A stretch of 64,000 nucleotides of DNA from Phorcus lineatus (taxonomy: Eukaryota > Mollusca > Gastropoda > Trochida > Trochidae): positions 39,804,836 to 39,868,835 of the forward strand of contig OV121088.1 of NCBI GenBank assembly GCA_921293015.1, read 5' to 3'. This document shows positions 1 through 64,000 of this stretch, in pieces. The notes under the pieces were generated by a model. That model was not told the origin of the DNA and ran no database searches. It saw only the letters and a program-made list of their open reading frames with translations. Both the position numbers and the translations under genes were made by a program. Positions within the stretch are counted from its first letter, which is position 1; each line of letters opens with the position of its first letter.

Positions 1-1780
1 CCTTCTTTCATTTATTCTTTAGGCATCTGTGAAATTTACCATTTCGAGTAAAAGAGTTAAAACTCTGTCTTAAGTCCCTCAAAAAGTTGCCAATTCGTTC
101 GCATTGTAAATAATTGCTTTTAATTCTAATAAAGGTTAAACTGCAACCTTAAATGCAACGTTAGCACAGATTAAAACAAAGCATTATGATCATTTCTATA
201 CATACATGTATGTAACGGAGACTTTGGTAGCACAATTATTATTGGATATCGCAAAAAGAGCTCTTAGCTGAAGATCATCTCACGTATAAGATTCAGAGTG
301 TGACATATCCTTCAGCCCATTATTTTTAGTGCACAAATCGGCACCGAAAAGGCCAATAATAGATGAGGACTTTCGCTGAGTCATACCAGTATTAATGTAG
401 GAGTTTTCACTCACTATGGTTTGCAAGCAATCTTGATGTATCGAAATGAAATATGCTTACGGTTGAAAATGAAAAACATTTATTTAATTCACTCGAAGTG
501 TGATAAGATCATGACATTGCATCAACTAGTTTCTCTTAATAAATTTTCTTTCACCTTTTTTGTCATCATTTTGAAAAGTATTGCTACACGTAAACAATTT
601 TTCTCTGGTAAAAAGGGAATATTACTTTCACCTTTCTTTTTCATCAGTTAGAAAAGTATTGCTACTCGTACCTACTTTTCTCTACTAAAAGGTGAAATTC
701 TTAAGAGTTACGATTTCTAAAAAAACAACTTGGTACTTAACAAATAGAATGGAAGTACGTTGCAGATGAGATGCTGATACACTTTAATTATCAGTAATTT
801 AGGGAGCTTTCTAGGAAACGTTGTTATTATTTTTCTACTTTTTCTCCAATGAATTATTATGTATGAAGGAATTATTGAACCAGTTCAACAAGATTTAAAC
901 CAAAAATCTTATTTCCTAATGGAACCATCAACAAATCAAGACAACATTGAACAAAGTTTTTGTAAAATGATAGTAGATTAGATAAAAGGGTACGTTTTGC
1001 GAAGACATATATGAATTTCGATCACTAACAAAATATTTTCATATTTTTATTAGTAAGTAATGAACCGATAGCATGCAAAAACGTTGTGGTTATTTGATGT
1101 ATGTTTGTATATAAAACGTAAAACTGTATCGAATTATATAAGAGGGATGCTTGTAAACTGCTTGGGGCGACAGCTAGGAATATCTATGATAGCGTCCAAA
1201 GTAAGCAGAAAAAAACGAAGACAAAACATCCTCTATAATTCATCAGTCTTGTTTTGCGTGTAACACTTTAAAGTGATATTGCTTGTACACACAATATTAA
1301 AGCAAAATGTTGTTCATCTCCCCTGTCCGAATTCTACTACAAAAAAAACTTCATCAGAAGCAAGCGATTTCTGTACCCAATATTTATCGATTTCTGTACC
1401 AAATATTTATGACATAATACTCTACATTTACATGAATAATAAGTACTTAGTTATGGAACTTCCCTAAAGCGTAATCTACCTCACGGTATATAAAGGAAAC
1501 CTTCTGTTGCATGGTATGATGATTAGCGATCCATGAAAAATTATGCATTGCATTAAGTAAATCTAAGTAAATGAGGTGGAATGCCACGGTTATCTATACT
1601 GTTAATGCCCTTCTTGGCAAAAGGGATGGCATTAAGGCCCAAAAGCTACATCGGTGTGTTCCTATTCATGGTGTCCACTGGAGATGGGCATACTTATCGA
1701 ACATATTCATACAAGCTTTCAAGCTAAAGCAGTTGATTAACATCTACAAATAGTTGGGAAAGCTTTGATGTAAATCCTTA
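1..1780. other. non-coding stretch, nothing recognised
   Basis: AT-rich DNA with stop codons in every frame and only short chance open frames. Two near-copies of a short motif ('AAAAGTATTGCTAC') lie at about 574 and 651, a small direct repeat. I see no gene, RNA or intact mobile element here. Confidence 0.6.
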
Positions 1781-1792
1781 ATTGTAGAAATA

Positions 1793-1835
1793 CACGACGT
1801 TTCGGAGATTACTTCTCCATCAGAAGGAATGTCCT
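1793..1835 (-). ncRNA. degenerate hammerhead-like ribozyme motif
   Basis: Read on the minus strand, this has CTGAT, then a perfect five-base-pair stem (GGAGA with TCTCC around an AGTAA loop), then GAAACG. This is the order of a hammerhead core (CUGANGA, stem II, GAAA), but the conserved G8 and A9 are missing or absorbed into the stem. A TCCTT before the core can pair with AAGGA about 26 nt after GAAACG as a stem I. No convincing stem III is visible. Hammerheads of this general type sit in Penelope-like retroelements and retrozymes of invertebrates. It is probably an inactive remnant; chance similarity cannot be excluded. Confidence 0.3.
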
Positions 1836-1839
1836 TGAA

Positions 1840-3430
1840 AGCTTTCAACGACAAAGAGTGTGAACTTATGTCTGTTACTCTATTCCATCCCCATCTAAAA
1901 ATCATTGATGCCCATTAGTAGTAGCTCTAACCTAAGTAAACAAGGACTCTATCTCGCTGATATGACTATGTAAACCTGTATTGTAAAACGCTTTGAGTTT
2001 CAGGAATCAAATTATAATCTAATAAATCCTAGATGTGCTGCCTTGTTTCCTTTGATGATAATGTGTTGACATCTTAATATTTTAACTTCACAAACCCATC
2101 ATTTGTTGACTTGGAAAAGAGCTTGACAAGGATCAGAAGTTTTTGTATTGATCGACTTGCAACCCATTCAAACGAGAAGAAAATAACGGCATTCCTGATA
2201 AACGATATTCCTAATAAACATAGCTGACATTAGTCAATCAGTTAAAAAAACATCGACATTATTCTGAAATTCTGAATCCCTATTATAGGTTTGCACAGGA
2301 GGCAGGTTACCGTGCCCCCATTGGATTGACACAATCAGCGATAAGGCATATATATAATAGTTTTAGTTAATAGGGCACTACAAGTATAACTAAAGAGCAT
2401 ATAAAATTATGAACATCACAATAATGAATAGATTAATCAGTCTTCAAACCTTTTCATAAACTACTGACACCCCAAAAATAATATTTGAAGACGGTAAGTA
2501 GATTGCAAAATAGTGTTATTGTAAATCTTGACATGTTAATCTTACTGCAGGTTGAGTCATTAGGTTTTACATCTTATACACGTGAAGTTAATTGTTATAT
2601 TAAGAGTAAATATAGAATAAATCAGTTAACATTGCTGCATTTTAACCACGTTCAAATGTTATTTCAAGTCTCTATGTACCATTACACTCAATACACAGTT
2701 TTGGTTGAAATGATGTGCACTTAAGAAAAACTGTCCTGATATAGCTGACATTTCGTAACTAGATTCAATCATTATTTCCTTTTAAAAAAAGCTGCTTGAG
2801 TCCCCCCAAAAACACTTTAAAAACTTCACAGGTAATTAAGTATGCACTTACATTCCTTGAAGCAACAAATGCAGTGATTCGATAGCTGTATTGTGCAAAA
2901 AGTGACCGGGAATTAGTTGCCTGCAGATATTTAATCAACCACTTGAGGGCAACAGCGCACATTCAAGTTATATCAATAGCCAATTATGTTTGAAGAGCGC
3001 AAATGTCCAGATCAGGAAAAGTATTTTCCCCATTAAGTTTATTAAAGCTTGTTTTCTGAAGAAGTTGTTATTATCAATTAACATCTACCCAGTTAGTGTT
3101 TAGAATGAAAAGAAGGTCAGGGTATGTGTCAAAATAATGTTAAATGTTAATCGTGATAAGGGATATGAGGGAATGTGAAGAAATAGCTTGTGTAAGAAAA
3201 TGTAAATAATATTGAAGTATTATTCCATAACTTGACTTTTGTATTCTTTTAAGAGAATTTTATAATGTATTTTTGGGGGAATGAAAAAAAAAACAATCAT
3301 ACTTTTCTAAAAGGTCTGCATTCCTATTACATTATAAAGTTCCATCTCATCAATAAGTTACGTATCATACCAAAAGAGCTTTTGCTCTTTACAAATTGTC
3401 AATAAAGACAATTCAAAATTCATCCTGTGA
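1840..3430. other. non-coding stretch, nothing recognised
   Basis: AT-rich with short chance open frames only. I could not assign any conserved protein, RNA or transposon end here. Confidence 0.55.
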
Positions 3431-3650
3431 TAATCTAAGGGCACGCGATGTCTATTTTTAACAGCCATTACAAAAATGCGAATTAATGAATCTATATAAA
3501 TATAATGAAATCACATATACACAAAAGCTGTCAGTTCTGGAGATACACATTGTTGTGTATCATTGATAAGGAATTCAATAACACATATTTGATGTAGTAT
3601 ATATTTGATAATGTAAGGGCACACGATGTCTATTTATATTAAAGCAATAC
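3419..3650 (+). repeat. two-copy direct repeat (about 180 bp apart)
   Basis: The motif 'AAGGGCACGCGATGTCTATT' near 3438 recurs near 3615 as 'AAGGGCACACGATGTCTATT', each preceded by TGATAAT(C/G)T. Similarity fades beyond about 40 bp. It is a short old duplication of unknown origin. Confidence 0.55.
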
Positions 3651-5400
3651 AAGAAAAAACTGCAAGGTCAGTTATTCTAAAACATATCTTAAAATAGTTT
3701 TCATGATGTGTGAATATATTATATAAACTTCAAGAAAAAAATTACAATCATTTAAAGAAATGATTAAATATAATTTGCAACGAATTAATGAATGGATTAA
3801 TCATGGACAAATTGTGCTCAAATGGTGCAGACTAAAAGTTTTTTAATTTGTTTATTCAAGACCGGTAATATAAAAAATGAGTATCATTCTCTATTAGCAT
3901 ATCCGACCTACAGCTTCTTCGAAAACAGTTTACAAAGATACTTACTTTATTACCGTATTCTTAATAGATTTAACCTCTCGCTATCTAATAATAACATTGG
4001 AATGTTTAAACATGTTAATTTTTAAACTATAAGCTGGGTCGATAACATATTAACTGTATCAAACAGAGTCTGATCCTCCCAAGGATTCTGTACCCACGAT
4101 TCTAACTTTCGATGGAAATCAGTTCAGATGAGATAACAGAAATAGAACTCTTGAATTGACAGATGGCAAATAATCTGGGACCATGGTGCTACCCAGTAAC
4201 TGAAATGAATTATCTGTTATTATATTGGCTTCTTATTGTTATTCCAAAAAATAACTGATCTATGGATCCATATCTCCCGAGGAAGATGTCGACCAAGGAT
4301 AAAGAACATGTGATATTCTTTAGAGATATACATTATATAAATGTAAGTGCATTCGTATAGTAGTTGTCGAACTGTCGAGTTTTAGAATCTCAATCTTTGG
4401 CTGACAAATTTGTTATACCTGCATGGTAAAAAAAAACTAAGGATGACCATGGTGCATCACCTCATCAATAAATCACTAACAGACATATATGGTTGAACTT
4501 TTTTTGTAGTTCTCTTTAAACAGAAAGAACATAAGTCATAACATCTTGACCTAAGTTCTGTTTGTGTTGCAGAATTTGCAGTTTATAAAGCCTTTATTAT
4601 CCAACTATTGCCTTTTTACAGTGTTCTTAGATTTAAGTAATATTTTTGAATCGATGTACAGAATTGTCAGTATGGTTTTGCAGTTGCTGCAATTGATAAA
4701 CCATTAGATAAGTATTCATTTCTAGCTTTAAATACAACACTGAGGACATTTTTATATCATATATATTTATTAACATCAAGATAGATATAGGTACCGTTGG
4801 ATAAGATTTTTAAAAAATCATATTTAAGAATAGAAAAGGCATTGAGTGAGTTCTGGTTTTAAACGAGACAACATTAAAGGAAACAGAAATTATTTTGTAC
4901 TGCAGAATACTTTTCTTACATAATCACACACTTCCTACACTGTCACACTTTAACCTTTCAATTATTTGGTCTGACGTTTTGCAGTTGTAGGGTGCAAAGG
5001 GAATGAAGCATTAAAAAAATATATACTGAAAAAGTATGAAATGTAAAAGGAAATCGAATTATCTCAGAACTCTGCTGGGAAAGACGAACTTGCACACATT
5101 TGTGTCTTTGCTTTAGATCAATTATATTTGAATGATAACATTCGTCGAACAAACTTTCTGGAACTTCATTATGCGTACATGTAGGTCTAATGCATGTCGT
5201 TAAAGTAGCAAGGACTTTTCAATATGTAAGTAATCAACATATCCTAATGTAATATTATTTCGTAAAAGATAAAATCTAAACCAGTTGGTAGCTGCTACGT
5301 TTAGTGTTTAGATTAGAACTTTTCACCATATCTTAGGATTTAAAGATATTAAGATGTTTAGTTTTTCAACAAACATCTACATGGAATTTATTGTGTCAGT
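3650..5400. other. non-coding stretch, nothing recognised
   Basis: No convincing coding potential or known repeat ends. Open frames here are short and show no conserved motif. Confidence 0.5.
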
Positions 5401-5402
5401 GG

Positions 5403-5705
5403 TGCAATGCTTTTGACTCTTAGGAGGTTTCAGTATCGGCCAGTTGACACGACGGCATATTCGTAATCTTCCGTGACAAGTTGGTGTCGGGATGTTTATT
5501 GCTGTACTATGAAGCATACACTTAGTTCATCCAAATTGCATTCATTTATTGGTGTGAGTGATGCTTCTCTGTAGACTCATGGGAGGTTTCAGTACCAGCC
5601 AGGAGTCAAGACAGAATATTATTGTCCTTCTCTGTTCATGTAGTGAAGTTTACTGCTGTACTTGAATATACGCATACATGTTAGTCAAGTTAGTTCAAAT
5701 TATTC
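5403..5705 (+). repeat. imperfect tandem duplication, two units of about 150-160 bp
   Basis: The first unit (from about 5403) contains GGAGGTTTCAGTA, then GGCCAG, TTTATTGCTGTACT, GCATACA and TTCAAATT-like blocks. The same blocks recur in the same order in the second unit from about 5553 (GGGAGGTTTCAGTA, AGCCAG, TTTACTGCTGTACT, GCATACATG, GTTCAAATT). The offset is about 159 bp. The units are clearly diverged, so the duplication is old. No open frame is shared. Confidence 0.65.
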
Positions 5706-5709
5706 CAAC

Positions 5710-8700
5710 CCAGCTATCTTTTTAATAGGTAATTGTTTAATTCGATCTGTCGTTGATCAGTCTTCCCTGTATATTTTCCGTTTTAAAGTTATTTGTATAC
5801 TGCAGTTTGTTATGGTTCGATGTTTATTGGTATGTTGTACAGTTATGGTAATTAAGATAATTAGCTGAGATAGTGAAAATAAGTAAAAACTTTGGACAAA
5901 ACTAAGGAAACCAATGTTAGCCACTGATAAAGTATGAATAACTAGCCAGGTTGATATTGATACACATAGTACATTAATGAATATTTAAGGCCATGTATTG
6001 AAACATAACTCAAACTAGCTACATATAGGAGATGAATTCCTATCAATATACAACTGGTATCGCAGGGTTGCAACAACGAACAAAGTGCTTATAAATACTG
6101 TAATTTCACAATGATATATAAAATTAAACTATTATCACATTCTAACTTATCATAAATTTTTCTGTCAGCCAAATAACATCATCACGATCAATGTAGGAAT
6201 ACGAAATCAATAACTTTATAATGTGTTAAATACCTCACAAGCAAGGTATAACACTGAGGAGTTTTAGGTTCATATCAATAACAGATTTATAGTTGCAGAC
6301 TAAATGATTCAACAGTAATCTATAACGAAATCTTCATGTATTGCCTGTAAAGCGCAATCTAATGTGTACATCTGAGTAATCAAAGCCTGCTGTTGCGATG
6401 CCCGATTTTGAATTTTATTTTAATTTATGTGTCAAAACGAGGTTTCTACCATTCTGAAACTTAAATTATAAAGAAGGCATATTGGTAAACGAATGTAATA
6501 TTCAGTTTTAATTAGTTTAATCCTTTCTTTCTTGTCACCGTACAATACAGTAGCAATATTCGTATCACGGTAACAAAGTGGATAGAAAAATTAGAGAACT
6601 TTACGACTAATGTTATTGATGCAGTTACAGGAATTGGCCTAAGACGAACGATGTCTATAAATCAAATTCTTATCATTTTAATATCTGAAGGTATTCAATA
6701 CCAAGCCACATCCATCATCTTGAAACATTTGCTTCTGTGCTTGTTACGACAAATGTCATTTAAGTCTCTTTGTGATGAGACATCAATCCTTATTCTCTAC
6801 ATTTCTGTTTGCTCTGGCCTATAGAGAATAATTACATGCTACTTCGAATCTCTAGTGCTTTCATTTATCAATATTTACATACAAAAGTATTACTCATCGT
6901 TTGTTATTCGTATATTATACTTTACATAGTATACTCATCGTTTGTTCACCTTGCCATAATATTTATCTTCTATGCATAATGCATGCAATCTAAATATTTA
7001 ATCAGAATGGGTACTAGACCAGATAATGTCCAGACACTTATGTATACATTTAAACAGTCATGGCGATGTAAACATTGGATGATGAATATGATAACCGAAG
7101 AGCATGATAATATAATAACCCATCAATCTGTCGCCTTGATCATCACTAACATACTGACATACAAAATTTGCACATTTAAGATTTCTACGAGTAAAGTAAT
7201 TATTTCAATTTTACTCAGTGAATTTTGACAGTAAATAGCTTTTGAAAAAATCAGTTTTAACAGGAACACAAGCAATTCAGGCTATTTCGACAAAAGCAAA
7301 TGAATATCATTTTTATGGTTCAGTTTAGTTCTTTAGTGCATTTATATAGTCCTTGCAACACTACTGATGAAGAAACAGTAAAACAAATCAGTTAATTAGC
7401 ACATATTTATATTGCAAGGCTACTGATAAATGAAATCAGTGTGTTAGTCTATACTGATGAATGACCCGAACAACTACAAGTCTACACACTATGTTATTTA
7501 TTTGCCCGAAACGAATGAAATCATTATGTTACCATAATGACCGGCATCCTAAACGTATTTAGTTCAATATTGTCCGACAAGGATATTCAGATGTACAGTG
7601 ACAGAAGACTATTTGAAATTGAATTCAATCACCCTACTCGATCGGAAATTCGTAATTGGATATCAAGAGACGGCAATGAATGGAATAGTAGGAACCTCTA
7701 GTAGTTAGATATTTAGATATTGAGAAGATAATATTCAAATCCTTTATTTAGATCTAATGATTGATAATTTAATAAGTTTTAGAGGAAGCAAAATTAAATA
7801 TATTTATACTTTTTATAAACAAAACTATCACGCTTTTGGCGTAAATCTTTTGACTGTTTCAAGTTAAATTTGAAATAAGGTTTTGTAGCCTATAATGTTT
7901 TTGTGAAAAAGTATAGCTGATCTTTTTATCCAGTTAGATGTAGATTAGTGATAGTCTTACTTATTGACTCTATGTTAGTGAGGTTCACAATGGTTCAAAA
8001 CGATCGACGCCAAATTAGATCTGATGGATATCAACAGTGACCGATGACCGTTCCCGGGAGTATTGGAGCTATTCTATGACTGTAATTAACAACCTGAATA
8101 TAAATAGGTCAATGTTCATCGTGAATTCAGGAATAAATCAATGGTTATGACAGGAATGTCAGTGATGACAGAAATAACCCTCTGTCCTTAGTGCGGACAA
8201 TATGTGAGATAAGAATCAGTAATGTATCACTTTCAAAAGGAGACCGCCTTAATCTCATTCTCATTAATGCTTGGTTTCCATGGATCCGATCAAAAAACAT
8301 TATTCAATATTTGGAAATGATGTTGAACATTATTTGTTTCGAGTGTTAGTAACAGGGGTTTTAACTAATTAGGGGATTCAAATTGCGCTGTTTTCCATCC
8401 AAACGATTGCTGAAAGCACAGTTCTGGCTCCTCTAGTAGTAATGCTTTGGGAAGAAATGAGTCTTCAATTATGACCTGAAGACAGCTAAAGACGCTAAAC
8501 TCCGTGGAGTAATAGCTAAAGCTTTCAGCAACAAACAATCATAAAATGCCGAGCCATTACGACCATTTTAGAATGAATAATGTAAGATTAGAAAAACAAA
8601 ACTACAGGCAAAAAAAGCGGTGAATTCCAGTGTGTTTTTGTCCGAACGACCTCCAGGAGTCTTTATGAAAGTGTCTTGTCAGAATTAGAATACATTACGT

Positions 8701-9235
8701 AACGATTAAGTAGTTCTACTTAACAGTTTTCTCATTCAGACATTTCTAGGAGCCGTGGCACGTTTTTAAAGGTTTATTTCGTGTCACTTCCCCCTTAAAA
8801 TCATCGGTTTATGTCAAATCTTTTATCTTCAGATGGACAAAATATATCATGGCTCTACTCGATCTTCCGTAGATGTAAAGGTAATAATAAATTATCCATT
8901 GAACAATTGGCGGCCATATTTTATGTGATCACCTTTTAATTATTTGAAGTAGGGAAATTGATTTGCAAGGAAAACATATGGTATGTTCGTTTTTTAACCT
9001 ACTTCTTTTGATTATTAAAACATTGTCTTGCAATTGGGAACATTTGTTTTTGTTTCAGCGAGATCACCTTACTAATTTAAAAAGAACGTCCTATTGCCCC
9101 TTTAAACACAATAATAAAACCTCTGTCTTTAGAGTTAGGCTGACACATGTTCCCGCCCCGATATACGACGATGAAAAGGGTCAATTTCTTATCGATTTCA
9201 AGGTTGCACAGATCCCTAGCGTCTATTACTAAAAG
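5710..9235. other. non-coding stretch, nothing recognised
   Basis: Uniformly AT-rich. A frame of 89 codons at 8963-9232 has no recognisable motif and overlaps an equally long antisense frame, so I treat both as chance. No RNA gene or transposon ends were seen. Confidence 0.5.
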
Positions 9236-9242
9236 ATATTGT

Positions 9243-9680
9243 GGCCAATCAGAGGTAAACATATATGATAAAATCAAGGTTTTGACTACACAGAGTGCAT
9301 GCTAACACTTTCAATTGTTATCGATGAGTCTCTTCTCTCTCTTTCTCTCTCCCAACAGAGCTTCCTATACAACATCTGTCTTAATACGAAGGTTTCTCGG
9401 GCATTCGGCAGTTCCCCCCACCGGCGCAGTATTGCAACTTAACTACCATGCATTATTTCAGCCAATGAAAACATCGAAATGCATTGAATAACATATTCGT
9501 TGTCACATAGGCCTATGCATTGATGCAGTCGCAAAATGAGGCGTACTCAACGTTGAAGGTGCATATTCGAATAAAATTTATCTTTTCGAAAGCTTGCGGA
9601 AATAACTTAAACCATTTGAATGATAACTTTCGAAACGGCGTCGCTGATTGCACAACTAACTTTGATTGCATCCAATCAGC
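9243..9680. promoter_or_regulatory. cluster of CCAAT boxes in a GC-richer patch
   Basis: Three CCAAT motifs with good NF-Y context lie within about 430 bp: GGCCAATCAGAGG near 9242, CAGCCAATGAAA near 9459 and ATCCAATCAGCG near 9669. A CT-rich microsatellite (about 9332-9353) and a CpG-richer patch lie between them. This resembles a proximal promoter or enhancer, but there is no adjacent credible first exon and no clear TATA box. The function is inference only. Confidence 0.25.
9332..9353 (+). repeat. CT-rich microsatellite
   Basis: Short imperfect (CT)n/(TCTTTC) tract, visible directly. Confidence 0.8.
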
Positions 9681-9734
9681 GTTCTACATTTCTAGACCAA
9701 GATACCTTCGAAGCAAGACAGATGTTGTATAGGA

Positions 9735-12567
9735 ATTCATGACAGAGCTACTTCTGTTGGGAGGGATGTCTGTAGATATGTTCTGACCATGTGTGATACA
9801 ACGATAAAGTAAACTACATTAGTTGTAGAATAAAATATTTCCATTTTTAAAAAAATCTAATTCTGAAATAATCCTATCTTGCGAAATTTTATTACTGAGC
9901 GAGTACGGTATTGTCATCAAGTTAAATAGCTTAGAGGTTATCAGTTCTATACCTCTTCAACCATGATATTGATCGTCGCCTATCAGAGTACACTTACACA
10001 ATCGATCCTGGGGTTCACCATGATGACTTCTCGACAGTGTATTGTTTATATAATATTCTGTCAATATCTCATCAACGAAGATAAAGAAACATGGTTTTAA
10101 CGCTTGAGCAGTGTACGTGTACATGTAGTCTCACAATTTCAACTTCTGGAGAACAACGGAAAGAGATAAGTTAATGACTGCCTTATGTCCGATCCATTTC
10201 ATTACCCTCATAGTCTAATGTCGGAGCATGATTACCTAGTTTAACATATAGAGTACAAATATCTCTCTCGCTCTGGTATTATTGATTTCACTATCATTTT
10301 ATCATATGCCAAACTCATTATATAATGGTATCTCTATGTTCATCTTTTCGTAATATCACTGTTCATGGATATGGTAAAATATTGGTTATCTGTTCAAATC
10401 TAGTATATGAATATTACGAACCAATATACATGGATTGGATGAGTATGGCTGTTCATCTTTCCTCTATCTGGGTTATCAGACAAAATGCAATAAAATGTTA
10501 CGTCAAAGGGCATAAAAATCATATTATGATACTCTATTACTGAACCTGCATCAAAACAGTATTGAATGTGAAATATATACTCATGCAGAATCATATATAA
10601 GTCTATGAGTTTAACCCTTCAGTATGACATGGACTGTCGTGACAGTCTCTCTTTTGAAGACCAATGGACAGCTTTACATCTTGTTTGTTATATTCCATCT
10701 CTATCTTTAAATTAAAGGTTGAATGGCATAAGAAGTAGCTATAAACATACATTAAAGGATTTCACCTTGTGATAATAGTCTTAATACATAGCCGACCAAA
10801 TATATAATAATCGAATAATAACCAACTACCCCTAAGTTTTTGAAATTCGATTGTATTGTGCTAGTTATTTATTTTTAGTTATAGTGGTTGTACAGATACG
10901 CAAGTTCAAAGTCTTGATCTCTACGCCTAAGTCAGGACTTCCTGACCTCAAACAAAAAATATTATTTGTGAGCCATTAGATAAATGGTGACTCTTGAAAA
11001 TAAATTGGTCTATGAATGAAAGAAGTTCTCTCTCAAAATGAAGATAAATAGAAGGGGGTGGGATTTATTAATGTTAAAATGTTTTCCTTCGGTATGATTT
11101 TAATTTCCCTTAAGTTACCTTTACAATATATTTTTACTGATTGGATTCGTCATCTTTTGATGACTCTTCTTTGTAGGTAGTTTTGCCAGCCATTTCCGCC
11201 AATTGCAGTTTAAGTGCAACCGCCAATTAAATATGTGATGAATAGTACGAAAACCAATTCAGAAAACTGAGGTGAGCAATAACACATAACTGTTAAGAAG
11301 ATAAGATATGACCAAGTAATTTTTTCACAATTTAATTTCTGTACATTCGGTTATTGTTCTAAACTGGTTAAATTATGAAACTTTATGTTGAACGTTCGAA
11401 TTAAGTTTCCAGTTTATGACATGCAATATGCAACATGTATGTGTAACCAGTTTCATGATTTTGAAGGTTACCCTCATGACAGAATCGGCCGAAACTATAT
11501 CCGTTAGTTAATATACTAAAACATAGCGAATACAATGTGTACTGATTCCACCCCATTTTTGTAATCTCACATATATAGAGAGATGATTATCTGATAGTAA
11601 TGGGTAATTATCTACTGATTGAATGAGGTTGGTTTTATATTAAGTTGAGGTCGTCGCGTATTCTTTATGAATGTGTGCGGTCTTTCTCATGCATGTGTAC
11701 GGTTTCTCCAGAAGCAGAACTTTTTTCAAGAGAATCAATAATGTAGTTTGAACAAAGGTACACGCGAATGTAAGTCGGATATACACTTATTATAACTCAC
11801 AGTAATATGAACCTTTACCATTCATATGATTTGATAACAATATTTGGGACACTAAAGACTCTAAACACACATTCCAAAATCCGATATCAATTGTCGTTTT
11901 AGAATTGTTTTTCTTCTATTTGTAAACTAATGTTAGAAATCCATTTGGGAAATATCTGCTCTTATCTTTTTTCACAATCTTGTTTTCAGTCTTACAAAAA
12001 ATCAATGCCAAATCGGCCAATTATTCAGCTGCTTGTCGACTGAAGGAAATCTTTATTTTTTACCAAAACCACTCAGCAAAGTTCTCAAGTTATTTGTCTG
12101 GAAAAACATCATTTGCCGTCTTAGAATAGCTGTAGGAAAGTTTATCCTTGAATCACCCTCGAATGCAAATTTAGTCACTTTAGTTAACATATAGAAATAT
12201 GTATATGTTACAACGACGTTGCGAAATATGAAGGCTTGTTGTGCTTATATTGCTAGAACGTGAATAGATTGACGTCTGCATAAAAGAAGTACAAAAGAAA
12301 AAAAGAACTACCAACAAAGACGATATTCTTTCAGAGCTTCTAAGTACCAATTATTAATAGAAGTCCTATGAAAAAGCAGCTTTTTTCCATATCATATATG
12401 TCATCATTTGACTTAATTGTTTCTAATTAAAATGTCAGTGTCGTATCTTATGTCTGAGTTACTGTAGAAAACACGTCGACCCCCAACTCTTTCACTCACT
12501 CAATCGTGAGTGGGCGAAGGGAAAAGGGAAATGGTTGTTTTTGTGAAAGACGAGATTGTCTGCTTCA
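9735..12567. other. non-coding stretch, nothing recognised
   Basis: No coding exon or mobile element recognised. Two open frames at 10325-10594 overlap on opposite strands with no motif, and are treated as chance. Confidence 0.5.
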
Positions 12568-13032
12568 TTAAAGAGCCACTCCGTGAGTTTTTGCCAAACT
12601 TAATCAATGGTGTCATTTGATCGCGAAGTATCGACTGTTACCAAATATACACATGTTAAAGCTTATTGATTTTATACATTGACAATATGATGGTAGAACG
12701 TCGCAATTATGATCGAAAAACAGACAGTGGCGCGCGTCAAATAGTCAAACGTAATTTTGGAGACTTATCTAAAACAGCCAGTATGGCAGTTAGGAGTTGA
12801 TAGCATTTGTTAGGTTATATAACTAATATTCATGTATATTGGAAGTGATATCTACACCTCTGTGCATTTATAAGGCTGTTCTGAGATTTTCATGGAAAAC
12901 CAGCGTTTGTCATATATATGTCTTTCGGACATGAAAAGTTAAGATGTTTTGATTTTATATCACCACATATGACATTTAGGTTCGTATCAAAGGTAAATAA
13001 TATGTTATGAAAATAACGGAGTGGTTCTTTAA
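12568..13032. mobile_element. MITE with TTAA ends (piggyBac/Kolobok-like non-autonomous element)
   Basis: The left end reads TTAAAGAGCCACTCCGT. The right end, reverse-complemented, reads TTAAAGAACCACTCCGT, so 16 of 17 bases match as a terminal inverted repeat. The span is 465 bp with no open frame, typical of a miniature inverted-repeat element. The TTAA at each end is either the target-site duplication or part of the inverted repeat. TTAA target duplications are known for the piggyBac and Kolobok superfamilies; the family here is inferred only from that. No homologous copy occurs elsewhere in the window. Confidence 0.75.
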
Positions 13033-13034
13033 GA

Positions 13035-16000
13035 TACAAAAAAATCAATAAACTCATTGTTCTTTACATGCTTTTACCTGACATCTTGTAAATATAAGTT
13101 CCTGTTGATTAAATAACCATTAATTTTCAACTATACACATATAACTTAACTGAATGCATTACCTGGTGTAGGAAGTAGGTCAGGCGATCCATTTCCATGA
13201 TGGAAATTTCATAAACATAAGATCCTTGCACATGATAAAACATTGTATAGAGTAAGCAAAAGAAGAAATCTATGTTATATAATAGACATTGCTCAAAGGT
13301 GATCACTCCATCTCAGAAAATTGGGTGTGTTTTTATTATCAGCGTTAAAGCCTTGTATATTAAGTTTGTAAGCTCCTGAAATTAAACATGGATGAAAAAT
13401 TGTCATAGTTTTATCGATGTAGTAATTTCCCACAAACTTAAAAGTTGTGACGTCAATGAAGTACGTTAAATAGCAAATGGCAAATAAGTTCATGATTGGC
13501 ATAAATTAGGATTTGGATACAAATAATTCTAGGAATCTAAGTTAATACATTTATTAGTTTTATTAGGTTATGAACCGTAAAGATACTTTGAATTCGACAG
13601 TACGTAACGTAATAACTGTCATTGTCAGCAGTAGATATAAACACTAAATAAGCTCAACTCACATTTTACGAAAAAGGTCAGCTTTTAATTCTACAAAGCA
13701 ATTCTCAAGCATATCTCCCTTAAAAACACAACCTTTATATACTTTCTATGCTGATAAAAATCTAATCATCCTGCCCAGTTTGTCCTGTATGTTACCTGTT
13801 GACTTTAAGACTTAAATTATACGTGTATGCACATCTGTATTTTGTTTGCCACGAAACTAATCGTGTCTGGTCAATTTCCAGCATAAACTAATGTTTCCTT
13901 TTTCAAGAAGACATTTATTTTTACTTTAAGGTATTCAAAAACATCAGTTGAAGTTGCATGCAGATCCTATTAGTAAAACGCCTACCATCCTAAATATTTT
14001 TCTTCTTGTATGAAAGTGTTCGCGCAAGTACTTTTATTGCCCTTTTAAATTTTTGATAGATTTTCTTAATTTTTAATTATTTTGTAATCAATCTGTACTT
14101 ACCTTCTGGGCATAGACATTATCGTGAAAGACGGTAGGCGATGTGCTCATATTAAACGCATGTAATAGATGATATATGTCTCGGAGGTATTACTTAGATT
14201 AAATTAAATCTGAAATCACTGAACTTCTTCCTGTAAAACTGTTCTTTATTAAAATGTATTTTTCCCCTTTTAAAATTAATTCATTTTCAATTAATTTTGC
14301 ACTGAATTTGTATAATCCTTGTAATAGTTTTTCTTTTCGTTTTCTTTTCTTAATTTTCTTGACAATGGTCTTGGTTGTGTCCAACGATATACTTTGAAAT
14401 GAGTGTTATTAACTTATGAAATTTTGTAAGAGGAATGGATTATGACTGATTCTGTGGACTACTGCATTGTTTTCAGGATTTTATTAAGAGCTTTAAAATT
14501 GTGAACATTACAAATTAAGAAATGCGATACAATCATTTCCTCGTTGATATTTAAAAATACACACCAAAGTTTATAAATATATTAACTTTCTTCGTTCCTC
14601 GTATAAGTTTATAACATCCTTTTTGTATCAATATCAGAACGTCAAAACTGACATTGCTAACGCCGATAAAAAAAAACCACGATCAGCTGCCCATTTCGTT
14701 CATTTGCGGATGACAAAATTGTTCAAATCGAAATAATTCGGGACGGCGCATTTATCGGGCCCAGTATAGTGGATAAACGCATCGTTGTAATTACCACGAT
14801 AAAATTTAATTTTGATCAATGTGATAGAAATACACTTTGATATTGTGAATTCCAAAATTTTATCAATTCGGTATTTTTTTTTTCTAGGAACCGTTCAAAA
14901 TATAGATACCTTTTTAAGTCATGCTTTTTTGCTTCATAAGTGGACTGTTGTTTGTTGTCTTCCAATTTGAATTTAATGTATTCTATGGCATATATAAAAT
15001 ACACCGCGTTATAGATAATGCTAATAGCAGCTACATAACATATTACAAGTACAAGTACTATAAATTGGATAATAAGATGAATGTTGTGATAATCAAACTG
15101 TATATGCATTTACTTGTAACATTGGAATCAAAAAGGATTTATGGTTTGTGTTTTTAATAAGAACTGATTATGATCTGAAAAAATGAAAACCTTAGTCTAA
15201 ATTAAAACTCCTTTTAAAAATTAAAACCAGCCTTATTGTAAAGAATGAAACAAACTTTTACTTGAGATTTGATTTTAACATTGCAGAATGCAATTTGTCA
15301 TCATCTGAACTATCACACATTGCACCTGGAATGTCTTACATGAGTTTTTGTTTAATTTGGTTTCATATAAATATCTTATCTTAACAGAAGAAGGTACTTG
15401 AAATATATTTTTGTATTTCAAACAACGATATGAAAATACTCATGCATATGTATCACAAGGAGGAATATAATTTAAGTTTAGTGGCACCAACTTGCAGTGG
15501 GTTTCCTGAGGTTTCTATGATTGAAATGCATGCATAACCGTTGACGAAAATGCTATGCAACCGTTTCAAAGAGTTTCTGTTAATTCAAATGATATCATTT
15601 CAGCGGGGTTTTTTTTCTGTTTTAAGCAAATGTTGATCTTATTTCAATATGAGCCTTTTAGACAAGAATGCAAAAGCAGCAATTCAGAATTGGAAGTAAA
15701 TGTTCAGTCAGTGTAAGTTTAAAATTTACAAAATCTTGAACACTCTTACAAATTAATGTAAGTATCTTTGCTCTTATATCCTTCCTAAGTTTAAAATCTT
15801 CTTATCTAATAGGCAGTTTAATGCGGATGTCTCTGGCATTTTTATATCCAGAAGATCATTACAGACTTTGAAAAAGGAAATATTTCTCAGACACCAAGAC
15901 TCCATGTTTTGCGGTGCTTTTGAAAATGAAAAATGAAATAGAGTCTATAATTCCTGAATTCAGATCCATACATTCATGGCGACTTCTCATATTTACTTAT

Positions 16001-16990
16001 GATTCAACAAATTTCAATATTAGTACAGAACGTTAGGTACTTACTCTATTTGCGCTCACATCTATTCCTTTTCGGTCAATAAAAACTCTGGTTTGAACAC
16101 TTTAATTCTATTTCATAGCATAACAAAGTTCTATGTTAAACATTTGGTAAAAGGTTTTACATCAACTATTGTTATATATATCAGTTGTGAAAAATACCGA
16201 AAGTACTGCGACGTAAAACATTTAAGATATATATAAAGTTTATGTTATAAGTGGTCAAAGGGTCAACATTTGAACCAGTATCTAATGAGTCTGTACACAC
16301 GATTTCTGTTTTATTCGCCTCTTACGTATGAAAATACATAGACAAATAGATAAATAGAGTGTGGCCCCTGTGGCCCTTAATAAATATAACAGGGTTATCA
16401 AATCTGTAATTAGCATCCCACTCAACTGTTTACAAGGATACAGCTATCTAGACCTCTTGCTTCTTGAGAAGAAGCTGTCGTAAGTTTGTAAAGAAGATTT
16501 CAGATTACCTGAGAAAATGGAGAAGATGAATAGGAAAAGCTTACCAACTGATTGACAGATGGACGATTGTGAGAAGTGCTAAAGAAATGAGTGATAAGTT
16601 TTATACATTTCAATAAGATTGCGACAGCCATATTGTGACCCTGTATAAAATTGATACTCTACACAAGGAACAGATAATCTTAAAAATATATTTTAAAAAC
16701 CCTTTCATATAAATCGGATTACGCTTAGTGTGCATTATTTCATGTGTTTAAAACTCTTAAGCAAAATGCTGAACTACTTTTCTACACGAAATCATAAGTC
16801 CTTCAGCGATCCATACTGTGTGTCCTAATATGATCCTTGGAAACGCATGATTTATCTCCTTTACAACAGTTTTGTGCTTGTATCAACGGTTTCTCGTTTT
16901 CGACAAAAACTAGGCGGTAGGCATCCGGCTTTCCTCATGCTTGATACCTTGCCAGAGATTGTGAGTCATGGAAACATAAACACGAATTGC
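13035..16990. other. non-coding stretch, nothing recognised
   Basis: AT-rich. Overlapping sense and antisense open frames at 14816-15157 are low-complexity (rich in I, Y, F and K) and look like chance. No RNA gene or element ends identified. Confidence 0.5.
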
Positions 16991-16996
16991 AAGCAC

Positions 16997-17002
16997 TTTA
17001 TT
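16997..17002 (-). terminator. AATAAA polyadenylation signal candidate
   Basis: AATAAA on the minus strand 42 bases after the stop of the 17044-17277 frame, followed by a TGTTTATG-type GT-rich tract. It supports, but does not prove, a transcript end. Confidence 0.3.
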
Positions 17003-17043
17003 GTTTTCCCAACTGTTACTTTAACAGCCTCGTTGATGTTTGT

Positions 17044-17277
17044 CTAATCACTGACCTTCGGTAAGCACGCAGCACCATCAACGAGCTGTTCGCTGCCGAG
17101 GGTGAAGTCGAAACACCGGTGAGTCGACCTCTTGACGGCGAAAGCGTTATATAGAAGGGTGGAAATGTCGTCATAATAGCGTGTTAGAGGGCAGAGGTGG
17201 TTTGTTTTGAAACCCATTATGAACTTCATACGGAATGACCAGATACGAGAATTCGGGGAATAGGACGTTACGACCAT
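17044..17277 (-). CDS. possible terminal exon or gene remnant, unknown product
   Basis: A 77-codon open frame on the minus strand lies in a patch clearly more GC- and CpG-rich than its surroundings. It ends in TAG at 17044-17046. A canonical AATAAA poly(A) signal follows 42 bases after the stop (16997-17002) with GT-rich sequence beyond it. The C-terminal half has a protein-like composition, with Cys residues spaced as CPLTRYYDD, RCFDF and AACLPK. A plausible donor-like AAG|GTCAGT also occurs just before the stop. The first Met is preceded by an in-frame stop, and no good polypyrimidine acceptor is visible. I recognise no family. It could be a 3' terminal exon, a retroposed fragment or the 3' end of a transposon. 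Confidence 0.28.
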   Translation of the reverse strand: MVVTSYSPNSRIWSFRMKFIMGFKTNHLCPLTRYYDDISTLLYNAFAVKRSTHRCFDFTLGSEQLVDGAACLPKVSD

Positions 17278-17279
17278 TG

Positions 17280-18340
17280 GCCTTTTTTAGGTCAACCAAA
17301 TTGTTTCCCAAATGGTAATACACAGTATATCTTCGCCACTATGAAGTGATTTTCTGAGAGGTTTTGCGAGTGTAAATGAAAAAGTTGTCTTTTTTTTAGT
17401 TTAATTCACATTTTCATTAACATTGGTAACATTTACTTTCGTTTTCATGGAATCCCTTTGTTTACCTGAACCGTACAAGTGAACTAACATCAGCAAGACG
17501 TTATGCCTGTAAACGACATCTGATGTAAATTTAGACACGACACGAATTGCTTTAGCTAAACTGTCATAGCGTCATAATTTCTCAATAAATAAATCAATTT
17601 CATTTAGTTTAGTAATTGATAAATGCGCCTTAAAAATGTTGTGTGTTTCCTGTTTTTTATGTATAGCCACCACAAGCAGATATGAGTTTATCTGATAATT
17701 TTTTTAAGAATTTAAAAAATCAATCGGATCTATTCCCTCGGGAAAGACTTCTTATTTAGACTTTCCTTGATGTTTAACAATGAAATAATCGTTCCTTGAG
17801 AAAAAACGCTGTGCATATTCTGATATTATTTAAGTCTTGACATCGTGTATTTGTATTATATCAAACTTTGTCTTGTTGGGCCAGTCCATTTTAAGATCTT
17901 GAAATTATTGTTGTTAAAGGCAATTTTAAATGCCGAATGAAAGATACTTTAATAGAAGTCAGTATTAAGCCAATTGATGCAGTTGGAAATTGATGAACTA
18001 AACATTGAATATCAATAATTTTGAATTATTTCAATTACTTCAATCACTTATTCTAAAGAAGCTACCTTGATATTTTCTTTAATCAAAATGGAGACATTTA
18101 TATGTATCCCTGGAGTACAAAAATAAACTCTAGCCGACGAAACCATAATATTTTGTTGAAAATACAAATTTTGAGGTTTTTCAAACAACTAAAAGCATTC
18201 AACTATTCAAATGACTCTGCGTCAAAATCCTTTTCATTTGTTGAGGTGGTTTATGATGAAAGTAACAATATTTGTTGTAAAATTTTGCTTGTGAGTTCAA
18301 GATTTTAAGCGATTTGGTAGAGCTACTATAAGTTACTATG
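17280..18340. other. non-coding stretch, nothing recognised
   Basis: No coding or repeat structure that I could recognise. Confidence 0.5.
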
Positions 18341-18560
18341 AAAATGAACCAAGATACTGTTTCAACGAGGTCAGACATCGTTTGAAGTTGAAGCCGTTTA
18401 ATTAACGCCCATTACTCTTCGCTAATGGTCAAGGGATATTGTTGGCAAAATATACTTTTACATAAACAGCCATAAACTTTGTCACCACACCTATCATATT
18501 AGCTTATAAAACATATTAAAATGATGTGTTTATCAAGAGAAAGATAGAACTACAATTAGT
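18340..18560 (+). repeat. diverged dispersed repeat, copy 1
   Basis: Blocks such as ATGAACC, TTTGAAGTTG, TTTAATTA, CTCATTACTCTT or CCCATTACTCTT, and ACATTAAAAT recur in the same order at 21600-21830. The offset is about 3.26 kb and the strand is the same. No open frame is preserved. It is either an old local duplication or two copies of an unnamed interspersed repeat. Confidence 0.55.
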
Positions 18561-18778
18561 AACCTTATCCCCAGCGGTTACAGTACTTACTTCTTTGTAG
18601 TCTTTCACTTTTCAGTACAGGTCAACACATTTTTGGTGCATATCCATTTTGATAGTTTGTAAACAATGTTGGAAAACTGTTATGTATATACATGTACTCC
18701 TTAACCATTTGAAGAAGGCAATCAACATGATTTTTAAATGACGTGTAGGAATATGGTTAACACCAGACATTGTGAAAA

Positions 18779-18970
18779 AGGTTCGATTCATAGATAATGA
18801 TTGGCTCTCAGCTTGTCTTTATACAACTGATTGAGAATAAGGGTCGATGCATAGATTGTGAAGTTTTCTGTGCTCGTCTTTGTGTCATATTATGGGGTTA
18901 AAAGGTCGATTTATAGATTGTGTTCATAGACTCTCAGCTCGTCATTATCTTAAATTGATTTAGTAAAGGG
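18779..18970 (+). repeat. degenerate 61-62 bp tandem repeat, three units
   Basis: GTTCGATTCATAGAT, GGTCGATGCATAGATTGTG and GGTCGATTTATAGATTGTG begin at about 18780, 18842 and 18904. Each is followed by a CAGCTTGTC or CTCGTC block. The spacing is 61-62 bp. It is an old, decayed minisatellite. Confidence 0.65.
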
Positions 18971-19029
18971 GCCAAATTTAAGTCAAATAACAATCAATAC
19001 GCAAACTTACTTTAAAATTGATATGAGAT

Positions 19030-19657
19030 CTTAATGATTATAGGGGGCGGGATAGCGCAGTGAATAGCGCTTTCGGCATCGGATCAAGAGGTCCGTGGTT
19101 CGAATCCCACCAGGGGCTCGGCAAATTTTTCTGCAGTAGAGAACTGTTCTACACGCAGTCAGGTTTACGTGAAATGCTACACTGAATTTCAGTGCAGTAC
19201 CACCCATGGTTCGCTAGTTCCAGCCGATGCTCGCAGGTTTCACCGCAATTCACAGCCACAATGGTGTTGCGGGCTTTCTCCCTGCAATAATTTTTTTCAG
19301 ATTCATTTATTAGGCTCAACTCGCCACCAACGGTGGTACAAGAGCAAAAAATGATATACAAATTTAACTACATATTAATCAAGACAGCAGAGACAGACAA
19401 ATTTTCACATTGACACAATGATATAAACAAAAGCTTTAGCCATAAATATATCTGTTCCAAGATATAATCATATACACATTTAAATAGCATTTCATACAAT
19501 ATGTAAACTTGTAAAATTTGCTTTTTATATTAATAGAGCATGTGTTTGTATTTCTACCGATACAATTAATCCTAATACTAGCAGCCGCGATATAAGTGAA
19601 ATACTCTTGAAAGCGGCGTTAAACCCAATATCACCTCACCTCAACTTAATGATTATA
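19030..19657 (+). mobile_element. tRNA-derived SINE, full length, with nested insertion
   Basis: The element body (19043-19644) begins with a tRNA-like head: box A-like GATAGCGCAGTGAATAGCGC, then the box B/T-arm GTGGTTCGAATCCCAC with a paired GTGG/CCAC stem. A central domain follows, ending TCCCTGCAATAA. The 3' part reads TACTCTTGAAAGCGGCGTTAAAC, with a CACCTCACCTC tail. It is flanked by a perfect 13-bp target-site duplication, CTTAATGATTATA, at 19030-19042 and 19645-19657. Such heads and tails are known from molluscan SINEs, which are copied by LINE reverse transcriptase. The body is about 280 bp longer than the second copy because of an insertion at about 19291-19566. The intact TSD implies a fairly recent insertion. 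Confidence 0.9.
19291..19566 (-). mobile_element. retroposed insertion nested in the SINE (5'-truncated LINE-like 3' end)
   Basis: Comparison with the other SINE copy (31833-32081) shows that about 280 bp interrupts the SINE between CCCTGCAATAA and CTAATACTAGCAG. Read on the minus strand, the insert ends GAGCCTAATAAATGAATCTG followed by a run of A, meaning a poly(A) signal and tail. This is the expected structure of a 5'-truncated non-LTR retrotransposon or processed transcript. Flanking CAATAAT/CAATTAAT is an imperfect target-site duplication candidate. No coding sequence remains, so the family is unknown. Confidence 0.6.
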
Positions 19658-19986
19658 AACATGCATTGGACAAGGTGATTTATTCTAAAACAATACTCTA
19701 TTTAGAGACAGATCTCTTGTGTATTGGGGAAAAAACGTCCGCTTGAATAACTCCGTGAGGAATATTAGGATACAAATGTAATAGATCCGTTCATAAGAAA
19801 CCTGAATTAATTGGCATATTTTGAACGGTTAAGGTAAGTTGCATTGTGAGGCCGGAAAATTAAAATGATTTATTAGTCATTTCAATTGATTGTATACTAC
19901 ATATAATCAATCAATTTGAATAAATATATAATTATTATTCCTTTATTCTTCTGAAACCACCTTATTTGATAGCTTCATAACACGTT

Positions 19987-20442
19987 TATGTCACTCGAAT
20001 ACTCATAGCGGGATTTTCAGATGTTGCAGCTGAGACGCTAGGATTCCATACCACACCGCTCATATGTCACTCGAATACTCATAGCGGGATTTTCAGATGT
20101 TGCAGCTGCGACGCTAGCACTCCATACCACACCGCTCATATGTCACTCGAATACTCATAGCGGGATTTTAAGATGTTGTAGCTGAGACACTAGGACTCCA
20201 TACCACACCGCTCATATGTCACTCGAATACCCATGGCGGGATTTTAAGATGTTGCAGCTGAGACGCTAGGACTCCATACCACACCGCTCAAATGTCACTC
20301 GAATACTCATAGCGGGATTTTAAGATGTTGCAGGTGATACGCTACGACTCCATACCACACCGCTCATATGTCACTCGTATACCCATAGCGGGATTTTAAG
20401 ATGTTGCAGCTGAGACGCTAGGACTCCATACCATACCGCTCA
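19987..20442 (+). repeat. 76-bp satellite, six tandem units
   Basis: Units start at 19987, 20063, 20139, 20215, 20291 and 20367, exactly 76 bp each, with TATGTCACTCGAATACTCAT as the opening of most units. Later parts include GCGGGATTTTAAGATGTTG, GCTGAGACGCTAGGACTCC and ATACCACACCGCTCA. Units differ at only a few positions. The unit is far richer in GC and CpG than the flanks. Its length is not a multiple of three and no frame is kept open, so it is not a coding repeat. Confidence 0.97.
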
Positions 20443-20444
20443 TA

Positions 20445-21600
20445 TACATCCTTCCAAAAGTTAATAAATTGTTTACAGCTCTGATGGAAGAAAGCTGATT
20501 TATTAGTAGCGTTGCTTTATTGGCGTTTCGAGATGCTTTTCAAAATACAGACGACATAAAGACTCTTTTTATGAGATCTGTTCCATATATTCATGAGGGA
20601 ATTTAAGTTGCATTGTTCCTCCAATAATGTGTAAATATTCTTGAAGAAACTTAAGTATTAACTGTATATGCCTTCCCACATTCTCCTCTAGATTGAGCTT
20701 TCATAACCAGAAAGAGATTGATTAAAAGAATTATTGTTTAGTAATTACCGACTTGTACGCTATTTTGATAAGAGACAAGTAATGCGATTGAACCACTATT
20801 TGATTTATTTCTGACACAGTTTAAAACCCTTTTCAGCATCCTACACCAGGCAACCTATCACACTTTAAAAAGGTCTTCGAAATAATCTATTTCCACTTAA
20901 TGTCCATAGTTGAGTTATAGTTATTCTTGGTATCTTAATGATTCTTGTTGACGTTGTTGGACGCAACTTACAAATGAAAGTGTTTACCCCGAAAGCTTCA
21001 CATAAAATACTGTCATCCTGTGTTGAATGGTGGAAATTACCATGCGACTATTGGATAATACATCTCATACACTAGGTACTAAGCTAATGCAAAGTTAGAC
21101 AAATATAAGTTGCCCATAAACAGTTAACATGAAGAAAATCAGAGAAAATACTACTGACTTATATCGTTAAAAATTTGACACACAAACAAAAACTGAACAA
21201 TGATTTCTCCAAAAACACTAGCCTATTAATACATATGAAAGAACCTTTCGGTTAAAACCCCACCCGGTGTTGTCCAAAACTTGTTTATACTTTGTTTTGT
21301 CTTCTTTAAGGTAAGTCACGTTCGGATAAAAACGAGTGTAGGGAAAGGGTTGGCTGTTGGAAAAACAAATTAATTACCATGGACGATGCAAAACCAAAGC
21401 CATTACAAAACACAACAATTCTTTAAAACACGGCCGTAATTTAACCGATGATTTTCTTGCTTACAAATGTTGAATTGATAATAATTAGTTATCATGTTCC
21501 GTTTGTTTCGAAATACATAAACAATATGAGTGAACCACGACATACAAAGTGGCAGCGACCCGAAACAATTGCTAACTTAGTAGTACATAGACAAAACAAC
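20445..21600. other. non-coding stretch, nothing recognised
   Basis: AT-rich DNA between the satellite and the dispersed repeat. No gene or element ends seen. Confidence 0.5.
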
Positions 21601-21830
21601 ATGAACCGAAAAACCACTTCAAGTGAGGCCAGAAATCCTTTGAAGTTGCAGCTGTTTCTTTAATTATGCTCATTACTCTTGGCATAAGGTATGTAGTTGT
21701 GGAAACATCTTTACACCTAAACACAAGTCAATCTTTTTATCCCATTCAAATTAACATTTATTATGACAACACATTAAAATTAGTGTAAATATTTAAAGAA
21801 ACGATAGGATTACAGATACTTACCAAATAC
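21600..21830 (+). repeat. diverged dispersed repeat, copy 2
   Basis: Partner of the block at 18340-18560, with the same ordered motifs and orientation. See that entry. Confidence 0.55.
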
Positions 21831-24300
21831 AAATACAAGCCACTATGCTAAATATAATTTATAATTAACCAACAGCTGAATGCAGAGTTTCAGTAAAACA
21901 GTAAGGCTTATCTACAATTTTAAAGCATACACAACTATGGTTTACTAGCTGTTAATATACAAAAAAATATAAAACCAAAGTATCATAAGGAAAATATTTG
22001 TATTAACTTTAGAATAACTAGTGATCGAATATATTCTCATTATAACAGTCATTTTATATTAAACACGTCCCTTGGCGTCCCAAACATCATGTTCTCAAAA
22101 GCATTTTATTTAATGAAAAACTTTTTCGTTAACATTTTAAAAGATGTTCGTATTGCAATAACATAACTGACAGAAAGATTTCAATGCTTTACTGCCAAAT
22201 AATAGTTGCACTCAGCTGCTTTCTATACGAAACAATTACGATTGTGGAAGAAGTATTCCATTTATTAAGTCACCCATCTTTCATTGTCTCACAATAAAAC
22301 ATTTAATTTTTAGGTAACTAGGTGAATAGGCTTATTGGTCAAATGCAAAGAAGAAACATTAATATCGATTCGCTTCTTTTTCATTTAAGAACATATAAAT
22401 TAATTACACTTCAACTTTGGAAATGCCACAGGAAAAATGTGTCAATATAAACGTTACAAACTTATTAGAAAAACTACAATTTATCATTTTAAATACGAGC
22501 AATACAGAGACATGACAAACAAACACATTGTTCAAAAACTAGAACAAACCATTGATTGATCGCCTTTCATTTTTTTTCTATTTTAGTTGAAATTGCAGTC
22601 GCTCATGACTTGAATATGTGATTAAGTCAGTATTTCCACAAGGAGTGGTTTTTCTTTTGAAAGTATGCTGTAATGATCGCCTGCATGCAACAGTATCTCT
22701 GTTCTTTCAACGAGAACTATTTTCCTTATCTTTTATGCAGTTCTTGCTTCAACTTTTTCGCTGATGATGAGATCATTCTGCGTACACATTCTCAGAGCTT
22801 TAACACATATATCGGCAACAAAAGACATCATTTTTTTAGATTTACCTTGCAAGGTACTCAGTAGCTCTTTAGCTATGTAGTAAAACCATCCTAACATGTT
22901 TACCTTCTGCTGTCTTACATGACAAAATGTAAAATAGTTTATAACATTTGGACATCGAAAATTGAAAAAACATGGAAATTATATAGGGGAGTCACTATCT
23001 GCAGAAATACACATTCCTTTCTCTTCGGGTTGAGTCCCTTGCGGGATTGGAACATCACCAATAGAGTAAGGAAGCACCGTCATCAGTCACCGCACAAGCG
23101 TCTAACTAGCTTGCCCATATCGACTAGACAAAAACTTTAATAATTTTAGATTTGTAGCAGAGCCTATTTCTATATTTCGAACTATGTACATGGCATAGAA
23201 AACAATGTCATTTAGCGGAAATATATGAAAACGTACTTCTATGGTTTAAGCATCTAAACAACGATCACCGATATGAGAATGGATTACCAAATGTCTATCA
23301 ATCAACAAAAATGATTCATATCAATTAAGATCAAAATGCGATGGTTGCCAAGAGCTATTTATATCAGTGATAACGTGTGATGTTTCTGGGCTGAATGGAT
23401 GTAATTCACTTACATAAGGAAATTAGCTTTAGTCATGCGATTGAAAATTTCATCAAACGATACTTTCTATAAACCTGCGACAGAGCACCGGTGTATTGAT
23501 TTTCAAAATAAATCTTTCATAGTGTATTCTGGGATACTTTGAAGTATTTCATGAATGCTCGAAAACATTATTTTATGATTAAAATATTGACTGGTCATTC
23601 ATGAAACAAGATTTGGTTATAGGGTAATGCACTCACTTAGTTTATATAGTTTCCAAGTAAGTGTTTTCGTCCCATTATTACAGTAGTACAGAAATACGGA
23701 TACATGATAATTATAGTGTTTTGGCTGTTTTTCTGTCTGGTATTTTTGTCAATTGCACACATGTGCCTCTACACAACATATATACCTGTTTCACGAGGAT
23801 CGATGTATTTTCGTGACCAGAGAATTACAAAACATTTGTCAATCTGAAGAAGACTTTATGATATGAAGTCGGATTTTAAATGACTAGAACAGAATATTGG
23901 GGAATTTTTTTTCTCTCCTTCTATTTATAAAAGATAATTCTCTTCAAAGAACCCTGTTCATGAACTGACTCAGTTAAATTCTGAAAATGATTCTAATCTT
24001 CTAGTGATATAGTTCATAAAGACAATATGACGAAGTAGAATTGCCAATTATGTCTTCTATTTATTTGCTTCCAAATCGTCAATTAATGCTGATAATTTTT
24101 ATATTCATATGAAAGCAATATGCTAAATCGTATAAATCACCCATGTTAACTAATAGCTGGACCTTGCCATGAAAAGTGATCTATTCCAGGTCACCTAAAA
24201 CAGACTGCGATCTCCAAAACTAGCCTAATGTAGTTCTAGTGTATATACAACGATTTAATGTAACATATATTTAAGGATATAATAATCAGAAGTTTTTAAA
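21830..24300. other. non-coding stretch, nothing recognised
   Basis: AT-rich with short open frames lacking motifs. A 73-codon frame at 22919-23140 has no similarity I can recognise. Confidence 0.5.
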
Positions 24301-24780
24301 ATTGTTTACTTCTCGGACCTAAAAGGCCGAATTGACGTATGGCATTACAATGCGTCCAGCATCCGTCCGTTTGTAAACTTTTCACCTTTACAACTTCTCC
24401 TTTTGAACCAATGACTCTTTGAATCTAAGTTTTGTGTACACATTCCCTGACTAGTGAGGATTATCAGTAATAGATTGAATAGTGCCACAGGTCCATACTT
24501 ACTAATTTATTGTTCTTCTCCAGAAGCAAAGGGCCTAGAAAGCTGAAATATTGTGTTCAGATTCCTTGACAAATGATTGTGATGGTTTATAGATTTGTTG
24601 ACCATGTGACCCCTAATAAGGACCACAAGAGCTATAATCCAAAAACCTATTTCCATATTCTTCTTAAGACGCAATAGCTTAAGAAAGCTATTATGATATG
24701 TATAGACTATTAAGACTAGTGAGGACAGTGACTTTAGATTTGGAGACATTTTAGTCCCTTATGAGGATCTCAGGGGCCAC
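24300..24780 (+). repeat. degenerate interspersed repeat of a type common in bivalves
   Basis: The segment around 24346-24420 (AATGCGTCCAGCATCCGTCC, then AACTTTTCACCTTTACAACTTCTCC, then GAACCAATGACTC) resembles a noncoding interspersed repeat I associate with bivalve genomes, and later parts (TTCTTCTCCAGAAGCAAAGGGCC) fit the same pattern. It is decayed, with no protein-coding frame. The assignment is from memory of the pattern, not from a search. Confidence 0.4.
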
Positions 24781-25454
24781 GCCATAAAAACTTTTTCACG
24801 AAAATAGGAGAAAGCTGAAATCATGTGTACATACTCATTAGCTAATGGGCATCATGAAATCTAGATATTGTGCCTTTTTTATTCCTCACAGGAATTAAAT
24901 CACAGGGATCGTGTCCCAATGATTTCTCTAATTATTTACAACTTATAAAGCTGATTTGTGTATATGCTCTATAGCAACGTCGGATTATGATACTATCGGC
25001 CCTGTCTAATGATGATACATTTTACAACCTGATGAGTCACAGAGCTAATGCCTCGATTATATAGATCTTCATATCGGCCTCGATAAAAAAAGGTATTTGT
25101 CAAGACTAACAGCTGAAGATGATGCGTGTTAATATCTATGTAACATTATATTAAACGGTAAACAATACTGGTGCGTCAGCACATGGTATGAGTTTTTCTC
25201 CTTTCTCTTTGGAGTACTCATACTCATTAACTGTGCATTCAATATTGCCATTGATGATCAATATCGTAATACATGGGGAAAACGATTAAGTTTCAAACTG
25301 TTGCAATTCATGAATAAGTTTTTTCTTTAGCTATGTAATAAAAACATCTGATGTTTTTTATAAATAGTAAGCCAATGCATTGATGAAAATACGTGGGATT
25401 TCCAAAATGTTTCTGGCCTGACCATTAAAATGAAGACATTTTAACTTATTAATT

Positions 25455-25890
25455 ACTTATTTTCGGCATAATCACTTGAAGGATTTGGTTCAACAACTTT
25501 CAAATATAATTAAACCACCGGGCGATGTGCACAGGAGCGTTGTCTTGAAGCTGCCACACACCTTTGAATAGTTTATCCTTTTGTTTCTCTTTGCCATAAT
25601 TTTGTCACAGCAGGATGGCGTAATATACGCCATTTATTGAAGAACATTTCCTCAAATTATTAATCATTATAACCTTACCACTGGAGGATAATGTTTAGGA
25701 CGTGTGTCCTGCATGCTTTCTTGATCGAAATGGTGAACCCAGCTTTCATCCTGAGACGTGCGCCAGACATGTGTGCGCTATCTAATGATCACACGCTTGT
25801 CTTTCATTATGGTTTTAAGCACAGTATTGAAGTTTCGCTTTATGGTTGCTTGAAACGGACAACCTGACCCGAAACGTGGTGCTTTTGAAA
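25455..25890 (-). pseudogene. mariner/Tc1-type transposase relic
   Basis: Minus-strand fragments match the order of a mariner transposase. First is an MKDKRV block (about 25800). Next is QDESWVHHFDQES (about 25719-25760), containing the first catalytic Asp. Then come SINGVYYAILL (about 25610-25640) and LQDNAPVHIARW (about 25515-25555), with the second catalytic Asp. A degraded VVEPNPSSDYA (about 25470-25495) may be the remnant of the SPDLAPSDY region with the third Asp. In-frame stops (one directly after AILL, one after WFNYI), a large deletion between the first Asp motif and GVYYA, and frame changes show it is dead. No inverted terminal repeats were found. A normal mariner transposase is about 340-350 residues; well under half is visible here. 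Confidence 0.85.
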
Positions 25891-25894
25891 CATA

Positions 25895-28800
25895 GAGGCT
25901 CATATCTTTAAATACTTGTCCCTATTTGACCCCAAACTTGACCCTAAATTGCCACTAAATGAAGTCAATATATATTGATTGTGACGTTTCCAAAGTGTTT
26001 TACCAAATTTCTTTTGACAGAAAGTTTTACATTTTCTAATAGCAAACGTACAATGTATAAAAGAAATCACAAGAATTTCCATTATATATCACATGAAGAG
26101 CGCTTCTATAAGATGCCATATCTGACATATGACAGTCTAAATTAATGATAACTGCTTCCAGACCTCGTGCGAGTTGCCAGTAAACTGTTTGTTTGAGAGA
26201 GAAACGGTCTTCCTGATTTATTTTCCTAAAAAATAATGGCGGAAGTATCTACTACAGTATCTTGAAGTATGATAGTCCTCAAAAAGTTTCTCATTGGAGA
26301 GGCCTCATTAAAGTATATATGAAGAAGCATAGGCACAGCCATATCATACAAGTTCTATTGTTTGATAACTGCACTGCAGCTGGTTAATTCAAATATCACT
26401 GTATTAAGAAACTATTGTGATTGTTATGATATATTCAGTTCATATATGGACTCAACAATCAATCAATGTCAAGAATTAACTCTAATTCTTATCAGGATAA
26501 TACTTATTGCAAATAATACCTAGTAAATAATATGGCTATCTGTAACATTGCATTAATATATATTGTAATTTTCATTTTGTATTTAAATAATCTTGAAAGT
26601 GACTTCTGTTACGCAATAGAAAAACTAATTGTTGTAATTTCGAATCCGATATTTTCAATTTGGGTTATTTCTATTATCAATTCTTAAATAACTAGAACTT
26701 TGAAAAAAATATATATCAAGGTGAGATCGAGGTGAGATCGAGGTGAGATTCCACAATGAGCACAAGTAAATTTCGTTAAATCTTTCTTAGGAAAGTCAGA
26801 GGCAAAACAATTTCTTTTGCAATTAAAACTAAAATAAAATCAATTTTAAACAATTTAAGACGAAATGTTCAAAACATGAGGCAGTGTATTCTGAACTTTT
26901 GAAATATAAGAATAAATTAGAAATATTCTTTATACTTAAAGAAGTTTGAGTCACAAGAAAAGGAGTTAAAATGTACTCAAATTAAATTTAATCAATTAAC
27001 ATCTTTTAAATATTTTATCTTGTTATCTTCGAAAAAGATCTTTTGTCTGCTAATCAATGAAATACATTGTAAATGAAAAAGAGATAACCGATTGTATTTC
27101 AGAATCTATTCTCAGACAAAATTTTACGAGAAGTTTTATTCATCAAATGATCATCTGGGGGAAAATGTGTAAATGGTAAAACAACATCATGATATGACAA
27201 ATTAAAAAAACTTGAACTTGGTATAGTGAAGTACTCCTTGCTTTGGGTACAACATTAGTCCAGGAAATGACAGATTTCCTATTGAATTATTCATTATTCA
27301 ACCCCATGGGAAACAAAGATAAATCTGTGAAAACATTGGAGACCAACCACTCTTCTGAAAGCTGTCTATGAAATTTAAAAAAATGGAGTTGTTCATACAA
27401 AGAAATCAAATAGGTTATAGTGAAAAAAGAAGACTTTTATATGTTTGAAACAGAAATAAGAAATACATATAAAGATAATTATTCTTATAAACATTGGAAA
27501 CACCTTTTAACATAATTTCAAAGGATTAATCAATTTGGTTCTCAACAAGTTTCGATCTACAAATAAAACACTGGAGGAGTGGATCAATGTACATAGTTAT
27601 CATATATTTTGTTGCTGAAATCTTGGGATATATTATTAGAAATAATGTCAAGAAAAGAAACATGTTTGTTTATCATACAGAATACAAATACTGCCAATAT
27701 GTTTTTGATATAGAAGTATTTCTTGACAGAATATCTAAACACATGAACACATTTTATAGATGTCTGGTTTTAATATAATAATTCTTGCATCTGAATACGG
27801 ATTAGTTAAATGGCATTGAACAAACATCATGTACAACTTTGAACATTTAATAGTTAAATGGGCAGTTTAAAGTACTAGGAATCAAATTTACATCATTTGA
27901 TCATAACAACTGCAAAGGTACCCCAAATGAAATGAAGCAAAGGGATAGACTGCTAAACTTATAGCATAGTGTCTTAAAAACCATGACCATGGCTTAGATT
28001 TTCAAAACTCTCTTAGTGCAAAGATAGTCGTTAGCCAATGTTATTGTATGGTACTACCTGGTATTTAAGTAATTATCATTTCTGAACATTACTTATTTGC
28101 CAACTGTTATTTAATGTTCCTTTCCTTTACATTCTGATAATACTAGTCCTTACTTTTCACGTTATGTGCATACTTCTGTATTATGGAAAGGCTACATTGT
28201 TGTGAAATGACATGTTTGAATGACTTGTATTAATGGAGATATTAAACATAAAGGCGTTATTTAGAAACCTCCACAAAATGTTTTCTGATTTCTTGGTTAC
28301 CAATAGAGAAAAAATATTGGAAGTATTATCATATTATTGGCAGTGTGATGGACAGGAATTTAAATTGTTTGGAAAAATTACTGCCATAAAGACCTTTGCG
28401 ATGTTTTAATTCGGTGTTCAGTTCTATTCCCAATTTAAGAGATCACTCTGATAAATGCCTTTAGTAAATTTTCATTTTATTATTTGGAATGATAAAAGTG
28501 ATAAGATCAAAAGAAACACAATGAAATGACTAAAAGGAATTAAAAATGGTTAATGTTACAACACCAATCTAAGCTGTAAAGTTATTCTTTCATTGACTCT
28601 ACTCTATAAAAATCCCCTAAAATTCTGCAATGATGTCTAAGAATCTAAATATCATATTTATTTAAAATGTTCGGAATGAACTTTGGATTGATTGTTTTTT
28701 TCAACTAAAGAAAATGTTTATATAACACTTGATCTGGCTTGTTGAATTGTATAAAAGTGTGTTATCGATTCAAGGCATTTTCTGGCCAAAATGCAGTATT

Positions 28801-30075
28801 TACCAAAGAGTGAGTTATTCTTTTGCGCTAATATTTTCGCCATAAGCAGCATGCATTACACAGCAAAAGGAGATATTTCTGATAAAAAGATCTGTGTCCA
28901 AAATTAATATGAAAATTAAAAAGTCTATCAAAATTGGCCAGTCATCCCGACATTCCTAAGTCCTGTATAGTGTATGTATTTGTCTGTGCTTATAGTTACT
29001 TATATCAAATGTATATTGACTCCATTGGGAACAACTTGTAGATGTAAAATACATGAAATTCTAAAGTACCGAAAGAAATAAACGTACATTAAAAGCTTAC
29101 CTTCAAGATGTTAAGTATCAAATACGAAGCTATCTGTAAGCAGCTACGACCACTGATGTTGGCTAGTTGATGTTCTAAAGGGCAGCAGTTAAGAGAAACC
29201 TAATACCACTCTAGCTCCTACAAACTGCCCCATAACATAACCTGCTATACCGGAAGCATAAATGAAACCAACCATCTCTAGCAGGTGTGTTTGTTGTTAG
29301 TAGGATACTTACGAAGTTCCATGCGTTTTATGGAATCTAGAAGGTACATAAACATGAACATTAAATCATAAGTGAATAAACACATTGATTAAGTTTTGTC
29401 AGTGTTGAAAACCGGATAACAGTGAAAGTTTCTCAAGTTTTGTAAAGTCATAGGAAAACATAATAACAGCATGATTTTCTGGATACAAAATTATTCATTT
29501 TAATAATAAAATTATATGATTAATGAGTACGAATATATTCCAAAACTTCATCTTTTTTCGAGTAAAGAAAAACATATTGCGGCTTAGTGATAGTTATTAT
29601 TTATGATAGCATCTAAACAAGAAGAGCTAGGGAATATTACAGCACTACCCAAATAATCAAATACTAAACGCCTTTTTAATCTTCATTTTTTTTAAATGAG
29701 ATGTTTTATACAGAAATGATACATTGAAGCTCCATTTGAAAATAATATAACTCAACTCATAAAAAGACGGATTTTAAACCAACTTTTGAAAAAGATTAAA
29801 GAATAAATCCACCGGGATTCCTTTGTTAAAAATTACAACGTCTCAGAAATATTTCCTTAGTTACTTCCTAATTTTAGTCAATCTTTGGTTAAAACTTTTG
29901 TTTATGTAATAGCATTTGCCCTCATTACCGGTAAAAATGAAATGTAGAAATCTTAAGCATTAATGAAAACGTGGAATTTTGGAAGTGTTCATGTCGCTTA
30001 AGGACACTTTCTTACAAAATAAAGAATTTTTTAAATATCTGTATACCCAATTATTCATACGAATATCTTTAATAT
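25895..30075. other. non-coding stretch, nothing recognised
   Basis: AT-rich. The only structure noted is an 11-bp triplet repeat at 26719-26750. Sequence at 27,000-28,700 is rich in A-runs and stop codons. No gene or element ends identified. Confidence 0.5.
26719..26750 (+). repeat. 11-bp tandem repeat, about three units
   Basis: AGGTGAGATCG repeated at 26719 and 26730, with a third partial unit AGGTGAGATT at 26741. Seen directly. Confidence 0.9.
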
Positions 30076-30999
30076 TTAAATATTTAAGTAAAATAACTCT
30101 CTCAAGACACTTCAATGGTAACTCTTTATACACAGAAAAGAGTCTCAGACGCCAGGACTGTTTTCAAACACGTTTTAGAAATCCCATAAGTTGAATAATT
30201 ATTCACTGCTAACAGGATGCGAATAAGTATTTTATCACTCAAACTTTGCATGATTCAAAGGAAATAAATGCAAAAAAAACCCATAGAGTCAATTTACTTT
30301 CTATTTTACGGATCGGTGTTTTGTGAATGTCATTATAAAAGGCCAAATATAGACAGGTGAGAGAGGTTAAGTTCTACGTCTAGATTCGTTATTAAATTTA
30401 ACTGACTTTGATTTGTTAATTACAATATCACTAGGAGCAATTTGAAATGAAACATCGTGTTATGCGTTATTCATCAACGTGTCTGTCTAGGTGTAACTTA
30501 CTAATCTACACCCATATAAAGGTCTCATTTTGATTTTTATTGGCTTTCATACAGGACTGTAGACTGATGGTAGTCATCAGCATTCATTTTATTGTTTACT
30601 GACCATATCCTGTTAAAAGTCAAACATATTTTTAAAACATCTGTCTTTTCCAAAATTATATTATGCTTACGTCTTAAGTGTCGTAGACAGTCAATACTTT
30701 AACGAGTGGCGCAGATACCTTTGTACCTCAAAAGACGCAATAACATCATGTGTTGAAAATTGACAGAATATTTATCAATCATATAAAGGTGTCCTTGTAA
30801 TTATGGCAAACGGTGCCATTTTCCATCTTGAGTTGCTGTTAGAAGAGCCCCGTCGCCATTGCAGTAATGTGACGTCATGGTTCAGTAGGGTTACAATAGT
30901 GGCATTTCAAGCTTCACTACAGTATCCTTAATGCAATTTCATGGTGGTGTATAGTTCCCCCATCATACGGCTAATTTGCACAAGGCCAAGGGTAATAAC

Positions 31000-31421
31000 T
31001 AAGGGTGCGCGGTATTATCGGTATATAGCAATACAGAAACAATCCGATTCGTACCGGTATAGTGTTCTGAAAATATCCAATATATCGGAGGTTTTAGAAT
31101 TAACAATTTCCGTGTAAAATTGGAAAAAAAAGTAACAAAAACACCATATAATTCTACTGAAAGTCGTACACAAACTGTGAACATGCAAAGTGAAAATAGC
31201 ACAAACACGTTAACAGTACAAGACATGTCACTCAATGGTCTCTCTCTATAAAAAGACGTCAAGTTGAGCGTTGATTACTGTTCTAATTCTTGTTATTTAG
31301 TTAAGAGAACATGGAAAACTAGAGTATGAAAAGTAACAATATATTGCAATACGCATTGCAATACATCTTTTTGTATCGCAATGTATTGCGATATGGAAAT
31401 GAGAACCGATACCCATCCTTA
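31000..31421. mobile_element. hAT-type MITE with 8-bp target-site duplication
   Basis: A 422-bp element begins TAAGGGTGCGCGGTATTATC. Its other end, reverse-complemented, begins TAAGGATGGGTATCGGTTCT, forming imperfect terminal inverted repeats. It is flanked by a perfect 8-bp direct repeat GTAATAAC (30992-30999 and 31422-31429), the target-site length of the hAT superfamily. Internal ATTGCAATACGCATTGCAAT and TATCGCAATGTATTGCGATA are palindromic subterminal motifs. There is no transposase. Unit B has an uninterrupted equivalent (around 48600-48680), so the insertion followed the segmental duplication. Confidence 0.88.
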
Positions 31422-31832
31422 GTAATAACTTTCAGAGTATGTTATGCTGTTTGTTTACCTTGAGTAATGTCCCAATAGACTACCAATATCTTCAGGTGAG
31501 TAAATGTGCACATATTCTATGTGTGGGCGTCTTGGCGATAAGGGTCCTAGTAGTTTAGTCCAGTACAACTCTTCTTCATAGTCAGTGTCTCAGTTTTGCA
31601 ATGACAGATATTTATTCACGCCATGCAAAGAGTTCAATACTCATTCACAAATCTTTTCCGACACGTTTGCGTTGATTTGCAGGCCTATGCGTGCAATGTA
31701 ACCCTCAATATTAAAATCTATACCCCTAACAAATGGTGCACCACAACCTCGATCATGTCGACACAATGTCGACCATGTAGAACTTCAAATTCCACAGCTA
31801 ACATGCATCGAAATTGTCTTTTCCAGATATAT

Positions 31833-32081
31833 GTGAGGTGAGGTGATTTTAAATCTGAGATTTTAAAGCCGTTTTCAAGAGTATTTAACTTTTATCACAG
31901 CTGCTAGTATTAATGCAGGGAGAAAGCCCTCAAAGCCAATGTGGCTATGCATTACGGTGAAACCTGCTTGCATTGGCTGGAACTAGCGTTCCATTGACAC
32001 AGCAGACACAGTTGCAAAGCCCCTGGCGGGATTCGAACTATGGACCTCTTGATCCGAAGACGAACGTGCTTTCCCGCCTCC
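31833..32081 (-). mobile_element. tRNA-derived SINE, second copy, partly deleted
   Basis: Reverse-complement copy of the SINE at 19043-19644. From the minus-strand 5' end it has GAGGCGGGAAAGC, TCGGATCAAGAGGTCC, the B box AGTTCGAATCCCGCC, AGGGGCTTTGCAA, the central GCTAGTTCCAGCCAATGC and GGGCTTTCTCCCTGCATTAATAC. Then come TACTCTTGAAAACGGC and the tail CACCTCACCTCAC. The box A region is damaged. The poorly matching spacer and absent target-site duplication indicate an older copy. It lacks the nested insertion found in the first copy, and so defines that insertion. Chance open frames across it (for example 31973-32194) are not genes. Confidence 0.87.
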
Positions 32082-32084
32082 TTG

Positions 32085-34250
32085 AGATTCAGAAAACAGA
32101 TAACAAGGCTGTAAACTCAATGAGAAGTACGTCTGTCATAAGTATCGGCGATGCAGTTACTAGATTCTCAATATACCACACTCGAGGTGCCTGAGTAGAC
32201 CGCCGCCGGCAGAGTCCGATTAACCAACGCCACATAAACTGTAATAGGAACAAAAAAGAAAGCTATTGCAAATGTTACAGGAATAAGGGGTATGAGAGAA
32301 AATTGTTGAACATATCTGTAGGAATTATTAGTTCAATTTAGCTGCTTTGCAAAAACTGACAAAATGACTTTAAGAAAGGTATCAGCCATGGTGGCATTCT
32401 AGTGAAAATGTTATATTACAGGCATTGAATGAACTTTTATTCCTAAGAAACGCCGACCAATAAACTTAAACAATGTGTAATTCAACGGTGATGAGAATGT
32501 ACTTATCTTTATTCAATGTTTACTGCTGTTTTGGGCCACAAGATTGTAAACATGAATTGCACTAATATCACATTGCAAAATAAAATAATTACCCTACCTC
32601 ATGAACGGATCAGCGATTGGTCCTTGCGACCCTGGATAACTGCTGATATCACCTTCTTGAGAAGAATGATAAATGTTTATACCCCTCCATTAAAAAAAGC
32701 TTGAAGAACGTTAATCTCTAAAACCCTAACGGGCAGATTGAGCGCTGCTGAAGTTTTTTGTAAACACCTAAAACGTTTGTGTACATTGTTATATTTGATG
32801 AGTTAAATTAAAACATTCGCTGAGATAAGGCGTTATGATAATCGGTTATGGGTTACATCAGGAGTCATAATTCCTGTTTTAGGACTAATATAATTCTTGG
32901 TCACCCTTGACGGAATGTTATATCCAACACTTGTGTGTTGCTGAATGTTCCTTGATATTCCTGAACCAAATTTATGACAAAAGGCTGTTCAGGAAGATAT
33001 TTCATGGCCCATCATCCTAATCAAAACGACGTCGTCTGCTGACATGTTCGAAAAACTTTCATCTTGTTGGAGTATTTTTGCCACATTCAAGGCTACAACT
33101 ACAATATTATAGGCTTTCGTTAATTTCATTTCAACCCACTACTGACCTATAATAAAATATCTGAAATGTCACGCAGCCTTCATTGAAATCATCTTCTATT
33201 TATAGTTTATTTTGAAAGACTGCCGTGATACGAATCAATAACATTCAATTGATTTGATGGAGAGTGTAGAAATTTTATATTGATATTTTTGATGAAATTA
33301 TGGAGATGAATCTATTCTGTATTTCATTTATTTTAATTTTATGTGGTGCATCTTTTACTCCTAAATTCAATAGAGCGATTCGTCGAATAAATAGAAGCGA
33401 CGTTAATCTTCAATTTTGCAAAAAAATTCCATTTCCCCTGCCTCTAAAACAACATTTCCTTACAAAGTCCTCAATCATGGCACAAAATAGATCTTTGGTC
33501 CGGGTTCTTTCAAATTTCAAAAATCTAAATGTTGTGAATATCTACTTTTAAAGTTAAATCGTTTCTTGTTGTTCTCGTAGGAGCGAAAGGTCGACTACTG
33601 TATTAAAAAAATATTTTTTTTAAATCTGTCTTCTGTTGATATTATCCTTAATAAAAGAAGGATGAGTTGTAACTAAATATGTTTTTGAGTATGTTTTGAT
33701 ATTTTTTATTAAAGTGTTTTTCTTTGAAAATTGAACTATACCGGCAGTTTGGAAAGCAAGTTGAACCGGTCAACCGATCTGTAATCAAAACGCTTATGCG
33801 CTAGGCAAAACAGTTCCTCATCAAAGAATGTAGATAAATCCGCAAGCAAGCTCGGTTTTGAAGTAAATTTAGGAATAAAAATTTTAAAAATCTCATAATT
33901 ATTTATAGAAAAATATATGCTTAACATTTGCTGTTTTGGATCAGGTTTAGGGTAATGTATAGTTCTAGCATTGTTCCGGATCCAGATCAATGGTGCCGCC
34001 AACCTTCAAATCTCAAGAAAGTTGGTTTTGAGTAACCTGACATTGCTTTTATTGTACAAGAAATCTCCTCTGTGATATTTCATCGTGATGAGAATGTGAT
34101 ATCAAACTGCAGTGATGAGAACACATCATTCAAGCTGAGGATATTTTTTCAATTTATCAATAGTCCCATGACACTGCAAATTAAGTTGGACAGAATGTCA
34201 CAAACAGTTGATCCCTGAGTAATTAGATTCCTGTTTTCCCCCAGGACATC
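32085..34250. other. non-coding part of unit A
   Basis: No coding sequence recognised. The block 33302-33370 resembles 60875-60950 in unit B (GGAGAT(G/A)AATCT, TGTGGTGCAT or TGTCGTGCAT, CCTAAATT(C/T)AAT), but out of the collinear order. That suggests an interspersed repeat or the tail of an older duplicate. Confidence 0.45.
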
Positions 34251-34257
34251 TGCAATA

Positions 34258-34279
34258 TCAATTAATTAATTAATTAATA
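34258..34279 (+). repeat. (ATTA)n microsatellite
   Basis: Perfect ATTA repeat, about five units. Seen directly. Confidence 0.95.
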
Positions 34280-34849
34280 TGTCAAACATGTCAATTGTAC
34301 ATGATTTTCTTTAATTAATGTATTTCAATTCATTTCTAGAAACGTTTTGAAACATTTCTGCCGTTTTCGAAGAAATAATATTTGAGTGATTAATAAAGAA
34401 TTATTGACAGATAAAAAGGAATTAAAAAATTTCTTGTCAAAATCATTTCGACAAAAAATGAAAAAAATATTATTTGGAACTTCAGTAAACAGAATATGTT
34501 CGAGGTCAACTCAATGCACATCAGTTGAATAAAAATCCGTAATGTGCGGTTTACAATTGCTGGATATCATGTTAAGAATCTAGCCTTGTAAAATTCAGAC
34601 AAAATGGTTATGAGCATTTGCAACATTTGTGGGTGAACATGTACAGTAATGGTTGAGCAGAGTTTGTAACAAAAGTTTGTTTCACAATTACTTCCCGAAG
34701 TTTTTGTTTTGAAATGAAATACATTGATAAGATTTAGAATGACAATTGGCTCAATCTTAAAGATTGTATCAAACTTTTTACACTAATACACATGTGAATT
34801 ATGATTTTACATATTAGTTTCCAAAATGACATTTGGATAATTGGCGCAC

Positions 34850-35260
34850 GTTAGTTGTGGTGCAATGGCCGGTTTCAATGAGCCACTCTACATCTTTATA
34901 TATTGTCTCTATACCAAAACAATAAGCAGTACAATGAAAACATGCAGACAGAATCGGCTATTTCTCCGGCAGAGTGACAAAAGTGTGAACTATAACGAAT
35001 AACAATGATGAAGCTGCATTCTTTATTAAAGTTTAAAGAAGATATGTTTAGTTGATGAATATCCTTAGCACAGCATTGCTCAGAATATCCTTTGTTTATT
35101 TGAGCTAAGTGTAAAGGTTTAATCTTGGCACAGTATTACAACATGTGTTTCCATGGAAACAGCCTATGATAAAAAAAAATCGATAAAGTTTAAAACCCGA
35201 AAGGCACAACTATAAATGATGACTATGGTTTCCGAATGTTAATCCGGAAACGAAAAGGAC
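34850..35260 (+). repeat. dispersed repeat R1, copy 1
   Basis: Shares ordered blocks with 41100-41530 and 42085-42330: a purine-rich GACAAAAGTGTGAA(C/A)TATA block, CCTTAGCACAGCA(T/G) or TAAGCAGCTCAT, a TGTTTCCATGGAAACA-like block, and GAAAGGCACAACTATAAATGATGA near the 3' side. I take it as an interspersed noncoding repeat present several times in unit A and at least once in unit B (55260-55570). Confidence 0.55.
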
Positions 35261-35999
35261 TGATGGAGATAGATCATTTCTATATCCACCAACACATTTG
35301 TTTGGCGGGAATGATAAGAAGAGTCTTGTTGACTTATCTCCACTTATAAGGTTTAGCATTTGCAACCCTGACAAAATGTTACTGTCATATTAAGCTAGTC
35401 GTTTTAGCCTAGTTCCAAACCATGGGTTCGACAAAGTATATATTTATTGGTGAATGGATTATGAAATGGTTTCACGTAGAGCCTTGATCAAGCTTATACT
35501 GCTGATCAATTGCGGTCAATGAATAAAGATACACATAACCCTTGTTATTCTCAAACTAGGTTTATCAATATGTATTCCTTTAGAAATGAAATGGCATCTA
35601 GCGGTTATTTATAGAACTGACAATCAGTTTCCCTGTCATTTTAATAACCCTTTATCGGAAATTGTCATGAAAAAAGCAGTAGAACACTATCATGCTGTGT
35701 AATTGTTGTGACAAAATGACATAGGGGTGGCCAGAATAAACAATCAAAATCATACTTCAAGTATATGCTTAAATGGAGCAGTTGCCTGATCAATACCAAA
35801 CGAATATCAATAAAATAATGTCCCTTTAGGTTTTACTTTAATTCAGAATTATGTATTATATTAAACATTAAACAATTCTATGACATGCGAACAATCATGA
35901 TAACGATATCGAGCAAAGAAATAATGCATTAAACAAGTGAACCACAAATTCCACTTGACCGGATTTAACATCACAGTTTGTTACGGGTTGCCGGTAACA

Positions 36000-36860
36000 A
36001 TTCCGCTGAAGTATGATTAGTTTTCATTTTCTTGATTTGAACTCGCACTCGCGTTCAATCAGGTGGTTTGATTTAATCAACCTATTCTTTGGACATATTG
36101 TTGCGACATGTCAGTTGTGATGATAGATCCACACAAATGGAATCGGTCAATAATGGTTTCAATCATCATTGTCAAATCTGATGACTTCCTCGAATTAGCA
36201 AGGCATTTAATAAAGCTAAATATTTCTTGTCCTCAAAATAAAGATATAAGAAATTAGTGTTTAATATAGTTATGATACCAAATAGATATTAACATTAAAT
36301 ACGAGAAATATGTGGATAACATCTTCATTATAAGTGATAGTTGACGTGAACAACACAAGCAGAGAACTACACACGAATCTGGGTCTTGACGTTCATATGA
36401 CGAATAAAGAAGTCGTTATCTCTATATTTCTCTTTATAACCTCTATTCTGACTTCTAAAATTCCTCTAAAATATGAACATGATAAATGAAAATAAAAAAC
36501 AATGTTTACAGTAATACGTGTCCTTTATCACGTCATAAATCCCTCTTGGATTATTGCTACACAAAATATGCATATTTTATCAATTTGCGTTATCTCTAAA
36601 AGTGTTCACGGGACACTCCATTTTCTAAAGATGTACACTTTATTTTTTAAAGACTTTGATACGTTCGAAAAAAAAACATGTCGGACGTAAATCCATAAAG
36701 CTCCCATCTAATTATATGACACACATTTGATAATAATGAAAATTGAACAATGGACAAATATACATTTATGTTTAGAAGCCGAAACTACACACCCCATTGA
36801 CATAGAAAATGGTTGTAAGACTTATCAAACAGGATATTTTGTAACTTGGTTAGATGTTAC
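36000..36860. repeat. conserved A/B block
   Basis: Matches 50040-50930 in unit B (anchors AGTATGATTA at 36010 and 50048, TTATCTCTAAAAGT, GAAGCCGAAA). Unit C begins to match the same place at 63913. The minus strand in B holds the 147-codon open frame; the matching A frame has several stop codons. Confidence 0.75.
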
Positions 36861-37144
36861 TTATCGATCATTGTTTTAGTGTATTAGTATTTTAAGATGA
36901 TTTCTGGTCAAAAATCATAGATTAAAGCACTGTTTATTGAATAATGCACTAAATATAATATTAAAAAATTAGTGATTAAAATTTATCAAAAGAGACATCT
37001 TTTTATATTCACAATCAAATAATATTCCAACCTATGTTTTGCAGAGTATGACTTCGTCTGCCTGGACGATGATACTACTGGTTGAGAGCAGGGATGCCTA
37101 AATCGAATGCTCAATAAGAAACCCCCCAAAATGATCAATGACTA

Positions 37145-37336
37145 TTGAGTCATGCCTCAAGAACGCATGAAATGTATCCAGAATTGCCAATACATAATCA
37201 AAGAACAATCTCGATTGATTCAAATGATCTAGAAAAGATATCACATAAAGATAATGATAGTGTACTGACTGAAACAACTGTCAGAATAATATGGCAAGGG
37301 GCAACTGCAGACTTCAAAGCAAATAAGCCAAGTTAG
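37145..37336 (+). CDS. possible small exon or chance frame, unknown product
   Basis: A 64-codon open frame starting at TTG with a protein-like, charged, low-Cys composition (blocks HNQRTISIDSNDLEKISHKD and TADFKANKPS), ending in TAG. A good plus-strand acceptor, CTATGTTTTGCAG, lies about 100 bp upstream at 37044, but a stop lies between in this frame. The unit B counterpart (about 51630-51735) keeps the frame over the last 20 or so codons with a 27-bp in-frame deletion (KDNDRVL then TANFKEH and stop). It loses the frame further upstream. The evidence is mixed, and it may be a relic exon or coincidence. Confidence 0.2.
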   Translation: MSHASRTHEMYPELPIHNQRTISIDSNDLEKISHKDNDSVLTETTVRIIWQGATADFKANKPS

Positions 37337-38059
37337 TAGTTAATTGTCTCACAAACGCATACAATATAGACATAATTAAAGCCACAACATATTTGCCTCT
37401 GAAAGTTCTCAAAGTTTTGGCCTCTTCATAGGCTATAACTGGCTTTATTGTCGGTTAATAGGAAAATGCTGACACATTTTAAGATTTCTGTGGACTATCG
37501 ACGACTCGGGAAATCAAAGGAAAGCTTACATTCTATCACAGATGTATTTACAAAATGTTTATTGCTTTGATGTACAGTATCAGACAGGTGCACATTTAGC
37601 TTTGTCCTCCATAACATTATACATGACGAGTTATCCATGAACGCCACTTTATACTGCGTTATGTGAATAGAAATTTGCATGCTGAATTTGATAAATAGAC
37701 TTATGAGACATTTTTTCACTGTCTCGTAAAACTTGTTTGTTCTTCATCAGAGAAGCTTTTATTACTGTATGAGTTCGAATTTATTTCTCTGCAACGTAGT
37801 GCACAAATACGCAATATGGTAATTGCCAGAGTAAAATTATTGAGAAGACAAGATAAACATATCATTAGTTAAAATGTATAATGTATAACATGTTCTTGAT
37901 ATTTCAAAGTTTAACTGAAATCTTAATTTGCAATTGATTTCACTTTGATCACGGTAATTTTCCTACACAAAACATAACACACTAATAAATCAAAGGTTAA
38001 TTCTATTAAAAACATTAATGTTTTATTGCGTATCCTCTTTATACTATCGTGGGAAATGG

Positions 38060-38420
38060 TTTTGGACTCACTATCTGATATTTTGCGACTTGTTTATTAA
38101 GACGATAGGCAACTCACGAGAGAAGGTGTCTTAGACTTCAACCTTGTTAGTGGTTATTGATTATTTCACAGCAAAAGGGCACTTTCTGGTAATAATTTCT
38201 AAGTAATTGTGTCTCAAGGAATGAAAACTTTTTGCACAGTTACCTAGGAAACGTGCCATTTAGTTTTCATTAAAAGTTTCAAACATTTTACATATGTCTT
38301 AGATGTATTCAGCCAGGTTTACTCTAATTACTTTACTTACTTTAGTTGTTTTCTGCATCAAATATTCGATTAATGTGTTGTCCTTTTGGCTTTGACATCC
38401 AATAACATTATTATAATCAA
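38060..38420. repeat. conserved A/B block, non-coding
   Basis: One of the best preserved A/B matches (partner 51960-52400): GGCAACTCACGAGAGAA, GGTAATAATTTCTA, TTTGCACAGTTA and AAAAGTTTCAAACATTTTAC in order. No shared open frame was found, so this may be a conserved noncoding segment. Confidence 0.7.
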
Positions 38421-40174
38421 GGACAAAATATTCAATGTCATGCCATAATCGCTGTGTTTTTAATGATATATTCTTTTACATATAAAAGTACAGTAAAAAT
38501 AGCTTAATTTACATTAAAGCCAAATAACGACAAAACAAACAGAAAGAAAGAGTTTGAATTAAAAAAATATTCATCACATTAAAAATATTATTCAATCACA
38601 TATTCTGGTGTGAAGCTTTTTAAAACATTTCTAAGCGTTGTTCCATCTTGTCAGTCTTGATTCGATTGTTTTTAAGCTAAGCTCACTGCACATTAAATTT
38701 TGAAAGCAGAATAATGCTGCTACTACTCCTACTTTATGTAAGACTTTAAGTGACTCAACATGCTCTATTTAAGACTGAAACAGTTTCTCTGACGTTTAAG
38801 AACAGGAACGTAACAGGAAGTAACGAGATCAATAACAGGAACACAACGTTCCGGACTTTACACAAGTTAGAGGACATTAGTTATTTTCTTTCCCAACAAC
38901 ATGGCAGCTGATCAATCAAATCTTATCAACATGCTTTCAGGCTGCAAATACATGCATCAAATTTTAAAACTTTTGAAGGAAACTGTGATTACATCTGGTT
39001 AAAATTATTAAAGTCTGCATCTGTTTTTTTCAAAGCTTTAACATAAAGCTTGATATTTATAGTGCTTATAATTCTATAATCATTAAATTTTGAAATTTTA
39101 GGAACTACTTTATTATATCTTAACTTATTCTAAATTGAACATGTGTGTTCTTAGCATCCATCTTAGCGTATTTAAATCCGCCCTGGCTTCTTCCTAATAC
39201 CCTGATCTCTTTCGGGCTAAATCCTTCGCACGGCTGGCGAACAGGGCATTATATTATAAAAAGTGAGCAATACAATGTTGTTATTCAAACTACAATTTTG
39301 TTGAAGATAACAAACAATCCACATGCAAGCTTCTATTCTGTAACGTTAACTGTGAACTTCTGAATGTTTTAGAGATAGTATAATCTTATATATTGTTGTA
39401 AGCTTCAAGACTAATTACAAACCTTGATGTTTATGGTCATTTCAATACTTTCAACCCGTCAACTGTACCACAAATTGTAAAAAGAGAGTTGTACGAGAAA
39501 ATCGGCAATGCATGGAAATAAAAAAATACCTTGTCAAATGTCAATGTCATCATGAATCTCATTTAATTTGCTATTTGAAATAGATCAAGAATTAACCAAA
39601 CGTTTGATAAGCTGATAAAGATGTGGAAGATAAATGGGGTCGAGGTGATAGTTAATTGGTCAGTATGTCTTAAAATTCTTTTTAAAAAGTATAACAAATT
39701 GCTGTCAATTATAACTTCGTCACACCTGCTTATGGTTTACATGCGCCTTCCTGTATTTCGATAATGAGCTATGGAAAAAGGTGCGTGCCTCCTTTGAAAA
39801 ATGCCCTTTTAGCAAATGAAGCCATGTTAACAGTACAATTTTTTAATGAGAAGTCATATGTTAACCTCACATCATATTTCTCTGCATAATGAATTGTTTC
39901 ATTGCTATTGTTTTTCGGATTGAAATTGTGTTATGTTCATATGAAATAATGATGAAACTAGACCACGACAGTTGTATATGTAAATAGAATACTAAATAAA
40001 ACGTTTAGAACACATAATTCTATCTTATACAAACACGCACACAAACTGATACTTACACTAAATGATCAGCGAAAGATTAATTGATGAACTCTACAAACAA
40101 TGCTATTGTGTTAATGGCTATAGATTGAGAATGCTTTTTGACTTGAAATTTACATGTTTACTTTTTAAACTCCA

Positions 40175-40235
40175 TCAACAGTCATCTTCAAGATACGTTT
40201 CGGAAGTAGGCAAAACAGATTGCCAAGTTAGCCTT
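40175..40235 (-). CDS. possible last-exon fragment in unit A
   Basis: On the minus strand a short frame ends ...PTSETYLEDDC and stop (TGA at 40175-40177). Its unit B partner ends ...PTVETYLADC and stop (54720-54722), differing by one whole codon and using the same stop. Both are preceded by GAAAACGAA- or GAAAATCGAAA-type AG dinucleotides without a clear polypyrimidine tract. Upstream, the A frame is closed by a TGA while B stays open for 11 more codons. It could be the C-terminus of the gene whose leader exon lies at 42843 (A) or 57478 (B), but the stretch is too short to be sure. Confidence 0.2.
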
Positions 40236-41099
40236 CACAATTTTCGTTTAAATCAAGACTTTGAACTTTTATTTTTAAAAAACACATTGTTAGTATAGGA
40301 GCATTTGACGACCAAAGAATATGTATTGTTTTCTTTCTTTTCAGATCTTAACTGTAGATCCTATATGTGTATAAAGTTTTTGAGTTATAAAACCACACGA
40401 CATATAGACATTTGGTACCTGGTGCCGTGTGCCACTGGTATTATTCCATTACTTGCTATCACACACTGAGTGCAACCAGTAGAGCAATGACCACACAATA
40501 ATTGACATTTTGCAACGGTCATTTCTCTCCCAGACAAGTGAATTACTGGATTTCATTGAAGTCTCAACACAATAACCACTTAAGCAGGTGAATGTAAAGC
40601 ATGTCTTAATGCGTCTGTGTCTTTGTGTATAAAATTATCTTTATTGATTTAGTGCAGAGAACAGTATTAGCTGTGCGCTGTACTGGCACACTCTAGCTTA
40701 AAGAATTCATGAGAATCGTTTGTAAATTATTGCTGATTACTCATCAGTAAACGCAAACTTTCATTGAAGGAAAATTTATAATCATTTTACAATAGAATTA
40801 CATGTTGGTGCATTGTTTTCGGATCCATGCAAATTATTATCATGACAAATATTCTTTGGGCCTAGGGTATACCTACTGTCAAGTTTCTAACTCATTTTAA
40901 TTCAATCAGTAATCGGATCAATGAAATTTGATTAAACCATTATAATAATGTGTACAATTATATACAAATTATACACACCCGGTAAGGTATGGTCCCAAGG
41001 TGTTACGGTCTTTATGACGCGTATTTCTAATTCAGGTCATCATCAATTGCGAGACAAATAATCAGAGACAAAGACATTAATTGAGCATTTTCTGCCGGG

Positions 41100-41530
41100 T
41101 CATTCATTCTTTTACTTCGGCCAGAAAAACGAAGCTCTTCTTAGTGCACGCAGTAGGCTTCAACATGAACACGTTAGTGGGACTTTAAATGTCTGAAAAT
41201 GTTAGTGTTATGGTTTTCCGTCACACTGAAATTTTAATTTCAAAGGGAGTCGGCAATTTCTTCCGCCAAGTGGCAAAAGTGTGAAATATACTGAACAAAA
41301 ATTAACCCTAAATAATTTAATATTCTTAGTAGAAAACCTCGCTAAGCAGCTCATGCATTCTTCAAGAAAGTATGAGTTAAAATCCTATGTTTCATCACTT
41401 ATAGTATTCAGGTTTTAAAAATCAACCTTTCAAACATTATTGTGACTTGTGTTTACATTGAAATAGGCAAAATACAAATTTTGAAGAAATCGATATCTCG
41501 AAAGCACCACTAAACATGATGATCACTCTA
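41100..41530 (+). repeat. dispersed repeat R1, copy 2
   Basis: Contains TTTAAATGTCTGAAAATGTT, TTTAATTTCAAAGGGAG, CCAAGTGGCAAAAGTGTGAA, TAACCCTAAATAA, ATTCTTAGTAGAA and the 3' GAAAGCACCACTAAACATGATG block. The first five recur in order at 42085-42330, and the whole resembles 34850-35260. Confidence 0.65.
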
Positions 41531-42084
41531 CATTCAAACTTTCAATGAGCTAGGTCTTGTAGTAATGTAAGTAATTTGTTGTGGAAATGGCCAAAAGTAG
41601 AATAGGAATAAGTTGAAAACTCCAAAAGGCACCACTCCACATGAATTTATCCCATTCAAAAATTATTTAATCCTTCTCGCAGGGCTTCAATTTATGACAA
41701 AAAGAAAGACATCGTTGTGAAATGTTGAAAATGACTGCTCAATTCATTGAATTCCCTATTTTGTCCTACAGCATTTTGTCTGGATAGATTAGATTTAGTC
41801 CTGCAATATTAAGTTGGTGTACTAATACCAGCAATTGAAAAGGGTTAAGCAACTTCTGAAAAGACATTATTTTTATGGTGACAATTGTATCGAGTAGAGG
41901 GAAAGTAGATATTATAATTAAAAAGTTTTTAAGAAATTTAAATCCCATTCTAAAATACGAAACGGCTCATTTTTACCTTGAAATAATTAACAAATGTTTG
42001 AAAAAAAGCAACTTTCTAAAAGCCTTACCAGTAACATCAACTTGCGATGTGTCATGTTAATGTCAATACCTATATTTTCATGTT

Positions 42085-42330
42085 AGAAAAATGACTTCAA
42101 ATGTCTGAAAATGTTCAGTTTCATGTCATGGTTCTCATTTAAATTGAAAGTTTAATTTCAAAGGGAGATGACTATATCCCCGGCCCGCCAAGTGGCAAAA
42201 GTGTGAAGTATATTGAACAATAGTGAAGAGGCTATACTCGTTCATTAACCCTAAATAACTTGATATTCTTAGTAGAATACCTTGCTTAGCAGTTCATTGG
42301 TAATACATTCTTCAAAATCACATATTAGGA
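42085..42330 (+). repeat. dispersed repeat R1, copy 3
   Basis: Same ordered blocks as 41190-41370, about 0.9 kb downstream and in the same orientation, with one 20-bp insertion. A local duplication inside unit A. Confidence 0.7.
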
Positions 42331-42484
42331 CCTCGCGAATTCCATCATAGATCAGGAGTGGCTTTTAGAATAATTCCTGCTCCTATTTTTACTTGATATG
42401 CATCTAACGGTTGCTTTTGTATACCTTTTAGCTAATAAGAAATGAAAACCCGACTGGCTTTTGACATTGCATTGCGTCTTTATC

Positions 42485-42624
42485 AATATATATATATATA
42501 TATATATAAATATGAAGTTAGAAGTAAAAACAATCCATTTTAATGGCTAGCGCTTTCAGCTCAACGAGCCTCTTCAGGCCATACTTACAACGGATGTGAA
42601 CTTTTTTCATATATATATATATAA
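42485..42624 (-). mobile_element. ribozyme-bearing retroelement fragment inside a TA microsatellite
   Basis: About 100 bp of unique sequence (42509-42607) splits a TA microsatellite into (TA)n at 42485-42508 and 42608-42624. It carries a hammerhead motif on the minus strand. Penelope-like elements and retrozymes of invertebrates carry hammerheads; this fits a short, truncated copy inserted in, or expanded with, a TA tract. The matching place in unit B (about 57230) lacks it. Confidence 0.6.
42543..42582 (-). ncRNA. hammerhead ribozyme, minimal type with loopless stem III
   Basis: On the minus strand, in order: ATGGC (stem I, 42582-42578), CTGAAGA (CUGANGA core, 42577-42571), GGCTC-GTT-GAGCT (stem II and loop, 42570-42558), GAAA (42557-42554), GCGC (42553-42550), TA (U16.1 and H17), then GCCAT (42547-42543) completing stem I. 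All catalytic core positions fit the hammerhead consensus. The closing pair of stem II would be G-U. Stem III is just the self-complementary AGCGCT, which cannot close a hairpin in one molecule, so cleavage would be expected mainly in dimeric or tandem RNAs, as described for hammerheads of Penelope-like elements. Predicted cleavage lies between 42548 and 42547. Activity is not shown. Confidence 0.75.
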
Positions 42625-42842
42625 GTCTCTTTTTCATGACATTTTTCTCTCTAAACATCTTTGTGCAATTGAATATTAGACATAAATGAGTATTCAATAA
42701 TACATATTTACATCAACAATATTCGTTAGATGAATACTGTACCATGACAAGTAGAACATTGAATGGTTATCCTCTTATTACTATCTTTGTAATAAATATT
42801 TCATTATTTGCTTTCATCTTTCCAGAAAAGGGTATAAATTAC

Positions 42843-42947
42843 CTGTGTACAGACATTATCACAAGGTAGTGTGACGATGACCAAGACGATAGAAAAAATA
42901 ATTATCCAAAGAAGAAGACTGTCCTTTGATAAACGTAACCCAATGTC
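42843..42947 (-). pseudogene. leader exon relic of the tandem secreted-protein family (unit A)
   Basis: The minus-strand frame is open from after a TGA (42948-42950) to a splice donor CAG|GTAATT at 42843/42842. It encodes SKDSLLLWIII, a further hydrophobic run, and VTLPCDNVCTQ. It aligns with the unit B exons codon for codon except for one missing codon in the hydrophobic core. Four clean synonymous differences (Ser AGT/AGC, Leu CTT/CTC, Thr ACA/ACC, Leu CTA/CTT) are seen against one conspicuous replacement (Thr to Pro) outside the core. The position of the B start codon reads TTA here and no other ATG is in frame. This copy has therefore either lost its start or is entered by splicing. The hydrophobic run plus Pro-Cys looks like a signal peptide. 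Confidence 0.45.
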
Positions 42948-42949
42948 TC

Positions 42950-44770
42950 AGTCAGGAAGAATTCCAGAAAATCACTGCGTAGCTAGGAATTGTTATCTCT
43001 AGCAGTGAGAAAGCGTAAATGCGCCGTTCTAACATTCGGTGGATGGAGTTAGTAGGAACCAAAGCCTAAAATGTGTTCTATTCCCCTTCCCTGCATGATT
43101 TAGTGACTGATTGATCTGCTTTATATAGCGTGTACAATGGAAAGCCATTAATTGAAATAAACACATACAGATAATATGCATTGCACCGAAAAATAGTTTT
43201 CCATTATACATCAAAATACAAACAACCAGACACTAAGTTTTAGGAAGATTAGGATTTTTGATCAAAGTATTCATAGTCATTAATGAAATCCCCTAATGCG
43301 TCTGTCTGGTAACAGTTTGTGCTAATATTTTATCGTTCGAGTATCAAAGTTGAATTTAGCAAGTTGAGTGAACATCAGGAGAGAGTCCATTACGTATCAA
43401 TGAAGCAAATTTTCACGGTGTCTATTGGTCAAAATAACTGCATGATTGGCATGGTTCCGTTGCCTCAACAGAAAATGCAACAAATTTAATTGATGTTTTT
43501 CGTAAATTTAGTTTTTTCGACGCCACTTTCTCGACTTGGCACAACAGATTTGGTATCTGTACTTCTGCTTTATACACTGATATAGGCAGTAAACAAAAGT
43601 TGCAAAACCTTTTCATTATCAAATGATGGTTTTAAGGAATAAAAAAGAAATAAAAAGAATGAGATATATTTTTGTCATACGGAAGTTCCTGTTGGCCGAA
43701 TAGTGCTAGGTCAGAATTGATAATTAATTACTTTATTATTTTTGATGTTGGCTTTCAATACACATAAAACTTGTCTTGGTGATGAAAAACACATTTGTCT
43801 TTGTTGAACTTCAACATAAAATCGTTAAATAGAGGGGGAAATGAATCTTCAAAGAATTGCACACTACAAAAATAGTTTGTTTCCATGTCTTAGTGAACCA
43901 AAATAGATTTTTTGAGTGTGGAAATGTATTTTATGAATGGAGAAAGTGTGAGTAATCTTATTAATCTATTACTACAATGTTCCTAAACAGATAGGCAAAA
44001 AGTAAAAAGAGATATGGTGTTAGTTGTGCGAATCATTGTTCTTGTATGTCTCAGATAAAATATATTGATCTTTAGAAATTTTAACATTAACTTTCTACCG
44101 CAAATCAAATTTTAGATCTAATAACGGCACTATGGTTAGATAAGACAGTGTTCGAAATATGACTTTTCTTGCGACAATTTGCAACTTTAATTAGCCTTTC
44201 TGAAACGTTCTTAGTCTTTTAAAGGCATATTATGAAAGTATATTTGGTCAACTACAAGAACAATTTTTTCTCAGTATCCCTTATTGTCTTCTGGGTCATC
44301 AAAACACAGATGATAAAACCGATAATATCCGTATGCGTTATAGTTTTTTATGAATGAAGTGCTGTGTACTTCAGTGTCAATAATTGTTCTATCGAATCGC
44401 GCTACTACTTTTCCCGGACCTGTTGGTTTTCGCATAAAAGAGAACTTCTTGGATGTTTAACGTTTTTTTCATTCCATGTATTAATTAGTTCCTCCTTTGA
44501 AACAAATGCTTATTAACATGCAGAGGTGATTTTTATATTATTTATTTATTTTTTATATATTATGCAGGTGTTTACTTTTAATATGGCTTATTCTTCTGAA
44601 AATTAAATACTCATCTCTTGTATGAGAGTATGAAGTATACTTAGGATTACAAACCTGTCATTTGAAAATTAGTTCTGTCAAACGAACTAATGCAGAATCA
44701 CAATAACGATTTCCACTACTGTCTTCACTGACCGGACGCACACTCATCACACTATAATTGAGACTTTAGC
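42950..44770. other. upstream flank of the unit A leader exon
   Basis: Well matched to 57580-60560 in unit B (anchors AATGAAATCCC near 43283, GTTGCCTCAACAGAA near 43460, ACATAAAATCGTT near 43815, TGTGCGAATCATTGTT near 44025). Antisense frames here (43029-43214, 43422-43622) are not kept open in B, so I do not call genes. Confidence 0.6.
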
Positions 44771-44930
44771 ACAATCATTTCGATTCCGGTCAAATGAATT
44801 ACTTTTTCCTGGATTCCATCAATTACTTTACAAATAGTACTTAAACTGGCGTGTATGCACTAGCAAAATATGTCTTCATGAATATTTCATCTGTATGGAT
44901 TGAAGTCTCGAACACGTTTATTTTCTAATA
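44770..44930 (+). repeat. diverged second copy of the 40.5-kb block
   Basis: Resembles 40500-40640 (ATTTC then GTCAAATGAATTAC, TGGATTCCATCAATTA, GCATGTCTTAATG or AATATGTCTTCATG), about 4.26 kb away. It lacks the splice-acceptor-like CCAG of the other copies. Confidence 0.45.
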
Positions 44931-46089
44931 ACAACTAAAAATTTATTCTAAATAATAAATCAATAAAGTTGTTTAATGAATTATTTTCACTTGACATTTA
45001 ATAAAGAAATCTTACTTTCGTTTAAATACTAGGCCTTTTATGTAATTTAACGTTATATTCACTATACGTTTGTGTGCTGAATAGAATATATTCACATTAC
45101 AGTTCTTGATAAAAATAATCATTACTGTAATCTCAAATGTGATATTTCAGTCCAGAAATTCATTAATCAAATGTTCTATGGGTTTTTTCAGAATCGCCCT
45201 TTCTATTTCTTTTCTAGGTTTGATGACTTTTACTTGAGTATAAATATCAATCATTAATGTCGTTATTGATAAAACCTGTGATGTGCGTTTCATAATGATG
45301 TTTATCAAATTGTTGGTTTTAGATTAAGTGATTTGCTTATCATGACAATTGATAAGAAAACTTGTTACAACTTCAAACTTGTTGATATTCAAAACGTGAT
45401 CATTATACAAATTATAGTTAGAGTTCAATAAAATATTGCAAAACAATTCAAAGTAAGCCAAAGGAATCAAGTATATCGACTGAGAAATCATTCGGGCAAA
45501 GTTAAGGTGATCACGTCAAATAAATGAAAGTATTCAAAAATGTGTAGATTGGTTCAAAAATTACTTTTGGCCCATAAATATACATTTGCCTATTTACCTG
45601 ACCTAAGAAGTCTTTAACAATAGGTCTTCTTAATATCCTGACGTTGTTTTGAACTTGGAAATTTGTATAGACGTTTGAACAAACATGTAGTGTTGGTGTG
45701 ACCTTTTAGTGTGACATCTCCATGATTTCCAATTATTGTTCACAAGTGTTACTATCATTCTATATCATCTATAACTAATAATAGTCACAGTTTTGTTAAG
45801 GCGTCAATAATGTTGCGTCCGGGAAAGACGTTAACTTGTCTGGCTGGCTACTAATAGCAAAATAACACGGTGAAATGTCAGAAAGAACATACAAAGACTT
45901 TATCATTGGATGAATAATTAAATGTAAGATGGATTGATTCTATATTCAAATGAGATAAAGGACACAATATTCTGAAATATTTTACAATCTATCTTTTTTA
46001 ATGTCCTTAGTGTTTCCCAAATCAATAAATGTGTCTGACTTTTATACACAAAACACATTTCTTCTAACACAATTCTTTATTATATGATG

Positions 46090-48180
46090 ATTTTATATAT
46101 GTAAAGTTTCAGTGTTTTTCATTGTTTTGAAGTGATTCAATAACATATCTTTGTGAGGATGTTTTCACAAATAAAATACCTAATGAATTTTGTCAAATAC
46201 CAGATATATTCAACCTCATGATGGGGGAAATTGACATTAAACTCCTTGCTGCACAAATCGTGAAATATCAACTTTACTTATGTCAGTCTATGAAGAACAT
46301 TTAAGTATAACCTTAATGTAATCTAGCTGAAATATGAATTATGAACGTTGTAAATAGACAATAAGAAGTTGAATTGACTGATTAGTATTTTTCTTGTTCA
46401 ACACAAGTCAATAATGTTAGCACAAATTATATATATTCAAGAGATCAAAATAGTAAAAGACATAACTGTACGTATACAAAATATTGTATATTAGTGTGTG
46501 GAGTCGTCTATTTTGACATTGATGAGTAGAATTAACCTGTTTCACATTTGCCTGCATAACGTCGGGGTAGTAGTCATCAATGGCCATCAAACGTTTTATT
46601 CGAATAGATGGTTCGTCAAGGGTTTTAGTAAAAGTGTGTGCATTAAACTTAAAAAGAATCTGTGGCGAGTAATTGTAGATTACATTGTGAAATGAAAACC
46701 AAGAATGTAATAAGTCGAATTTCGGATTTCATTGACAAACTAGCGCTTGTCTGTCCAATAGCCTATTACTACGTGTAAGGGTAAATGATGATCATTATTT
46801 TGCACACGCATAAATATTGTTTATATTAGATCCCCTGTATATGTGGTGTCAATGATCGTGTTTCCTTTGAAAAAAATATCTCAAGATATAAGCCTCAAAT
46901 AAATGCAGTTGATTTCTACAGTTGATCATGTCTAGAAGTAACAAAATCAATAAGTCACTTGTGGCCACTTTTCAATTTCATTAATTCATAATATATTGTT
47001 ACCCACATAGCCTTAACAACATGAATCAAGCAATCACTGTATGTGTTACCATGTAAGAATTCATATTCTACTCTCATTATGGTGATTGAAATTTCCACTC
47101 ATTCCTTAGTATTTCTTTTATAAGTCTTATGCAAATGTCCCTCTTTGATGAATAAATGTTGCGAGATTTTGACCATATTAGACGGGGAGCGTTGTCACGT
47201 TCATTCCACGGGACAAGATGATGAAATCAATAATCAAGATAATAAGATGACTATCCAATTCACATAATTTGGACGCTTTATATATGTATACATTCATATG
47301 TTATCTATTCATTTAATTGTTAGGGATCTTTAACAAAGCGTAGCATTTCCATTAATTAAAAATCGGGCATTCATAAGATCGGTTACACTGCCACTCAAAA
47401 ATTTTATTTAAAAAGATTGACACTGTGCCACCGAATTGATTCATCTATCAAGACATCAATGTTCCTGCATGAATCTATTTTAAATGAGGGATTTTATCGC
47501 TTCATTCAACCACTCCCATCATTACTGAAAACACCTCTTTGCACCTTCTGAGCCTAAAGTTGGATTCCATTATATCTAATTACAACCATTTTATCAGTAG
47601 GAAAACTATTCATGTTTGATTATAGCCAACTCCTCGACAGGCTGTAATGCAAACCGGTTCAAATGATTCCCGTCAGCAGCTTCATGCAAGAATAGATAAA
47701 TTGTATAAAGTAATTTCCTTTATGACTTGCTAAACCATTTCCTGATAAGCGGTTAAATATACAGCCAAGGTCCTGTAGGTCAATCCGACTGATTGCAAAT
47801 TAAGGCTTGATGGAATGTGGAATGTTGCTTCTTCATTGTAAATTGTTAATTATAAAAAATAAAGTTTTATTCGCCCCAACATTATTGCTTAAAATGAGCA
47901 GTTAAATGATGAGTCACACATGCAAATAACTAGAGTAACCGTTTAGGAGAGACTCACGTGCACCACATGTATGATACAAACAATATTTACAAATTGTATA
48001 GATTACGTTTGCAAGAATAATCGTGTAAGTATATAAATTAGATATATTTTTTCTCTTTCAAGGATGGCCAAGATGAAGACTAAGTAGTTAAACGATTGAA
48101 AACAATCAATAAAAATTAAAGCTAAGAGGCACTATTGAGAATAGTTTGAAAACTTCAACTGAGCAGCCGAGTAAATCAAT
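46090..48180. other. spacer between units A and B, nothing recognised
   Basis: No match to the other units was seen and no gene recognised. A frame at 46498-46695 has no motif. Confidence 0.5.
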
Positions 48181-48227
48181 ATTACTCTATTTTTTTAAGA
48201 AGTGAAACTCTCAATAGACACTTTTAC

Positions 48228-48285
48228 GTCAACTCTTTGTACCAGGAAAAAAGAATGTCAACTCTTTGTACCAGGAAAAAAGAAT
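48228..48285 (+). repeat. 29-bp perfect tandem duplication
   Basis: GTCAACTCTTTGTACCAGGA and the next nine bases repeat exactly at 48228 and 48257. The matching A block (about 30118) has a single unit, so this is recent. Confidence 0.95.
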
Positions 48286-48986
48286 CGCAGATTCGAGGAC
48301 TTCTTTTCAAAGACCCTTCTTCAAATCTGGATCATCGTTTACTGCTTAGGCGGATATTATCGTATTATTTCTTATTAAGTATTTTAACATTTTCAAAATT
48401 CAAAAGGGCAAATAACGAATAAGGAAATAAATAAAAAATAAAAAATGAAAAAAATTATTTTCTTCAACATAAATGCATTAGTACTTTATGTCGAAAGATA
48501 ATTGAGAACATCTGTCTTTCTATGAATTCAGTAATGGCATTTCAAGTGTCAGTCTAGTTACAACAATGTTTTAAAGTTGTGTAAAGCTCCCCATCACGAG
48601 GCTTATTTGCACACGGTCAAGGTTAGTCATTTTTTAATGTCGTTCCAGAAGTATTTTTTTGCTATTTGTTATCCTAGGGTAATTATCTAATTTACTGCCG
48701 ATTTCTATTTCTCTGAAATGAATTGCAAACACATTTGTGTTTAAAATAAGATAAGGTTTGAAAGGCCAATTTAATTCAGGTGATTCAAGATTACGGTTCT
48801 TATGCATGCATCAAAACAGCACCTCTAATTAAGTAATGAAACCTTGTCATTCTTAAGGCTTTGCAATTTGTCTTTTTCAACAAGCTTTACAAGCCTTGAT
48901 TGTGTTGGTAGTGTCCCAGAAGTTTCAGATACTGATTTTGTGTAAGTTCAAAATGATTTCAAACGGCAAAGAAAATAATTCATCCT

Positions 48987-49034
48987 AAAGTTAAAAATCT
49001 AGCATATGATAAAGTTAAAAATCTAGCATATGAT
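48987..49034 (+). repeat. 24-bp perfect tandem duplication
   Basis: AAAGTTAAAAATCTAGCATA plus TGAT repeats exactly at 48987 and 49011. Seen directly. Confidence 0.95.
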
Positions 49035-49139
49035 AAAGCTAACATCTATTTAGTTTTTGGGAAAAACATACATAAGATAATTTGAAATTTATATAAATTA
49101 TTCTAATCAGAGAACGATGATACGAACATCATTTAACAA

Positions 49140-49620
49140 AAACACGAATTTGATTTGCATACATTATGCAAATTAGGGACTGCAACATACAACATGCACA
49201 TCAACATATCATAATACTGACCTGTGTAATGTTTAAGACTTTCAAACATTTAGTATCTGACTTATGACAGGATCATTTAGAAGCTCAGTTTGAATTATGC
49301 CAATTAGGGACTGAAACGTACAAAAGGCACATCAATACATGATGATGAATACGATTTCGGATGACTTTCTATCAATAACTTTAAATTTTAACAAGAACAA
49401 AATTTAAGTGCTAACAATAGCATATTTGTACACCAAATGGACTGAATATAAAAAAGGCTACGGCTACACCGCCTGTTCATTCAATGAGTCAAAGTTCTTA
49501 ACATTCCGACAAATTCTGTTTGAGTTACGAGTAGAACAATATACAATGTAGGGATTGATAAATTTACTTTTGCAAGAATTATGTAATCTAGGGACTGAAA
49601 CACACATCATAATGATTACA
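49140..49620 (+). repeat. three dispersed copies of a 'TTAGGGACTGAAAC' block
   Basis: TTATGCAAATTAGGGACTGC near 49165, TTATGCCAATTAGGGACTGA near 49296 and TTATGTAATCTAGGGACTGA near 49578. The first two are followed by ACGCACATCA-like tails (CAACATGCACATCA, AAAAGGCACATCAA). It is an old, irregular tandem amplification. A related GGCACATCATTCAAAAGACAGA block lies at 62470 in unit C. Confidence 0.6.
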
Positions 49621-50394
49621 AGTGTAAAGTATTGTTACATACCAACAACAGGGGTTCAAGTTATTAGCAGAGAAAAATGTGTGACGGACAGATGGACACA
49701 TTGTCAGTGACCACCGACTACTTTAAAACGGGGGTGTACATATGTGCTTATTCTGCACGCCTTGTTTAAATATCATTTTTCATAACGTTTAGTATGTGTA
49801 ACCCGAAAAAATCATTGACGTCACTTAAAGTTCATCTATGGGGAAATGTGCACGGGAATGCCAGGTATAATCAACTTTTAAAGTATCTACTTTAAAAAAG
49901 TACTTGTTTAACAATTCTACGAGTGGAAAGACAGACTTAATAATGACATCAAGCAGTACAATGTCTCATGCAATAAAAATGTGAACAGTTATATATGCGA
50001 GTCCTATTAATTGAATTTCAAATATCAGGTTGCACAGGTATCAAGTCAGTATGATTAAGTTTTTATTTTCTTGATTTCAAGTTTTACTTTATTAAGCATT
50101 GGAAATGGCAAAACAAATCGACATTTTCAAGTTTAATCAATGCCAGTTAACAGTGGCAAGAGGCTTGTTAAATTTAGTTCTGTAATTCAAATCAGGCGGT
50201 TTCATTTAATGATCCATTACTTGGGACACATTGCAATTACATATCAGTTGATAAATTGAAACACTAATGTAAAACAATTCTTAATATAGGCAACGAGGAA
50301 GGTTTCCTTGAATACAAAAACCATCTAATGAAGATATATCTTTCTTATTCAAAGATTAAGATGAATATATACGATATAAATGTTTTGTTTAGTT

Positions 50395-50838
50395 TTAAGG
50401 TAAATATATATTAACATTAATGAAGAGAAATAAACGGATAAAAACTTCTTGAAAACAAGAATCTGTGTTGAAACGCTGTATATCATCAATAAAAAAAGCT
50501 TTTCTCTTTTTATTTTTCTTCATTATCGTCACTTTTACTTCTAAAATGCCTCTCAAGTATGAACATGTTAAAAAGTAAATTTTAAAAATCATCATTTGAG
50601 CATTAGGTTCTCTTTTTACATCAGCAATCCCTCTTTTGAGCATCAATACAGAAATATACATAATTTTGAATTTGCTTATCTCTAAAAGTATAAAGGGATA
50701 CTCCATGTTTTTATGATATTTGATAGGTGCGAAAATATCATTGGGAATAAAATACATATCCAGAAATCCTAATCTAATTGTTCTAAAAAATAGATACTTT
50801 TGATGACATTGAAAACTGAACAACGGGAATGTATACAT
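50395..50838 (-). CDS. 147-codon open frame, unknown, possibly chance
   Basis: Longest open frame in the window: ATG at 50838, stop at 50395-50397. The product is rich in I, F, K, Y and M with no Cys pattern, signal peptide or motif I recognise. The unit A counterpart starts similarly (MYICPLFNF against MYTFPLFSF) but has stop codons after 17 codons and several times later. The frame is therefore not conserved across the duplication. In DNA this AT-rich, one frame this long in 64 kb is only mildly unexpected. It could be an orphan ORF alive only in B, but chance is more likely. Confidence 0.2.
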   Translation of the reverse strand: MYTFPLFSFQCHQKYLFFRTIRLGFLDMYFIPNDIFAPIKYHKNMEYPFILLEISKFKIMYISVLMLKRGIADVKREPNAQMMIFKIYFLTCSYLRGILEVKVTIMKKNKKRKAFFIDDIQRFNTDSCFQEVFIRLFLFINVNIYLP

Positions 50839-53800
50839 GTTTGATTAGAAGCCGAAAACACCCGTCCCATTGACATGGATATTGGTGATTCGGCCCATTA
50901 AAGTTTTGACAAATGTATAACTCACTAAATAGAAGAAGTTAACCATGGAACATTATCAGTTTTGTCCTGCCATTCGTAGCAGTATACCCTTATATGCTTA
51001 ATATATAAATGCAGTTAGCATTTAAACATACATTTCCAAGACAATAGATAATTGTAACAGTGTCATATGCAACTGGGTTGAATTTCAACAGCCATCAACA
51101 GTTGTTTATAAAGCAAATAAGATAACCTTAGATTTTAAAATGACGAAAGAGTTCTTTTATATATTTATCATTCACGTTGGTGTTCTTCCAAACCCTACTT
51201 GTTAAAGAATAAGAGCTTGAAGGGTGCATCTTTATCTTTGACTTTCAGTGGTATCTTAGCAGTTCTGACGGGTTTTTTGTTCACACCAAAAATAAAGACT
51301 CAAGACTTTAAGCTTGTTGTTTATAAATTGCTTTTTAGTTTTAAAGCAGTTTTTTAACGAGTAACGAGTGCTGAAACCAGAAACGTAAAAATAGGAATGA
51401 TCATTACAATGAAATGACATATTCAGGGCAGAGCACTTGAGGCTGCAAAAACAAATCATGAGATTGAAACTTACTACTACGTTTTATTGTGCTTCCAAGA
51501 ATACTACCTGAGCAAAGATATTCTGAATTCAGAGATAACATTATGGACTATCCTCAAAAGATCATCATAGAAAAAAACTGGCTGAACACTCAATGACTTT
51601 TCTTACAGAATCACACAATCTCAAATGATATTAAGCTATATACTACATAGTTGTATAGATAACATACCACAAAAGGATAATGATAGAGTACTGAATGGGT
51701 CAACCGCAAACTTCAAAGAACACTAGCCACGCTAAATAGCTAATGGTCTAACAAACACATAAAATATACACAAAATTAGAACTACCAAAATATTCTGGGT
51801 TTCCTTATTTTCCTTCTGTTCACATTTCTCCGACCTGAACAGTCTGTCTACATCAGTAGAAGAATTAAGGAAAACAAAACTACGTTATCCATAATTCGTA
51901 AACGGCGTTTATTTTTCTCTTGCAAAGCTGTTGAGTGCAGTGAGTGTAGAAGTATTTACTCTAACATGCTGTGAACTTTAGCGGATTCGTTTATTATCGT
52001 GAAAGGCAACTCACGAGAGAAAGTGTCTTGATGTTAACTTAGTTGATGATTATTGATTAATTCACGGCGAAAGGGCGCTTTCCGGTAATAATTTCTACGT
52101 AATACGTAAGTAATTGCGTCTCTTGGAATAAAAAAAACTGCTTGCACAGTTATCAAGGAAACATTCTATATAGTTTTCATTAAAAGTTTCAAACATTTTA
52201 CATATTTCTTTAACATATCCAGCCAGACATAATCTGATTACTTTAGTTAATTTAGTTCATTATGAATATAAGATCAAACATTCGATTATTTTGTTGTCAT
52301 ATTGCATTTTATGTCCAATGATATTGTTTTAATCAAGGACAGTAGTATTAATTTTGATATCACGCCAAAATCATTCGTCGTGATTAAGTGATTAATTTGT
52401 GTGAATGTATAATAACAATAAAATGTATTTGCAACCAATTTAGGATTCAGAATGTGAATATAAAGATGATACTTTACATGAACGTGTACATATCTTTGTA
52501 AGATCTATCAACATCAATCAAATATATACTTTCATTAAAAATGTTCATCAATCAATGTTCAACACTTCTTATGTTAGTTTAGCACGTTTATCATAAGTTC
52601 TATCCCTCTCTAAAAACTAATAGAGAAGACGTCATTTGTCAACAACAACATTTACTAAATACACACATTTGGAGTGAGTGATAGTTTTAAGGGTTTTAAG
52701 GTGCATTCTTCAACCTTTCAATCATTCAATTTGCGATAAACATCATCAAAGGTCACTGATAATCTAATACTTCATATTTTTCATTTTCTTTCAACAAAAG
52801 CTATAGTTACCTCTTATTAAATAACATGATCGACAGACATTGTTTCCTAATCTGAATTCAGTAAATAGAATAAATGGTGTTTAATGTACACAACTGTATG
52901 AATATTCCTGATAGTGTTTTGTATTTCGTCTATTTGGTCTCCCTTGCCTTTTGCTTTATTAGGAATGATGATTTGACAAGCATTAACAGATCAAAAACAC
53001 ACCATAGTCTGAATACACTCTAACCAATCAGTGAATATATTTTGCTTCATTTTCAACATTTCAAGGTGTTTTGAATTTAAAACTTTTTAGAATTTAGACA
53101 AGTGAAATTGATGAAAGGTGTTAATGAAATACTTAAATGCAGTAAATAGCCTAAACAATACAGATAGGTAAAAATTGTGTGACCTTATTTAAGACTATAA
53201 CAAACGGTTCAATTGTACACAGTGAATACTTTCGAAATGATGTAACGTTATTGGTTGCTGTCAAAATGTCAACGCAATTAGAAAACGTGTGTTGTCATGG
53301 CCATCCCCCCTACTTTCAACTCCAACAATGACAATAGACAGTAGAGAGTTATATAAGATTAGACATTAATCGACAATAATTTTGAAGTAGTATAAATACT
53401 TTTAGATGCTGCGTTCATGATACCTGTGTGGCCATATCATTGTGATTCATGTAATATTTACTTTCCTATAGGAGAGATGAAATGATTGATGAAAAACTAG
53501 TATTTAACATTGTAACATATTGTCCATCACTAATGAAAATAACAAAATTAATTTGGCCTGCTTACTTTATGTATGATAAAAACTAAATAAGTTTTAAATA
53601 TAGTATTTGTGTCTTCCATATTTATGAAACTTGTAATATTGTATAAACAAGGGGGCAGTTAAATTAGCAAAACAATAACATATATATTTCATTCAACAAT
53701 ATCATTCAAATATGCTAAAAAAATAAAAATTCCGGACGTAAAGACGTTACTTCAGCAATGTCAGCTGCCAAAGATTGAATTTTAGTAACGTTGTTGCACC

Positions 53801-53913
53801 TTGGAAATGTCGATTCATTAACATTAGTCGTGACACGAGGACCGGTTTGAGTTCTAGTTATAGTTATTGATTAATTTGTTTCAAGTAAAGCTAATAAAGT
53901 GACATTATAAATA

Positions 53914-54230
53914 TTTCAAACACATAACTCTACTTAGACAAACACGCACACAGACTCTCATCGTGGAACTAGTAACGTTTCAAACACATAAGTCTATCAT
54001 GGACAAACACGCACACAGACTCTCATCGTGGCACTATACGTTTCAAACACATAACTATATCTTAGACAAACACGCAAACAGACTCTCATCGTGGCACTAT
54101 AAACGTTTCAAACACAAAACTCTATCTTAGACAAACACGCACACAGACTCTCATCGTGACACTATAAACGTTTCAAACACATAACTCTATCTTAGACAAA
54201 CACGCACACAGATTTCCATCGTGACACTAA
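53914..54230 (+). repeat. 63-65 bp minisatellite, five units
   Basis: Units begin TTTCAAACACATAA(C/G)T at 53914, 53978, 54041, 54106 and 54171. Each contains TAGACAAACACGCACACAGA and CTCTCATCGTGGCACTA. Unit A holds just one unit at the matching place (about 39999-40060: GTTTAGAACACATAATTCTA, ACAAACACGCACACA). The array thus expanded in unit B after the duplication. No reading frame is kept across units of 63-65 bp. Confidence 0.95.
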
Positions 54231-54719
54231 ATGACGAGTCTAAGATAAATTTAGGAATTCTAAATACAAGAATAATGTTTAAATGGTTATCAATCAAAAC
54301 TGGTTCGAGAATGAAGATAGAAGTTGGTTATTCGACTTGTATGCATGTAAGTTAATAACAAGAGACAAGCATAGACTGGATTGTAATTTTCCTCAATTAT
54401 AGATTAGCAATGATCATATATTACACATAGCTTCTCTAGGCTTGGTAAGCTCGATTTTGCGTTTTCAATCAAGGGATCTAATTGAATCAAAGTCCACGGG
54501 GACACATTGCTACGATCTGTCAAAGGCATTTATAGGTCAATAGACATACGAACAGATCAAGTCGTTGTTAGTTTAAATGTGCTTTGGAGACCTCTGGAGC
54601 TATCATGATCTACATACACCATCTCATAATGAAGTACAACTCTAAAGACGACTTACTTTCAGAAACGACGTACGATTTATGTCTCATTTACATGTTAGCC
54701 TGTTAGATTCTACCAACCG

Positions 54720-54808
54720 TCAACAATCAGCAAGATACGTTTCGACAGTAGGAAAGACAAATTGACGGGCCAGCCACTTTCGATTTTCAATGAATTTAAG
54801 ACTTAATA
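54720..54808 (-). CDS. possible last-exon fragment in unit B
   Basis: Minus-strand frame open from after a TAA to TGA at 54720-54722. It encodes SLKFIENRKWLARQ, FVFPTVETYLADC and stop. The C-terminal 15 or so residues align with the unit A frame (40175-40235) with a one-codon gap and the same stop. The acceptor site is unclear. A real exon would be expected in the gene led by the signal-peptide exons at 57478 or 58477, which lie upstream on the same strand. Confidence 0.22.
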
Positions 54809-55259
54809 TTTAAAAAGTCCACTTAAGTAAAATAAGACTTAGATGACACACGGATATGTGATCTTTCCTTTATTTCTATCACTTAACTACAGATCCTATA
54901 TGTATACCAAAAAATTTAGGTATCAGATCACACAACAGAGAGCCTTTTGGAGCCTTTTACTCTCTGCCAATGGCAATATTTATTACTTTCCTTTATCAAC
55001 CTGGACATACCAAGATGAACATTGGCAATGCAATATCTGACATTTTCCCACAGTCATTTCGTTTCCAGACAAGTGAATTACTGGATTTCATTGGTGTCTC
55101 AACACCGTAACCACTTATGCAGGCGAAATTGAGGCTTGTCTTAATGCGTCTGTATATTTGTGTATAAATTATTATTATGGATTGAGTTCAGAGAACATTA
55201 TCACCTATGCGTTGTAATGGTCCACCCTTCAAAGAGCTTCTTTTAATGATGGATAAAAC

Positions 55260-55570
55260 AAGCAATGGCCTTAACATGAAAACTTAAGTGCGACTTCAAA
55301 TGTCTGACAATGGTAAAAAAAAGTTCTGCATTTACTTCTCATTCTACGTACCTGATCTATTCGCAAACTTTCTTGAAACGCTATAAACATTCTGTCCTTT
55401 AATTTTATCATAATTCCCTGTCAGTCCGTTATATATACCTTGATAGTCAATCAGCTCAGTAAAAATATAATATTTGGGAGTAAATGGTACAGTCGCATAG
55501 AATCTCTAACCCAACAGGGTAAATGGCATAATTGTGTCATACATAATTAACCAACAACGTCAAAATAAGA
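55260..55570 (+). repeat. dispersed repeat R1, unit B copy
   Basis: Partner of 41150-41380: CAATGGCCTTAACATGAAAA, CTTCAAATGTCTGACAATG, then AGGGTAAATGGCATAATTGTG in place of AAGTGGCAAAAGTGTG. Strongly diverged. Confidence 0.5.
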
Positions 55571-56689
55571 TATCGGTTGTTGCTTTATTCAAATGTAATG
55601 TGATATTTGTATAACTAACCAACTAATCTGTGAAAATTGAAATAAGCCTAGTACAGTAGAAGTAGAGATTTTGTGGAGGACTATAAGGGCAAAACTGATC
55701 ATGTCAAATTAAACATTTAATGTTGTTTTAGCTGTTTAGAAACATTGAACATGGTATCTATGATTTGTTTCCCTGTTGATGCCTACAAACCAACAATTAA
55801 AGCAGTTTTATTCAAATAGATTAAGTTTAATATGTTAAAGCAGTTACATCATCTCTTTAAATTATCCTTTTATAAAGTATGGTTATTCGAATTTTACACT
55901 GTGAGCTCTTACTTATTGTAAAAGCCATGGGAAATGTGATCATACTATCATTCTTAATCTGTGGCCAGTGTGGCTATACAGTTCTTATGTGATAATGGAA
56001 TTGAGGAAATTACCTTTCGCAATTTTAACAAAAGTCATAAATTGTTCAATCCATCTTGCAGGGGCTTCAATTTATGACAAAAAGCAACACGATGTTTTGA
56101 AAGGATTGCGCAAATATTTTGGACTCTCTTTTGTTACCTACAGCAGTTATCCTGGTTATATTAGATTTAGTTCTGGAATATAAGGATGGCGTACTTATAA
56201 TAGGTAATTGAAAAGGTCAAGCAACTTTGGAAATTATCTTAATGGTAACTTAAACTATTTGTCCAAGTAAAGGGAAAGTAGATATTGTAATTAAAACATA
56301 TCTTAGGAAAATAGGAAAACCTTTGCAGTAAAACCCAACAATGCAATTTGTAAATGTAAATTTTATTTTCATTTCTATACATGGTCAATAATCAATCTGA
56401 TATGATGCAGACGGACTAAAATTTTTGTCATTTTTAACCATAATTAGGTATAATTGTAAACTTTAGTTGAAATTTTATTTAGGAATTTGAAAAGAATACC
56501 TAATGAGGACCTGCAACACCCATAAAACATAAAAAATGGCGTTTGAAAAATAAGTAGTATTGTTGTGCTCCTAGTTTTTACTTATGGTTGTCTTTGCTTT
56601 CAGGTTTGCTCATAAGGCATGAAAGACCTGATTGGCTAATGACATGGTGCTCACTGAACAACTAGAAGGAACTACATGAGGTAATGTTT

Positions 56690-57010
56690 GCAAGTCTGTG
56701 GCCCCTAATGAGAGAGAGACTTTGAGGACATTCTCTAGAAGCCACTTTTCTTCTTCTCCAAAACAGAAAAATCCGAAAAGTCTAATATCTTTTGTACAGA
56801 CGAGTTTGGACTTGTGATGAGTTTTTGCAACTACTTGTAATGATAAGACTTGAACACAGTCTAGCTGCCGGAATCGTGCTTGCCAGCTTTACCCGGATGT
56901 TAACGCCTTGCACGCCTACCTGTAATTGCATTCAGTCTTTATTAAACGTCGTCGTGTGCAGGCGTTGTCTCGTCTTCACTCGTGAGCTGTCTTCGTCGTA
57001 GCCGTCTATT
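56690..57010 (-). mobile_element. GC-richer island, possibly a solo LTR or retroelement fragment
   Basis: This patch is more GC- and CpG-rich than its flanks and has no counterpart in unit A. On the minus strand it contains a canonical AATAAA (about 56937-56942) followed 11 bases later by TTACA, which recalls the R/U5 side of an LTR. No second LTR, primer-binding site or target duplication was found. The overlapping 69-codon plus-strand frame (56792-57001) has no motif. The element class is uncertain. Confidence 0.28.
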
Positions 57011-57428
57011 GTTGCACTGATAACTCCATTTATCCCATTTGAAATCTCCATTTTTGACTGAAAATCTGTTTAAAGTCCTATATATTCATTTTGATGTAAA
57101 TTCTACTTCATAATGATAAATGACAATGCCTGCAGGTGTGCTACATACTCAATTCTAATTCGTTGTTTTGAATGCGGAGGAATAAATGAAAACAGTGGAC
57201 TCCGATAGCTGTGATATAATTTGAAAGAAAACGATTTTTGTCCTGATCGAAACATATCTTTTCATAAAATTTATCACTCTACACATCATCATGCAATTGA
57301 AAATTAGACATAAATGAGTGTTCAATAATAGCAACCCAAGTCATGTACTGCTACGAATATAATGTACAAAATTTGATAATTGAATATTTTAACATGACAA
57401 TTAGAACATTGATAATTATCTTCGTAAT

Positions 57429-58427
57429 AAATATTTCATTAGTTTCTTTCATCTTTCAGAAAAAGGATATGAATTACCTGTGGACAGACATTATCACAAG
57501 GAAGGGTGACGATGACCATGAGAATACAAACATATATAATTATCCAAAGAAGGAGGCTGTCCTTTGATGGGCGCATCTACATGTCTCAGTCAGACAACAT
57601 TCCTGAAAACCACTCGGGGCTAGCATTTGTGAATTTGATTCTTCAAACAAGGGTAAAATATTTCGGTGGAATACGTCTGAAGGAATCTTAGAAAAATATT
57701 AGCTCTATTCCCATTCACTGTATGATTTCGTGACTAAAACAGAAAGCCTTAGTTATCAATATATTGTCTACTATAAATTTGATGAGACCTTATGGTCGAA
57801 AATACTTGTGAATAAATCATCTGTTGTGTTCGGTTCTCTTCTTCAAAACAAATATACTGGTTAATTGTTTAGCAAACTTTTGCTTACTTAAGGTTAATGA
57901 TAATCAACCCACATGTGCAAGTTTATGTTCATTTAAATTGAAATATCGTATATTGAGAAATTAATCACGAGTGTAGTTTTGTATTTATAACTATTGCAAA
58001 CTCATTGCGCCAAATGTAACAATCTGCTTTGTTAAATTGAGAATATCAATATCAAATCCTTTCACAATGTAAACGTTGACGTTTAACTTTATAAAAGTGA
58101 AAATGATAAGCCATTAACCAAAATAAACACATGCAATTAAAATGCTCTCCTCCAAAACATAGTTATAAAAATCAACCATCAAAACGTAAGCAGTCAGGCG
58201 CTTAGTTTTAGCAGGATTAAGATGTTTCATCTGAGTATTTATGTGATTAAATGTCATTAATGAAATCCCTAATGTGTCTGTCTGGTGATGATATGTGCAA
58301 ATGATTTATCGTTCAAGTAGTCGATGTTTAATTAAGCAAGTTGAGTGGAGGAGATTTCATTTTGTATCAATCAAACAATATATATAAATCAAATTCGATG
58401 TCGGACCATCACCTGTTGCCCCACAGA
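57429..58427. repeat. 999-bp tandem duplication, unit 1
   Basis: Nearly identical to 58428-59426. I found just two differences (58133 G against 59132 A; 58249 A against 59248 C). It contains the leader exon and its upstream flank. The junction lies at CCCCACAG|AAAATATTTC. Confidence 0.97.
57478..57576 (-). CDS. leader exon of a secreted or membrane protein, copy B1
   Basis: A 33-codon first exon on the minus strand, from ATG (57576-57574) to a donor CAG|GTAATT (57478/57477), phase 0. It encodes a basic MRPSKDS start, an 18-residue hydrophobic run (LLLWIII, then YVCILMVIVTL), then PCDNVCPQ. This is a typical signal peptide (n-, h- and c-regions), with the mature protein likely starting at or near Cys-27. 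The relic in unit A is aligned in frame with mostly synonymous changes and a one-codon gap. The start has a weak context and directly follows a minimal upstream ATG-TAG. Later exons should lie at lower coordinates; none is certain. The mature domain is therefore unknown. The protein could be soluble and Cys-rich, or a receptor. Confidence 0.5.
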
Positions 58428-59426
58428 AAATATTTCATTAGTTTCTTTCATCTTTCAGAAAAAGGATATGAATTACCTGTGGACAGACATTATCACAAGG
58501 AAGGGTGACGATGACCATGAGAATACAAACATATATAATTATCCAAAGAAGGAGGCTGTCCTTTGATGGGCGCATCTACATGTCTCAGTCAGACAACATT
58601 CCTGAAAACCACTCGGGGCTAGCATTTGTGAATTTGATTCTTCAAACAAGGGTAAAATATTTCGGTGGAATACGTCTGAAGGAATCTTAGAAAAATATTA
58701 GCTCTATTCCCATTCACTGTATGATTTCGTGACTAAAACAGAAAGCCTTAGTTATCAATATATTGTCTACTATAAATTTGATGAGACCTTATGGTCGAAA
58801 ATACTTGTGAATAAATCATCTGTTGTGTTCGGTTCTCTTCTTCAAAACAAATATACTGGTTAATTGTTTAGCAAACTTTTGCTTACTTAAGGTTAATGAT
58901 AATCAACCCACATGTGCAAGTTTATGTTCATTTAAATTGAAATATCGTATATTGAGAAATTAATCACGAGTGTAGTTTTGTATTTATAACTATTGCAAAC
59001 TCATTGCGCCAAATGTAACAATCTGCTTTGTTAAATTGAGAATATCAATATCAAATCCTTTCACAATGTAAACGTTGACGTTTAACTTTATAAAAGTGAA
59101 AATGATAAGCCATTAACCAAAATAAACACATACAATTAAAATGCTCTCCTCCAAAACATAGTTATAAAAATCAACCATCAAAACGTAAGCAGTCAGGCGC
59201 TTAGTTTTAGCAGGATTAAGATGTTTCATCTGAGTATTTATGTGATTCAATGTCATTAATGAAATCCCTAATGTGTCTGTCTGGTGATGATATGTGCAAA
59301 TGATTTATCGTTCAAGTAGTCGATGTTTAATTAAGCAAGTTGAGTGGAGGAGATTTCATTTTGTATCAATCAAACAATATATATAAATCAAATTCGATGT
59401 CGGACCATCACCTGTTGCCCCACAGA
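58428..59426. repeat. 999-bp tandem duplication, unit 2
   Basis: Second copy of 57429-58427 with two base differences. It ends at CCCCACAGA before AGTTGTCACAAGG (59427 on). Confidence 0.97.
58477..58575 (-). CDS. leader exon of a secreted or membrane protein, copy B2
   Basis: Identical to the exon at 57478-57576, including donor and upstream ATG-TAG, and carried by the 999-bp duplication. It lies upstream of B1 on the same strand. It may thus serve as an alternative first exon with its own copy of the promoter flank, spliced to the same downstream exons, or be a redundant duplicate. If the duplication is an assembly error, only one exon exists. Confidence 0.45.
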
Positions 59427-62110
59427 GTTGTCACAAGGTAACATCTACTCAAAATAAATGCACTTAATGATTGAAGTGTCCCGTTGCCTCAACAGAACAT
59501 GCAACAAGAAATTGCAATAATTTTAAATGCTGTTTTTCGTACGTTTCGTCTCCTAACTCGACTTTCTCGACTCAGTACAACAGGTTTGGTAACTGTAACC
59601 CCACTTGGTACACTGCTGTACCCAATAAATAAAAGTTACAAACATTATTTGATGACTCAGTAACTTTTTCATAATCAAATGATGGATTGAGGATTGAGGT
59701 CAAAGGGTCTATTATTATCAGACAAAACTTCCTGTCGGCTAAGTATTGCTTGGTTGAAATCAATAAATAGGCCTTTTCTATTTGATTTTGACGTTCATGA
59801 TACATAAAAGTGGTCTTTGCGATGGAGAGCCCATCTGTCTGTGTTCAACGTCAACATAAAATCGTTGAAAAAAGGATAATTTAAAGCTTCAGAGACAGTA
59901 TAAAACAACAAGATTGTTTTCATGGCTAACGTACCAAAATATATTGTAGAAATGCATTTTAAGAGTGCTTAAAGTGTTAGTGGTTGTTTTAATTGTTTCC
60001 TTCCAAAAATGGAATGGCGAAAAGTAAAAACAGATAAGGGGTTATTTGTGCGAATCATTGTTATTCTATCTCTAAAGTAAAATATAATGATTTCAGAACT
60101 TTTATAATTGATTTACTTCCGCAAATGAAATTTTAGATCTATATATAGATCAGATTTTATAGCTACTATGATTATGAGAGACAATGTTCAACATATAGCC
60201 TTTATTGCAAATTAACCGAAACCATGTGATTATGATACCTGGTTCAGATGTTAACATGACAGTGTTTGCAATCAAGCTGACAGCCACACATTTTTCCAGG
60301 AACTCACTTCTTGTTAACGGATATTCTTCTCATCATTTATAGACTAAACTGCTTTATGCACAGGGTCTTGGAAAGCCTTCAATTTCTTATTTAATCAACT
60401 TATGTGTCTTTTTCAGACTGCATTTTTATTGTTACAACTGGTTTGATTCAAGTAAATGCAATCTTTCTGAAATGGTGTTCACTTTAACTGAGGGTATATT
60501 TGGCCAATTGAAAGCAACAAGTATACCTTATCTTCTTCTGGTCATCAAAACACGTGGATGATAAAACTGATAACAAAATCTAAATGGAAATAGAAAATTA
60601 TGCGCATGTTACAATTTTAAAAAAGTGTTTATGTATGTGTATTTTCGGCCGGAGGCCTGTTACTGAATAAAATGTGTGTCCGTCTGTCTGTCTAAAACTG
60701 ATAATGTCCACATGTATTATTGTGTTATGTGAATACCATTTGATTAATTTAAATGCACATGACTGTTGTATCAAATCTCATCATTATATCCCGATGTGCT
60801 TCTATGAGGCTTTACGTTTTCCTCTTTCTATGCATTACTTTGATCATCCTTTAAAATGCTAATTATGATATTTAGGAGATAAATCTCTTCTGTTTTTTAT
60901 TTTGGGGTTGTATGTCGTGCATTTTTCACCCCTAAATTTAATTTCAAACCGAGCTTGCGAATCTATTTCATATGATAGTAGGTTTTAAAATGATCTTTAC
61001 TTTAATCCCCAAATTTCACATAACAGCACGGACATTTAATAATCAAATGTTTTTTGTTTTTTTTAAAAAATCACCTTTCTAGTTTTGACGATCTTCATCG
61101 TCATTGTTTACATCAACAATTACTGTTGTTGTTTAGGAAATCTGTGATGTGTGTGTGTGTTTAACAATGATGGTTATACAATTTTCTTTGTTAGATTGTG
61201 TGCAGTGCATATTATAACAAGAAAGTTTTACAACTTCACATGTTACACCTTGTTGATTTTTACATCCTGATCACCATAGAAATTGAAAATTAATAAACGA
61301 TTGCACAACCCTTCAAGGAAGCCAAAGGAAGCGAGGATTTTCGTTGACAAATTATTCAGTTAAAGTTAAGTTGATCACGTTACATTTATGAAAGATTTTC
61401 AGATGTTCTTAACTAGTTCTTGCAAAAAATCGAATTGACTATACTTATTTAACACTAGGTCTTCTAAGATAAATGTAAAGATTGGAAAGTAAGCTATATG
61501 GCTTTACAAACAACACTGAACTTCAATTTCAGTGGGAATGGACTTATTGTAAGGTAGACATAATAGGTGTTTATAATATTAAGTTGTTCATTATGTATCA
61601 AACTACAGGGTGTTTTGTAAAGTGGAATTCAAACTTGAGATTTTGTAAAAAAAAACATTTTAACACATATGTAGTGTGGGTGTGACCTTGCAGTGTGACA
61701 TTTCCATAACGTCCAATTAAATGTTCACTATGTGTTACTATCATTGACATATATAACGAAAAATATTCCGGTATTTGTAAAGGCGTGTCAAACTACACAA
61801 TGTAGTGATCATCAAAGTTGTGTCAAGGAAAGGCGTTAAGGTGTCTGGCTACCAATAGCAGAATGACAAGGCTAAATGTCAGAAGGAACATGCAAAGGAT
61901 TTTATCATTGGATGAATAATGAAATGGAAGAATGGATTGAAAATATTCTATATCTTAATGAGATCACTTTAATAAACTACATCATATTGTGAGATCGTTT
62001 ACAATCTGTCTTTTTTAATTTCCTTACTGTTTCCCAAATGAATTAATGTGTCTGACTTGGAGACACAAAACATATTTCTTCTACCACAATGCTTTTGAGT
62101 CAACATAATT
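59427..62110. other. right part of unit B, non-coding
   Basis: Collinear with 43440-46090 in unit A. A perfect 16-bp palindrome GATCTATATATAGATC lies at 60137-60152. A GTGTGTGTGT run is near 61149. Frames at 59572-59805 and 60674-60862 are not conserved in A. No gene called. Confidence 0.5.
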
Positions 62111-62359
62111 ATAGTATCGTGCAATTAATTAGGTTTGAATCTGATTAACCAAAACCCTTGTATAAAAAGTTATGATAAAAATACTTTTGAAAGATTGCAA
62201 TGCAGCTTTGAAAAATCCCCATGTACCTGCAAGTTAAGCTCTGCTTTAGATTTTTGAGTGAAAGAACTAGAACGAGTAAGAAAGGTATTTTGATTGTTCG
62301 TGTTAATACTTGATCATAATTTATGGAGGATTTAATTTTTCTTATGATAAATATGATTG

Positions 62360-64000
62360 ACTAAAGCCTACAAGAGGCATATCTACACGTTTTTCACAAT
62401 CCAACAAAATGTGTACGTGTTGAAAGTGAAGCAAAATATATATGCAAATACTATGCAAAAGGCAAATTCAAAAGGCACATCATTCAAAAGACAGACAGAT
62501 GGATGGAGTAACACGCTTACCGCTGTATACCTGCGACTACTTCGTATAACCAGTTTGCCTTGTTTGAACATCACCTTTGATAACGTTTAGTATATGTGAC
62601 GCCTACAAACTATTGGTGCAGCTTAAGGATGTCCGCTTCTCAAATCTAAAATATTAAACTTTTTTTCTAACTTGTATTTTTCAAAAGTTTAGTGCATTTG
62701 CTTGAAGTATCAACCTAAAAAATGGGGGTTAGTGTGGGTTTTTTCGAAATATTTTAAGACAAAGATCCCTTTGTCAGTCAGATATTTAACATGGGAGTCC
62801 ATGGGGAAATGATGACCTTTTTAGAGAAATATTAGATTTAAATTAGTTCCTGTATTAAACTTTTTTAAATATGAAAATATGTTAGAGTTAATATAATTTT
62901 CTTCAAGAAAAACGTAAAAAATATATGTGGTAGTGTGGGTTTTTAGCCGCTACGGCACAACATGTATTGAACATTTCAATTAAATTATCAATATTCAAGC
63001 TGTTTTTGTACTACAAACATGCTTTCTCCCACTCATTATCTAAAAATTTACCTGAACGTATACACACAAATCATATTCATTCAACAACATCTACTTTGTA
63101 CGAAAAACAGTTAATAGAACTTGCTCACATGATAGTTACAATTGAAAATTGCTGAGTCAGCAAAATTGGGAATTATTTAAGAATTAGATTACTATGTCTG
63201 TTAATTTTGATGACTTTTTAATCAGTAATCATCAAAATTAAGAAATTACTTATTCATTTTGACTTATTATATAAGCACATTATGATTTAAGGTTATTTGA
63301 GTTTTGTATCTGTGACTTGTATCAGGTGAGGATCGAACATCCTAAAAGGAAATTTATATATTTCAAACAATGGCTTTGACAAAGTATATAAATTTATATC
63401 ATGTAATTGGATTACATAATGGTTAACCATAGAACATTGATCAAGGTTATAATTATTGCTGATTGATGGTGATCAATGACGGATACACATTAGTCCTGTT
63501 AATCTCAGAATAGCCTTATAATCTGAAATAAACCCACCGGTTGTTTATAGATATTACAAGTAGTTTCCCTGTCCTTTTGATTTTAACCTAAACGAAAAGA
63601 TGAAACCAATGAAAGTGTAAGTCACAATTTTCTGACGTTGTTACACTATTAGGCTGATGCTCTTAATGAGAAATATGGCACAAGGATGGCAAGAAAAACA
63701 ATTTTCAAATATGTAACTAAACTAAGCAATGATAAGTAAATGAATATATGTCGTAAATTGGAATATTCATTAAAAAGATTTATAAAATAAAATAAGAACA
63801 ATTCTGCAATTACTTGGACAGACTTAATAACGATACAAGCAATGACATTTCTCATGCATAAAGCAATTTAACATAACAGTTTGTTACAGGTTGCCCATTA
63901 CAATTCAGCTGAAGTATGATTAGTTTTCACTTTTCTGGAGTTGAAGTTGGTTAGTGAATGGAAATCGCAAATCAAACCTGCATTTCCACACAATGACAAG
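62360..64000. repeat. segmental duplication unit C, start only
   Basis: Matches unit B from about 49440 (ATAACGTTTAGTAT(A/G)TGT at 62580 and 49783; GACAGATGGA near 62490 and 49688) and unit A from about 35415. Anchors are GACAAAGTATATA at 63377 and 35430, CAGTTTCCCTGTC or TAGTTTCCCTGTC, ACAGTTTGTTAC, and AGTATGATTAGTTTTCA at 63913 and 36010. It is cut by the window edge. The matching position at 63913 is 13.87 kb after B and 27.90 kb after A. Confidence 0.8.
62618..63150 (+). repeat. probable repeat insertion specific to unit C
   Basis: About 0.5 kb or more without a counterpart in A or B. It begins near CTTAAGGATGTCCGCTTCTC and contains two GTGTGGGTTTTT motifs (about 62733 and 62935) and AACATGGGAGTCCATGGGGA. 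The last resembles a motif I associate with interspersed repeats in bivalves. The ends are undefined. Confidence 0.35.

Follow-up and report, generated by a model that had tools for sequence, protein, structure and literature searches.

A candidate hydrophobic leader exon, intact in one unit of an old duplication and recently doubled, in a 64-kb stretch of the Phorcus lineatus genome

We analysed a stretch of 64,000 nucleotides from the gastropod Phorcus lineatus (hereafter the window) and found on its minus strand a 99-nt frame of 33 codons, MRPSKDSLLLWIIIYVCILMVIVTLPCDNVCPQ, that begins with ATG and runs directly into a splice donor motif, CAG/GTAATT. The frame encodes MRPSKDS, a hydrophobic stretch and then PCDNVCPQ. 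We propose that it is a putative short first exon encoding a hydrophobic leader (i.e., a signal anchor or a signal peptide), intact only in unit B of an old duplication; judged from sequence, this proposal is a tentative one, just short of an even prospect. If it is correct, transcription would begin in the upstream part of a recently duplicated 999-bp unit, the first exon would be translated to supply a membrane-targeting leader that directs the protein to the secretory pathway, and the donor would be used to splice the leader in phase 0 to a downstream exon. An earlier note on this DNA had described a minus-strand exon ending at this donor, and its frame, its position (exact to the base, copy B1 in Table 1) and its donor were all borne out. 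The same note had the exon repeated through an array. Three copies are indeed present, and the phase-0 donor is found in 3/3; however, a nucleotide profile of the block (E up to 10) detected no fourth copy in the window, and two of the three stem from a single recent tandem duplication.

Table 1 Positions of the candidate leader exon, the duplicated units and the conserved blocks in the window
Feature	Position	Strand	Remark
Candidate leader exon, copy B1	57478..57576	-	33 codons; ATG 57576-57574; phase-0 donor after 57478
Candidate leader exon, copy B2	58477..58575	-	identical to B1
Old counterpart, copy A	42843..42938	-	open frame; donor CAG/GTAATT; one codon shorter; TTA replaces ATG
Read-through frame if donor unused (B1)	57442..57576	-	45 codons; same frame in A, stop at matching TAA
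First 60 bases past donor	57418..57477	-	52/60 (87%) identical, A vs B
Recent tandem duplication, first unit	57429..58427		999 bp
Recent tandem duplication, second unit	58428..59426		2 differences, opposite 58133 and 58249 of first unit
Old large duplication, unit A	35413..46078		outermost ends of alignable blocks; 35413-36009 alignable to C alone
Old large duplication, unit B	50048..62095		outer limits of alignable blocks
Beginning of further unit C	63361..63945		any leader of C would fall beyond the window
Conserved blocks, A / B	45671-46078 / 61655-62095; 40148-40694 / 54686-55228; 38092-38425 / 51989-52341

The copies lie within two duplications of different age. The old duplication gave rise to unit A (~35.4-46.1 kb), unit B (~50.0-62.1 kb) and the beginning of a unit C (63.4 kb onward), with offsets of ~14-16 kb from A to B and ~28 kb from A to C. 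Its longer blocks are 66-81% identical and short ones reach 91%, and beyond the conserved blocks of Table 1 it is alignable in patches only. Unit C carries an 80-bp block that is 89% identical to A 35963-36041 and only partly retained in B. The recent duplication is present inside B only. It copied the exon together with ~850 bp of upstream DNA, and the two resulting 999-bp units are 99.8% identical, with neither of their 2 differences inside the leader exon. Unit A aligns across both outer edges of the 999-bp segment, so the doubling is later than the separation of A and B. The identity of B1 and B2 thus shows the age of this one event, and identical copies of such an origin are no evidence of selection. 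The 999-bp duplication may reflect true variation in copy number or an artefact of assembly. It may have given B two interchangeable first exons and, if the leader exon is genuine, these near-identical exons would offer a simple test case for the duplication of a promoter together with its first exon.

A leader followed by a donor can also arise by chance. Among 64-kb sequences simulated with a first-order Markov model at the dinucleotide frequencies of the window, 4/60 contained a frame that starts with ATG, includes a strongly hydrophobic run and has an in-frame phase-0 AG/GTRA donor; the window itself holds a single independent instance, present twice. The combination is uncommon by chance, though not very rare. 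The GC content of the B leader is 42%, the 94th percentile among 99-bp windows here, and that of the A copy is 35%. The consensus donor has G at +5, which the leader donor lacks. The minus strand has 10 CAGGTAA sites, 3 of which belong to the copies of the leader, and the plus strand has one, against a simulated mean of 6.7 for both strands together, and this strand skew may hint at minus-strand genes. Half of the minus-strand sites (5/10) fall within 13.1-17.5 kb.

Locally, the copies diverge most around the start codon. B1 and B2 have ATG and A has TTA, a difference on which the earlier note was silent, and A contains no in-frame ATG after an upstream TGA common to A and B. Only 4/12 columns around the start (57569..57580, minus strand) are identical between B and A, the lowest value of any 12-column window in 57418-57600, whereas A and B agree at all 13 bases upstream (CTGACTGAGACAT) and at all 12 bases downstream (ATCAAAGGACAG). 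Diverged start columns between identical flanks are the reverse of what a working start would lead one to expect, and copy A is probably a relic. At the start in B, position -3 is T and position +4 is C, a poor context by the Kozak rule. Further ATGs are found at -138, -50, -24 and -6 among the 150 bases ahead of it, and the one at -50 opens a 28-codon frame that overlaps the leader. We also considered the leader as an internal exon in its own frame in unit B and rejected this, as in-frame TGA and TAG codons closely precede the ATG.

Comparison of A and B revealed that the exon does not stand out from its intron flank. Identity is 81/96 (84%) over the exon and 43/60 over the 60 bases upstream, and the intron flank is conserved as well as the exon (87% vs 84%). 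Furthermore, the top conservation peak of the whole A/B comparison (0.879 over 99 columns) is made up of 45 exon bases and 54 intron bases. Identity varies more along the comparison than chance would give, as the identity of this peak was matched in 0/500 column shuffles, in which gaps were counted as mismatches and are clustered, adding unevenness; that the peak covers the donor region also speaks in favor of the leader exon. Other peaks, of 0.81-0.87, lie in unit A at 45981-46079, 40531-40629, 38204-38299, 45826-45923 and 44017-44115, and none of them has a convincing reading frame. The three conserved blocks listed in Table 1 (beginning in A at 45671, 40148 and 38092) are 71-76% identical overall, with top 99-column peaks of 0.84-0.87. 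Because the other blocks of 0.81-0.87 are frameless, conserved non-coding sequence looks common in the old duplication. This favors an alternative in which the old duplication retains several short blocks of 80-88% identity, and the leader is a chance frame within one of these, a conserved non-coding stretch (regulatory DNA or a non-coding RNA), its hydrophobicity and its donor being coincidental. Conservation that continues through the donor, and the startless A copy, point the same way, and we consider this alternative a serious one, if somewhat less than an even prospect. The case would then serve as a warning that AT-rich DNA can produce short hydrophobic frames by chance. What speaks against a chance frame is the low frequency of the leader-plus-donor combination in the simulations, together with the substitutions that separate the codons of A and B.

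Of the 31 aligned codons after the start, 7 differ synonymously and 6 by replacement, and the alignment has a gap of one codon. The earlier note had counted four clean synonymous sites and one in-frame gap; the gap stands, whereas the count of sites gives way to this tally and to a changed start. By the Nei-Gojobori method, dN/dS between A and B is 0.21 over the 31 codons (bootstrap P for a ratio of at least 1, 0.013); an alternative gap placement gives 0.33 and inclusion of the start codon pair 0.23, neither of these two values being bootstrapped. A codon score, compared with a null in which substitutions were put at random and in-frame stops excluded, gave P 0.014-0.016 for the exon, and a BLOSUM sum by itself was not significant (P 0.10-0.13). 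Both dN/dS and the codon score favor the leader frame over a chance frame. The leader ranks best of 13 runs of 31 or more codons that are open in A and B in any frame, but the P of 0.01 for the exact exon becomes 0.13 after Bonferroni correction for the 13 runs. Likewise, the best sliding window (windows above 75% changed codons were dropped) has P 0.0027, or 0.15 when corrected for 57 windows, and since it extends 6 codons past the donor, the point at which the codon signal stops is blurred.

When runs of 20 or more codons were ranked (52/89 open runs retained, those with 75% or more changed codons having been dropped), the leader frame came second of 52 (P 0.03). The top-ranking run is a plus-strand frame, A 41881-41955 / B 56254-56328, with a codon score P of 0.001. 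This frame has stops on both sides in B and ends there in CAG/TAA with no donor, which excludes it as an ordinary internal exon; that such a frame scores better than the leader supports the chance-frame alternative. The protein-level selection asserted in the earlier note therefore keeps modest support, from dN/dS and from the codon score over the exon, but fails correction for the number of frames examined, and we regard the signal as suggestive only. If the putative leader exon is real, protein-level selection would have constrained it mildly in the lineage that connects A and B.

The same data bear on an alternative in which the donor is not used, and B encodes an unspliced single-pass microprotein of 45 residues that reads past the donor to a TAA common to A and B. 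The frame is open for 12 codons more in both units and stops at the matching TAA, the sequence it would enter is the well-conserved flank (87% identical), the codon score over the whole 45-codon frame gives P 0.02-0.04, and the best sliding window reaches into the added codons. However, the 12 codons past the donor have no codon signal alone (P 0.51-0.80, with little power at 12 codons), and the A copy is startless here too. We consider an unspliced microprotein quite improbable.

What kind of leader the candidate exon would encode can be judged from its hydrophobic run, which spans 18-19 residues with a best 15-residue mean hydropathy of 3.25. In a cleavable signal peptide, the h-region spans about 7-15 residues, and positions -3 and -1 are occupied by small residues. 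Inspection by eye revealed no clear small-X-small (A-X-A-like) cleavage site before the cysteines. Given the length of the run and the lack of a clear small-X-small motif, the predicted leader appears closer to a signal anchor than to a cleavable signal peptide.

Known families of secreted proteins offer partial parallels. Mussel CRP-I is described in PMC10138031 as a multigene family with presence/absence variation between individuals, in which the signal region is conserved more than the mature region and the coding region starts in exon 2. The sequence analysed here resembles CRP-I, as portrayed there, in having a common leader, no recognisable common mature exon and a recent change in copy number. 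It differs in that the coding region of CRP-I begins only in exon 2 and CRP-I has a C-C-CC-C-C array, whereas a six-frame search of the window for C(X3-6)C(X1-7)CC(X3-4)C(X3-5)C, made in open segments of at least 20 codons, gave no match. By analogy, the exon might encode the leader in a CRP-I-type gene for a short cysteine-rich secreted peptide, with a conserved signal and a hypervariable mature exon. The layout fits the description in PMC10138031, but the array missing from the open segments searched and a leader that is unusually long and hydrophobic argue against such a gene, and we give it only a very slim chance. Conotoxin precursor genes are, according to PMC3862624, split genes whose exons evolve at different rates, with most change in the mature-peptide exon and with introns conserved within a superfamily. 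The likeness to these genes is in layout alone, as no mature-peptide exon was found here, and we claim membership in neither CRP-I nor the conotoxins. Bivalve C1q-domain and C-type lectin arrays are presented in PMC6835236 and PMC10140915 as expansions of secreted-protein genes, and tandem duplication is named as a route of expansion in the former (PMC6835236). The array here differs from these in being without a Pfam domain above the cut-off in the six frames of 34-64 kb.

A spliced leader would need a partner, and we found no convincing second exon common to A and B on the minus strand. The block A 40452-40634 / B 54999-55187 is open for ~60 codons in both units but was rejected, as its changes show no preference for third positions (by eye). 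A six-cysteine frame at A 40388-40552, CQLLCGHCSTGCTQC, was also rejected, being not retained in B and having no Pfam match. Downstream of the donor (49400-57477), phase-0 acceptors lead into 28 frames of at least 25 codons, only 3 of them with at least 60% pyrimidines before the site. Phase-0 acceptor frames, including ATTTTCAG at 57057, occur in a GC-rich stretch of B, 56590-57065, that lies ~410-890 bp downstream of the donor. This stretch is single-copy in the window and for the most part does not align with A, the best local match (E 0.007) falling at the low end of the stretch. Its GC content peaks at 53% (56857-57006), and it contains a 92-codon open frame and a minus-strand AATAAA. It has no Pfam match, a PDB phmmer match for one of its frames (E 0.35) was taken as noise, and a plasmid search gave no match, as expected. 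It is possibly a transposon relic.

Pfam scans that covered 34-64 kb in all six frames and 4-34 kb on the minus strand gave no match above the cut-off, and weak rows of E 0.037-0.29, all under the cut-off, were treated as noise. No Rfam match at the gathering score and no tRNA were detected. PCDNVC had no match in the text of open-access papers, the leader had none in the PDB, a 30-mer common to the copies had none in viral contigs, and a paper search on signal-peptide exons had no yield. The absence of leader homologues from the text, PDB and viral-contig searches means little, as these covered no eukaryote genomes or proteomes. The earlier note's broader claim, that the array carries a family of secreted or membrane proteins, is not supported: the old copy is startless, the other two copies are one event, and neither a convincing mature-protein exon common to A and B nor a Pfam domain above the cut-off was found in the regions searched.

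A more specific form of the leader-exon proposal is that the locus is a lineage-specific orphan gene for a protein that is secreted or spans the membrane once, with a leader exon and promoter that were duplicated very recently and an old paralogue that is already startless. We consider this form unlikely. It would show a gene family in the course of birth and death, with the leader as the one part still recognisable between copies. If the leader exon is genuine, it would provide an entry to an orphan family of secreted or membrane proteins that domain searches miss.

Several other features of the window were observed. At least 5 cysteines within 40 residues are present in 31 open segments, a count that includes the duplicated segment twice, vs 19 (sd 4) in 20 simulated sequences. 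Unit B contains a 65-bp tandem array of ~5 copies at 53899-54229, and no tandem array was reported at its counterpart in A (39999-40121). A short repeat occurs at 34899-35135, 41181-41354 and 42093-42297; its two copies inside unit A are 73% identical, and the third, just outside unit A, is a weaker translated match. Finally, a dispersed repeat is present in opposite orientations at 19066-19643 and 31834-32070 (78-85% identical), and a 76-bp tandem array of 6 copies with 93% matches lies at 19987-20445.
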